NCBI GenBank assembly: GCA_919902495.1
Contig: CAKKRC010000074.1
Location: 1 to 39,668 of the forward strand
Length of the DNA stretch: 39,668 nt
Direction: 5' to 3'
Source of the DNA: Nitrospiria bacterium
GTDB taxonomy: Bacteria; Nitrospirota; UBA9217
The notes beneath the pieces are model-generated. The model was given only the letters and a program-made list of their open reading frames with translations. It made no database searches and had not been told where the DNA came from. Positions 1 through 39,668 of this stretch are shown here, piece by piece. Position 1 is the first letter of the stretch. Each line of letters begins with the position of its first letter. The position numbers were made by a program, and so were the translations under genes.

Positions 1-513
1 AAGGAGTACGGGCTGCCCGAGTACGACGCCGACATGCTGACCCAGAGCAGGGCGCTGGCAGCCTACTACGAGGAGGCCGCGAGGCTTTCGGGCCAGCCCA
101 AAGTGATCTCGAACTGGATGATGGGCGAGCTGATGCGGCTGCTGAACGCTGAGGGAAAAGAGATCGAGGACTGCCCGGTGCGGCCGGACCGGCTTGCCGG
201 CATGGTCAAGATGATCAGCGACGGCACCATCAGCACCAAGATCGCGAAGACCGTGTTCGAGGACATGTACGGCACCGGCAAGGACGCTGAAACGGTCGTC
301 CGGGAGAAAGGGCTGGTCCAGGTCTCGGATACCGGAGAGATCGAAACGATCATCGCCGATGTCATCAAGGCGAATCCCGCCCAGCTTGCGGATTACAAGG
401 GCGGCAAGGACAAGCTCTTCGGCTTCTTCGTCGGCCAGGTGATGAAGGCGAGCAAGGGCAAGGCGAACCCGGAGATGGTGAACGAACTGCTGAAGAAGAA
501 ATTGAGCGAATGA
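1..513 (+). CDS. gatB: GatB C-terminal part (Asp-tRNA(Asn)/Glu-tRNA(Gln) amidotransferase subunit B), 5' truncated
   Basis: The open frame runs in from the left edge and stops with TGA at 511-513; about 170 residues are visible and the start lies outside the window. The residues match the helical tail and YqeY-like C-terminal domain of GatB: LPEYDAD near the edge, then VISNWMMGELMRLLN, and further on KIAKTVFEDMYGTG and the closing GFFVGQVMKASKGKANP. In the GatCAB complex GatB binds and activates the misacylated Glu-tRNA(Gln) or Asp-tRNA(Asn) and passes it on for amidation with ammonia from GatA; this tail contacts the tRNA. It is a cytoplasmic housekeeping enzyme. A hairpin with a T-run about 80 bases downstream probably ends its transcript, which separates it from the accessory genes that follow. 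Confidence 0.95.
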   Translation, partial: KEYGLPEYDADMLTQSRALAAYYEEAARLSGQPKVISNWMMGELMRLLNAEGKEIEDCPVRPDRLAGMVKMISDGTISTKIAKTVFEDMYGTGKDAETVVREKGLVQVSDTGEIETIIADVIKANPAQLADYKGGKDKLFGFFVGQVMKASKGKANPEMVNELLKKKLSE

Positions 514-533
514 AAGTAAGTAAGGAATACAGC

Positions 534-602
534 ATGGCTAAGTTTCCATATATAGCAGATTTAACGGGATACCCCAAAAACGCCCCGAGCCACAAAAAAT
601 AA
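534..602 (+). CDS. possible 22-residue peptide after gatB
   Basis: A 23-codon ORF starts at ATG 534 with a TAAGGAA ribosome-binding-like site six bases upstream and ends at TAA 600-602. The peptide begins MAKFPYIADL and ends in lysines; I recognise no family. It lies between gatB and the putative terminator, and its stop overlaps that hairpin. It could be a real small protein, the remnant of a displaced gene, or chance. Confidence 0.2.
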   Translation: MAKFPYIADLTGYPKNAPSHKK

Positions 603-631
603 CATCAAAGTGTTACGGGGAGATTTTTTGT
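592..631 (+). terminator. probable gatB terminator (A/T-rich hairpin with T-run)
   Basis: ACAAAAAAT (592-600) is complementary to ATTTTTTGT (623-631), and inside it AACA pairs with TGTT around a CAAAG-type loop. The 3' arm contains six T residues, so the structure can work as a Rho-independent terminator for gatB and, as an A-run/T-run structure, possibly in both directions. The stem is AT-rich with a large internal loop, hence moderate confidence. Confidence 0.45.
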
Positions 632-660
632 TTACGGCATGTTCAAGTCAAAACTTGAGC

Positions 661-689
661 TTGTCCGAAAAATACACTATTGCTATAGT
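661..689 (+). promoter_or_regulatory. sigma70-type promoter upstream of the giant secreted protein
   Basis: TTGTCC (661-666), a 17-base spacer, then TATAGT (684-689). Spacing is optimal and both hexamers are close to consensus. Transcription would start near 696, about 40 bases before the TTG start at 736, which is preceded by a GGGGAGG ribosome-binding site at 724-730. Confidence 0.55.
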
Positions 690-735
690 CTGCTCCTTAT
701 ACAATAACTCCGCATATTGATCCGGGGAGGATCCA

Positions 736-3700
736 TTGGGAAGAAGCCCGATCTTTTCGTTTTTCAAATCCACAATACCCGGAGGACACCTCAAACCAAA
801 TGCAATATTCTGTTTTTCTCTGATTTTGGGTATCATAATCCTTTTCCCTTTGATGGGCCATGCATTTGAGGATGGCCTCGAAAAAGATGTCCAGAAGGGC
901 CTTGAACAAGGCCTGGCAATCGTTGTAACCATCCAAAACAAGCTCCAGACCGGAGCTTCCGTATCCGAGGAAATATCCCAACTCAAAATATCTGCGGAGA
1001 ACATCAGGATCTCCAACCTGCTGATGGAAGAACGGTTCAAGCTGAGAGAGGAGAAGGTAAAACCCCTCGGTACCAAAGCTCTTGAACGGCAGCAGGCCAT
1101 GGCCGAAGGATACCGGGTGGCGCTCACGGAATATCTCGAGATCATCGAGAGCCTTCCTTCAAACGGACAGCCATCAGCGATCAGCGATCAGCAAACAATC
1201 ATCAACAAACTCAAGAAAATTCTAGACAGAATCGTTTCCAAAAAGAAAAGGCCGATCATCGGCAGCGTGCCGTATAAGCATCTGAACTACCCCGCAGTCG
1301 AACCCAGCGCGGCCCCTGCCATTACGCCTGCTTACAAAGGCGAAAACAAGACCGTATCTCCTGACGACACCAAAGACACCCCCGAAGCGCCCATCTCGAA
1401 AGAGATCGCCGCCCTTGCTCAGACCTTAGGTTGGAGCCCCGTCTCGATCTACGAATACGTTAAAAATAACATACAGACCGAGTGGTACTGGGGCTGCATG
1501 AAAGGCGCTGAGGAAACGCTCCATCAGAAGAGCGGCAACGACTGCGACCAGGCGACGTTGCTTACGGCCCTGCTCCGGGCCTCGGGCTACCCGACACGGT
1601 ATGTCCGGGGGAGCGTGGAGTTCATCACCAGCGGAAATGAGAAGCCCATCGACAGGATCAGGAACCTCTTCGGCATCGACGATCCCGCTAACATCGCCCG
1701 CTTCCTCCAGAAAGCGGGCGTCCCGTTCAAGCCCGTCATCGCCGCCGGCGGCATCGCCAACTTCCGGATAGAGCACCTCTGGGTGGAAAGCCAGATCCCT
1801 TATGCCAACTACCGCGGCGCCATCATCGACAATCATGGCAAGACCTGGCTGGGGCTGGACACGAGCATCAAGGTAAAAGGGTATCAGCAGAACCAGCCGA
1901 AGGACGTCTACGAGCTTTCAGCGATCAGCGGTCAGCTGTCACAGGTGCGAGATCAATATCTCGGCATCGCGTCATCCGGGACCGGCAGCACACCCTTCGA
2001 GCTGAACCAGACCCCCCTCGAATACCTTCAGTCTTCAATAAACTCCGAACTGGGAACACTGAACTCTGAACTTCGCTACGCGGATCTTCTGCGTAGCAGG
2101 GTCCTTCTCCCCGAAATCATGAACATCCTGCCCGCCGGTCTCCAGTTCAAGGAGATCACCATCACGAACGAATACACCTCGATACCGGATGATTTGAAGC
2201 ATAAGGTTCGTTTCACCGCAAAGACTACTCAGAACTCAGAACTCTTGAACTATGAACTCGATGCATTCAGGCTCAGCAATCAGCAGATAACGATAACCTA
2301 CGAGCCCGAGACCGTGCAGGACCAGGAGACCATCAATGCCTGGGGAGGTCTGGACAACACTCCGGCCTATCTCGTGCGGCTCCGGTCGGTGCTGAAAGTC
2401 GGTGATCAGCGGGCTGTTGTCGGCAGGGACGGCCTGCCGATGGGGTCGGATTATGAACTGACCATTGAGCTTGTTTCGCCGAACGGGACGGAGAAGACAA
2501 CGAACAGCCTCATCGTCGGAAACCTTACCGTCATCGGGATCACGGCGCAGAAGGCCGTTATCGCTCCCTCGCCCCTCGCGGGAGAGGGCGGGGGTGAGGG
2601 GAAAAAAGACGCTGAACGCCTGCTGTACGAAGCAGCCAATCACTACATCGACCGTTGGAACAAATCGGAGGAAGAGCTTGCGTCCCTCCTGCACCTCGCT
2701 ATCGCCCGTCCCATCCCCACGGTCGTGACCCTGGGCGGCGTGATCGACGTGACCTATTTGCTCGACATGCCGCACGGGTTTACCTGGAAGGGCGTGTATC
2801 TGGATGCGGACTTAAGAAGAATAGAAACAGTTCAGAGTGCTCAGTATGGAGTTCAGAGTGAACGAGAAAAGTTATTCATGCAGCTTTCGGGACTGCAAGG
2901 GTCGATCCTTGAGAACCGCATTTTCGAAGACGATTTCCAGGTCGAGAGCATCTCGACGGCGAAGTTGATCCAACTGTGCACTGCGAACTCAGCACTGTGC
3001 ACGGGTATGATCACCATCGACAAGAACAACATCGAAACCATTCTTCCGACGCTTTCGGTTGACGATAATATCAAGGAAGATATGGTAAATGCAGTCAACC
3101 AGGGTTATGAACTCAGAACTGTGAACTCTGAACTGGCTTATCACGATTGGTCCGGCATCGGATACATCACAGAGAAACCTGAGACCGGCGAGTCCGGCTG
3201 GATGCTGTCGGGCATGATCGCGGGCGGGATGACGGTTAAAGAAGAATGGCTCAACCAGCATTATAGAGATACCCTAAGCGCGCCTTACACCGGCCCATTT
3301 AATCCCGATGCACTTTCCGCAGCAGGGATACAGAAGGTCACGGCAACGGAAGGTCAGGAAGACGGCACTGTGGGTACAGAACTTGCCGAGCCGATCGCCG
3401 TGTTCGTGTTCGACGCGAAAAAGCAGCCGGTGAAAGAAGCGTCTGTTACCTTTACGGTGACAGCGGGTGGCGGTTCGATCCGCTGTGAGAATCCGGCAGG
3501 CGGGTTCGGACCGCCGGTCACGCCATCCTGCACGACGAAGACCCGAGGAATGACCGGCATTGCCAGAGCACGGGTCGTGCTGGGAGAGTCGACGGGGAGC
3601 AATCCCGATTATAAGCTGTACCCCGGCGATGCAAACTATACCCAGGTCGGTTTGAATATAGTCACAGCGTCGGCACGAGCCTACACATCAGACATCCCCC

Positions 3701-6700
3701 TCGCGCGGCCGTTCTTTCTCCATGCGAAACCGGGTGGGCTGGCAAAGATAATAAAGGTCTATCCCACGGAACCGGTCATGGGCCTTGCAAACAATCCGGC
3801 AGGCACACTGCATTCCCGGGCCACGGATTCCCTCGACAATCCGATCTCAAACATAGTGTTGACGTACAAGGTAGACAAAGTCGAGTCTCTGGATACCCGC
3901 TACATGCCGCTCCCGGCAACGTACAACAAAATGGGCCTCTATGAGCAGGAGACCTGTGGTAACCCCTATCCGGTCTACGGCGACTGTCCGCTGTATACAA
4001 GCTTAACCGTTACGACGTCCACAAGCGGCGCCAAAGTGAGTACGATCCTCGGGAACACGCTCGGCACACTTTACACTGTCAAGGTATCGGCGCCTGATAT
4101 GTACTCCGGTGTTTCGCCGGTATATTATGATCTTCTGACCTTGGGCAGAAGGGATGGCCCGGCGAAGATCGTTGCTCCGCTGCTTTTGGTCCAGGCGCTT
4201 GAGACCGTGAACGAGCGGGGTGAACCGATAAACGCAGCCAAGGCAGGAACGCAACTTGCAGCACCGCTCCAGGCCAGGTTGATCCTGATCGAGGACGAGA
4301 TTGACGCCGTTCAGCAGATCTGCACGAAAAATGATCAGGACGGGAATCCGGTCAGCTACACCGGGTATAACCTGGTATCGCGGGGCACGGTGACCGTGCG
4401 ACCTATTCCGGACGGGACAGTAACATTCACATCAACGTCAGGAGTCGGGCAGACCGGTGAAGTCCAGAATGTGCATAACGGCTATTATCTCGCATCCTAC
4501 ACCACCATCACTGACCCGGCGGTGAACACCGTAGAGGTCAACGGCAGCGCCGAAGTTACCGTTCGCATGATAACGGCAAGGGACAATATCATCAGCTATG
4601 TCCCTTATGACCGTTGCCTCGAAGCCTCAGAGGTGGGCAATATACAGATCACGCTCAAGCACGGTCAACACGCTGTCCTCGATCCCTTTACCCATGCGCT
4701 TCTTCCCGAGAAGACGTTGCTAAGCAAGCCGACGTACACCATCTACGGAGTAGGCACGACGCTTACGGTCGAACCGCCAGTCGTGCTTGTTGACGAGGAC
4801 GGATACGCCGCCCATGACACAACGCTCACCTACACCATTCTGCCGCCGGCGTATAATGCCGTCTCCATGACCCTGGACACGTTCAAGGTAGACCAGAACG
4901 ACAACGAAACCTGGACCGGGATGACGCTCGGTGACAAGACGCAAGGGAGCGGACAGATCATATACGTGCGGGGCGCGAAATTCGATCCCCGCGCCCTGTA
5001 TCTGGAGCAGGTGGTCCTGAACCGGGGGATGGCCGCGGAGATACGGGGGGAGAAGAAGGAATTAACCGTCATGTCGATCATCGTTCATGATGACGATAAT
5101 AAACTAGCGAAGGAGATCAAGTTTGGCCGAGGCGATAGATCTGATAAACGGTACCATATAGATATACCGACTTCGCTCGGTAGCGCAAACTGCGCTTCCC
5201 ATACCGGCATGATATCGGTTGTGGATAAGAACGGCGAAGTTATCATTCCACCTACAGTAGACGGTGAAATCTACGCAGCCAAATATAATTTAGCATTTCA
5301 ACCGTTCGGGTCTATGTGTGTTGTCAACGTTTCAGACATTCTTAATAATAATGTGTCGAAGCAGAAATTCATCGTATCAAATCTCTCTAGAGCTGTCTTG
5401 GACGTGGGATTTCCGCTTTTAAATATCTACAATACTGCCGTTCTCTACGGTGGTATTGGCAACAGAATCCGGATTGAAATCGACGGGTTACGCCAGGAGA
5501 TTCCTGTCGAGCCAGTAGGCGTCGTTATACTCGGCATAGATGGATTGAGGCAGGATGTGCTTTATCCGGACATGATGGACGGCCTGCCGTTTGAGAATGT
5601 ACATGAGCCGGTCGCTGATTATTATGTCGATGCAAGTACGCTGTCGGGATTTGGTCAAATACTCGTCGGTGATCCTCACGTATCTGCCAAGCAAAAATAC
5701 GTCATGCTGCCAGAGGTGACAACCATATTCCCGTCAATCACATTTGCGGCCTGGGCTAGCATCTTTACTGGGAAGACGCCGAACGAAACAGGTATACTTG
5801 GGAATGAATTTTTTGCACGGGATATTTATCAGAAGCACTGTGGTCCGGGGATGTTATGTTACAACAAACTACCCGGTTTATGGTCCTTGCCGGCAGGCAT
5901 GGTCACCTTAGACGCTGATGGCGGCGCATTCAGGCCTTTGGTCGAAAATCCATTTACAGCATCTGAGGAGGCCAAATCGCTTCCCTTTATTTTAAACTAT
6001 GTAATGCCGGCAGAGTTCAGCATATTCAGTAATATGGGTCACGAATTGCTATCGCAGAAGAATTTCCTTTCTACTGCGAATGCTGCGCTTAGTACGACAG
6101 CGAAACCCCTATGGGAAGATATAAATGCAATGGTGTCAAAGCAATATAAAACAAGCCCGATTCAGGGCGCAAAGTGCAGTGCCAGCAAATACGAATGCCG
6201 CACTGTCACCATGTTCAATCAGTACGCTCGCAGTGCCGACTGGTGGGGGACACCAGCATCGCTCTCAGACGAGATGAAGATCTTAGTTACGAGCTATTTT
6301 CCACAGTTTAGTTTAAATACCTCCAAAGTTATGGATAAATCAGCCAGGCAGGAGGCAGTGGGATTTATCAACAGCTATTTTTCTCAACCCACCACGGATG
6401 GCAAAAGAAAGAGATTCCCAGCAGTGTTTTCCATATATCTATCCGGTCTGGACCATGAGGCACATATCAATGGTCTGGCTGGATACAAGAATTATTTCAC
6501 CGGAACGGTAAACGATCAGGTTCAGGACATAGTGAAAGCACTTAAAGACCAGGGTGAGTTCGATAATAAAATGTTTATCATAGTATCAGATCACGGCGAA
6601 ACACAGATGCCGATGGAATTGACCTATGAAAAAACGCAGGAGGCCTTCACTTATGACGGGTCCCCACTTCCGTTTCCTGAAGTCGTTGGAGTGCCAATAG

Positions 6701-7539
6701 ACATGTCGTGCAATTTGAAAACAAACATAGATAATGAAGATGTGCAATTATCTGAACTCGCCAACAACAACCTTCATATATGGGAGTTGGCAAATCTATT
6801 CGCTCAATTTCCAGACCCGAACATATCAGTGAAAGTTCTAGTGCCTGAACAAATCGCTAAATTACCAAAGCTTGACGCAGTTGCAACATCAAACATCAAT
6901 CAGGCAAATATTGTTGCAACGCTAAACGGTCCCATGGCGCATGTATACGTAAAAGGAACCACTTGGCAGAGTAATCCCGACGAACCAACAATTGATTCAG
7001 TACTGGTCCGCTTGTATTCAATACTGAAAATTGGAAATGCGGCTACCGGAAAACTTGCGGAAAAAATAACTGAACATTTCCTCAGATTGGGTTCCTCAAT
7101 TGACACTATTTTAGCGAGGTGGACGCTGAACGGATCGTATGAAGTCATCACAGGCGTAAGCGAAGACGCTTCAGGTAATGTGACTATCAGCACAGATGAC
7201 CTTGATTCTCTGAACAATACAGGATATCAAAGAGCAGTGGACCGAATTACCAATATGAATCACAAAGACAGAAGCGGAGATATTATTCTATTGATGAAGG
7301 ATTCAACCGCAGGCAATGCAACAGATAGATATTCGACAGCCTATGCTTGCAAATCGTGGCATGGATCGCTTAATGCAAGCGACTCGTACGTACCATTTGT
7401 GGTTGCTTATCCAGGAGGCAATAAGTCAGAACTTGATCCATACTTAAGCATAGTCTGCCCAAGCAACACCTGTGAAGGTAATTGGAAGTTAACGGATTTG
7501 ATCAAAGAAATCACGAAAAAACAATACGCAGGTCAGTGA
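736..7539 (+). CDS. giant secreted multidomain protein: transglutaminase-like, Ig-like and phosphodiesterase/alkaline-phosphatase-type domains
   Basis: 2267 codons from a TTG start behind a strong GGGGAGG site. Residues about 22-44 form a hydrophobic export signal. A transglutaminase-like domain follows at about 235-385, with a plausible Cys-His-Asp triad: Cys in NDCDQATLL (about 269), His in IEHLW (about 345) and Asp in GAIIDNHGKTW (about 364). The middle (about 870-1560) is beta-rich with an invasin-like Ig segment (FVFDAKKQPVKEASVTFTV). The C-terminus (about 1598-2267) has NPP/alkaline-phosphatase superfamily motifs: GIDGLRQD, FPSITFAAWASIFTG with its candidate nucleophile Thr, SGLDHEAH, SDHGE and a late SWHGS histidine, so the two-metal site looks intact. 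Substrate is unknown. Short repeats are inserted in frame at several linkers, and base composition becomes AT-richer after about 5,090. The next gene follows in 14 bases, so co-transcription is likely. Confidence 0.85.
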   Translation: MGRSPIFSFFKSTIPGGHLKPNAIFCFSLILGIIILFPLMGHAFEDGLEKDVQKGLEQGLAIVVTIQNKLQTGASVSEEISQLKISAENIRISNLLMEERFKLREEKVKPLGTKALERQQAMAEGYRVALTEYLEIIESLPSNGQPSAISDQQTIINKLKKILDRIVSKKKRPIIGSVPYKHLNYPAVEPSAAPAITPAYKGENKTVSPDDTKDTPEAPISKEIAALAQTLGWSPVSIYEYVKNNIQTEWYWGCMKGAEETLHQKSGNDCDQATLLTALLRASGYPTRYVRGSVEFITSGNEKPIDRIRNLFGIDDPANIARFLQKAGVPFKPVIAAGGIANFRIEHLWVESQIPYANYRGAIIDNHGKTWLGLDTSIKVKGYQQNQPKDVYELSAISGQLSQVRDQYLGIASSGTGSTPFELNQTPLEYLQSSINSELGTLNSELRYADLLRSRVLLPEIMNILPAGLQFKEITITNEYTSIPDDLKHKVRFTAKTTQNSELLNYELDAFRLSNQQITITYEPETVQDQETINAWGGLDNTPAYLVRLRSVLKVGDQRAVVGRDGLPMGSDYELTIELVSPNGTEKTTNSLIVGNLTVIGITAQKAVIAPSPLAGEGGGEGKKDAERLLYEAANHYIDRWNKSEEELASLLHLAIARPIPTVVTLGGVIDVTYLLDMPHGFTWKGVYLDADLRRIETVQSAQYGVQSEREKLFMQLSGLQGSILENRIFEDDFQVESISTAKLIQLCTANSALCTGMITIDKNNIETILPTLSVDDNIKEDMVNAVNQGYELRTVNSELAYHDWSGIGYITEKPETGESGWMLSGMIAGGMTVKEEWLNQHYRDTLSAPYTGPFNPDALSAAGIQKVTATEGQEDGTVGTELAEPIAVFVFDAKKQPVKEASVTFTVTAGGGSIRCENPAGGFGPPVTPSCTTKTRGMTGIARARVVLGESTGSNPDYKLYPGDANYTQVGLNIVTASARAYTSDIPLARPFFLHAKPGGLAKIIKVYPTEPVMGLANNPAGTLHSRATDSLDNPISNIVLTYKVDKVESLDTRYMPLPATYNKMGLYEQETCGNPYPVYGDCPLYTSLTVTTSTSGAKVSTILGNTLGTLYTVKVSAPDMYSGVSPVYYDLLTLGRRDGPAKIVAPLLLVQALETVNERGEPINAAKAGTQLAAPLQARLILIEDEIDAVQQICTKNDQDGNPVSYTGYNLVSRGTVTVRPIPDGTVTFTSTSGVGQTGEVQNVHNGYYLASYTTITDPAVNTVEVNGSAEVTVRMITARDNIISYVPYDRCLEASEVGNIQITLKHGQHAVLDPFTHALLPEKTLLSKPTYTIYGVGTTLTVEPPVVLVDEDGYAAHDTTLTYTILPPAYNAVSMTLDTFKVDQNDNETWTGMTLGDKTQGSGQIIYVRGAKFDPRALYLEQVVLNRGMAAEIRGEKKELTVMSIIVHDDDNKLAKEIKFGRGDRSDKRYHIDIPTSLGSANCASHTGMISVVDKNGEVIIPPTVDGEIYAAKYNLAFQPFGSMCVVNVSDILNNNVSKQKFIVSNLSRAVLDVGFPLLNIYNTAVLYGGIGNRIRIEIDGLRQEIPVEPVGVVILGIDGLRQDVLYPDMMDGLPFENVHEPVADYYVDASTLSGFGQILVGDPHVSAKQKYVMLPEVTTIFPSITFAAWASIFTGKTPNETGILGNEFFARDIYQKHCGPGMLCYNKLPGLWSLPAGMVTLDADGGAFRPLVENPFTASEEAKSLPFILNYVMPAEFSIFSNMGHELLSQKNFLSTANAALSTTAKPLWEDINAMVSKQYKTSPIQGAKCSASKYECRTVTMFNQYARSADWWGTPASLSDEMKILVTSYFPQFSLNTSKVMDKSARQEAVGFINSYFSQPTTDGKRKRFPAVFSIYLSGLDHEAHINGLAGYKNYFTGTVNDQVQDIVKALKDQGEFDNKMFIIVSDHGETQMPMELTYEKTQEAFTYDGSPLPFPEVVGVPIDMSCNLKTNIDNEDVQLSELANNNLHIWELANLFAQFPDPNISVKVLVPEQIAKLPKLDAVATSNINQANIVATLNGPMAHVYVKGTTWQSNPDEPTIDSVLVRLYSILKIGNAATGKLAEKITEHFLRLGSSIDTILARWTLNGSYEVITGVSEDASGNVTISTDDLDSLNNTGYQRAVDRITNMNHKDRSGDIILLMKDSTAGNATDRYSTAYACKSWHGSLNASDSYVPFVVAYPGGNKSELDPYLSIVCPSNTCEGNWKLTDLIKEITKKQYAGQ
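2565..2611 (+). repeat. in-frame palindromic 'PLTPALSREGRG'-type repeat
   Basis: A C-rich/G-rich imperfect palindrome (CCCTCGCCCCTCGCGGGAG followed by GGCGGGGGTGAGGGG) lies inside the giant gene and encodes PSPLAGEGGGEG. Read on the other strand it gives the peptide PLTPALSREGRG, which I know as the conceptual translation of a palindromic repeat scattered through many proteobacterial and related genomes. Here it is inserted in frame in a linker, so the reading frame survives. Confidence 0.7.
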
Positions 7540-7553
7540 GGAGGAACAAAAAA

Positions 7554-8441
7554 ATGTACAGGTTATGGACGGCAATCCTATTTGTGTTGACATTGACACC
7601 GCAAACCATTTTTTCCCAAACTACATCCGACTACCTAATTTTACAAGATATAGGCCCATATAAACTGGACCGACCGGAAAAAATGCTTCCTGGAATCCCG
7701 CCGACGGGCGGTCCCGAAATATATAACAATAGCCCAGGAATCCTCGGATCCGCTGATCACTTTTCTTTAGATCATGCTGATACAACGTACACAGTAATGT
7801 ACATAGGAGGAAATGGCATACCGTCACCCACTGTCTTTGTCACCCGACACGCCGACTCGCCTGAGTCACTCAAGTGGCTGCGACATGAGATCGATAGCAG
7901 CTTCAGAGATTATTTTGGCATACCCAGTGGATCTTATACGCCACGACAAATTAACGGGCAAACAATATTAGTAAACTCGGTGGGCGGAAGGAGTTATAGA
8001 TGGTTGAGCGGAAGCAAATTGATAGCGATTTCTTATCGTGGATCGTTAAGGACTTTGCCTGAACCTATGGAAGTGGTGCAGGCGTATTTAGTCAAGCACA
8101 CGTCGACACTGAGCGCAATAAATTTAGCTCAGTTGCGTAGTACAGAGAGCAAAACCAACTGGATCAAAGATGAGATGGATCGGCGTTTGTGGCTGTGCGA
8201 CAAATGGTTTATGCAGTTGCAACTCAAGAAGGCGGAGGAAAAGCAAGTCTATCAGGAAACAGTCAAGAGCATGGTTGTCTTCCTCGACTACCGCGAGAAA
8301 TATTACGGAATAAATGCATTGAGTGAAAAGAATCTCATCTCAAGTTATGCAGCGCAGAATAACGGCACAGGGATCAAGGCCAAGCTCACGGAGTATAAGA
8401 ATTGGTGGACGGTGAATAAAGAGAAGAGTATCAGCTTGTAG
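7554..8441 (+). CDS. exported protein of unknown function
   Basis: 295 residues. ATG 7554 is chosen because GAGGAGGAA lies just upstream (7540-7546 region) and the protein then starts with a classical signal peptide (MYRLWTAILFVLTLT, cleavage near TIFSQ). A longer in-frame start at 7482 would lie inside the preceding gene and lacks this fit. I recognise no catalytic motif. The body is mixed alpha/beta, with aromatic-rich segments (GGRSYRWLSGSKLIAISYRG) and a helical C-terminal third (KKAEEKQVYQETVKSMVVFL). It follows the giant phosphodiesterase-like gene by 14 bases, in the same AT-rich segment, so it may be its periplasmic partner; that is inference from position only. Confidence 0.8.
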   Translation: MYRLWTAILFVLTLTPQTIFSQTTSDYLILQDIGPYKLDRPEKMLPGIPPTGGPEIYNNSPGILGSADHFSLDHADTTYTVMYIGGNGIPSPTVFVTRHADSPESLKWLRHEIDSSFRDYFGIPSGSYTPRQINGQTILVNSVGGRSYRWLSGSKLIAISYRGSLRTLPEPMEVVQAYLVKHTSTLSAINLAQLRSTESKTNWIKDEMDRRLWLCDKWFMQLQLKKAEEKQVYQETVKSMVVFLDYREKYYGINALSEKNLISSYAAQNNGTGIKAKLTEYKNWWTVNKEKSISL

Positions 8442-8442
8442 T

Positions 8443-8497
8443 TGTCAGCGGTCAGCGAGAGGGCAGTTCTCAGTTCAGCGTTCACGGTTCATAGTTA
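8443..8497. repeat. short oligomeric repeat tract (TCAGCGGTCAGCG / GTTCACGGTTCA type)
   Basis: Immediately after the stop codon come GTCAGCGGTCAGCG, CAGTTCTCAGTTCAGCG and TTCACGGTTCATAG. These degenerate 7-8 base units also occur inside the neighbouring coding sequences. There is no fixed unit and no spacer, so it is not a CRISPR array. Confidence 0.6.
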
Positions 8498-8504
8498 CGA
8501 CGAC

Positions 8505-8568
8505 TTAAGGGACATTGTGTCCGAAATGGACATGTGGAATCAGAAACTAAGGGACATCGTTGTATCCG
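8505..8568. repeat. duplicated TAAGGGACAT motif with inverted repeat
   Basis: TAAGGGACATTGTGTCCG at 8505-8522 is echoed by TAAGGGACATCGTTGTATCCG ending near 8568, and TGTCC-GAAAT-GGACA forms a small hairpin between them (8518-8532). It could be the end of a vanished insertion element or an operator for the gene at 8616. No transposase remains. Confidence 0.35.
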
Positions 8569-8615
8569 TTGTGTTGCAGAAAATATACGCGATGTGAGGA
8601 GAGTCGGGTTCAGAC

Positions 8616-9134
8616 ATGAATAGAAACCAAACGATATCGATAACAATGAGTAGTATTGCACTTGCGCTCGTCTGTGCTTCGGTAGTTCTTGCCGATAGTC
8701 TTTATGGCATCCAGGTCCTCAATATTTCGCCACAGGACGAACGGGCGGTCATCAAAACTGCCGATAGCAAGACGCAGGTGATAAAGCCGGGGGATGTGAT
8801 AAGCAGCGATCAGACAAAAGCTAATAGCGGTCAGCAGTCAGCGGTCAGCGGACAGGAAAAAACCACAAGCAGTCAGCGTTCAGCTAGTAGCTCTCAGCAA
8901 AAGCAAGAAAAGAACAATGCAACCCTAACCGTCATCGAGATAGCGGAGGGAAGTGTAGTACTGGAGGAACGGCAGGGTAATGACAAGGGGACCGTCATTA
9001 TCCGGATGAAGGACGGGAAACAGACGGTGGAGCGGATAAGGAAGACGGCACCGGTAAATAGGCAGCAGCTAAAGGCAGCTGTCAGCACTCAGCAGTCAAA
9101 GAAAAGCAACAGTAAGTTTCAAGCTGAACGCTAA
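8616..9134 (+). CDS. small periplasmic protein with a PilP/GspC-like fold pattern (function unknown)
   Basis: 172 residues with a signal peptide (cleavage near VVLADSLYG, residues about 10-28). Two beta-rich blocks, YGIQVLNISPQDERAVIK...VIKPGDVI and ATLTVIEIAEGSVVLEERQ...GTVIIRMKDGK, resemble the compact beta domain of PilP and GspC, in which a residue-storage phrase is followed by a 'KPGDVI' turn. The resemblance is weak and I give no gene name. The two blocks are separated by about 35 Ser/Gln-rich residues (SGQQSAVSGQEKTTSSQ and onward) encoded entirely by TCAGCGGTCAGC-type repeats, and the last 20 residues are likewise repeat-derived. AGGAGAG lies 12 bases upstream of ATG, which is rather far. 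Confidence 0.7.
   Translation: MNRNQTISITMSSIALALVCASVVLADSLYGIQVLNISPQDERAVIKTADSKTQVIKPGDVISSDQTKANSGQQSAVSGQEKTTSSQRSASSSQQKQEKNNATLTVIEIAEGSVVLEERQGNDKGTVIIRMKDGKQTVERIRKTAPVNRQQLKAAVSTQQSKKSNSKFQAER
8803..8900. repeat. in-frame TCAGCGGTCAGC oligomer tract inside a coding sequence
   Basis: Tandem variants of (A/G)GTCAGCGGTCAGCA and AGTCAGCGTTCAGC run for about 100 bases inside the gene at 8616 and encode a Ser/Gln-rich linker. The same units appear in the downstream intergenic tract (around 9075-9145) and within the giant gene near 1170-1195 and 1918-1940. Confidence 0.6.
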
Positions 9135-9295
9135 TTGCTGATCGCGTATTTGCAGTTTGGATTACGAGACAATGAGGTCACGAAAATTATAAAAGTAGAC
9201 AGTAACGAGTGAATGGTCGCCAGGTTAAGGATTACGAAAAAACACAATGATTGATCACTCAATCATTAAATCACTATCGACCAAGGAGATTAGAA

Positions 9296-9991
9296 ATGCT
9301 TGAACAAATGCGGAAACATATGAACTGGATCATGTGGATCATTCTCATCCTCGTGATCGTGTCGTTCCTGTTCTTCGGGATCTATCCGACCAGCGATAGC
9401 CGGGGAGCGGCAGCGACGGTGAACGACGAGGTGGTCACCGCCGGAGAATTGAACCGGGCGTATCGAAACATGTACGAGACCTACCGTCAGATATTCAAGG
9501 ACCAGTTCAACGACTCCATGGCCAAAGGACTCCGCCGGCAGGCGCTCCAGGACCTGGTCCAGGCCCGTCTGCTGGTCCAGGAGGCGAAGCGGACCGGCCT
9601 TCGGGTGACCGATGAGGAGGTCCAGGCCGCCATCATGAGGACGCCGTCCTTCATGAACCAGGGGAAGTTCGACAAGATCGCCTATGAACGGTATCTTGAT
9701 TATGTCAATGTGAAACCCAGTGTCTTTGAAGAGACCCAGCGTGAACACATGCTGAAACAGAAGATCGAGCGGATCATCGAGGAAGGGGTGGACGTGCCGG
9801 AGGAGGAGCTCAGGGCGGCCTACGCGTCCCGGAATCCCAAGGCAAGGGCGGGGGACCTTGAGAAGAACAGGGAAAGCTTCCGGCAGACCCTCCTCTCCGA
9901 GAAGAGGCGGTCAGCCGTCGATGCCTTCGCACAGATGTTGTACGAGAAAGGCAAGGTCACCATGAACCAGGCGGAGATCGATTCTTTCTGA
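9296..9991 (+). CDS. SurA_N/PpiD-type periplasmic chaperone domain protein lacking the parvulin domain
   Basis: 231 residues. ATG 9296 is chosen because AAGGAG lies at 9283-9288 and the protein then opens as MLEQMRKHMNWIMWIILIL, one N-terminal membrane anchor (about 10-28). Residues about 35-165 match the SurA/PpiD N-terminal chaperone domain: VNDEVVTAGELNRAYR, QALQDLVQARLLVQEAK, RVTDEEVQAAI and FMNQGKFDKIAYERYL. The C-terminal swap helix (NRESFRQTLLSEKRRSAVDAF) is also present. The parvulin PPIase domain that normally sits between these parts is absent: PEEELRAAYASRNPKARAG runs directly into the last helix. It is expected to be an inner-membrane-anchored folding factor for exported proteins rather than an isomerase. 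A strong terminator follows. Confidence 0.82.
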   Translation: MLEQMRKHMNWIMWIILILVIVSFLFFGIYPTSDSRGAAATVNDEVVTAGELNRAYRNMYETYRQIFKDQFNDSMAKGLRRQALQDLVQARLLVQEAKRTGLRVTDEEVQAAIMRTPSFMNQGKFDKIAYERYLDYVNVKPSVFEETQREHMLKQKIERIIEEGVDVPEEELRAAYASRNPKARAGDLEKNRESFRQTLLSEKRRSAVDAFAQMLYEKGKVTMNQAEIDSF

Positions 9992-10045
9992 TGAATCCAG
10001 GAACGAGCGCATTCCCGTAGCTTGCTGCAGGGAATCTCAATACAC

Positions 10046-10085
10046 ACGGCACGGCCTGTCATTCAGGTCGTGCCGTTCATTTTTC
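10046..10085 (+). terminator. Rho-independent terminator after the SurA_N gene
   Basis: ACGGCACGGCCTG (10046-10058) pairs with CAGGTCGTGCCGT (10064-10076) around a five-base loop, giving about 13 pairs with one G-T mismatch, followed by TCATTTTTCCCC. It ends the upstream operon just before the converging dipeptidase gene. Confidence 0.8.
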
Positions 10086-10112
10086 CCCATCCCCACCGCT
10101 CACTACACACCG

Positions 10113-11507
10113 CTATTTCATGCTCCCCAGCTCCGCGAACAAATGGACCATGCTCCTGCAGGCGCTTTCCCAGTCTGCGATGACCAGGCTTTCATTCTCC
10201 GAGTGGGCCGCCGCATAGGGGTCGCCGACGCCGAAGAGCAGCGCGGGGACGCCTCCCAGGGTCTCGGTGATGGTCCGGACAAAGGGGATCGAGCCGCCGG
10301 CGCCGATGATCGCGGGCTTTCTGCCATAACCCTTTTCCAGCGCCTTCAGGCCGGCTTCGAAGACCGGGCCATCGGTGTCTGTCCGCCACCAGCGGGAAGG
10401 GGACTCGGGCGTTACGGTCACCTGTGTTCCCCAGGGTGCCCGTTCCCTCAGGTGGTCCGTCAAAAGCTCCAGCGTTCTGTGCGGGTCCATGTCCGGGACG
10501 ATGCGAACGCCGATCCGCGCCCAGGCAACGTCGTTGATGATATTTGCCGCCTGTTTCCTGCTGCTGGCCTCGATGGCGTTCACGGCGACGGAGGGACGGC
10601 GCCACATCTTCTCATAGACCGTTCCCGGACCGCCGGTGATGCTGACGCCGTCAAGTAGCTTGGACTGCTTCCGGTAGGCATCTTCATGAAAGGGCAGGCT
10701 GTCCAGGTGTTTCCTGTCACGGGGTGAAAGGGCTCTCACGGTGTCCAGCATGCCCGGGACCGCGGGAACGCCTTGATCATCGACCAGCGTCGCGAGGATC
10801 CTGGCCAGGGCCAGGACAGGATCGGGCAGGGGACCGCCCCAGGTACCCGAGTGAACGCTCGATGAGAGGGACCTAACCTCGACGGTGACCGTCACGATGC
10901 CGCGGAGCGAGGCCGTGAGAGACGGGACGCCGGTGTCGAAGTTCTCGCTGTCGGCGATGACCACCATATCCGCTGCGATGAGCTTGTGGTGGCTGGTGAG
11001 GAGTTTCTCCAGATTGGACGATCCGACCTCCTCTTCTCCCTCGATCAGGATCCTTACATTGACCGGCAGCCTGCCTGCGCCGCGCAGCCAGGAACTGAAC
11101 GCGGCGATATGCATCATTGCGCCGCCCTTGTCGTCTGCGGCGCCCCGGCCGAAGAGCCTTCCCTCCCGCACCGTCGGTTCGAAGGGCCGTGAATGCCAGA
11201 GTTCCTCGCGGCCGGCCGGCTGGACATCATAGTGGGCGTAGAGGAGCACGGTCGGTCTTCCCGGCGCCTCCAGCCACTGGCCGAACGCGGAAGGGTAGCC
11301 GGAACCTGTCTTGAGCAGCTGCACATCGTTGAATCCCTGTTTCCTGAGCAGTGCGGCAACGCTGTCCGCACAGGTCCTGACCGGCGCGGCATCGAATCCC
11401 GGAAAGCTTATGCTCGGAATGCGGACAAGGTCCATAAGGTCCTGCAGATGGTCCTTCGCATGCAGAGTGAAATGTTCAAGGGCTGCGGAACGATCTGATC
11501 CGGTCAT
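10113..11507 (-). CDS. M20-family metallopeptidase (dipeptidase / CNDP-like)
   Basis: 464 residues. The start at 11507 is preceded by AAAGGAGCA seven bases away; longer in-frame starts lack such a site. Zinc-binding and catalytic motifs of the M20 family are all visible: LLYAHYDVQPAG (His92, Asp94), GRGAADDKGG (Asp125/126) and EGEEEVGS (catalytic and metal Glu at about 158-160). A lid/dimerisation domain follows (SGTWGGPLPDPVLALA, VAVNAIEASS), then the distal metal His in PYAAAHSENESL. These are two-zinc cytoplasmic enzymes that hydrolyse dipeptides or related amides. No signal peptide is seen. It stands alone on the minus strand between plus-strand genes, so it is probably monocistronic. The exact substrate cannot be read from sequence. 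Confidence 0.92.
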   Translation of the reverse strand: MTGSDRSAALEHFTLHAKDHLQDLMDLVRIPSISFPGFDAAPVRTCADSVAALLRKQGFNDVQLLKTGSGYPSAFGQWLEAPGRPTVLLYAHYDVQPAGREELWHSRPFEPTVREGRLFGRGAADDKGGAMMHIAAFSSWLRGAGRLPVNVRILIEGEEEVGSSNLEKLLTSHHKLIAADMVVIADSENFDTGVPSLTASLRGIVTVTVEVRSLSSSVHSGTWGGPLPDPVLALARILATLVDDQGVPAVPGMLDTVRALSPRDRKHLDSLPFHEDAYRKQSKLLDGVSITGGPGTVYEKMWRRPSVAVNAIEASSRKQAANIINDVAWARIGVRIVPDMDPHRTLELLTDHLRERAPWGTQVTVTPESPSRWWRTDTDGPVFEAGLKALEKGYGRKPAIIGAGGSIPFVRTITETLGGVPALLFGVGDPYAAAHSENESLVIADWESACRSMVHLFAELGSMK

Positions 11508-11643
11508 GCGTGCTCCTTTGTCGGGAGGGAGGTAGAAATTGCGGCAGGTGCAATCGTGGTGCTGACCCAACTGTTGCCGGATATTATAGCCGCATCGTCG
11601 GTCATTATCAAGAGAACTGCCATGGAGAAAATAACCGTGTCTG

Positions 11644-11652
11644 TGATATACT
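11644..11652 (+). promoter_or_regulatory. possible extended -10 promoter for the BamE-like lipoprotein
   Basis: TGA directly followed by TATACT (11647-11652) forms an extended -10 element; no good -35 is visible. A transcript would start near 11659, about 50 bases before ATG 11710, which has AAGGAG at 11695-11700. Confidence 0.35.
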
Positions 11653-11709
11653 GTTATGCACCGGGAAACTGGATCGTGTATCTGTTGAATTGCAAAGGAG
11701 CGTTCTGTT

Positions 11710-12105
11710 ATGCTGCCGGTAAAGGAAGAACCGATGGTCTATGGGAAGATGATCAGAAAACTGGTCGTCATGTCAATTCTCTGCGCCCTGTTCATGGGTT
11801 GCGCTGCCATGGAGGCTCAGAAACGCCTGAAAGAATATGAAGGCTACTTTGAACCTCTGGTAGGCAACGCGCAGCAGGCCGACATCACCCGCAAATTCGG
11901 CGCCCCGCTCCGCAAGGACAGGATCGGGACCACGGAATTATGGTATTACCACATACCCTACAAAGACCCGAAGGGCGCGCAGGGAAGCAAAGGGTTTGAA
12001 GGCGGGTATGCCGTGGGGTCGGAAAGCGAGGTCTTCGACGACCTGACGGTCGAATTTGACGCGAAGGGGTATCTCAAGAGCTGGCGCGGGTATATCCAGC
12101 GATAG
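11710..12105 (+). CDS. BamE/SmpA-OmlA-like lipoprotein
   Basis: 131 residues with an AAGGAG site nine bases upstream. An N-terminal membrane-targeting segment ends in ALFMGCAAM, a slightly imperfect lipobox whose Cys would be lipidated. The mature part is short and has the BamE-type pattern: a helix (AEDITRKFGAP-like: QQADITRKFGAPLRKDRIG), then three strands with aromatic residues (TELWYYHIPY, DDLTVEFDAKGYLKSW). BamE-like proteins are outer-membrane lipoproteins that assist beta-barrel assembly or use the same fold for other envelope tasks. Without other bam genes nearby its role here is uncertain. The insert KDPKGAQGSKGFEGGYAVG between strands is longer than in BamE itself. Confidence 0.7.
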   Translation: MLPVKEEPMVYGKMIRKLVVMSILCALFMGCAAMEAQKRLKEYEGYFEPLVGNAQQADITRKFGAPLRKDRIGTTELWYYHIPYKDPKGAQGSKGFEGGYAVGSESEVFDDLTVEFDAKGYLKSWRGYIQR

Positions 12106-12112
12106 GCGCTGC

Positions 12113-12140
12113 TTGACGCGTCGGCGGGATGTGTTACACT
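12113..12140 (+). promoter_or_regulatory. sigma70-type promoter, placed for leaderless transcription
   Basis: TTGACG (12113-12118), a 16-base spacer, TACACT (12135-12140). The expected transcription start, about seven bases after the -10, falls on or next to the ATG at 12148. No Shine-Dalgarno is present, consistent with a leaderless mRNA. Confidence 0.6.
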
Positions 12141-12147
12141 TGTACCT

Positions 12148-13206
12148 ATGGAAAGAACGTTGACTGCATGGCCGGAATGGCTGGCAAAGCTTGATCCCGA
12201 GATGGGGACGATACTGGCTTCCCTCGATCGGCATCGCGACTGGCTGGCAGGCTTGTGTGCTGAAAGCCACGTTTATAAACGTCTCGTACTGGCGCAGGTC
12301 CGGCAATTCGAGGAGCTCGGCCAGAAATCGGGGGCCTACAAGCAGTATGTCGACGGGAAGAGGGCGAATTTTGATATTTTACAGAAGATGAAGGTGCCCC
12401 AGGCGCTGCTGCGGGCGATGACGTTCAATGTGAGCCAGCGGCATCATACCCTTGAAGCGTACCGGTACGCGAAGACGGTCACGTGTCAGAAATTAATGGA
12501 AGAAATACCCCTGACGATGGGATCGGGAGCGCTCTTTGCCGGATTCGCCGCAATGAAAACACTGTTCGAGAACCTCGGGGATATGACCCGGCTGATCAAC
12601 GCCTTGTCGGAAGCAACACCGGGCGGTGATGCTCACATGACAGGAGAGCGGTATGATGATATTCTCAACAAGGAACTGGCTTCGGGAATTGACTGGGTAA
12701 AGATATCAAAGATCGACCTCCGACAGGTCGATGATCTTCGTTCGGTCAGTTCGGCGCCGGACAGCAAACGTGACGATGAACGGATGGCCTTAAAGGCGGT
12801 CGCGTCGTTGGGAAAGCGTCTGAAGAGCGTTCCGGCGGCTTACGCGGTCCTGAACGAGTTCGGCAGTCCCCGTGTGGGAACCTTGTGGTTGGTGTACGAA
12901 GACTCGCAGAGCATGCAGGATGGGCACAAGACGCACTGGAACCGGCATAAGCTTGGCCCCGGATTCCCCCGCATCATGGTCGAACAGATGAAGCCGGTCA
13001 TCGTGCAGCTTTTCGCTGTATTGAATGATGCCGTGGAACTATTGAAGGTCCTTGATAAGGAATTGATGGATCTGGACGCCAAGATCGCCGGCGTTACGCG
13101 CGACGAGATCCGGACATGGCTTTGGAAGTTCCCCGACATATTCGACAAACATGAGGACTGCCCCTGCGGAAGCGACAAACGGGTGAAATATTGCTGCGGA
13201 CAGTGA
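12148..13206 (+). CDS. SEC-C motif protein of unknown function
   Basis: 352 residues. The only recognisable element is the C-terminal zinc-binding SEC-C motif CPCGSDKRVKYCCG (the last 16 residues), with the CxC...CC ligand pattern found at the end of SecA and of many cytoplasmic proteins. The remaining 335 residues are mostly helical and match nothing I know. No signal peptide or membrane segment is seen. The start lacks a ribosome-binding site but sits at the predicted +1 of a good promoter. It is probably a single-gene unit, with about 108 bases before the next kinase gene. Confidence 0.8.
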   Translation: MERTLTAWPEWLAKLDPEMGTILASLDRHRDWLAGLCAESHVYKRLVLAQVRQFEELGQKSGAYKQYVDGKRANFDILQKMKVPQALLRAMTFNVSQRHHTLEAYRYAKTVTCQKLMEEIPLTMGSGALFAGFAAMKTLFENLGDMTRLINALSEATPGGDAHMTGERYDDILNKELASGIDWVKISKIDLRQVDDLRSVSSAPDSKRDDERMALKAVASLGKRLKSVPAAYAVLNEFGSPRVGTLWLVYEDSQSMQDGHKTHWNRHKLGPGFPRIMVEQMKPVIVQLFAVLNDAVELLKVLDKELMDLDAKIAGVTRDEIRTWLWKFPDIFDKHEDCPCGSDKRVKYCCGQ

Positions 13207-13314
13207 CGCCCGCGCCGATCATGGAGAGGCCTGACCACGTGAGATTGAAGGTAAACACGTGCAGGAATCAACTGCGCTTCCTTTTTGTATTAAACGTCGC
13301 ACTCCTTTGCAGCG

Positions 13315-14355
13315 ATGCCAATGCCTGACCATCATCTTATAACGAAGATCAAGGTGACGCTACTTATGGTGCTCATGGCCGGGGTCTGGTGCGTTCTCGG
13401 AATGGTCTATTTCGACCGTTTTCCGGGTCCAGCCGGCAGGCTTGAGCTGGTGCTCATGCCATGGAAGGAGCCTTTGCCCCGGCAGGCCAATCTGGATCAG
13501 CGTCTTATGATCATGCAACAGCAGCTCGACGCGTCAGCCCGGGTCTCTTCTTACGCCTTCGCTGTCTTGGTGGCATCCTTCTCCGCCCTTACCGTCTATC
13601 TTTCGATCATTTATCAGCAAAAACAGCGCAGGTCGCAGGAGAACATGCTGCTTACGCTGAAGAACCAGGAGATCGTGCGCCGCAACGAGTTCATTCGTTA
13701 CATCTCAGCAACGATCGGACATGAGTTCAAGAACAACCTCGGCCGCATCAAGCGCAGGATCGAACTGTTGCAGGAGGTCCCCCCCGAGGCAAAGAAACGG
13801 ATAGACGACAACCTGGACAAATTATTTGCCGATATCGAGATCTTCAAAAAGATAGCGGACGAGCGAGAAGCAGGCATCGTTGAATTCGTCCATATGAACC
13901 TCAAAGAGATGCTGCACGCTCTTGCCCTCCAATACGGCGATCTGGCGGAAATCCATATCCACGAGAGGGCTTCCCTGCCCGCGATCTATGCTTCTCCGTC
14001 GCTCGTACGGACCGTATTCGAGAATGTGTTTGACAATGCCGTCAAGTATAAAAAGCCTGAACAGGCCCGCGCGAGCATAGAGGTGTCCTGTGCGAGGGAC
14101 CAGGACGGAAGCCGTCGTTATGCGACCATCTCCATACGGGACGAAGGCGCCGGCATGGACGAACAGCAGGCAGACCGGTGTTTTTACAAAGGGAGGGGTT
14201 CCGGCGAAAACTGGGGGCAGGGGCTGTATTTCGCCAAATATGTTGTCGGACTGCATGCCGGGAAGATCAAGGTCGGGAAAGAACATACAGCACCAGGGAA
14301 AGGGGCCGAGATCATCATCAGTCTGCCTTTTGTCGAGGAGTCGCAGGATGTATAA
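13315..14355 (+). CDS. membrane sensor histidine kinase
   Basis: 346 residues with two membrane segments (about 12-33 and 80-100) bracketing a short periplasmic loop of about 45 residues. The H-box is atypical: SATIGHEFKNNLGRIKRRIELL with His136. The ATPase part has an N-box (VFENVFDNAVKYKK, about 234-247), a G1 box (RDEGAGMD, about 275-282) and a G2 box (GENWGQGLYFAKYVV, about 297-311). It would autophosphorylate and pass phosphate to the overlapping receiver protein. The small periplasmic loop suggests sensing in or near the membrane. An alternative start at 13321 is equally possible; no clear ribosome-binding site is seen. It overlaps the next gene by eight bases, implying translational coupling. 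Confidence 0.88.
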   Translation: MPMPDHHLITKIKVTLLMVLMAGVWCVLGMVYFDRFPGPAGRLELVLMPWKEPLPRQANLDQRLMIMQQQLDASARVSSYAFAVLVASFSALTVYLSIIYQQKQRRSQENMLLTLKNQEIVRRNEFIRYISATIGHEFKNNLGRIKRRIELLQEVPPEAKKRIDDNLDKLFADIEIFKKIADEREAGIVEFVHMNLKEMLHALALQYGDLAEIHIHERASLPAIYASPSLVRTVFENVFDNAVKYKKPEQARASIEVSCARDQDGSRRYATISIRDEGAGMDEQQADRCFYKGRGSGENWGQGLYFAKYVVGLHAGKIKVGKEHTAPGKGAEIIISLPFVEESQDV

Positions 14356-15238
14356 GGTGCTGATCGCCGACGACGACCACGAGGACCGGGAGCTTCTGAA
14401 GCTCGAGATCCAGCGGGCCCTGCAGGGAGCTGGCCCCGAGCTCCGCTTTCGTGAGGCGGGAAGCATTCGAGAGGCGGTCAAGCTGCTGGAAACGCATGTC
14501 TTCGACCTCATGACGCTCGATATCGAGTTTGACCGGATGACCGAGGGGGTCGATATACTCCCTCAGGTGTTCGAGACCTGTCCGACATTGAACATTATCG
14601 TCGTGAGCGGCAAGCTTGACAAGAGCGAGGTATCGGAACGGCTGTTCCGATTCACGAAGGATAATGTGCTCAAGGGCAAACGCTGGGCAAGGCACTTCGA
14701 TGTGCTTGACAAGAAAGATGACAAGAGCGAGGCAATTCTCCGGGCATATGAATATGCACGCAGACAGCAGGAGGGAGGGGACAGCGTACGGGAACTCTTT
14801 CTCCTCGCCGAATCCTATCTTGAAAAGAACATGATCGACAAATGCCTGGATATCTATCAAAAGATCCAGCGCCTGGCGCCACACGAAACGGAATCAACGG
14901 AGAACATACGGATCATCAAAGGAGAAGTATCAGCTCAACAGGCATACGAATATCATCGTTCGGGCGAACAGGTCGTCGCGGCGTTATTGCTGGGATACTA
15001 TCTTGAAAACCGCCTGAAGCGGTTCCTCGAAACGGTGTTCGGAAGGGCTTTTGCGGTCCTGGCTGAGGGGCTGAAGGAATTGCACATGACCCAGCGCATC
15101 AGCCGAACTAAATCAGACCTGTTCAGCGATCTGCTCGGCTTGCGGAACAAGGCGATCCATCAACCCGCGTCCGTGTCCGAGGAAGATTTCAAGTCGGCGA
15201 TCCGGAAAATGGAGCTGCTGGAGGAGGCGAATCTATGA
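14348..15238 (+). CDS. response regulator: receiver domain fused to an HEPN-like helical domain
   Basis: 296 residues from ATG 14348, which overlaps the kinase stop. The receiver spans residues 1-125: acidic pocket DDD at 8-10, phospho-acceptor Asp58 in LMTLDIEFD, and a switch Ser in IIVVSGK. It is followed not by a DNA-binding domain but by helical segments (about 145-210) that may be TPR-like, then a C-terminal bundle (about 205-296) with RNKAIH at 266-271. That matches the RNxxxH motif of HEPN domains and sits in the expected helix-end context (LFSDLLGLRNKAIHQPASVS). HEPN domains are often RNases or nucleotide-binding modules. Output through RNA cleavage or protein contact is inference. 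The partner kinase is directly upstream. Confidence 0.75.
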   Translation: MYKVLIADDDHEDRELLKLEIQRALQGAGPELRFREAGSIREAVKLLETHVFDLMTLDIEFDRMTEGVDILPQVFETCPTLNIIVVSGKLDKSEVSERLFRFTKDNVLKGKRWARHFDVLDKKDDKSEAILRAYEYARRQQEGGDSVRELFLLAESYLEKNMIDKCLDIYQKIQRLAPHETESTENIRIIKGEVSAQQAYEYHRSGEQVVAALLLGYYLENRLKRFLETVFGRAFAVLAEGLKELHMTQRISRTKSDLFSDLLGLRNKAIHQPASVSEEDFKSAIRKMELLEEANL

Positions 15239-15888
15239 CCATGAAAAGCAGATCATGGCGAAGCCGCGTTCCGCCGGCAGGTCCGGTCATCAGCGTTCTG
15301 CTGGTCGGTCTCGTCCTCCTGAGCGCGCTGCTGTATTACCGATCCGTTAAGATCCAGCGCTTCCTGGAACCTGCGTTGGCACTGTCGCAGCCCCGCAATG
15401 AGTACGCTAAACGCATCGCGAGGATCTTTGAAGACGTATTCGGATCACGGGACGTAGAAGGGATCCGGATCAAGGCGGGCATGATCATCGTCAACAGGTC
15501 CCTGCTGTTGACGAAAAAGGGGACCCTGACCCCCACAGGCCAGAAGTTGTTCAAGAAATTAGCACGCTTCTTCCTGACGCTCCTTCTGGACGAGCGGATG
15601 CGATCGGAGATAAACCATATATTGATAATTGCCCGCTTTCCGAACGACGGAATGAAGATCGGGACGCTTACCGAACGGATGGACGTTCAGCTCACCGCCG
15701 GTTTTGTCCAAGAAACGCTGCTCCGAACGGAACCTGAGCTCGCCAGATCGTTCGCCCCCTATTTCTCGTCCGGCGCTCAAGCGATGAATCCGCAGGAAGG
15801 GAGCGCGGAAAGGATAGATTTCCTCATCGTCCCCTCGGAATATCTGCACATCGAAGTACTTGAGAAATTGGAAAAGTATACCAACTGA
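15235..15888 (+). CDS. membrane-anchored protein with a degenerate OmpA/MotB-like domain
   Basis: 217 residues. Its ATG overlaps the upstream TGA (ATGA), so it belongs to the same operon as the kinase and receiver genes. One membrane segment lies at about 18-36. The periplasmic part has the order of an OmpA/MotB peptidoglycan-binding domain: LTPTGQKLFKKLARFFLTLL, then a strand NHILIIARFPNDG at the place of 'EGHTD', then TERMDVQLTAGFVQETLL at the place of 'LSxxRAxxV', and AERIDFLIVP at the place of 'NRRVEI'. Key peptidoglycan-contact residues are replaced, so binding may be lost. This family assignment is a pattern-level inference. The protein may be the structural or sensory partner of the two-component pair. 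Confidence 0.6.
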   Translation: MTMKSRSWRSRVPPAGPVISVLLVGLVLLSALLYYRSVKIQRFLEPALALSQPRNEYAKRIARIFEDVFGSRDVEGIRIKAGMIIVNRSLLLTKKGTLTPTGQKLFKKLARFFLTLLLDERMRSEINHILIIARFPNDGMKIGTLTERMDVQLTAGFVQETLLRTEPELARSFAPYFSSGAQAMNPQEGSAERIDFLIVPSEYLHIEVLEKLEKYTN

Positions 15889-16560
15889 CCTGCTGTATCG
15901 GCTCACTACTGGTTGGTTTGCGATATTGTCCGCAAGGCCGAATGACGATCCGTGCTCATCCATCTGACGGACGACCATGCGAGCTTTTGCACAACTATGC
16001 CGGTGAACGGGAGAGTAGGAAGCGTGATGTTGATCGTCCCACGACCGGTATCCGGCTCCTGCTTGTAGCGGATAGTACCCCTCCTGAACAGCTCATCGCG
16101 CCATTACCCTGTCACCAAGGTCTCCGTACCGCAGTATTTCCGGCTGGGATCCCTGAGTTAAAACGAACCATGGCGCGTGATCCCGGATACGATTCCTGAT
16201 CGGTCAGGGCCGGACGCATCGTTCTTGAACCCTTTCGTGCCGGTTGCATTACTGACCGGGCAATTGCTGACCGCTATCGCTTGAACATGGGTTTGCGGCA
16301 GATCGTTCTTATGGTGCAAGGCGACCGAAACGACCGCAATCGCCGTTGCGTCGCTGGTCCTTCTTACCGCCGTATGTATTCGCAAGAGCCTCAACGAGTA
16401 CCCGGTGCAGCATTTCCGGTTGAAGTGCTTGCACGATGGTGAAAGAACGAAATATCTGTTCCTGAAATCGATCAAAGACCGGGATGCCGGTGTATTCCCT
16501 ATTTCAGGTTAAATAACGGCCGCATGAAACATTCTGCAGGTAATTGAGTGGATGTCAGCA

Positions 16561-16591
16561 GGTCAAATTTCCTACCATTGGTCTTTTGACC
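16561..16591. promoter_or_regulatory. inverted repeat GGTCAAA...TTTGACC, possible operator
   Basis: GGTCAAA (16561-16567) and TTTGACC (16585-16591) are perfect inverse copies separated by 17 bases. The right half overlaps a possible -35 (TTGACC, 16586-16591) for a -10 TACAAT at 16611-16616, although the 19-base spacing is long. It lies upstream of the small Cys-rich ORF at 16734 and could be a regulator-binding site. Confidence 0.3.
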
Positions 16592-16733
16592 AGTCAGCGA
16601 AATAGTAGCTTACAATAGCAATGCGGGTAATCTATCGATAATACAGCAAAATATTCTACTATAGCGAACGGCACAGGGATTGCTTAGCAGGTAGATAGGG
16701 ATTAGATAGGGGCCTGTTGCAAGGGAGGCGATC

Positions 16734-16940
16734 ATGAATAATCTGCACAATAATGCACCTTCGGGTCGGCTGCCGACACGAACAAGAGATACGCATGTCA
16801 GCATTTACTGCCGAATGTTCAGAGATGTTGTTCCGATCTGTGTATGCACGATGAGGAAAAAGGAATTGAGTACCTTTGGGTGGCAATCGTGCAATGGATG
16901 CGCAATCGGTCTGCTGCAGCATTCGGTCGATCGTCACTAG
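16734..16940 (+). CDS. candidate 68-residue Cys-rich small protein
   Basis: ATG 16734 follows a strong AAGGGAGG site six bases away, which is unusual in this otherwise gene-poor stretch. The peptide has five cysteines: Cys26, Cys36, Cys38, Cys53 and Cys56, in SIYCRMFRDVVPICVC and SCNGCAIG. The spacing would allow a zinc or iron-sulfur site. It has no signal peptide or membrane segment and is basic at the N-terminus. I recognise no family. It could be a real small metalloprotein or a remnant of a larger gene. Confidence 0.4.
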   Translation: MNNLHNNAPSGRLPTRTRDTHVSIYCRMFRDVVPICVCTMRKKELSTFGWQSCNGCAIGLLQHSVDRH

Positions 16941-17164
16941 GAACATGCTCTGACGACGCGATCTCTGCTGAGAGGCTCGGCAATCTGTTCTTCTTTAAGG
17001 CGAGCACAGTTCGCACAGGGCGGGAAGGACAGCGGGCGACCTCGTTTGCGACCGACTGAAGCGCCGTGAATCGATAAGGAAACCCACCTTGCCATGTGCG
17101 GCAGGCAATTCTGATCATCAAACCCTAAGTCAGAAATCAGCGCAACTTCTTCTTGTAGGACACG

Positions 17165-18094
17165 ATGCCGAAGATAGTAACCGCATTCCTGCTCGCCCTG
17201 CTCGTTGCTGCGCTTTCCGGCTGCAGTCGAACGGACCAGGAGCGGGCTCACGGTCAGAAACCTACAGATCTTTCCCAGCCACGACACTCCCTTCGCATCG
17301 GCCTGATCCCCGAGCAGAACATCTTTAACCAGATGGAGCGGTACGAGCCGCTGGCACAGTATCTTTCCAAAAAACTTGGTGTGGATATCCAATTCACTAT
17401 TCTATTGCGATACGGCAACATCATTGATAACTTTGTCGCTGATGGCCTGGATGGGGCGTTCTTCGGCAGTTTCACCTATGCGCTAGCACATGAAAAGATA
17501 AAAGTGCGGGTCGTTGTCCGGCCTGAATATCCCGACGGTCATTCGACCTATTATGGCATGATCATCGTCCGGAAGGACAGCGGGATCCGTACGGTCAAGG
17601 ATATGCGCGGGAAAAGGTTCGTATTCGTTGACAAGGCCACGACGGCCGGCTATCTCCTTCCCTACGCCTACTTCAAAAGCCATGCTATCGATCATCATAC
17701 CTATCTTCGAGAGAGCTATTTCGCCGGAACGCATGAAAATGTTGTCATGGACGTGCTGGACCGGAAGGCTGACATCGGGGCGATAAAGAACACAGTATTC
17801 GCCTTGCTTGCGGCAAAGAATAAACGCATTGCTCAGGAACTGATGATGCTTGAACGATCGCCAGACGTGCCCGAGAACGCACTCGCTTTTCGCAAAGACC
17901 TGGATCCGAAGCTCGTTCAGGACATCAGAACGGCGCTGCTCCGCATGCATGAGGATATCGAGGGCGCAGAGCTGATCAAGGCGTTCGGCGCGAAACGGTT
18001 CATCGAGACCACGGATAATGACTATCTGCCAGTTTACCGGTATGCACGCCAGGCCGGCATCAAACTCTCTTCATACGACTATCTGAACGACTGA
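17165..18094 (+). CDS. PhnD-type phosphate/phosphite/phosphonate-binding-like lipoprotein
   Basis: 309 residues with a lipoprotein signal ending in LLVAALSGCSRT (lipobox LSGC, Cys at about 20). The mature part has the PhnD-like binding-protein signature: LRIGLIPEQNIFNQMERYEPLAQYL at the start of lobe 1, DGAFFGSFTYALAHE, STYYGMIIVRKDSGI, then the hinge and lobe 2 (MRGKRFVFVDKATTAGYLLPYAYF). PhnD-like proteins bind small oxyanions or related ligands for ABC import. Here no permease or ATPase gene is adjacent. The stop overlaps the start of a sensor kinase by one base, so the protein more likely presents ligand to the kinase than feeds a transporter; this is inference from context. The ribosome-binding site is weak (AGGA). 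Confidence 0.85.
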   Translation: MPKIVTAFLLALLVAALSGCSRTDQERAHGQKPTDLSQPRHSLRIGLIPEQNIFNQMERYEPLAQYLSKKLGVDIQFTILLRYGNIIDNFVADGLDGAFFGSFTYALAHEKIKVRVVVRPEYPDGHSTYYGMIIVRKDSGIRTVKDMRGKRFVFVDKATTAGYLLPYAYFKSHAIDHHTYLRESYFAGTHENVVMDVLDRKADIGAIKNTVFALLAAKNKRIAQELMMLERSPDVPENALAFRKDLDPKLVQDIRTALLRMHEDIEGAELIKAFGAKRFIETTDNDYLPVYRYARQAGIKLSSYDYLND

Positions 18095-19551
18095 TGAAAC
18101 GAAAGATCATAATAGGATTGATGATATTTTTTCTCGTGTTCATATCGAGCGGGTTCTATATCATAACGAACATCGAAAAGGTCACCTCTTCGCTCGATGG
18201 ACTCATCCTGCTGCATCAGGTCGAAATTATCCGGGAGCGCCTGCTGGTCGAGCTCAAGCGGACGCAGCTTGACCTCCAGCTCAGAAACACCCAGCATGCG
18301 CGAAGCGGCGACACGATAGTAACTCACGTCAAGGCGCTCAGCGATCTTGTCAATGTATGTTTTGAATGCCACCACACGGCGCAGGTAACGGCCAGGCTTG
18401 ATTCCCTGCAGACGAGCATCGATGCATACAAGAACGCATTAAGCAGGGTGTTCACCATGCGCGCGAACAAGCAACGGCTTGTCAGCGAGCAGGAAAACGC
18501 ATTCGAGATCAGCTCGGAAATCGTCGCTGAGGTCATCAATATCAACGACCTGACGACGAAAAAGCTGCGGTCAAGCACGACTGCGGCGCTCGACGATACC
18601 AGAAATATGAAGGTCTTCTTATATACCATTCTGATCACCGCTCCTGTCTCTGCGCTCGTTCTGTCCCTCCTGTTCCTGCGCTGGTTCACGAGGCCTGTGT
18701 CGGTCCTCGTACACGCGATCCGACAGCTCCGGTCCGGGGATCTTTCTTATCGTATCGACGGACTTCACGATGAGTATATCGAGGTCGCTGACTCGTTCAA
18801 CACGATGGCAGTCTCCCTGAAGGAGCACTATGACCGGATGCAGTGGGCCGAGCAGGTTGTTATCCTGGGAGAACTTGCCGGCGGCCTTGCACACGAGATC
18901 AAGAACCCTCTCGCCGGCGTCAAGGCTTCCATGGAGATTCTTTCCACGGATCCGGCCGTTTCCGAGGAGAACAAGGACGTGCTCACGAAGGCAGCCGAAC
19001 AGGTCAAACGCATGGAAGCGCTCATAAAGAGCTTCATGAACTTTGCCCGTCCCCCGGCACCGCAGCTCGCTGACACCAATATTCATGCGGTCCTGGAATC
19101 CACCCTGGCACTGGCACAGCGGCACCCCCTTTTCGGAAAGAGCCGGGTGGGCAGGATAACGGTTGTCAAGAACTTTGACGACCAGTTGCCGAGCATACTC
19201 GCTGATCCCGCACAGATGCAACAGGTGTTCCTGAACCTGCTTCTGAACGCTGCCGATGAAATGCCCGATGGCGGCACGATCACGATCACGACCCAGTTCG
19301 AATCTGAGATGGAATGCCTGACGATACGGATCAGGGATACAGGAAAGGGGGTTGACGACGGCCTCCGGGAGAAGATCTTTCAACCGTTCTTTACGACAAA
19401 AGCAAAAGGGACCGGCTTGGGCCTGTCCATATCAAAGCGGCTCGTCGAGCAGCAGGGGGGCGGCATTCGGATCGAAAACCACAATGGCAATGGTGTTTCA
19501 TTCATCATAGCCTTCCCGCTATTTACTCGAACGGAGGTTCCGGTCCCATGA
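18094..19551 (+). CDS. sensor histidine kinase with periplasmic CxxCH haem motif, HAMP, HisKA and HATPase
   Basis: 485 residues. TM1 spans about 6-25 and TM2 about 173-197. The periplasmic helical domain between them contains NVCFECHHT (Cys89, Cys92, His93), a c-type haem attachment motif. HAMP follows at about 197-250 (RPVSVLVHAIRQLRSGDLSY), then HisKA with His267 in GLAHEIKNPLAGVKASMEI, an N-box (FLNLLLNAADEMPDGG), G1 (DTGKGVDDG), F-box (IFQPFFTTK) and G2 (GTGLGLSISK). It is a complete NtrB-like kinase. A covalently bound haem would make it a candidate redox, NO or CO sensor. The gene overlaps the upstream binding-protein gene by one base and the downstream regulator by four, so the three are translationally coupled. 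Confidence 0.92.
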   Translation: MKRKIIIGLMIFFLVFISSGFYIITNIEKVTSSLDGLILLHQVEIIRERLLVELKRTQLDLQLRNTQHARSGDTIVTHVKALSDLVNVCFECHHTAQVTARLDSLQTSIDAYKNALSRVFTMRANKQRLVSEQENAFEISSEIVAEVININDLTTKKLRSSTTAALDDTRNMKVFLYTILITAPVSALVLSLLFLRWFTRPVSVLVHAIRQLRSGDLSYRIDGLHDEYIEVADSFNTMAVSLKEHYDRMQWAEQVVILGELAGGLAHEIKNPLAGVKASMEILSTDPAVSEENKDVLTKAAEQVKRMEALIKSFMNFARPPAPQLADTNIHAVLESTLALAQRHPLFGKSRVGRITVVKNFDDQLPSILADPAQMQQVFLNLLLNAADEMPDGGTITITTQFESEMECLTIRIRDTGKGVDDGLREKIFQPFFTTKAKGTGLGLSISKRLVEQQGGGIRIENHNGNGVSFIIAFPLFTRTEVPVP

Positions 19552-20939
19552 GAGTCCTGCCAAGGATACTGATCGTTGACGACGATGAGCTCATTGTCAC
19601 GACGATCACGCGATCGCTCCAGAGGGAAGGATATGATGTTCGTTCTGAGAATAGTGCCCTGCGGGTGGTGGAGGCGATCAGAAGCTGGTCTCCCTGCGTT
19701 GTACTCCTGGATATCCGACTTCCGGAACGCAGCGGCATCGAGGTCCTCGAAGATATCGTGCGTAACGAGCTGCGCACGCAGGTCATCATGCTTACGGCAG
19801 ACGATACTGCGGAGACTGCAGTGAAGGCCATGAAGCTAGGTGCGGCGGATTACATGACAAAACCGTTCAACCTCGATGAGATCATCATCGTCGTGCGAAA
19901 CCACGTCGCCAAGGAAAACCTGAGCCGAGAGGTCGATTACCTTCGCAAGGTCGCCGGGGAGCGGTTCGATCGTCAGATGATCGGCAAATCCGACGCACTT
20001 ACTGAATTGAGGGCGGAGCTGGATAAGATCGCCAGGGCCCACGTGTCGAGCGTCTTGATCACGGGAGAAAGCGGAACCGGCAAGGAACTGGTCGCCCGCT
20101 ACCTGCACCAGGTCATGTTCGGTGAAGCGTCATCGCGTACCGTACCGTTCATCGGGGTGAACTGCGCTGCGTTGCCGGAGAACCTGCTCGAAAGCGAGCT
20201 GTTCGGCCATGAGCGTGGAGCGTTCACTGATGCAAAGTCCGACAAAAAAGGCGTGTTCGAGCTGGCAAACGGGGGTGTGATCCTGCTGGACGAGATCGGG
20301 GAGATGGACCCGAGACTGCAGGCCAAGCTGCTGCGGGTCCTTGAAGAGCGCGTCGTCCACAGGGTCGGCGGTCGCGAGGATATTCCCGTCGATGTGACGG
20401 TCATTGCCACAACAAACAAGAACCTGGCAAAAGCGGGTTCTCGCGGTGAATTCCGCACCGACTTGTTTTTCCGTCTTAGTAATTTTTATGTGCATGTTCC
20501 TCCGCTGCGTGAGCGGCGGGTTGACATCCCCATACTGGCTGACTACTTTCTCTCGTTATTTGCAACCAGGTACAATAATAAGTTCATGAAGCGATTTTCC
20601 CCGGATGCCCTGCACATCCTGTCCGAATACGATTGGCCGGGCAATATCCGCGAACTGAGAAATGTTGTGGAGCGATTTGTCGTACTGGAGAGCGAGGAGG
20701 AGATCGTTCCTTCGATGCTTCCGGAATGGATGCTGAGGCAGAAAGTGGCTGCGGGCGGTTCGGGATATAACGGTGAGTTCACGCTTCCTGAGAAAGGGGT
20801 GTCGATCGACGATCTTGAACGAAACCTTCTCCAGCAGGCCCTTGAGCGGACCAACCACAACAAGGCGCAGGCTGCAAAGCTCCTTCATCTTAGCTACGAC
20901 ACGCTGCGCTACCAGGTCAAGAAGCATGGGCTGGAATAA
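19548..20939 (+). CDS. sigma54-dependent NtrC-family response regulator
   Basis: 463 residues. The receiver (1-120) has DDD at 11-13, phospho-acceptor Asp55 and Lys in TKPF. The AAA+ domain (about 143-380) has Walker A GESGTGKE (173-180), Walker B GVILLDEIGE (243-252) and the sigma54-contact loop as ERGAFTDA instead of GAFTGA, a variant I know from other members of the family. The Fis-type helix-turn-helix lies at the end (NKAQAAKLLHLSYDTLRYQV). It activates RNA polymerase holding sigma54 from upstream enhancers when phosphorylated, presumably by the haem-motif kinase whose stop it overlaps. Two sigma54-type promoters follow in the window, at 21920 and 27331, and are natural candidate targets. 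Confidence 0.95.
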   Translation: MRVLPRILIVDDDELIVTTITRSLQREGYDVRSENSALRVVEAIRSWSPCVVLLDIRLPERSGIEVLEDIVRNELRTQVIMLTADDTAETAVKAMKLGAADYMTKPFNLDEIIIVVRNHVAKENLSREVDYLRKVAGERFDRQMIGKSDALTELRAELDKIARAHVSSVLITGESGTGKELVARYLHQVMFGEASSRTVPFIGVNCAALPENLLESELFGHERGAFTDAKSDKKGVFELANGGVILLDEIGEMDPRLQAKLLRVLEERVVHRVGGREDIPVDVTVIATTNKNLAKAGSRGEFRTDLFFRLSNFYVHVPPLRERRVDIPILADYFLSLFATRYNNKFMKRFSPDALHILSEYDWPGNIRELRNVVERFVVLESEEEIVPSMLPEWMLRQKVAAGGSGYNGEFTLPEKGVSIDDLERNLLQQALERTNHNKAQAAKLLHLSYDTLRYQVKKHGLE

Positions 20940-20966
20940 AGAGAACAGCGGGCTTGACCGGCCTGA

Positions 20967-21653
20967 TCAATGTTCACTGAACTGCACGCCGATCTGGTAG
21001 GACCCCTGCGGCTGTGTTGATGCCATCCATCGCACGACCCCAAGATTGATGACATCCCCGTCGAAAAGCGTTAGAAGACAGCCAGGCGACACTGGCTGTG
21101 TCGTGATGAGTCTCATCCCAGAATCGCTGACATCCTTGAGTGCCGCCTCGATATTGACCGCATCCCTATCACCGTCAAAAGCCATTGTCGAGCACATGAC
21201 GATCTTGCTGGATTCATGGCGTTCATGCCGTCTCCGTTCCTGGGTAGAAGGGCGTCGAACGTACGGATGCTGTGCGATGCGTGATGCCGTATCGTGACGC
21301 GTCATGATGAGATTAACGATGTATTTTGCATGATCCAGGTCAAAGGGCTTCTCCAGGAACATGACAGCGTACTTGCGTACCATATCACTCGTCTGCCGAT
21401 CCATTATGTCACCCGACATGACGATGACCTTCGTATCCGGATTCACGCTGCCGAGGGCCCGCAAAATCTCAACACCTCCCATGTCGGGAAGATGTAGATC
21501 GAGAAAACAGACATCGAACCGCTCTTCTTTGATCGCCTGCAAGGCCTCCTCGCCGGTCCCCGCAGTTCTTATCGATATGTTCGCGCCTCTGAACGTCATG
21601 GTAAGCGAATAACGGATAAGATTCTCATCATCGACGACCAGGATCTTGAACAT
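20967..21653 (-). CDS. response regulator with C-terminal PilZ domain
   Basis: 228 residues. The start at 21653 gives a canonical receiver opening (MFKILVVDDENLIRYSL), and GAGGTG lies just upstream. The receiver spans 1-120 with Asp52 in FLDLHLPDMGG, Ser80 and Lys102 (LEKPF). The PilZ domain spans about 138-228 and has both c-di-GMP contacts: the RxxxR motif in ERRRHERHE (about 141-145) and DxSxxG in DVSDSGM (174-179). The protein can therefore combine a phosphorylation input with c-di-GMP binding. No DNA-binding domain is present, so output is probably by protein contact. It converges on the NtrC-type gene with a 27-base gap. No partner kinase is adjacent on the same strand. Confidence 0.9.
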   Translation of the reverse strand: MFKILVVDDENLIRYSLTMTFRGANISIRTAGTGEEALQAIKEERFDVCFLDLHLPDMGGVEILRALGSVNPDTKVIVMSGDIMDRQTSDMVRKYAVMFLEKPFDLDHAKYIVNLIMTRHDTASRIAQHPYVRRPSTQERRRHERHESSKIVMCSTMAFDGDRDAVNIEAALKDVSDSGMRLITTQPVSPGCLLTLFDGDVINLGVVRWMASTQPQGSYQIGVQFSEH

Positions 21654-21919
21654 AAGCGGCACCTCGCGCGTTCGCGTTAGATGGGAATGCCAGTTGAACC
21701 CTCTTGCAATAATAGTCATAGCAAGTATCGTACCATGCATCGTACCACCCCAGAAACGCGGTTTATCCCGAGATTTCAACTACCGTACGCAACGGTATGC
21801 AGATTGCCGTGATCTGCAGAGCGGTGAAAATACCATGTTGAACTGGTGATATCAGCAGAGTGATGCCGAACCGCGTGCGCTAATACGCCGATTTATCTGC
21901 TTTACGGACAACATGCGAG

Positions 21920-21935
21920 TGGCATGTTCATTGCA
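21920..21935 (+). promoter_or_regulatory. sigma54 (-24/-12) type promoter for the TPR/TMTC operon
   Basis: TGGCATGTTCATTGCA matches the -24/-12 consensus TGGCACGnnnnTTGCA at all fixed positions except T for C. The GG (21921-21922) to GC (21933-21934) distance is the required 12 bases. Transcription would start near 21946, leaving a leader of about 255 bases before ATG 22201. An NtrC-family activator gene ends 980 bases upstream. Confidence 0.65.
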
Positions 21936-21975
21936 TTGACAGGTATGATGCCAGTAAATCCCTGCGAATTGGAAT

Positions 21976-22056
21976 CCCCCGGCTCCCGCCGGGGGAGGAA
22001 TGCGGAATTCGCGGGAGGTCGCGTTCTTGAAGGGAGCCACCGGCTCCTGCCGGTGG
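21976..22056. repeat. pair of related REP-like hairpins
   Basis: Hairpin 1 (21976-21995): CCCCCGGC-TCCC-GCCGGGGG. Hairpin 2 (22037-22056): CCACCGGC-TCCT-GCCGGTGG. Both have perfect 8-base stems and the same CCGGC-TCCY-GCCGG core, and lie about 40 bases apart in the same orientation. They look like a REP-type doublet, or structured elements of the leader. Confidence 0.65.
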
Positions 22057-22200
22057 GGGCTCCACTGCGGCAAACGGGATATCCAGCGGAAAAGACGTGA
22101 AACAGAATGTTATGTTCACACGCAATGAACGAACTGCGCTCATCTGTGCAGGTCGGATGCAGCGGATCGTCCACCTGTACTGCATCAAGGAGAACCGGCA

Positions 22201-23058
22201 ATGAGTTCCAGCAGAAGAATGGTGAATAGCGACCTGACGCGCGCTGCCGCGATGATCGGGATATTTCTTGCATTCAGCACGGCAGCGTTCCTGATGAATA
22301 TCGTTCTGCAGGATGCGGTGCAGCTCTGGCGTGCTGTTGTCATCAAAATGCCGGAGACTGCCAGCCCGCACAGCAACCTTGTCGCTCGGTATGCGCAACC
22401 GGAGCAGTATGAACAGGCAAATCGGGCATTGCAGCTGAAGAACGGTATTCGGCCGGACCATCCCCAGACACACGATGACCTCAGGATGGGATCCCGCAAT
22501 TTGGAAACGAAACATCGTGATGTTCAAAAGTACCCGCAGGTCTCGAGAAGTGCTCCCGATCATCCGAAGACATATTACGATCATGCCCGCATGTACGGTG
22601 GACTGAGGGAATACTCGGATGTGCAGAACGAACTGCGCACGGCCGTCGGGACTGACGATGATACTGTCCTGGCCCGGTTTTGCCTGGGTGTCATCTATGC
22701 GAAAAGAGGAAAGTATGAGCAGGCCATGGCCGAGTTTGATGCAGTGATGCGCATCATGCCCGATGAACCTGCGGTCTTTTATAACAAAGGTATCGTCCAT
22801 GAACTGCAGGGACGGCAGAACGATGCGGTCAGTGATTATGAGAACGCGATCAAGAGAAACCCGTACTATTTCGAAGCGTATATCAATCTCGGTTCTCTGT
22901 ACGCCAAGTGGGGCCGTTATGCTGATGCTGCAAAGGTCTATCAGAAAGTACTGGACATCGATCCCAGCCATGCGATTGCCCGGCATAATCTCAGATGGAT
23001 CGAGGAGAAGCGCGGCAGAACTTCGGAAGGACCACGGCAGGCGATGACGGCCAGGTGA
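22201..23058 (+). CDS. TPR protein with N-terminal membrane anchor
   Basis: 285 residues. One hydrophobic segment lies at about 14-36 (AAAMIGIFLAFSTAAFLMNIVL). The C-terminal half holds clear tetratricopeptide repeats: LARFCLGVIYAKRGKYEQA, AVFYNKGIVHELQGRQNDAV and AYINLGSLYAKWGRYADAA. The segment about 55-150 looks like worn TPR units (YAQPEQYEQANRALQL). TPR arrays are protein-binding scaffolds. The gene lies 50 bases before two TMTC-like genes with TPRs of the same type, and all three probably share the sigma54-type promoter. It starts at ATG 22201, where AAGGAG (22190-22195 region) is close by. The partner is unknown. Confidence 0.85.
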   Translation: MSSSRRMVNSDLTRAAAMIGIFLAFSTAAFLMNIVLQDAVQLWRAVVIKMPETASPHSNLVARYAQPEQYEQANRALQLKNGIRPDHPQTHDDLRMGSRNLETKHRDVQKYPQVSRSAPDHPKTYYDHARMYGGLREYSDVQNELRTAVGTDDDTVLARFCLGVIYAKRGKYEQAMAEFDAVMRIMPDEPAVFYNKGIVHELQGRQNDAVSDYENAIKRNPYYFEAYINLGSLYAKWGRYADAAKVYQKVLDIDPSHAIARHNLRWIEEKRGRTSEGPRQAMTAR

Positions 23059-23108
23059 CGTGAACCAGGACACGGTCCAGATCGGATCCCGACCAGGGAG
23101 TTCAGTTG

Positions 23109-25214
23109 ATGCCATTGACGGGCAAGGTTGACCGACCGGGGAGGGGACGGATGAAAAATGGCACAGTTGTCATACCTGCGCTTCTCATCATCTTGCTTTG
23201 TCTCGTTACCTATTCCAACACATATCAGGTCCCGTTCCAGTTCGACGATCCCTCCAACATCAGTGAAAATAGTATTGTCCGGGATCTTCAAGCGTTCGCC
23301 TCTGCAAGCACCCTTAGCAAGCCGCGTTCGATCGCGTATCTTTCTTTTGCTTTGAATTATCGTCTGCATGGGACCCGCGTTCCCGGCTATCACGTGGTCA
23401 ACCTTACGGTCCATATTGGTGCTTCCCTGCTGGTATACGGGATCGTAATGCTGCTGTTCAGGACGCCGGTCATGCGTCAGAGCACGCTGCAGCACCGGGC
23501 GAAATGGATAGCGTTGTTCTCGGCCCTCTTGTTTGCAGCGCATCCCGTGCAGACCCAGGCGGTGACCTACATAGTCCAGCGCATGGCATCGCTGGCCGCT
23601 CTTCTGTACCTGGCTAGTTTTGCGTCTTATCTTAAGTCCCGTATGCCTCTGGGCGGCTCTGAAAGGGCGGTCATTCATCCTTTCTGGTACGGCCTGTCGA
23701 TCCTGACAGCCGTCCTGGCGATGAAGACCAAGGAGATCGCCTTCACGCTCCCGGTCATTATCGTTTTCGCAGAGCTTCTGTTCTTCAAGGACCGTCCTTT
23801 GAAGCGTGTGATGGTGCTGGTCCCTGTTCTCGTAACCCTGTTCATCATTCCTTTCGGCATGATCACCGCGGCTGGATCAACTGGTGATATGGTCAGTGAC
23901 GTGAGCGGCGCCATGCGCCTGCAGACGGACATGAGCCGAAAGGAATACCTGTTCACAGAGATCGCCGTCGTTGCCACCTATCTGCGGTTGCTGTTCTACC
24001 CGGCAGGCCAGAACCTCGATCATGACTATCCGACCTATCATTCATTCTTTGTTCCAGAGGTTATCCTGTCGTTTCTGCTTCTCGCGCTTCTAGCAGGGGC
24101 CGCCGTTGTTATGCTGTACCGGGACTACCGGACCTCCCGTCCCGGTACGCTGACTGCGTTCGGGACACTCTTTTTTTTCATCACGCTGTTGGTCGAGTCG
24201 AGCATCATGCCTATCGCTGACGTGATCTTCGAACACCGTCTGTATCTGCCGTCCATGGGCATTTTCATCGCGGTCACCAGTGCGCTCTGGGCCGCTGCAG
24301 ACCGGATCCACTCCAGGTGGGCGTTGGCTGAGAGGCTGGTGCTGACAGTTCTTACGATCGCAGTTCTGTCGTCCGCCAGCCTGGCATACGCGAGAAATAC
24401 GGTATGGCAGAGCGAGGTGAAGCTCTGGATGGATGTGGTCCAAAAGAGTCCGATGAAGGCGCGAGCGTACAACGGCCTTGGATTGGCGTTCTATCATCTG
24501 CAGGAATATGAACGGGCAATGGCAGAATTATCAAAGGCGATCACACTGCATCCGACCTATGCAGTGGCATTCAATAATCTCGGCAACACCCTGCACGCGT
24601 ATGGACGCATTGAACGGGCTATCGATATGCAAACCAGGGCGATAGAACTGGACGGAAGCAATTTGGTCTTTTACGACAACCGGGGGCTTTCCTATGCCGC
24701 CCTGGGGGACCATGACAGGGCGATCGATGACCATCTCAAGGCGATCGATCTCGATCCCACGTATGCGAAAGCGCGGCATAACCTGGGTTTTGCCCTGTAT
24801 GCCGCAGGCCGGTACGCACGGGCCCAGGAAGAGTATTCCCGCGCGGTTGAACTTGATCCCGGCAACGCGATATTTTACTACAACCGCGCGCTTTGCTATG
24901 CGGCAACCGGTGACCACGCGAAATCGTTGGAAGACTACAACAAAGGGATCGCGATAGCGCCCGATACGGTAGAACTGTACAACGGAAGGGGAGCGGTGTA
25001 TGGAACACTGGGACGCTATGATGAGGCGATCGCTGACTTCACGACCGCGTTGGACCGAAGGCCCAACTATGCTCTCTCGTATCTGAACCGTGGCATTTTG
25101 TTCGCCCGTGCAGGCCGCCGGGGCCCTGCATTGTCTGATTTCCAACAGGCCTGCGAGCGCGGGATCAAGGAAGGGTGCCGCAATCTCGAGAACAGTTCCG
25201 CCCCGGGGCGATAG
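23109..25214 (+). CDS. TMTC-like polytopic membrane protein with TPR array (putative GT-C glycosyltransferase)
   Basis: 701 residues from ATG 23109 (AGGGAG eight bases upstream). A second start, ATG 23151, has an even stronger GGGGAGGGG site and removes only 14 residues ahead of the first membrane helix. About ten membrane segments fill residues 15-420. The first extracytoplasmic loop has an acidic pair (FQFDDPSNISEN), and later comes AAHPVQTQAVTYIVQRMA, both typical of the TMTC/DUF1736 branch of GT-C enzymes. The C-terminus (about 430-695) carries seven or so TPRs (for example AYNGLGLAFYHLQEYERA). Eukaryotic TMTC proteins transfer mannose to protein Ser/Thr. A protein-glycosylation role here is plausible but unproven. 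Confidence 0.85.
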   Translation: MPLTGKVDRPGRGRMKNGTVVIPALLIILLCLVTYSNTYQVPFQFDDPSNISENSIVRDLQAFASASTLSKPRSIAYLSFALNYRLHGTRVPGYHVVNLTVHIGASLLVYGIVMLLFRTPVMRQSTLQHRAKWIALFSALLFAAHPVQTQAVTYIVQRMASLAALLYLASFASYLKSRMPLGGSERAVIHPFWYGLSILTAVLAMKTKEIAFTLPVIIVFAELLFFKDRPLKRVMVLVPVLVTLFIIPFGMITAAGSTGDMVSDVSGAMRLQTDMSRKEYLFTEIAVVATYLRLLFYPAGQNLDHDYPTYHSFFVPEVILSFLLLALLAGAAVVMLYRDYRTSRPGTLTAFGTLFFFITLLVESSIMPIADVIFEHRLYLPSMGIFIAVTSALWAAADRIHSRWALAERLVLTVLTIAVLSSASLAYARNTVWQSEVKLWMDVVQKSPMKARAYNGLGLAFYHLQEYERAMAELSKAITLHPTYAVAFNNLGNTLHAYGRIERAIDMQTRAIELDGSNLVFYDNRGLSYAALGDHDRAIDDHLKAIDLDPTYAKARHNLGFALYAAGRYARAQEEYSRAVELDPGNAIFYYNRALCYAATGDHAKSLEDYNKGIAIAPDTVELYNGRGAVYGTLGRYDEAIADFTTALDRRPNYALSYLNRGILFARAGRRGPALSDFQQACERGIKEGCRNLENSSAPGR

Positions 25215-25233
25215 CTCATCAAAGAGACCGAAT

Positions 25234-26928
25234 ATGAACATGCACAGGAGCGCGGGAAAGCAAATGCAGTGTTCGGGATATCATCTCGCGGGCGTTCTTG
25301 CGCTGGTAACGCTGGTCGTCTACATACCCGCGCTTCGGAATGGCTTTGTCTGGGATGACGAGATCTACATCGTCAACAATCCGTTCCAGGGAACGTTCGA
25401 TGCGAGCTTCCTGGGCTGGGCATTCACCGGGTATCATGGAGGGAACTGGCATCCGCTCACCATGCTATCTCATGCGCTTGATCAGGTTGTTTGGGAGCTT
25501 GACCCGTTCGGACACCATCTGTCCAGCATCCTTCTGCATGCCGTCAATACCGCACTCGTCGTGCTCGTCATACTGGGCCTCATCGAGGCCGCGAATGCGC
25601 GGCGTGGAATGACCGGACCACACCTGTTTTTCCACCGGCGATCCATGCTCATCGCGGCGGGGACGACCGGCCTGTTGTTCGGACTGCACCCCCTCCATGT
25701 CGAATCCGCCGCATGGGTATCGGAGCGCAAAGATCTTCTCTGCGCGTTGTTCGTTCTGCTCAGTATCGGTTGCTATACGCGTTATGTGCGGGAGATCACG
25801 ACGCCGGCAAACCCATCAATCGATACGGCGGAAAGAGTGAACAAGCAATTTCTCCTTGCCGCAGGATGTTTCCTTCTGGCGCTCATGAGCAAACCGATGG
25901 CCGTTACCTTGCCGGTGATCATGCTGCTGCTCGACTGGTATCCGTTCATGAGAATAGTATCCGCCAGGTCATTTTGGGCCGTCCTGAACGAGAAACTGCC
26001 TTTGCTGTTCTTCAGCATCGCTGCTTCGGTGATCGCGGTGTTTGCCCAGGATGCAGCCGGGGCTCTGGCCTCGCCGGAATTTGCGCCACTGTCGACACGG
26101 CTTCTTGCTGCGGCAAGGTCGCTGATCGCCTATCTCGGAAAGATGGTCATGCCGACAGGACTGAGCCCCTATTATCCCTATCCGAAGGACGTCACTCTGT
26201 TGTCACCGGAATTCGGCGCAGCGCTGGTGATGGTGATGGTCATAACGGCTCTCTGCATGATCCTCCGTACCCGGCACAAGGTATGGCTGACCGCCTGGGC
26301 CTTCTATGTCATATCGCTGATGCCGGTGCTCGGCATCGTACAGGTAGGAGAGCAGTCCATGGCAGACCGCTATACCTATCTTCCCGGTCTGGCCCCATTC
26401 TTTCTGGCAGGCGTGGCTATCGCATGGGCGCAAAACAAGGCTGAGCGGTATTGGACGGGGCCACGGATGATACAGACCTCTGCTGCCGCATTCATGATCG
26501 CTCTGTTCACCGTGCTCGCGCTATTGACGAACAGTCAGATACGCGTCTGGAGCAACGAGATCACCTTGTGGACGCGGGTGATCGAACGCTATTCCGACAC
26601 AGCCTGGCTGGCTTACTATAACCGGGGCATCGAGTACGGCAGGGCAGGTCTGATCGACCAGGCGATCGTGGACTTCGACAGCACGGTGAACATCCGGCCA
26701 AACCATGCGGAAGCCTTCGGTAATCGCGGGACGGCTCATGCGATCAGAGGACAATATGACCGTGCATTGGCGGATTATCAGTCATCGCTGGAGCTGAACG
26801 GCAGCAACGCAGCGGTCTATGCCAATCGTGGAAAGCTGTACCAGCGAATGGGCAAGACTGCGTTGGCACATGCGGATCTCCAGAAGGCCTGTGGCATGGG
26901 TGATGCTGCTGCCTGCAAGGCGCTGTAG
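25234..26928 (+). CDS. second TMTC-like membrane/TPR protein (putative GT-C glycosyltransferase)
   Basis: 564 residues from ATG 25234; the ribosome-binding site is weak (AAAGAG). It is a paralogue of the preceding protein: the acidic loop motif FVWDDEIYIVNNPFQ lies after TM1, and LHPLHVESAAWVSERKDLL matches the other's HPVQTQAVTYIVQR. About ten membrane segments lie between residues 12 and 430, with MADRYTYLPGLAPFF before the last ones. The tail has only about three TPRs (about 450-555: AYYNRGIEYGRAGLIDQA and the two that follow). Both genes end with a similar Cys-containing repeat (DLQKACGMGDAAACKAL here, FQQACERGIKEGCRNL in the first), supporting common descent. Expected in the inner membrane. 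Confidence 0.85.
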   Translation: MNMHRSAGKQMQCSGYHLAGVLALVTLVVYIPALRNGFVWDDEIYIVNNPFQGTFDASFLGWAFTGYHGGNWHPLTMLSHALDQVVWELDPFGHHLSSILLHAVNTALVVLVILGLIEAANARRGMTGPHLFFHRRSMLIAAGTTGLLFGLHPLHVESAAWVSERKDLLCALFVLLSIGCYTRYVREITTPANPSIDTAERVNKQFLLAAGCFLLALMSKPMAVTLPVIMLLLDWYPFMRIVSARSFWAVLNEKLPLLFFSIAASVIAVFAQDAAGALASPEFAPLSTRLLAAARSLIAYLGKMVMPTGLSPYYPYPKDVTLLSPEFGAALVMVMVITALCMILRTRHKVWLTAWAFYVISLMPVLGIVQVGEQSMADRYTYLPGLAPFFLAGVAIAWAQNKAERYWTGPRMIQTSAAAFMIALFTVLALLTNSQIRVWSNEITLWTRVIERYSDTAWLAYYNRGIEYGRAGLIDQAIVDFDSTVNIRPNHAEAFGNRGTAHAIRGQYDRALADYQSSLELNGSNAAVYANRGKLYQRMGKTALAHADLQKACGMGDAAACKAL

Positions 26929-27407
26929 CACCTGCTGCCCAAGGGGCAGATTATTGTCGCGCGAGCGATGCATGCTGCAAAAGTGGGATTCAGCGCGGCT
27001 CCTGAACAGTTGAGAGACACAAAGGACCCTCTACTTACCGTTCTTCGCGCAGCAACTCCCGTTCAACAATTCAACGCAGACCCATACGTACGAAAAGACC
27101 TGGGTGACGGCCTATCAGCACGCGCACGGGTCGGTCCCTGTTACATATGGCACCATCCATGGCCATTCCCCATTCTCATGCAACTTGTTGTCGTGTTCGT
27201 TGGGCGGCAACCATCGTCCTAATCAGTAAAATCACCGCCATCAATGGTCAATTCACCAGTCAGGAAAACGCGCTCCGGATACCGCATCAGGAACGCCCGC
27301 GATATCAAGGAGTTATTTTATAACTATTCTTGGCATTACGTATGCATAGTATCGGGCATGATGTTGCAATATCTTCCGTGGAAGTAACTGTCCTGGGAGA
27401 ATAACCC
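26929..27407. other. 479-base intergenic region with weak terminator and sigma54-type promoter
   Basis: It begins with a small hairpin (CTGCCC/GGGCAG, 26935-26949) followed by ATTATTG, a weak terminator at best. An 84-codon frame at 26968-27222 has no ribosome-binding site and no recognisable character; I do not count it as a gene. The end of the region holds an AT-rich stretch and a sigma54-type promoter (27331-27346). Confidence 0.5.
27331..27346 (+). promoter_or_regulatory. sigma54 (-24/-12) type promoter for the cytochrome-filament locus
   Basis: TGGCATTACGTATGCA has the fixed GG (27332-27333) and GC (27344-27345) exactly 12 bases apart, with TGGCA and TGCA intact and two deviations elsewhere (T for C, A for T). 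The transcript would start near 27357, 50 bases before ATG 27408. An AT-rich stretch upstream (GAGTTATTTTATAACTATTC) could serve for bending. Confidence 0.55.
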
Positions 27408-28367
27408 ATGCCGCACCTACCGCATCATGACAAGCTTTCCGGCATCTGCATCGCCATGGTCGTCCTCCTGACGATGATGACGATCACTGCTGAGGCCGGA
27501 ACGGTGAGCGCATCCTATCTCTATTCACTGTCCGATCATGCCGGTGACATCCTCTACGAAGGCGGAAAGATATTCGTCGACCCTGAGATGAATGAAGCAT
27601 ACGTGATCAGCAACAACACGGTCACGGTGTTCAACCGCACGGGCCTGGAGGTCTACCGCTTCGGCGAGAACAACAATCTCGGGATCATCGCGGACCTTGC
27701 GCTCATGCAGAACGGGAACATCCTGCTGCTCTCCTACAGCAGGGATTACCGGAACTATCAGGTCCTGCTCTGCAACTACCGGGGAGAGCCTACCAGGGCC
27801 ATCGAGATATCCGGTGTACCGGCCGGCCTCGGCGACTTCCGGCCGGGTCATATCGCATATTACCAGGGCAGGATATATCTCGTCGACCAGGTACGGCTGC
27901 TTGCGGTCATTGCCGACGAGCACGGTCAGATAGAACGGCACTATGATATATTCCGGATCCTGAACGTGAAGAAAAAGGACCGGGTGAACGCGCAAATGGA
28001 CGGTTTCAGCCTGGACAGGGATGGCAGCATGCTCTTCACCCTTCCGGTCATGTTCACCGCCTGCCGTTTGTCCCTTGACGAGAAAATGGACTGCTTTGGC
28101 CAACCCGGCGGTGCCAAGGGTAGATTTAATGTAATATCGGACATCATTACGGACAACCGCGGCAATTACCTGGTCGCAGACAAATTGAAAAGCGTCGTCA
28201 ATATTTACGACAAGGAGTTTACGTTCCTGGAGGCCTTCGGATATCGCGGAGCCGGCCCCGGGAACCTGACGGTCCCTCTCAGGCTCGGCATCGACAGCCG
28301 TGACAGGGTCTATGTGGTCCAATCCGGCAGGAGAGGGATCAGCGTTTTCAGTCTGCACTATAACTGA
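27408..28367 (+). CDS. secreted NHL/beta-propeller-type protein
   Basis: 319 residues; GGGAG lies upstream of the ATG. The signal peptide covers about residues 10-31 (ICIAMVVLLTMMTITAEAG). The mature part is a series of about six beta-blades of NHL type: GGKIFVDPEMNEAYVISNNTV, LMQNGNILLLSYSRDYRNY, ISDIITDNRGNYLVADKLKS and LRLGIDSRDRVYVVQSGRRGIS. Propellers of this kind are binding platforms. It is the first gene behind the sigma54-type promoter and directly precedes two OmcS-like cytochrome genes. From memory, an NHL-repeat gene also accompanies omcS in Geobacter. A role in cytochrome-filament assembly or as a filament partner is inference from this position. Confidence 0.85.
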   Translation: MPHLPHHDKLSGICIAMVVLLTMMTITAEAGTVSASYLYSLSDHAGDILYEGGKIFVDPEMNEAYVISNNTVTVFNRTGLEVYRFGENNNLGIIADLALMQNGNILLLSYSRDYRNYQVLLCNYRGEPTRAIEISGVPAGLGDFRPGHIAYYQGRIYLVDQVRLLAVIADEHGQIERHYDIFRILNVKKKDRVNAQMDGFSLDRDGSMLFTLPVMFTACRLSLDEKMDCFGQPGGAKGRFNVISDIITDNRGNYLVADKLKSVVNIYDKEFTFLEAFGYRGAGPGNLTVPLRLGIDSRDRVYVVQSGRRGISVFSLHYN

Positions 28368-28463
28368 AAGCGTACACTGGGAAAGCGAGGTGATGCCCTA
28401 TTAAAAACCGTAGCGATCGGCAGTGAGACATGAGCAGCACAGTAGTGCAGTTGGTAAGCAAGA

Positions 28464-28482
28464 GTGCCGGCCTGGCCGGCAC
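28464..28482 (+). other. perfect GC-rich hairpin just upstream of the riboswitch
   Basis: GTGCCGGC (28464-28471) pairs perfectly with GCCGGCAC (28475-28482) around CTG. There is no T-run after it, so it is not a classical terminator. It may end 3'-5' decay of the upstream message or take part in alternative folding with the CCGG-rich 3' side of the riboswitch. Confidence 0.5.
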
Positions 28483-28487
28483 AATCG

Positions 28488-28571
28488 ATCCTCCGAACGG
28501 GTAAACCCACCGTAAGGTGGGGACACAAAGTCACGGATCCTGACAACAGGACCGCCGGACTGCCGGAGCAT
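28488..28571 (+). promoter_or_regulatory. GEMM-I (c-di-GMP class I) riboswitch upstream of the OmcS-like gene
   Basis: All GEMM-I hallmarks are present in order. The P1 5' strand CTCCG (28491-28495) pairs with CGGAG (28564-28568). GGGTAAACC (28499-28507) corresponds to GGGCAAACC. A CCACC-GTAA-GGTGG hairpin has a GNRA tetraloop (28507-28520). GGACACAAAGTC (28521-28532) corresponds to GGACGCAAAGCC. A second stem (TCCTG/CAGGA, about 28538-28551) follows, then CGCCGGACTGCCGG (28554-28566). The middle G of GGG, which contacts ligand in the known c-di-GMP structure, is G here, whereas the Geobacter 3',3'-cGAMP variants carry A; this favours c-di-GMP. P1 closes only about 11 bases before the GGAGG of the next gene, so translational control is likely. 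Confidence 0.85.
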
Positions 28572-28587
28572 TCTCAATGGAGGAACT

Positions 28588-29838
28588 ATGAGATTCGCAA
28601 AAACGAGCATCATTATCATGGCTGCCATCGCCGTCGTGTTCGGCCTGGGCAGCGTAAGCTATGCATTCCATGAAGGCGGCGTCGGCAGATGCGAAGGCTG
28701 CCACGATATGCACAACTCGAAGTCGACCGGCATGCTGCTCAAGGGGACCGACACCAGTTCGACCTGTTTGAGCTGCCATGCGGCCGCGGACACCGCTCCG
28801 AACGGCTATCACGTCATGACCTATCCGGTTCCCGGCGCCGGTATTCCGCCCGCGAATATGGGCCCCGGCGGCGACTTCGCCTGGCTCGGCAAGACCTACA
28901 CCTGGATCGGCCGCTCGGGCAAGACCTCGACCGAGAAGGGCGATTCACATGGGCATAACATCATCGCGGCGGACTATGGAATGGTGACCGATGCGACGAA
29001 CTCGGGCACGGCACCGGGCGGCACGTTCCCGTCAAGCCAGTTCGCCTGCATCAGCTGCCATGACCAGCATGGCACGGCCCGCAGACTGAACGACGGCACC
29101 TATTCCCGCGACGGCGGACCGATCATCGCGTCCGGGTCCTATGCCTCGTCGCCCATCCCGCCGGTCGGAGAGGCCGTCGGCACCTACCGCCTGCTGCGCG
29201 GCTCCATGAACGACAGGAATCCCGGGAACACCAACTATGCAACGCCGGCACTGGCATTCGCGCCGGATTCCTACAATCGTTCTGAATCCTATACCCAGAC
29301 CCGCGTCGCCTTTGGCGACAGGATGTCCGATTTCTGCGGCGCCTGCCACACGAACCATCATACGACGAACGTGAAGTACCACCCGCAAGGCGTGTCGATC
29401 CGTTCGACCGTTGCAGGCAACTATAATGCGTACATCGCATCAGGCAACATGGGCGGCAGCTCCGCTTCCTCCTACCTGTCGCTTGTTCCGTTCGAGGAAG
29501 GCGCAACGACCGACATCGCGACCCTTCAGACGCATGCAGTGAGCGACAACAGCGTGCTGGCCGGTCCAGACGCCGCTTCGCAAGTGATGTGCCTCTCCTG
29601 TCATCGCGGCCATGCGAGCGCTTTCCCGGCGATGGCGCGGTGGAACAATGAGAGCGAACTGATCACGTTCGAGCATTCCTATGCCGGCACCGACGCACCG
29701 AATGCCGAAGCCTCGAACGCGAACTTTGCACGCGGCAGACTGGTAGCGGAAATGGCCGCCGGCTATTACAACAAACCGGCGACGGATTTCGCCACGTTCC
29801 AGCGGTCCCTGTGCAACAAGTGTCATGCGAAGGACTAA
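28588..29838 (+). CDS. OmcS-like hexaheme c-type cytochrome (putative extracellular filament subunit)
   Basis: 416 residues, GGAGG site upstream. The signal peptide is cleaved near VSYAFHEGG (about 26). Six CxxCH motifs occur: CEGCH (35), CLSCH (60), CISCH (154), CGACH (250), CLSCH (335) and CNKCH (409). Length, haem count and many phrases match Geobacter OmcS as I recall it: FHxGGV at the mature N-terminus, GGDFAWLGKTYTW, GHNIIAADY, YNRSESYTQTRVAFG, YLSLVPFEEG and the C-terminal LCNKCHAKD. OmcS polymerises into micrometre-long haem-stacked filaments that carry electrons to minerals or partners. Distal His ligands are plentiful (FHEGG, MHNS, GHN). It sits behind a GEMM-I riboswitch and ahead of a paralogue. 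Filament formation is inferred from homology. Confidence 0.93.
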   Translation: MRFAKTSIIIMAAIAVVFGLGSVSYAFHEGGVGRCEGCHDMHNSKSTGMLLKGTDTSSTCLSCHAAADTAPNGYHVMTYPVPGAGIPPANMGPGGDFAWLGKTYTWIGRSGKTSTEKGDSHGHNIIAADYGMVTDATNSGTAPGGTFPSSQFACISCHDQHGTARRLNDGTYSRDGGPIIASGSYASSPIPPVGEAVGTYRLLRGSMNDRNPGNTNYATPALAFAPDSYNRSESYTQTRVAFGDRMSDFCGACHTNHHTTNVKYHPQGVSIRSTVAGNYNAYIASGNMGGSSASSYLSLVPFEEGATTDIATLQTHAVSDNSVLAGPDAASQVMCLSCHRGHASAFPAMARWNNESELITFEHSYAGTDAPNAEASNANFARGRLVAEMAAGYYNKPATDFATFQRSLCNKCHAKD

Positions 29839-29859
29839 GCAGTAGTGACGTTGCAGTTG

Positions 29860-29900
29860 CGGGAGGGCCGGACCTGCCGGTCCTCCCGTTCTCTCCCTTC
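29860..29900 (+). terminator. strong hairpin between the two OmcS-like genes (partial terminator)
   Basis: CGGGAGGGCCGG (29860-29871) pairs with CCGGTCCTCCCG (29877-29888) over 12 bases including one G-T pair, with loop ACCTG, followed by TTCTCTCCCTTCC. The tail is only moderately T-rich, so read-through is likely. The element would make the first cytochrome more abundant than the genes after it, or protect its mRNA 3' end. Confidence 0.6.
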
Positions 29901-29981
29901 CGGTCCGTCGTCGTACCGCGGCCGGCAGGTGGATACCGGGAGCATCGATCTCCACTGATCGCTGAGCATTCATCATATATC

Positions 29982-31262
29982 ATGGTCCCATCGAGAACAA
30001 TACTCCTGATGGTCATGACACTTATGGCGATCCTGATCAACACGGAGAAGACGGTATCCGCATTTCACTCCGGCGGTGTCGGCCCCTGCGACGCATGCCA
30101 CGTGATGCACGGGACGAGCGGATCCGGCAGCGCACTGCTGCGGGGCTCCGACCCGAGCTCAACCTGTCTTCATTGCCATGAACGGCCCGGCAGTATCGGT
30201 CCGTCAGGCCATCATATAAGCACCCCTGCATCCGATATGCAGCAAGGCATGCCGCCCCGGCAGCTGACACCGGGCGGTGATTTCGGCTGGCTGCGCAAGA
30301 TATATATCTGGGTCCCCGATGTGTCACAGGCGCCGGCAACCAGTTACGGCGACCAGCATGGGCACAATATCGTGGCAGCCGATTATTCCTATTTGCCCGA
30401 TGCGCTGCATGCCGCTGCACCGCGTGGCACCTACCCGTCGGCAAGCCTTACGTGCATCAGCTGCCATGATCCGCACGGCAGATACCGGCGGAACATCGAT
30501 GGAACGACGATGACGAATGGAAATCCGATAGGCAGTTCGGGGTCCTACGTGTCCAGCGCTGACCCGCAGTCAATCACGTCCGTAGGCGTCTATCGCCTGC
30601 TGGGTGGGAAGAACTATCAGCCCCGCTCCGTAGCAGGCAATCTCGCCTTCCTGAACGATCCGCCGGTCGCGGTGGCGCCGGATGAGTACAACCGGTCAGA
30701 GGCTGCGAGCCAGACCCGCGTGGCATACGGTACTGGAATGTCGGAGTGGTGCCAGAATTGCCATCCCGGCATGCATCCGGTCGCCGGCTCGGGTGCGCCC
30801 CGGACACACCCTGTCGGCATCACGGGCAGGATCGGCTCGGCCGTTGCGAATGCCTACAATAGTTATGTGCGAACCGGCGATCTCACCGGTTCCGCAGCCA
30901 CGTCCTTCCTGTCCCTGGTCCCCTTTGAGGAAGGCGTGAGCGACATTGCCAGCCTGAAGGCACATGCCGGCACGGACGGGTCCTTTGCCGCCGGGCCCGA
31001 TCCGGTCAGTTCCCAGGTCATGTGCCTCACCTGCCACCGGGCACATGCATCGGGTTGGAATGAAGCATTGCGCTGGAACACGAGGACCGAGTACATCGTC
31101 TACAACGGCCTGTATTCACAGGAAGCACAGGCGTACCAGCCTTACGGGCAGGGGCGTACCGAACTGGAGGCGCAGAAGGCCTATTACGACATCCCGTCAG
31201 GGACCTTTGCCGTCAACCAGGATTCGCTTTGTCATAAATGCCATACCGGAGCACTCCCATGA
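29982..31262 (+). CDS. second OmcS-like hexaheme c-type cytochrome
   Basis: 426 residues from ATG 29982, which puts a signal peptide at the N-terminus (RTILLMVMTLMAILINT, cleavage near VSAFHSGG). The ribosome-binding site is poor. A longer open frame reaches into the preceding gene and is rejected. Six CxxCH motifs occur: CDACH, CLHCH, CISCH, CQNCH, CLTCH and CHKCH. It is a paralogue of the upstream cytochrome (shared GGDFGWLRKIYIW, GHNIVAADY, YNRSEAASQTRVAYG, YLSLVPFEEG). In parts it is closer to OmcS itself as I recall it, for example SCHDPHGRYRR and TPGGDFGW. The weaker start and the hairpin upstream suggest lower expression. The arrangement parallels omcS/omcT in Geobacter. Confidence 0.92.
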   Translation: MVPSRTILLMVMTLMAILINTEKTVSAFHSGGVGPCDACHVMHGTSGSGSALLRGSDPSSTCLHCHERPGSIGPSGHHISTPASDMQQGMPPRQLTPGGDFGWLRKIYIWVPDVSQAPATSYGDQHGHNIVAADYSYLPDALHAAAPRGTYPSASLTCISCHDPHGRYRRNIDGTTMTNGNPIGSSGSYVSSADPQSITSVGVYRLLGGKNYQPRSVAGNLAFLNDPPVAVAPDEYNRSEAASQTRVAYGTGMSEWCQNCHPGMHPVAGSGAPRTHPVGITGRIGSAVANAYNSYVRTGDLTGSAATSFLSLVPFEEGVSDIASLKAHAGTDGSFAAGPDPVSSQVMCLTCHRAHASGWNEALRWNTRTEYIVYNGLYSQEAQAYQPYGQGRTELEAQKAYYDIPSGTFAVNQDSLCHKCHTGALP

Positions 31263-32671
31263 CGCGATCTGCCATCATCATGACCGGTGTGTTGCTCGCG
31301 CTGTTCTTTGCCGGGGGCTGTCAGTCGATGCCCGTGCAGCAGAGACCTTTTGCCGAAGATGGAGCGGAGGTCCTCGTCTACATGGAGCCCTTTACGCAGG
31401 AGGCCGGACGGATCAGTTTCCGCCTCGCGGGGATAGCGGCGGTCCGGGAGGACGGCGCCGAGTTCCCCCTGGTGCTGAAGTTTGCCGATCTTGCACGGCG
31501 CGATGTGATGCGGCAGCGCTTGCTGGCGCACGGCAGGGTGCCCGCCGGACGATACACCGGGTTTTTGTTCCGGATCGCGAGCGCATCGCTCACCACGGAG
31601 GACGGGAATGCAGCTCTTCTGGCGCCCGATGCGCCGGTGAAGCGGGACCATCTGTTCCGGATCGGACGAAAACGGCCGGCCATCGTGTCCCTGACGCTGC
31701 GGCCGGAAGGGTCTGTCCTGAACGGATATCAGTTCAGTCCCGCTCTGCTCATCACAACGCCGTCACGGCCGCTGCTCGATCTCATCGGGTACGTGTCCGT
31801 GGAGTCCGAAAATGCCATTCTCGTGCTCGACAAACTGAGGAAAAGCATCACGGGTATCATCGAGACCGGGAATGCACCACGGGGCATGGCGATCGACCGG
31901 GTCCGCAACCGGGTCTATGCGGCGCTGTCGGGCGACGACGCCGTCGAGGTGATCGACAGTATAGAAAACCGCAGCCTGGCGCGGGTCAGGCTGTTGCCCG
32001 GCGACCGGCCGCAGCAAGTGGAGCTTGCCTCGGAAGGGCAGGTCCTGCTGGCAGTGAACACCGGTTCGGACACGGTCAGCTTCATTGAAGCCAACGCACT
32101 GACCGAGATCAAGCGCGTCACCGTCGGAAAGCGGCCGCGGTCAATGGTGATCGACCGGTCCGGCAGGAGGGCGTATGTGTTCAACACGCTTTCCAACAGC
32201 ATATCGGTCGTAGATATTGCCAACCGGGCGGTCATCGGCACCATCGCCACCGGACCCGAGCCGGTCTGGGGCCAGTTCAATCGGCAGGGCGACCAGCTGT
32301 ACGTGGTGCATGCTGACCATCCGTATCTTCACGTGGTCGACCCGGCATCGTTCACGCTGCTGCGGCGGGAGTTCGTCGGACCGGGCATGCGATCGCTCAA
32401 GGTTGACACGCGCAATGATCTGTTATACCTGGGGCGGAAGAACGATACGGCGCTGGAGGTACGAGATCCGATGACCTTCAACGTTGTGGAATACATCCCG
32501 GCGAAGGGAGAAACGGTCTATCAGGCCATCGACGATGAGCATAACGACCTCTGGCTGGTCATTGCGGAAAAGGACCTGCTGATGACGGTGAACCTGATCA
32601 ATACGGCGGAGACCGCACTCATCGATATTCCCGGACGTCCTGCCTGGGTCACGCTGTCAGGGGAGCGCTAG
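31259..32671 (+). CDS. lipoprotein with YVTN-type beta-propeller
   Basis: 470 residues from ATG 31259, overlapping the cytochrome stop (ATGA), with GGAG eight bases upstream. The lipoprotein signal ends in LFFAGGCQSM (Cys at about 19). Residues about 35-175 form a beta-rich domain of the DUF4382-like kind (ISFRLAGIAAVREDG, GRVPAGRYTGFLFRIASASL). From about 185 on there are YVTN-like blades: NAPRGMAIDRVRNRVYAAL, DTVSFIEANALTEIKRVTVG, RPRSMVIDRSGRRAYVFNT, NSISVVDIANRAVIGTIATG and others, about six. It is probably anchored to the outer membrane. Translational coupling to the second cytochrome ties it to the filament locus; an accessory or docking role is inference. Confidence 0.85.
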   Translation: MTRSAIIMTGVLLALFFAGGCQSMPVQQRPFAEDGAEVLVYMEPFTQEAGRISFRLAGIAAVREDGAEFPLVLKFADLARRDVMRQRLLAHGRVPAGRYTGFLFRIASASLTTEDGNAALLAPDAPVKRDHLFRIGRKRPAIVSLTLRPEGSVLNGYQFSPALLITTPSRPLLDLIGYVSVESENAILVLDKLRKSITGIIETGNAPRGMAIDRVRNRVYAALSGDDAVEVIDSIENRSLARVRLLPGDRPQQVELASEGQVLLAVNTGSDTVSFIEANALTEIKRVTVGKRPRSMVIDRSGRRAYVFNTLSNSISVVDIANRAVIGTIATGPEPVWGQFNRQGDQLYVVHADHPYLHVVDPASFTLLRREFVGPGMRSLKVDTRNDLLYLGRKNDTALEVRDPMTFNVVEYIPAKGETVYQAIDDEHNDLWLVIAEKDLLMTVNLINTAETALIDIPGRPAWVTLSGER

Positions 32672-32672
32672 G

Positions 32673-34919
32673 ATGGGGAAGGACCTGCGCTCATCATGGT
32701 CCATGGGCCTGGGGATGCGGCCGCATGCGCTGCTTCTGGGGCTTTTTTTTTTCCTGGCGCCGAAAGTCGCCTGCGCGGACGGAATAGGAGGATCCATGAT
32801 CCAGTCGTACGCACATATCACATCCTCGTCCAAAAACAGCTCCGGCAACGAGTCCACCATTGAGTCCCGGTCGTTGATGCAGCTCTACTCGCTGGGGTTC
32901 GAGAAGGAACTATTTCCGCATCTCCGACTTTCTGCGGGCGGAACGTTCCAGAAGGACACGTCGGACGCCTTTGTGCAGAATGTGAGGACGAGCAGCGACA
33001 GTTCTGTGAGCAGGCCCCGCGCCGATCTTACGCTCACCATGACGAACCTGACGATGGGGGCGGGCGCCTACCGCCTGATCAACCACATTGAAAGTTCGGC
33101 CGCGCCGGAGCAGACTGCGCTGACGGACATCTCCACCGGCTATCTCAGCTGGAAACCGTATGATCTGCCTACGCTCGATCTCGGCTTTACAAAGACCCAT
33201 TCCTATGACAAGGAACACGCAAGCCAGGACTCGGTCGTCGAGCAGATCTCCTGGGCATCGCGCTATGAGCCGCATCGGACCGTTCAACTCCAGTATCAGG
33301 GCGGAACGCAGGACGCAGAGGACCGGATCCAGGACGCCGGCACCAAAACCACGACGAACAGCGGCAGGGTGAGCTACGGAGACCGCTACTTCAACGACCG
33401 TGTCCTGTTCTCGTCGTATTACAATGTGAACGAGAGCTCGACGGAGGTTATTGCCGGGGGCGCCGGGGTGATCGACTTCCCGGTCCTTGCGTTCGACGGA
33501 CTCTATGCGAGCAGCAGCACTCCCAATATTGTCCAGCTGCAGTCGACAGCGCACCTGATCAATAACGCCGTCAACGATGCGAACGACAGCGCCATCAACA
33601 TCGGATCAGGACCGTTCACGTCCCCGCCGCCGCAGGACACGCAGCCGCGTAACATCGGCCTCAGGTTCAGCATCGCTACGGAGCTGAATCGCCTGCTGGT
33701 ATGGGTCTACTCCGGGAACAGGACGCTCACACCGTCGGTGGCAGGGTCTTTCGCCTGGGGCGTTTATATCAGCGCGGATAACCAGAACTGGACGCTGCAT
33801 CAGACGGTCGCGGCGGCGCCCTATGCAGCCTATCCTGCGGTTCCCGGCGCAGGCCGGTTCGAGATCACCTTTCCAGCCGTCAAGTCCCTGTATATCAAGG
33901 TAGTCGTCAATCCGCTGAATCCGGCAGGCGAAGGGCTTCTGTTCCCCGTTATCGCGGTGACCGAGCTGCAGGCGTTCAGCCAGCGGCCGGCCTCGCAGGC
34001 AGCAGGAACGACACGGCTCACAAGCCAGATGTTCTCGGCCTTTACCAAGGTGAGACTGCTGAACGATCCCTTCCTCTTCTACGATGCATCGGTCACGACG
34101 ACATCGTCGGATGCAGGCGATATGTCCGCGCGGACCGTCCTGATCACGAACGGGTTGTCGGCATCGCACCGCTTCGACCGGGTATACAGCGGTACGGCGC
34201 GGATCGCACTGACCGGGGACTCGCGGCCCGACTGGCGGTCAACGGAGTATCATGCAACGGTATCTCTCCAGGCCGTTCCCCTGCCATCGCTCAAACATAG
34301 CGTGGCCTACAGCGGCGGCATCAGTGATACGCGCACCGGCAGATCGAAGAACCAGTCCCTCTATCTTGCCAATACGGCGGGGCTCTACGAGCGGGTGTCG
34401 ATCTATGCGAATGGAGGGGGGGCCCGAAGCGTTTCCGAACTGGACCAGGTCACCACGAGCACAACGCTCAGCCTCGGCGCCGGCATCAGCCCCGCGAAGA
34501 CCCTGTCCCTCAACGCCAGTTCGTTCCACCAGCGAAGCGAGCAGTCCGGGGGGGCACAGGGACGTTCGACACAAAAGCTCATGCGCAACGATGCGGGGCT
34601 TTCGTATGCGCCGTTCAGCTCGCTGCACCTCAACGCCTTCATCAGCAGGATATCCCAGAACCAGGTACATGACACGCTCCAGAACTATGGAGGCACCTGG
34701 TCCCCCCTCAGCGGAGGATCGCTGCAGCTCGGCATCCTCTATTCGGAGAGCCTGCGTGCCATGGACAATTCGGTAACAAAGATGCTGCGGCCAAGCATTC
34801 GCTGGGATATCTTTCGTTTTGCCGCACTCGATGGCTCCTTCACCCGGATCACCGCCGTCTCCAATGCCGGGCAGACGGAAACCCGGGAGATATCCTTGAC
34901 CATGACGGTCATTCTGTAG
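32673..34919 (+). CDS. outer-membrane beta-barrel-like protein with inserted discoidin-like domain
   Basis: 748 residues; GGGGAG lies before ATG 32673, one base after the upstream stop. The signal peptide runs LLLGLFFFLAPKVACA (cleavage near 36). The rest alternates polar and hydrophobic residues in long strands with tight turns, as in barrels: LMQLYSLGFEKELFPHLRLS, YLSWKPYDLPTLDLGFTKT, LTSQMFSAFTKVRLL and ending in ISLTMTVIL. A soluble domain of discoidin / F5-8 type C pattern interrupts it at about 325-435 (GLRFSIATELNRLLVWVYSG, YISADNQNWTLHQTV, FPAVKSLYIKVVV). No CxxCH is present. Because it sits in a cytochrome-filament operon it is a candidate outer-membrane conduit or anchor, as porins are in porin-cytochrome complexes. 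It resembles no named porin that I recognise. Confidence 0.75.
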   Translation: MGKDLRSSWSMGLGMRPHALLLGLFFFLAPKVACADGIGGSMIQSYAHITSSSKNSSGNESTIESRSLMQLYSLGFEKELFPHLRLSAGGTFQKDTSDAFVQNVRTSSDSSVSRPRADLTLTMTNLTMGAGAYRLINHIESSAAPEQTALTDISTGYLSWKPYDLPTLDLGFTKTHSYDKEHASQDSVVEQISWASRYEPHRTVQLQYQGGTQDAEDRIQDAGTKTTTNSGRVSYGDRYFNDRVLFSSYYNVNESSTEVIAGGAGVIDFPVLAFDGLYASSSTPNIVQLQSTAHLINNAVNDANDSAINIGSGPFTSPPPQDTQPRNIGLRFSIATELNRLLVWVYSGNRTLTPSVAGSFAWGVYISADNQNWTLHQTVAAAPYAAYPAVPGAGRFEITFPAVKSLYIKVVVNPLNPAGEGLLFPVIAVTELQAFSQRPASQAAGTTRLTSQMFSAFTKVRLLNDPFLFYDASVTTTSSDAGDMSARTVLITNGLSASHRFDRVYSGTARIALTGDSRPDWRSTEYHATVSLQAVPLPSLKHSVAYSGGISDTRTGRSKNQSLYLANTAGLYERVSIYANGGGARSVSELDQVTTSTTLSLGAGISPAKTLSLNASSFHQRSEQSGGAQGRSTQKLMRNDAGLSYAPFSSLHLNAFISRISQNQVHDTLQNYGGTWSPLSGGSLQLGILYSESLRAMDNSVTKMLRPSIRWDIFRFAALDGSFTRITAVSNAGQTETREISLTMTVIL

Positions 34920-34932
34920 GTCCGAGGTGGGT

Positions 34933-35502
34933 ATGGAACTGCTCAGACACATCATCCTGCTGGCGATGGTCCTCTTGCTCGGAGCCTGCTCCGGGAGATC
35001 GTCGAACGCGTTCCGGGACCAGAACATGGATTTCGGCGTCATTCAGAATGTGGCGGTCATGCCCATGGCGAACCATACACGCGAACAGAGCGCCGGGGAC
35101 CGGGTCCGGGACGTGCTGTTCAATAAACTGCTTTATACCGGCGGGCTGTATGCGGTCCCCCTTGGCGAGGTGAAGCGAGGCACGATGCGGGCCGCGACCG
35201 CCGATGCGACCGCGCCGTCGCCGGAAGAGGTCGTCAAACTTGCAGGCATCCTGAAGGTGGATGCGATCATCACCGGCGCGGTCAAGGAATACGGGGAGGT
35301 GCGATCGGGCAATGCCGTAGCGAACGTCATATCCGTCAGCGTCCAGATGCTCGAGACCCAGACGGGAAGGATCATCTGGTCCGCATCATCGACCAAGGGA
35401 GGCGTGGGGTTCAGCGACCGCCTGCTTGGCGGCGGCGGTGATCCCATGAACGTCATCACAGAAAAGGCCATAGATGAGATCCTCGACAAACTATTCATAT
35501 AA
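34933..35502 (+). CDS. CsgG/LpoB-like lipoprotein
   Basis: 189 residues from ATG 34933. A GTG at 34927 is an alternative start; neither has ideal spacing to GAGG. The lipoprotein signal ends in MVLLLGACSG (lipobox LGAC). The mature domain follows the pattern shared by CsgG, LpoB and GNA1162-like proteins: NVAVMPMANHT at the first strand, a helix, VDAIITGAVKEYGE, then ISVSVQMLETQTGRIIWSAS and a last helix (NVITEKAIDEILDKL). CsgG forms the outer-membrane pore for curli export and LpoB activates peptidoglycan synthesis; the present sequence does not decide between such roles. It overlaps the next gene by 29 bases, and that gene carries the same domain at both ends. Confidence 0.8.
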   Translation: MELLRHIILLAMVLLLGACSGRSSNAFRDQNMDFGVIQNVAVMPMANHTREQSAGDRVRDVLFNKLLYTGGLYAVPLGEVKRGTMRAATADATAPSPEEVVKLAGILKVDAIITGAVKEYGEVRSGNAVANVISVSVQMLETQTGRIIWSASSTKGGVGFSDRLLGGGGDPMNVITEKAIDEILDKLFI

Positions 35503-38500
35503 AGCGGGTCGCATCCAGCGTGCCTGGCTGCTTGGTATCGTCCTGTGCGCGGGCATCGCCGATACGTCCGCCGCCGCGGAGACCGCAACGTTGCGCGTTG
35601 CCGTGCTGCCGGTGGGGAACCAGAGCGGGAAGACCGTGCCGGTCAATGATCTCCGCGAAATGCTGATCAGGGGGCTGGAAGAACAGGGTGCTGCGGTCCT
35701 CGCTGATGCTGAGAACGAGCAGTTCCTGGCGAGGCACCGCGTCCGGTTTACCGGCGGACTGGATCGGGCGACCGCTGAGGCATACCGGACGGAGACCGGC
35801 GTCGATGCCGTGCTCATCTCGTCGGTGGACCTCTACGGCGAGCATGATCCACCGCGCATAGCGCTGTTCGTGCGGCTCGTTTCAACAGCGAGTGAACCGA
35901 AGATCCTCTGGTTCGACAGCGTCGGGCTGACGGGAAAGGATGCTCCGGGCCTGCTCGGTCTGAACAGGATCAATGATCCGAAGAAACTGCTGGAAAAGAT
36001 CCAACTCCTGTTGTTCGGATCATACGCGGAATATCATCATGGCAGGAAATCGGTCCCTGCGGTGCGTACCACGTTCGAGCCGAGAGCGGCCTTCCGCTCA
36101 TCCGTGATCGGATCGGACCTGCGGGAAAACTATGTGGAATTCGTGGAGAGCAGATCGAGCGGCGAGGAGACCGTAAAATATGCACGCATCGCCGTGTCCC
36201 TGAGCCGTCCCAGCGGAAGAACGGCGAGTGTGGAATATCTGATGAGCGGCGGGTCCGCCGTGGAAGGCAGGGACTTTATCTGCAAGGACACAAGGCTCAC
36301 CTTCAAGGCCGGTGAAACGCTCAAATACATTGACATACGGATCATGCGCGATAAAGCGAACACGGAACAGAAGACCATCACGCTGGTCCTGAAAGCTCCG
36401 AAGAACGCGCTCCTGGGGGAGACCAGGGTGCACACCTATTCGATCATCGACGTGGACCCCGAGCCCGCGGTGTCGTTCACCACGAAGCACCAGAAGGTGA
36501 AGGAGACCGCGGGGCGTGCGGTGATCACGGCAGAGCTGTCCGCACTGTCAGGCAAGGACGTGACCGTGCCGTTCCTGGTGAGCGGGACGGCGAAGATGCC
36601 GGGGAACTACTTCATTACGCCGAGCCCGGTGGTGATCAAGGCCGGGACAAAGAGCGCGGAGATCGTGCTCCAGGTCGCGGACAACGGGGTGGACGAGGAC
36701 GACCGGACCGTGGTGGTCACCCTGGGTCTTCCGGTGAACGCGGTGCAGGGGCGGACCGCGACGAGCACGGTGACGATCAGGGATGTGGACCCGGAGCCGT
36801 CAGTATCGTTCGTACAGGAGGGGTCCCGCATCGACGGGCAGCGGGGCACCGCCCGTCTGGAGGTTGCGCTCGGCGCAGCGAGCGGGAAGCCGGTGACCGT
36901 GGAGTACGAGGTCACGGGCGGCACGGCGGAACCGGGGAAGGACTATGCCTTGCGGGGAGGCAGCCTGGTCTTCGCGCCGGGCGAGACAACGAAGGCCATC
37001 GAGATCGACATCCGGGGCGCAGCGGTGCACGACGACGACAGGAACGTTGAGGTCTCCCTGTCCCGCTCCGAGAACGCCGGGCTGGGCGGCGTGAGAAAGC
37101 ATTCCTGCACCCTGGTGAACCCCATACCCGCTCCGGCAATCTCGTTCCTCACGCGGCGGACCCGCGGGGACGAGCGGACCGGCACAGCACGGTTGGAGGT
37201 CGGGCTCTCCGCTGCGAGCGGAAAGCCCGTTACCGTGGGCTATGCAATTGCCGGCGGAAGCGCGGTACAGGGGAAGGACTATACGGTGCACGGGGATGCG
37301 TTGACCTTTGCGCCGGGAGAGACAGGGAAGGTCGTTGAACTGACGATACGCACGTTCGGGGTCTATGACGACGATAAAACGGTCGATATTGAGCTTAAAG
37401 GCCCCCGCTCAGCGACACTCGGGGAGGTGCCGCTTCATACCTACACGATCGTGATCAGCGGATCATCTTTGCAGGCAGAGGATGAGAATGCAGGAGACGG
37501 GGCAGGAATGACGGCGATGAACGCCCAACAGCCCGGTCCTGCCGCTGCGCAGGAATATACTACGCCGCGAAAGGGGGCCGGGATCCCGATCATCCCCATG
37601 CCCGCCGTGGCGTTCACGAGCAGGGAGACCCGCGGCGATGAGCGAACCGGCACTGCCCGTCTCGCGGTCGGCCTTTCAGCGGCGAGCGCCAAACCGGTGA
37701 CGGTGGCGTACGCAGTGTCCGGGGGGACGGCAGTAGCCGGAACGCACTATGATCTGCAGGACGATACCCTGGTGTTCGCTCCCGGCGAAACGCACAAGCA
37801 CATCGAGGTCCGTATCAAAGGTGACGGGAAGAACACGGAACAGAAGACCATCACGCTGGTCCTGAAAGCTCCGAAGAACGCGCTCCTGGGGGAGACCAGG
37901 GTGCACACCTATTCGATCATCGACGTGGACCCCGAGCCCGCGGTGTCGTTCACCACGAAGCACCAGAAGGTGAAGGAGACCGCGGGGCGTGCGGTGATCA
38001 CGGCAGAGCTGTCCGCACTGTCAGGCAAGGACGTGACCGTGCCGTTCCTGGTGAGCGGGACGGCGAAGATGCCGGGGAACTACTTCATTACGCCGAGCCC
38101 GGTGGTGATCAAGGCCGGGACAAAGAGCGCGGAGATCGTGCTCCAGGTCGCGGACAACGGGGTGGACGAGGACGACCGGACCGTGGTGGTCACCCTGGGT
38201 CTTCCGGTGAACGCGGTGCAGGGGCGGACCGCGACGAGCACGGTGACGATCAGGGATGTGGACCCGGAGCCGTCAGTATCGTTCGTACAGGAGGGGTCCC
38301 GCATCGACGGGCAGCGGGGCACCGCCCGTCTGGAGGTTGCGCTCGGCGCAGCGAGCGGGAAGCCGGTGACCGTGGAGTACGAGGTCACGGGCGGCACGGC
38401 GGAACCGGGGAAGGACTATGCCTTGCGGGGAGGCAGCCTGGTCTTCGCGCCGGGCGAGACAACGAAGGCCATCGAGATCGACATCCGGGGCGCAGCGGTG

Positions 38501-39400
38501 CACGACGACGACAGGAACGTTGAGGTCTCCCTGTCCCGCTCCGAGAACGCCGGGCTGGGCGGCGTGAGAAAGCATTCCTGCACCCTGGTGAACCCCATAC
38601 CCGCTCCGGCAATCTCGTTCCTGGCGCAGTCACTGCATTTTCGCAAAAATGCCGGAGTTGCGAAGATAGCTGTGGAGCTGTCGGCGACGTCGCGAAAGGC
38701 AGTGACCGTACCGTACGCGGTGGGCAGAGCCGGACAGCATGCACAGGGGGCGCCCGTCATGCACGGATCGCTCGTGATCAAACCGGGCCGGCTGAGCGCC
38801 ATGATCGACGTTGAACTGTCGGAAATATCCCCGGAGGCCGGAGAGGAAGTCCTGGAGATCGTTCTGAGCGGTCCGGAGAATGCCTCGCTCGGCCGCATCC
38901 CGGTGCACCGGATGACCGTCATCAGCAGGGAACACAGACCGAGGATCGCCGTCATTCCGTTCATGAACGTGAGCGGAAGAAAGGATGCCGGAGACCTCCT
39001 GATGCTTCAGTTCGTGAAGGAATTGTCGTCGCTGGACGATATCACCGTCATGGAGCCGGGCGTCGTGCGGGACCATCTGCTCGGCATGCGCGTCATCATG
39101 TACGAAGGCGTATCGCTCTCCGACATCGACCTGCTCATGAAAACACTGGATGTGGACCTGATCCTTACCGGAAGGGTCTTCGATTATCAGGACTATGAAG
39201 CGCCGGGGACGACGCCGAAAGTGGAATTCTCGGTGCTGCTGTTCGAACGGACGAGGAACCGCGTGATCTGGGCGTCAAAGAGCTATAACAAGGGGAATGA
39301 CGGCGTCGTGCTGTTCGACTGGGGGAACATCTCCACGGCCAATACAATGGTGACCGAAATGGCACGGGCAGTGAAGAGCAAACTGGTCACATGGGAGTGA
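35474..39400 (+). CDS. 1308-residue exported Calx-beta protein with CsgG/LpoB-like domains at both ends
   Basis: Signal peptide at about 16-35 (WLLGIVLCAGIADTSAAAE). The N-terminal domain (about 36-190) begins LRVAVLPVGNQSGK and contains VDAVLISSVDLYGE. Eight Calx-beta units of about 110 residues follow (about 215-1150), each with a strand such as VSFTTKHQKV, a 'GTAxxGxDY' segment, a 'FxPGET' turn and a DDD/DED calcium-type cluster. A Gln/Ala-rich linker lies between units 4 and 5. The C-terminal domain (about 1155-1308) repeats the first fold: RIAVIPFMNVSGRK, VDLILTGRVFDYQDYE and NRVIWASKS. Units 1 (end) to 4 (start) and 5 (end) to 8 (start) are encoded by a perfect 792-bp direct repeat. Probably a surface or periplasmic calcium-binding adhesive scaffold; function is inferred. 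Confidence 0.85.
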   Translation: MRSSTNYSYKAGRIQRAWLLGIVLCAGIADTSAAAETATLRVAVLPVGNQSGKTVPVNDLREMLIRGLEEQGAAVLADAENEQFLARHRVRFTGGLDRATAEAYRTETGVDAVLISSVDLYGEHDPPRIALFVRLVSTASEPKILWFDSVGLTGKDAPGLLGLNRINDPKKLLEKIQLLLFGSYAEYHHGRKSVPAVRTTFEPRAAFRSSVIGSDLRENYVEFVESRSSGEETVKYARIAVSLSRPSGRTASVEYLMSGGSAVEGRDFICKDTRLTFKAGETLKYIDIRIMRDKANTEQKTITLVLKAPKNALLGETRVHTYSIIDVDPEPAVSFTTKHQKVKETAGRAVITAELSALSGKDVTVPFLVSGTAKMPGNYFITPSPVVIKAGTKSAEIVLQVADNGVDEDDRTVVVTLGLPVNAVQGRTATSTVTIRDVDPEPSVSFVQEGSRIDGQRGTARLEVALGAASGKPVTVEYEVTGGTAEPGKDYALRGGSLVFAPGETTKAIEIDIRGAAVHDDDRNVEVSLSRSENAGLGGVRKHSCTLVNPIPAPAISFLTRRTRGDERTGTARLEVGLSAASGKPVTVGYAIAGGSAVQGKDYTVHGDALTFAPGETGKVVELTIRTFGVYDDDKTVDIELKGPRSATLGEVPLHTYTIVISGSSLQAEDENAGDGAGMTAMNAQQPGPAAAQEYTTPRKGAGIPIIPMPAVAFTSRETRGDERTGTARLAVGLSAASAKPVTVAYAVSGGTAVAGTHYDLQDDTLVFAPGETHKHIEVRIKGDGKNTEQKTITLVLKAPKNALLGETRVHTYSIIDVDPEPAVSFTTKHQKVKETAGRAVITAELSALSGKDVTVPFLVSGTAKMPGNYFITPSPVVIKAGTKSAEIVLQVADNGVDEDDRTVVVTLGLPVNAVQGRTATSTVTIRDVDPEPSVSFVQEGSRIDGQRGTARLEVALGAASGKPVTVEYEVTGGTAEPGKDYALRGGSLVFAPGETTKAIEIDIRGAAVHDDDRNVEVSLSRSENAGLGGVRKHSCTLVNPIPAPAISFLAQSLHFRKNAGVAKIAVELSATSRKAVTVPYAVGRAGQHAQGAPVMHGSLVIKPGRLSAMIDVELSEISPEAGEEVLEIVLSGPENASLGRIPVHRMTVISREHRPRIAVIPFMNVSGRKDAGDLLMLQFVKELSSLDDITVMEPGVVRDHLLGMRVIMYEGVSLSDIDLLMKTLDVDLILTGRVFDYQDYEAPGTTPKVEFSVLLFERTRNRVIWASKSYNKGNDGVVLFDWGNISTANTMVTEMARAVKSKLVTWE
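36358..37149 (+). repeat. 792-bp direct repeat, copy 1 (within Calx-beta gene)
   Basis: Identical by eye to 37831-38622. The offset is 1473 bases (491 codons), so both copies are in the same frame. It covers the end of Calx-beta unit 1, units 2 and 3, and the first residues of unit 4. Identity at every base, synonymous sites included, points to recent duplication or gene conversion. Confidence 0.92.
37831..38622 (+). repeat. 792-bp direct repeat, copy 2 (within Calx-beta gene)
   Basis: Second copy of 36358-37149. It begins in unit 5 at GAACACGGAACAG and ends in unit 8 at CTCGTTCCT, after which the sequences diverge. Recombination between copies would remove 1473 bp in frame, or duplicate it. 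Confidence 0.92.
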
Positions 39401-39417
39401 TGTCGGGAGAAAGAACA

Positions 39418-39668
39418 ATGGAACATTTAATGCCATACGGCGAGGGGGCGGCCATGCAAAGAAGATCGTGGAAGTGCGGTGGTATGCTGTTCAGTCTGAT
39501 GTTTTCAGGGATGGTGTTCTCGATCAACGGAGCCGGTACCGCGGATGCGACGATGCAGGGAACCGGCAGCGCGGCTGTGTCTCCGAATGTGGTTGTCGTA
39601 CGGGTGCTCGATCCGGCCGGCCGGGAGCCGGTCACGGTGCCGCTGATATCGTCGGGCGACGGGGACCG
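39418..39668 (+). CDS. start of an exported protein, truncated by the window end
   Basis: ATG 39418 is preceded by GGGAGA at seven bases; a second start at 39454 has GAGGGGG five bases before it and gives a shorter n-region. The frame is open to the edge (83 codons). The hydrophobic signal segment is MLFSLMFSGMVFSI, with likely cleavage near GTADA. The mature start reads VVVVRVLDPAGREPVTVPL, an extended beta-type sequence not enough to assign. It lies 17 bases after the Calx-beta gene and probably belongs to the same operon. Confidence 0.6.
   Translation, partial: MEHLMPYGEGAAMQRRSWKCGGMLFSLMFSGMVFSINGAGTADATMQGTGSAAVSPNVVVVRVLDPAGREPVTVPLISSGDGD

Follow-up and report, generated by a model that had tools for sequence, protein, structure and literature searches.

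A two-component cassette in Nitrospirota with a predicted HEPN ribonuclease as response-regulator output

Introduction

What might a response regulator do that carries no recognizable DNA-binding domain and ends in a helical bundle with the motif RNKAIH? The known outputs of response regulators are DNA binding, cyclic-nucleotide turnover, protein modification and RNA binding. In HEPN ribonucleases, the conserved histidine and arginine are catalytic, while other HEPN domains serve protein binding. The question is raised by a locus in a contig of a Nitrospiria bacterium (GenBank assembly GCA_919902495.1, contig CAKKRC010000074.1, 39,668 nucleotides), the whole of which we refer to as the window. 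An earlier note, made from the sequence of the window alone, had described here a kinase, a receiver-HEPN-like fusion and a degenerate OmpA/MotB-like membrane protein in one overlapping cassette, and had proposed a phosphorylation-controlled HEPN output that might serve stress or phage response. Of this interpretation, the HEPN C-terminus has held, the OmpA/MotB label has proved weak, and the link to phage response has not stood up. In the following, we describe the three proteins, their distribution and genomic surroundings, and discuss what the cassette may do.

Results

Gene organization

The cassette occupies positions 13315-15888 of the window on the forward strand, where the open reading frames delimit three overlapping genes: a sensor histidine kinase of 346 aa (13315-14355), a response regulator of 296 aa with HEPN output (14348-15238), in which TPR-like helices lie between receiver and HEPN domain, and a third protein of 217 aa with one transmembrane (TM) helix (15235-15888). 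The kinase and receiver genes share 8 nt and the receiver and third genes 4 nt; this gene set is as first described. The junctions recur across loci, the kinase/receiver overlap measuring 8 nt in most of them and the receiver/third-gene junction -1 or -4 in most.

The first protein is recognized as a histidine kinase by Pfam, hydropathy and H-box conservation. By hydropathy, it has two TM helices at about residues 14-32 and 81-99, separated by a short loop, and its charge pattern corresponds to an N-in topology. A HATPase_c domain spans residues 229-339 (Pfam, 2.3e-14). Pfam gave no HisKA match in the window's kinase; the H-box (GHEFKNNLGRIKRR) is invariant or nearly so, with His136 conserved in 38/38 orthologues. 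A phospho-acceptor histidine together with HATPase_c, encoded in an adjacent, overlapping gene wherever the contig extends, is what marks the cognate kinase of a two-component system, and the cassette has this combination.

The response regulator

The receiver domain comprises residues 1-129 (14348-14734, forward strand). Pfam matches Response_reg at residues 4-98 (1e-9), and an alignment of 41 orthologues shows a complete phosphorylation pocket: D8, S87, K122 and the phospho-acceptor Asp58 (14519-14521) are present in 41/41 sequences, and position 9 holds D or N. Conservation within the regulator peaks in an insert-like segment of the receiver at residues 99-130 (FRFTKDNVLKGKRWARHFDVLDKKDD; 14642-14737), which exceeds the usual alpha4-beta5 region in length, has a mean major-residue frequency of 0.94 and includes the invariant residues R112, W113, R115 and H116. 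This segment may well provide a surface specific to the kinase or to a partner. It outranks the HEPN domain in conservation (mean major-residue frequency 0.67, against 0.80-0.94 for the receiver), and an additional function is possible there. Between receiver and HEPN domain lies a TPR-like helical hairpin (residues 148-178; 14789-14881), with weak TPR_6/TPR_2 matches in Pfam and a profile match to consensus TPR structures. Pfam matched no DNA-binding domain in the protein, in agreement with the earlier description.

The C-terminal domain, residues 196-292 (14933-15223, forward strand), carries two signatures. RNKAIH (Arg266, Asn267 and His271; 15143-15160) follows the pattern R(N/H)x3H, and Glu220 with Lys224 (15005-15019) follows the pattern Ex3[KR]. 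In a single sequence, RNxxxH is a chance occurrence in a few per cent of proteins of this length; here, it rises above chance because R266, H271 and the upstream E220 are each invariant in 41/41 orthologues and belong to the only 8 of 107 columns of the domain that are invariant. The chance of all three signature columns falling among these 8 is about 3e-4. Residue 267 is N in 39 and H in 2 of the 41 sequences, and residue 224 is K in 35 and R in 6.

Profile searches point to the same superfamily. In the window protein, the RNxxxH region gave sub-threshold Pfam matches to HEPN_Swt1 (0.002; 18.8 bits, cut-off 27.5) and RiboL-PSP-HEPN (0.0049). When the orthologue domains were scanned singly, 28/41 matched DUF4145 (best 1.1e-5) and 25/41 HepT-like (3.8e-5), both of which are HEPN families, with individual members scoring under the Pfam cut-offs. 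An hhalign comparison with a DUF4145 profile built from the same phylum reached 73% (P 3e-5) with the motif aligned, compared with about 0.1% for an OmpA control.

Foldseek with the full-length model was dominated by the receiver, its top match being PorX via receiver and helical linker, and we therefore modelled the domain alone from the 41 sequences. This model is of high confidence (pLDDT 91, pTM 0.84) and places R266-H271 at the close of a long helix (253-271). Against the PDB, ranks 1-22 were all HEPN-fold entries, led by 2hsb (TM 0.62, probability 1.00) and followed by MntA-HepT and HEPN-MNT toxins; the E-values are modest (best 0.054), owing to the small size and all-helical make-up of the domain. 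At full length, the model reaches a pTM of 0.46, too low to read from it how receiver and HEPN domain pack.

The domain thus combines three defining features of the HEPN superfamily, namely the fold, an Rx4-6H motif with a polar residue after R, and an upstream Ex3[KR]. In the published definition, the signature is Rx4-6H, in which R is followed by N, D or H, together with the upstream Ex3[KR]; it is characteristic of HEPN domains with RNase activity, an activity that KEN and PrrC lose when H and R are mutated (PMC3710099). On four independent lines of evidence, the C-terminus of the receiver protein is an HEPN domain. The earlier note had proposed as much from the RNxxxH motif, and had named loss of the motif among orthologues or a fold other than HEPN as grounds for abandoning the idea; structure prediction gave the HEPN fold, the orthologues match HEPN families, and both signatures are retained throughout.

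The third protein

The third protein has one TM helix at about residues 15-33, followed by an alpha/beta C-terminal domain of unproven family. The juxtamembrane segment is highly conserved (LYYRxVKIQRFLEPALAxSQPR). The charges flanking the TM helix are equal, +1.9 on each side, which leaves the topology ambiguous; the C-terminus is likely, but not certainly, on the periplasmic side.

The label 'OmpA/MotB-like' given to this protein at first sight has stayed unproven. Pfam gave no match, OmpA-like or other, in any of 39 members, and searches of Pfam, NCBIfam and PDB profiles returned nothing credible. With hhalign, the family reached 0.1% against a profile of 27 local OmpA domains and 0.7% against ZorB, neither of them significant, while the positive control of ZorB against OmpA gave 98.8%. 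Among the peptidoglycan-binding residues GHTD...LSxxRA, GHTD is absent, and only an N...R spacing is reminiscent of the site (N144 in 36/39, Thr in the window; R148 in 33/39). ZorB1 matched 5/39 members (best 6.5e-6). An identity as OmpA/MotB or ZorB was accordingly rejected on the Pfam and profile-profile tests; a remote, degenerate relation is possible, since the alignment with ZorB stays collinear all the way from the TM helix.

Distribution and inheritance

A contig pattern scan, on which the survey beyond the phylum rests as a single search, yielded 40 loci, titled Nitrospirota, Thermodesulfovibrionia/-ales or, in one case, just 'bacterium'. Kinase and receiver-HEPN genes are adjacent in every locus where the contig extends, and the third gene is next in 39/40. 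The cassette is patchy: it is present in 4/14 genomes of the window's own family and in 19/296 genomes sampled across the phylum, the receiver-HEPN protein and the third protein occurring in the identical 19. In genome G261, kinase and receiver-HEPN lie on contig C72, apart from the third gene, which stands alone on contig C57 (L157:8291-8926) amid housekeeping genes. The third gene has been kept there although relocated, and co-retention is therefore independent of physical linkage. We conclude that the three genes constitute a unit.

In the tree, sequences group mostly by host family, with a degree of mixing. Ngb-4 (L044/L055) and WY3.bin57 (L054/L069) each have the cassette in two divergent copies. 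A mobile-element origin was considered and discarded, as phages, viral contigs and plasmids yielded no copies of the cassette apart from one receiver-only match. In the other families of the phylum, we found no receiver-HEPN relatives: an HEPN-only profile gave just the cassette and two unrelated HEPN proteins. In L155 (1477-2403) and L156 (1495-2430), the HEPN profile picks up two related proteins of ~310 aa whose C-terminal domain is HEPN-like (RNDALH/RNKAIH); the gene adjoining the one in L155 appears to resemble those of CRISPR-associated CARF proteins.

Genomic surroundings and promoter

Outside the cassette, the neighbouring genes vary between loci. In scans of 102 neighbour proteins with PADLOC and Pfam, type I restriction genes occurred essentially in one locus, among the matches listed (the 25 commonest families per scan); the remaining neighbours among these were mostly metabolic or housekeeping, such as ribonucleotide reductase, AmmeMemoRadiSam and histidinol dehydrogenase. 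An association with defence islands was rejected on this pattern.

Three further observations concern the surroundings in the window. Downstream of the cassette, positions 17165-20936 encode a PhnD-like binding protein, a HAMP histidine kinase and an NtrC-like regulator, and members of all three clusters are also found close to the cassette in L063, L069 and L080. The 352-aa protein encoded at positions 12148-13206 has a SEC-C-like zinc motif (CPCGSDKRVKYCCG) at its C-terminus and otherwise no family. One uninterrupted open frame spans positions 736-7536 (~2267 aa), the N-terminus of its product being signal-like.

Upstream of the kinase, 16/36 loci carry a promoter-like motif, GAAAWW-N14-[GN]KTARAAT, almost exactly at -33 from the start codon; they include L057, L058, L059, L047, L042, L048, L050, L051, L053, L061 and L062. 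In three loci it stands at -27, which probably reflects start-codon choice. Its -10-like part ends ~7 nt before the kinase ATG, a spacing that suggests a leaderless mRNA. The motif is essentially absent elsewhere in 471 kb of flanks, and the window has no clear copy of it. The idea of a wider regulon was dropped, as scans of 9 genomes gave no more than a slight excess over a reversed-pattern control; so was that of a sigma-54 promoter, since the 180 nt preceding the window's kinase gene contain no match to one.

Discussion

Given a complete phosphorylation pocket and a co-encoded kinase, the HEPN output is most naturally read as being under phospho-control, as the earlier note had assumed, and catalysis is predicted from the signatures. 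We cautiously favour the view of the cassette as a dedicated two-component system, in which the response regulator would be a phosphorylation-gated HEPN ribonuclease, acting on RNA rather than DNA. This view draws on sequence and structure prediction, that is, on the kinase histidine, the receiver pocket, the TPR-like linker, the HEPN signatures and the membrane-anchored third protein. We put it at even chances that this is the first two-component system in which the response regulator itself is a ribonuclease, with a membrane kinase and a dedicated membrane partner, serving post-transcriptional control of expression or growth.

HEPN ribonucleases act as dimers, and receivers commonly alter their dimerization upon phosphorylation. 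In the mechanism that we propose, the kinase, alone or together with the third protein, would sense an envelope signal and phosphorylate Asp58, with the membrane partner helping to set the state of the kinase. Phosphorylation would shift the dimeric state of the receiver and thereby bring two HEPN domains together. Since HEPN active sites are generally formed across the dimer, this pairing would be expected to switch on metal-independent cleavage of cellular RNA, which in turn would slow translation or remove particular RNAs. An envelope signal may thus, by way of phosphorylation, turn RNA cleavage on or off in these uncultured Nitrospirota.

A ribonuclease activated by phosphorylation has two main rivals, one with control of opposite sign and one without catalysis. 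In the former case, the HEPN ribonuclease would be active by default and restrained by the receiver or the third protein, and signalling would release or restore the inhibition, as in a toxin-antitoxin pair with the signalling state as antitoxin. HEPN ribonucleases are commonly toxins with neutralizing partners (PMC3710099), the nearest solved folds are those of HepT, and the tight translational overlaps and the co-retention of the three genes would suit a dosage-sensitive set. However, the unit has no nucleotidyltransferase or recognizable antitoxin, an invariant proline stands where HepT has its AMPylated tyrosine after the motif (RxxxxHxY), and the presence of a kinase points to a regulated output rather than simple neutralization, so that we regard default activity as unlikely. 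Much the same low probability attaches to an HEPN-like domain that has no catalytic activity and serves dimerization or protein binding, the regulator working via a partner protein. Some HEPN families are indeed without catalysis, the adjoining TPR-like helices suggest protein contacts, and the domain, taken over its whole length, is more divergent than the receiver. Yet the few invariant columns of this diverging domain include the catalytic signature residues E220, R266 and H271, whereas families without catalysis typically lose Rx4-6H (PMC3710099).

A role in abortive infection, in which a Zorya-like envelope sensor would trigger the HEPN ribonuclease via the phosphorelay, appears to us very improbable, although HEPN ribonucleases are frequent defence effectors (PMC3710099), the third protein has its weak ZorB1 match, the cassette is patchy in the window's own family, and the HEPN profile also finds two unrelated HEPN proteins. 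The neighbours are mostly housekeeping genes, with type I restriction flanking a single locus among the matches listed, the cassette is absent from the phages, viral contigs and plasmids searched, and the trees largely follow host families. Moreover, the likeness to ZorB was not upheld by profile-profile comparison, and the unit has no ZorA-like channel gene. The link to phage response suggested in the earlier note thus finds no footing in the genomic context.

If the favoured reading is true, phosphorelay signalling would act directly through RNA cleavage, in a system whose kinase and membrane partner have been inherited together across several bacterial families, and a fold known mostly from toxins and phage defence could come under environmental control.

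Relation to known systems

Two-component systems and HEPN ribonucleases are both known, and their combination appears to be new, provisionally so: in the openly accessible literature that we searched, we came across no response regulator described as combining a receiver with HEPN. In the 2013 HEPN survey, receivers come up only where a shared TM domain carries a receiver in place of HEPN. CoCoNuT CnuA and CRISPR Cam2 belong to defence systems connected with RNA and contain REC domains, for which we found no fusion to HEPN described.

Among response regulators, PorX of the PorX/PorY system resembles the regulator described here in having an enzymatic output directed at phosphodiester bonds of nucleotides. 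PorX, however, joins its receiver to a PglZ phosphodiesterase, a metal-dependent enzyme of the alkaline-phosphatase fold, and the two outputs are unrelated. ANTAR response regulators of the EutV and AmiR type likewise place an RNA-directed output under the control of a receiver, but ANTAR binds RNA to antiterminate, without cleavage, and has no sequence or fold relation to HEPN. The third protein recalls ZorB/MotB in its N-terminal TM helix followed by an alpha/beta domain and in the weak, collinear ZorB1 match. It differs from them in lacking a significant profile-profile match, the GHTD peptidoglycan-binding motif and a ZorA/MotA partner; of the Zorya ZorA-ZorB channel, in which ZorB carries an OmpA domain, the unit has no ZorA-like gene, and its ZorB match is weak.

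With the HEPN ribonucleases of the DUF4145 (PF13643) and HepT-like (PF01934) families, the cassette protein shares the fold, R(N/D/H)x3H and Ex3[KR], and a metal-independent RNase site is expected on these grounds; unlike them, it uses the HEPN domain as the output of a receiver, for which the cassette provides a histidine kinase. In the MntA-HepT system, the partner is the nucleotidyltransferase MntA, which the cassette lacks, its partners in the 40 loci being a kinase and a membrane protein; furthermore, the cassette HEPN has proline at +2 after the motif (41/41), where HepT has the AMPylated tyrosine of RxxxxHxY. A precedent in concept is offered by membrane-associated HEPN proteins that are proposed to degrade RNA upon a stimulus (PMC3710099) and would likewise couple an envelope or membrane stimulus to RNA cleavage by HEPN. 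While these proteins combine TM and HEPN in one chain (PMC3710099), the HEPN domain of the cassette is soluble and fused to a receiver, and the kinase and the membrane partner are separate proteins.

Follow-up and report, generated by a model that had tools for sequence, protein, structure and literature searches.

Calx-beta units between the two PelC-like domains of an OscG homologue in an OmcS-type cytochrome locus of a Nitrospiria bacterium

Results

An OmcS-type cytochrome locus at the end of the window

The window (the whole 39,668-nt stretch analysed, contig CAKKRC010000074.1 of the Nitrospiria bacterium assembly GCA_919902495.1) ends in a run of forward-strand genes (Table 1). The cluster opens with an NHL-type beta-propeller gene, followed by two hexaheme cytochromes, a second propeller protein, a 748-aa protein, a lipoprotein and a 1308-aa protein containing Calx-beta units. 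The initial annotation had suggested that the two latter genes might serve a filament locus, and both upstream cytochromes are indeed OmcS homologues. For the second of these the start is inferred, the open frame running from 29811. Directly upstream of the first one lies a c-di-GMP-I-GGC riboswitch aptamer, a position that suggests cyclic-dinucleotide control of the nanowire operon. The 748-aa protein has no match in Pfam or NCBIfam, TPR families included; its sequence pattern and its position point to a putative outer-membrane barrel. Elsewhere in the window, a 2267-aa open frame (736–7539) shows phosphodiesterase-type and transglutaminase-core matches, and a phosphonate-type binding protein, a histidine kinase and a sigma-54 response regulator are encoded in a row (17165–20939), upstream of TPR genes and of the cytochrome locus.

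The last gene is cut by the contig end, and its start codon is inferred. The terminal 33 nt of the window (39636–39668) overlap, with one mismatch, the end of another contig of the same genome (C30), which beyond the overlap encodes the rest of the protein and then a 26-heme and a 16-heme cytochrome. The locus is thus complete in this genome. Comparisons of the window fragment with relatives gave low scores (51 against one relative, with a shuffled maximum of 47, and 26 against another), so that its identity as OscH was settled only by the contig overlap. The assignment of this protein as a prolyl isomerase is based on Pfam matches in two relatives and on profile homology elsewhere.

Table 1. 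Positions of the features of the locus in the window
Feature	Position	Strand	Evidence
NHL-type beta-propeller protein at the start of the cluster	27408..28367	+	Weak propeller Pfam matches; same place in most related loci
c-di-GMP-I-GGC riboswitch aptamer (Rfam RF03167)	28491..28568	+	62.4 bits (gathering threshold 59), E 1.5e-12
OmcS homologue 1, hexaheme cytochrome	28588..29838	+	6 CxxCH; PDB 6ef8 (OmcS), E 8.5e-98
OmcS homologue 2 (OmcT/OscC position)	29982..31262	+	6 CxxCH; PDB 6ef8, E 4.7e-114
OscD homologue, YVTN beta-propeller	31238..32671	+	Pfam/NCBIfam propeller matches; cluster position
OscE homologue, 748 aa, putative outer-membrane barrel	32673..34919	+	Homologue in 50/76 OmcS loci
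OscF homologue, PelC/GNA1162-like lipoprotein	34927..35502	+	Pfam; AlphaFold2 model; PelC fold match
OscG homologue, Calx-beta form, 1308 aa	35474..39400	+	Sequence, profiles
OscG N-terminal PelC/GNA1162-like domain, about aa 40–190	35591..36043	+	hhalign against OscF and against the C-domain
OscG interdomain linker motif FEPRAAFRS, aa 201–209	36074..36100	+	F.P...YRS motif in compact OscG
Eight Calx-beta units, aa 220–1149, type order a b a a a b a b	36131..38920	+	Iterated profile, unit identity table
792-bp direct repeat, copy 1	36358..37149	+	Sequence
792-bp direct repeat, copy 2	37831..38622	+	Sequence
OscG C-terminal PelC-like domain, about aa 1152–1306	38927..39391	+	hhalign against OscF; PDB profile PelC 1e-4
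OscH homologue start (PpiC/SurA-type prolyl isomerase), truncated at the contig edge	39454..39668	+	Overlap with contig C30

The lipoprotein and the Calx-beta protein correspond to OscF and OscG

The gene order of the window and contig C30 (propeller, putative barrel, lipoprotein, tandem protein, isomerase, 26-heme and 16-heme cytochromes) fits the order D-E-F-G-H-I-J of the osc (omcS companion) operon of Geobacter sulfurreducens, which shares with the window the succession from OmcS to the 16-heme gene as well as the presence of two OmcS-type cytochromes. The portion of PMC13194489 available places omcS, omcT and oscC (GSU2501) within that operon, equates oscI with GSU2495 and oscJ with GSU2494 and, citing Shen et al. 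(2025), proposes a role in folding for OscH, in secretion for OscE, OscF and OscG, and in morphology for OscD. GSU2495 has 26 hemes according to the corresponding excerpt of PMC12977616, as has the gene at the OscI position here. From this match of gene order and heme count, the lipoprotein was identified as OscF and the 1308-aa protein as OscG; on this basis we assign their genes, as oscF and oscG, to an osc locus. As no G. sulfurreducens genome turned up in the set searched, the Osc names are based on gene order and heme counts. Judging by the locus numbers of oscC, oscI and oscJ, the G. sulfurreducens OscF and OscG would be GSU2498 and GSU2497. One searched genome encodes an OmcS with 72% identity to the G. 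sulfurreducens protein (6ef8); it has the full gene set in the same order, and its OscF and OscG match our profiles at 7e-86 and 3e-74. In a literature search for GSU2496–GSU2500 no paper was found.

The osc system itself is known, and what is new is the Calx-beta variant of OscG: in contrast to the G. sulfurreducens operon, the OscG of the window carries eight Calx-beta units between its domains and has no clear lipobox. A related arrangement is the OetABI/OmcS cluster of syntrophic sulphate reducers (Murali et al., 2023, PMC10553843), where OmcS-like cytochromes also lie beside a porin and large cytochromes; the text available from that paper does not contain the word CsgG and does not describe proteins of the OscF/OscG type.

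Conservation of the osc gene set across OmcS loci

Genome contigs were scanned with an OmcS alignment, and the best 76 of 350 confirmed stretches were taken as loci. OscE is encoded in 50 of them, OscF in 48, a complete OscG in 42, OscH in 44, the 26-heme cytochrome in 38 and the 16-heme cytochrome in 32, many absences being due to the ends of contigs or of the available stretches; long open frames in high-GC loci (L081 and L122, for example), partly spurious, were kept in these counts. All 42 loci with a complete OscG have OscF beside it on the same strand, 41 have OscE, and in 26 the OscF and OscG genes overlap by 23–32 nt. The order NHL-OmcS-OscD-OscE-OscF-OscG-OscH-26 heme-16 heme recurs in Nitrospirota, Acidobacteriota, Rokuibacteriota, Myxococcota and Thermodesulfobacteriota, and nearly all OscG proteins are of a compact form devoid of Calx-beta units. 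In 25 of the 76 loci the available stretch contains none of OscE, OscF and OscG; about 11 of these have at least 8 kb downstream, which indicates that some OmcS paralogues are encoded away from the cluster.

Matches to the C-terminal domain of OscG were obtained in 59 genomes, and the neighbourhoods of 20 of them, 16 with strong and 4 with weaker matches, were annotated. Two OscG proteins (L060, 11058–13871, and L092, 15645–19094) have an N-terminal extension of 600–800 aa with beta-sandwich matches of the Ig/PKD/Y_Y_Y type. The four weaker-match loci (L071, L072, L073 and L074), on which the following description rests, represent a further, osc-like type of cluster in Nitrospirota, here termed type-2, with two OscF-like lipoproteins, a tandem OscG that in L071 ends in an OmpA domain, an isomerase-like protein and 26-heme and 16-heme genes. 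The hexaheme-type cytochromes of type-2 clusters are remotely related to OmcS (hhalign, 1.7e-31); a PDB search with such a cytochrome gave no match.

OscF and both ends of OscG are homologous PelC/GNA1162-type domains

The oscF and oscG genes overlap by 29 nt at the place initially indicated. OscF (191 aa) starts at GTG 34927 or at ATG 34933, and its lipobox cysteine is residue 21 (34987). The proposal that these two genes comprise three related domains is borne out far beyond chance by hhalign comparison of deep alignments (45 lipoproteins, 27 N-domains and 26 C-domains): the lipoprotein matches the OscG C-domain at E 1.6e-17 (probability 98.9) and the N-domain at 1.6e-10 (96.9), and the C- and N-domains match each other at 4.1e-10 (96.7), the control against the OmcS profile reaching a probability of 0.7. 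The motif series on which the proposal was based is present in all three domains, in a looser form in the N-terminal OscG copy, which reads VDAVLISSVDLY and ILWFDS and lacks the TG.

With Pfam, neither terminal domain was detected in the window OscG alone, and relatives were therefore needed. At E 0.01, all 45 members of the OscF alignment match the GNA1162-like family (PF05643), 39 match LpoB (PF13036) and 9 match CsgG; the window OscF itself is below the curated GNA1162-like cut-off (22 to 22.4 bits versus 25.9). Among 38 OscG proteins the matches are to CsgG in 8, LpoB in 7 and GNA1162-like in 4. Searching PDB profiles, the OscG C-domain finds PelC (Table 1) and the N-domain gives a weak match to GNA1162 (0.016).

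Structure prediction places PelC first, followed by GNA1162, TolB-N, CsgG and LpoB. The single-chain AlphaFold2 model of the window OscF (pLDDT 91.3; 171 residues) has PelC as its top fold match (Foldseek 1.1e-9; Z 15.5, 2.6 Å, 141 residues); LpoB follows with Z 10.7, and FlgT and the LPHT ring are also resembled. For OscG, the fold results are those of a compact Nitrospirota relative (pLDDT 89.0, pTM 0.89), whose C-domain is closest to PelC (Z 16.7, 2.3 Å, 138 residues) and whose N-domain is closest to GNA1162 (Z 13.1), then TolB and CsgG (Z 12.0). The domains had been described as CsgG/LpoB-like, and both Pfam and the folds support their membership in the CsgG/LpoB/GNA1162/TolB-N superfamily. 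OscG is thus a tandem of two PelC/GNA1162-type domains, and OscF is, according to its model, an outer-membrane lipoprotein with the PelC/GNA1162 fold.

CsgG has its own transmembrane beta-hairpins. Hairpins of this type are absent from the OscF and OscG models; of the OscF model, 133–138 residues align to CsgG chains of 191–257 residues. The curli exporter (PDB 4uv3) shares the core fold (Z about 12) and has a protein fibre as cargo; unlike it, the osc locus has a separate putative barrel gene, and a Pfam scan of window proteins revealed no curli gene neighbours. Among the solved structures, PelC is nearer than CsgG. The suggestion that an envelope assembly serves the filament locus is supported by the OmcS neighbours and by the match to osc, whose OscE, OscF and OscG have been proposed to secrete OmcS, but the nearest relative is the ring lipoprotein PelC and not the pore-forming CsgG. 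The pore is more likely to be the product of the oscE gene than the CsgG-like domains. A literature search for OmcS together with CsgG returned no paper.

According to the accessible part of PMC12141448, PelBC consists of one PelB barrel and a ring of twelve PelC lipoproteins, and Trp-149 of PelC is embedded in the membrane. The osc proteins share with this exopolysaccharide exporter (PDB 5t0z, 5t10 and 9h80) the lipoprotein fold and a putative barrel gene adjoining OscF/OscG. They differ from it in that Trp-149 is not retained (0/45; the column of the Pseudomonas aeruginosa residue holds Ile in 34 and Val in 11 OscF sequences), OscE has no TPR match, a second ring-type protein, built as a tandem, is present, and the cargo would be a cytochrome instead of a polysaccharide.

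A Calx-beta array is inserted between the domains of OscG in one Nitrospirota family

All eight Calx-beta units initially reported between the two terminal domains were recovered with an iterated profile; Pfam Calx-beta (PF03160) covers seven stretches (E 1e-91, 303.5 bits versus a cut-off of 27). Acidic clusters (VDEDD, HDDD, YDDD and DVD), which we take to be a putative calcium-binding motif, are partly retained in some units and absent from others. The array begins just past a linker motif, F.P...[YF]RS, which also separates the two domains of compact OscG. Its units are of two types, and their number varies: eight in the window, five in the related genome G011 (order a b a a b) and at least two to five in two truncated OscG copies.

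Within the array, a 792-bp direct repeat occurs twice with zero differences, so that unit 2 equals unit 6 and unit 3 equals unit 7. Such a repeat points to a duplication of very recent date, to conversion or to an error in the assembly. In the latter case the repeat would have been placed twice, and the true protein, without the second copy, would have four units and 817 aa. We consider this a serious possibility, somewhat short of an even chance: the copies are identical, though other unit pairs of the window are 25–58% identical, and the genome is a 110-contig draft, but the segment between the copies codes in frame for further units and a 50-aa linker, and the G011 protein carries five units.

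Among 14 genomes of one Nitrospirota family (f1), the four that bear OscG (G000, G002, G008 and G011) all have the Calx form, and every other complete OscG protein examined lacks the array; among these loci it is limited to that family. In a tree of OscG C-domains, built after removal of eight loci that repeat named contigs, the four genomes group together (support 91/85; branch not starred), which corresponds to one change and is compatible with a single origin of the insertion. The architecture had initially been regarded as unfamiliar. It is indeed a lineage-specific insertion, but the underlying tandem protein exists in many phyla without Calx-beta units. Nor is the architecture one that occurs widely away from cytochromes, since cluster cytochromes adjoin the Calx-form OscG in all four genomes; in G008 the OmcS end lies past the contig edge. 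No paper was found in a literature search for OmcS with Calx-beta.

The array is probably a stiff spacer or an arm that extends towards the cell surface or into the periplasm. Many bacterial surface proteins contain Calx-beta arrays and, taking into account also that the number of units varies among relatives, the array might instead be an adhesion or matrix-binding element at the surface, which would be compatible with the export model set out below. We regard this as rather unlikely, because the array sits between two PelC-like domains with no free end and no surface anchoring signal was seen.

Discussion

OscE, OscF and OscG are reportedly known as "channel-like OscEFG". On balance, and with moderate confidence, we favour a model in which OscF and OscG assemble, as PelC does, into rings on the periplasmic side of an OscE barrel that exports OmcS, with the Calx arm as a spacer; we infer ring formation by analogy with PelBC, and likewise infer the partnership with the barrel, the direction of export and the role of the arm. 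In this model, the OscH isomerase would act as a chaperone and hand OmcS over to the OscF/OscG ring; OscF, and OscG with it, would ring the periplasmic mouth of OscE as PelC does on PelB; OmcS subunits would exit through OscE and polymerise outside. In this Nitrospirota family, the linker between the OscG domains is filled with the two types of Calx-beta units. Against a machine of the PelBC type count the lack of conservation at Trp-149, the absence of TPR or family matches in OscE and the absence of a good lipobox in the window OscG; the OscG proteins of G011 and G002 do have one.

OscF and OscG could alternatively be a basal anchor that holds the completed filament at the outer membrane and links it to the 26-heme and 16-heme cytochromes, with the Calx array extending the anchor. 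OmpA domains usually bind peptidoglycan. Such a domain at the end of a type-2 OscG (L071), the regular presence of large multiheme cytochromes in the cluster and the fold matches to FlgT and to the LPHT ring would suit an anchor. We nevertheless judge it unlikely, as PelC surpasses FlgT both by sequence and by coverage, and secretion is the role proposed for OscE, OscF and OscG in the text available from PMC13194489. It is very improbable that OscF/OscG act in the manner of LpoB, reaching through the peptidoglycan to activate a synthase and make room for the filament with the Calx arm adding reach: the Pfam LpoB matches in both proteins and the LpoB fold match agree with this, but the fold score is below that of PelC, the PBP-activator context of LpoB is missing from osc, and no peptidoglycan synthase was found among the scanned genes of the window.

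The export model can be extended, tentatively and with more doubt than confidence, to a general one in which nanowires exit via a PelBC-like machine (with one ring of OscF and a double one of OscG on OscE), OscG has been lengthened independently in several lineages and a doubled-OscF version exists elsewhere. The lengthening would consist of Calx-beta units here, of the Ig/PKD-like N-terminus in L060 and L092 and of the OmpA domain in the type-2 cluster, and the arms would set the spacing from the outer-membrane ring to the peptidoglycan or to the cell surface. The doubled-OscF machine of other Nitrospirota would export a distinct family of hexaheme cytochromes.

The accessible part of a 2025 review (PMC12307469) describes the passage of nanowires through the outer membrane as still speculative. 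The PelC/GNA1162 fold predicted for OscF and for both halves of OscG suggests how the gene set, which occurs here in five phyla or more, could work: a single barrel bearing rings of lipoproteins, a concrete model that can be tested. The Calx form, in turn, marks a site at which OscG accommodates insertions of hundreds of residues, and this site may be useful for tagging the protein or altering its length in laboratory Geobacter.
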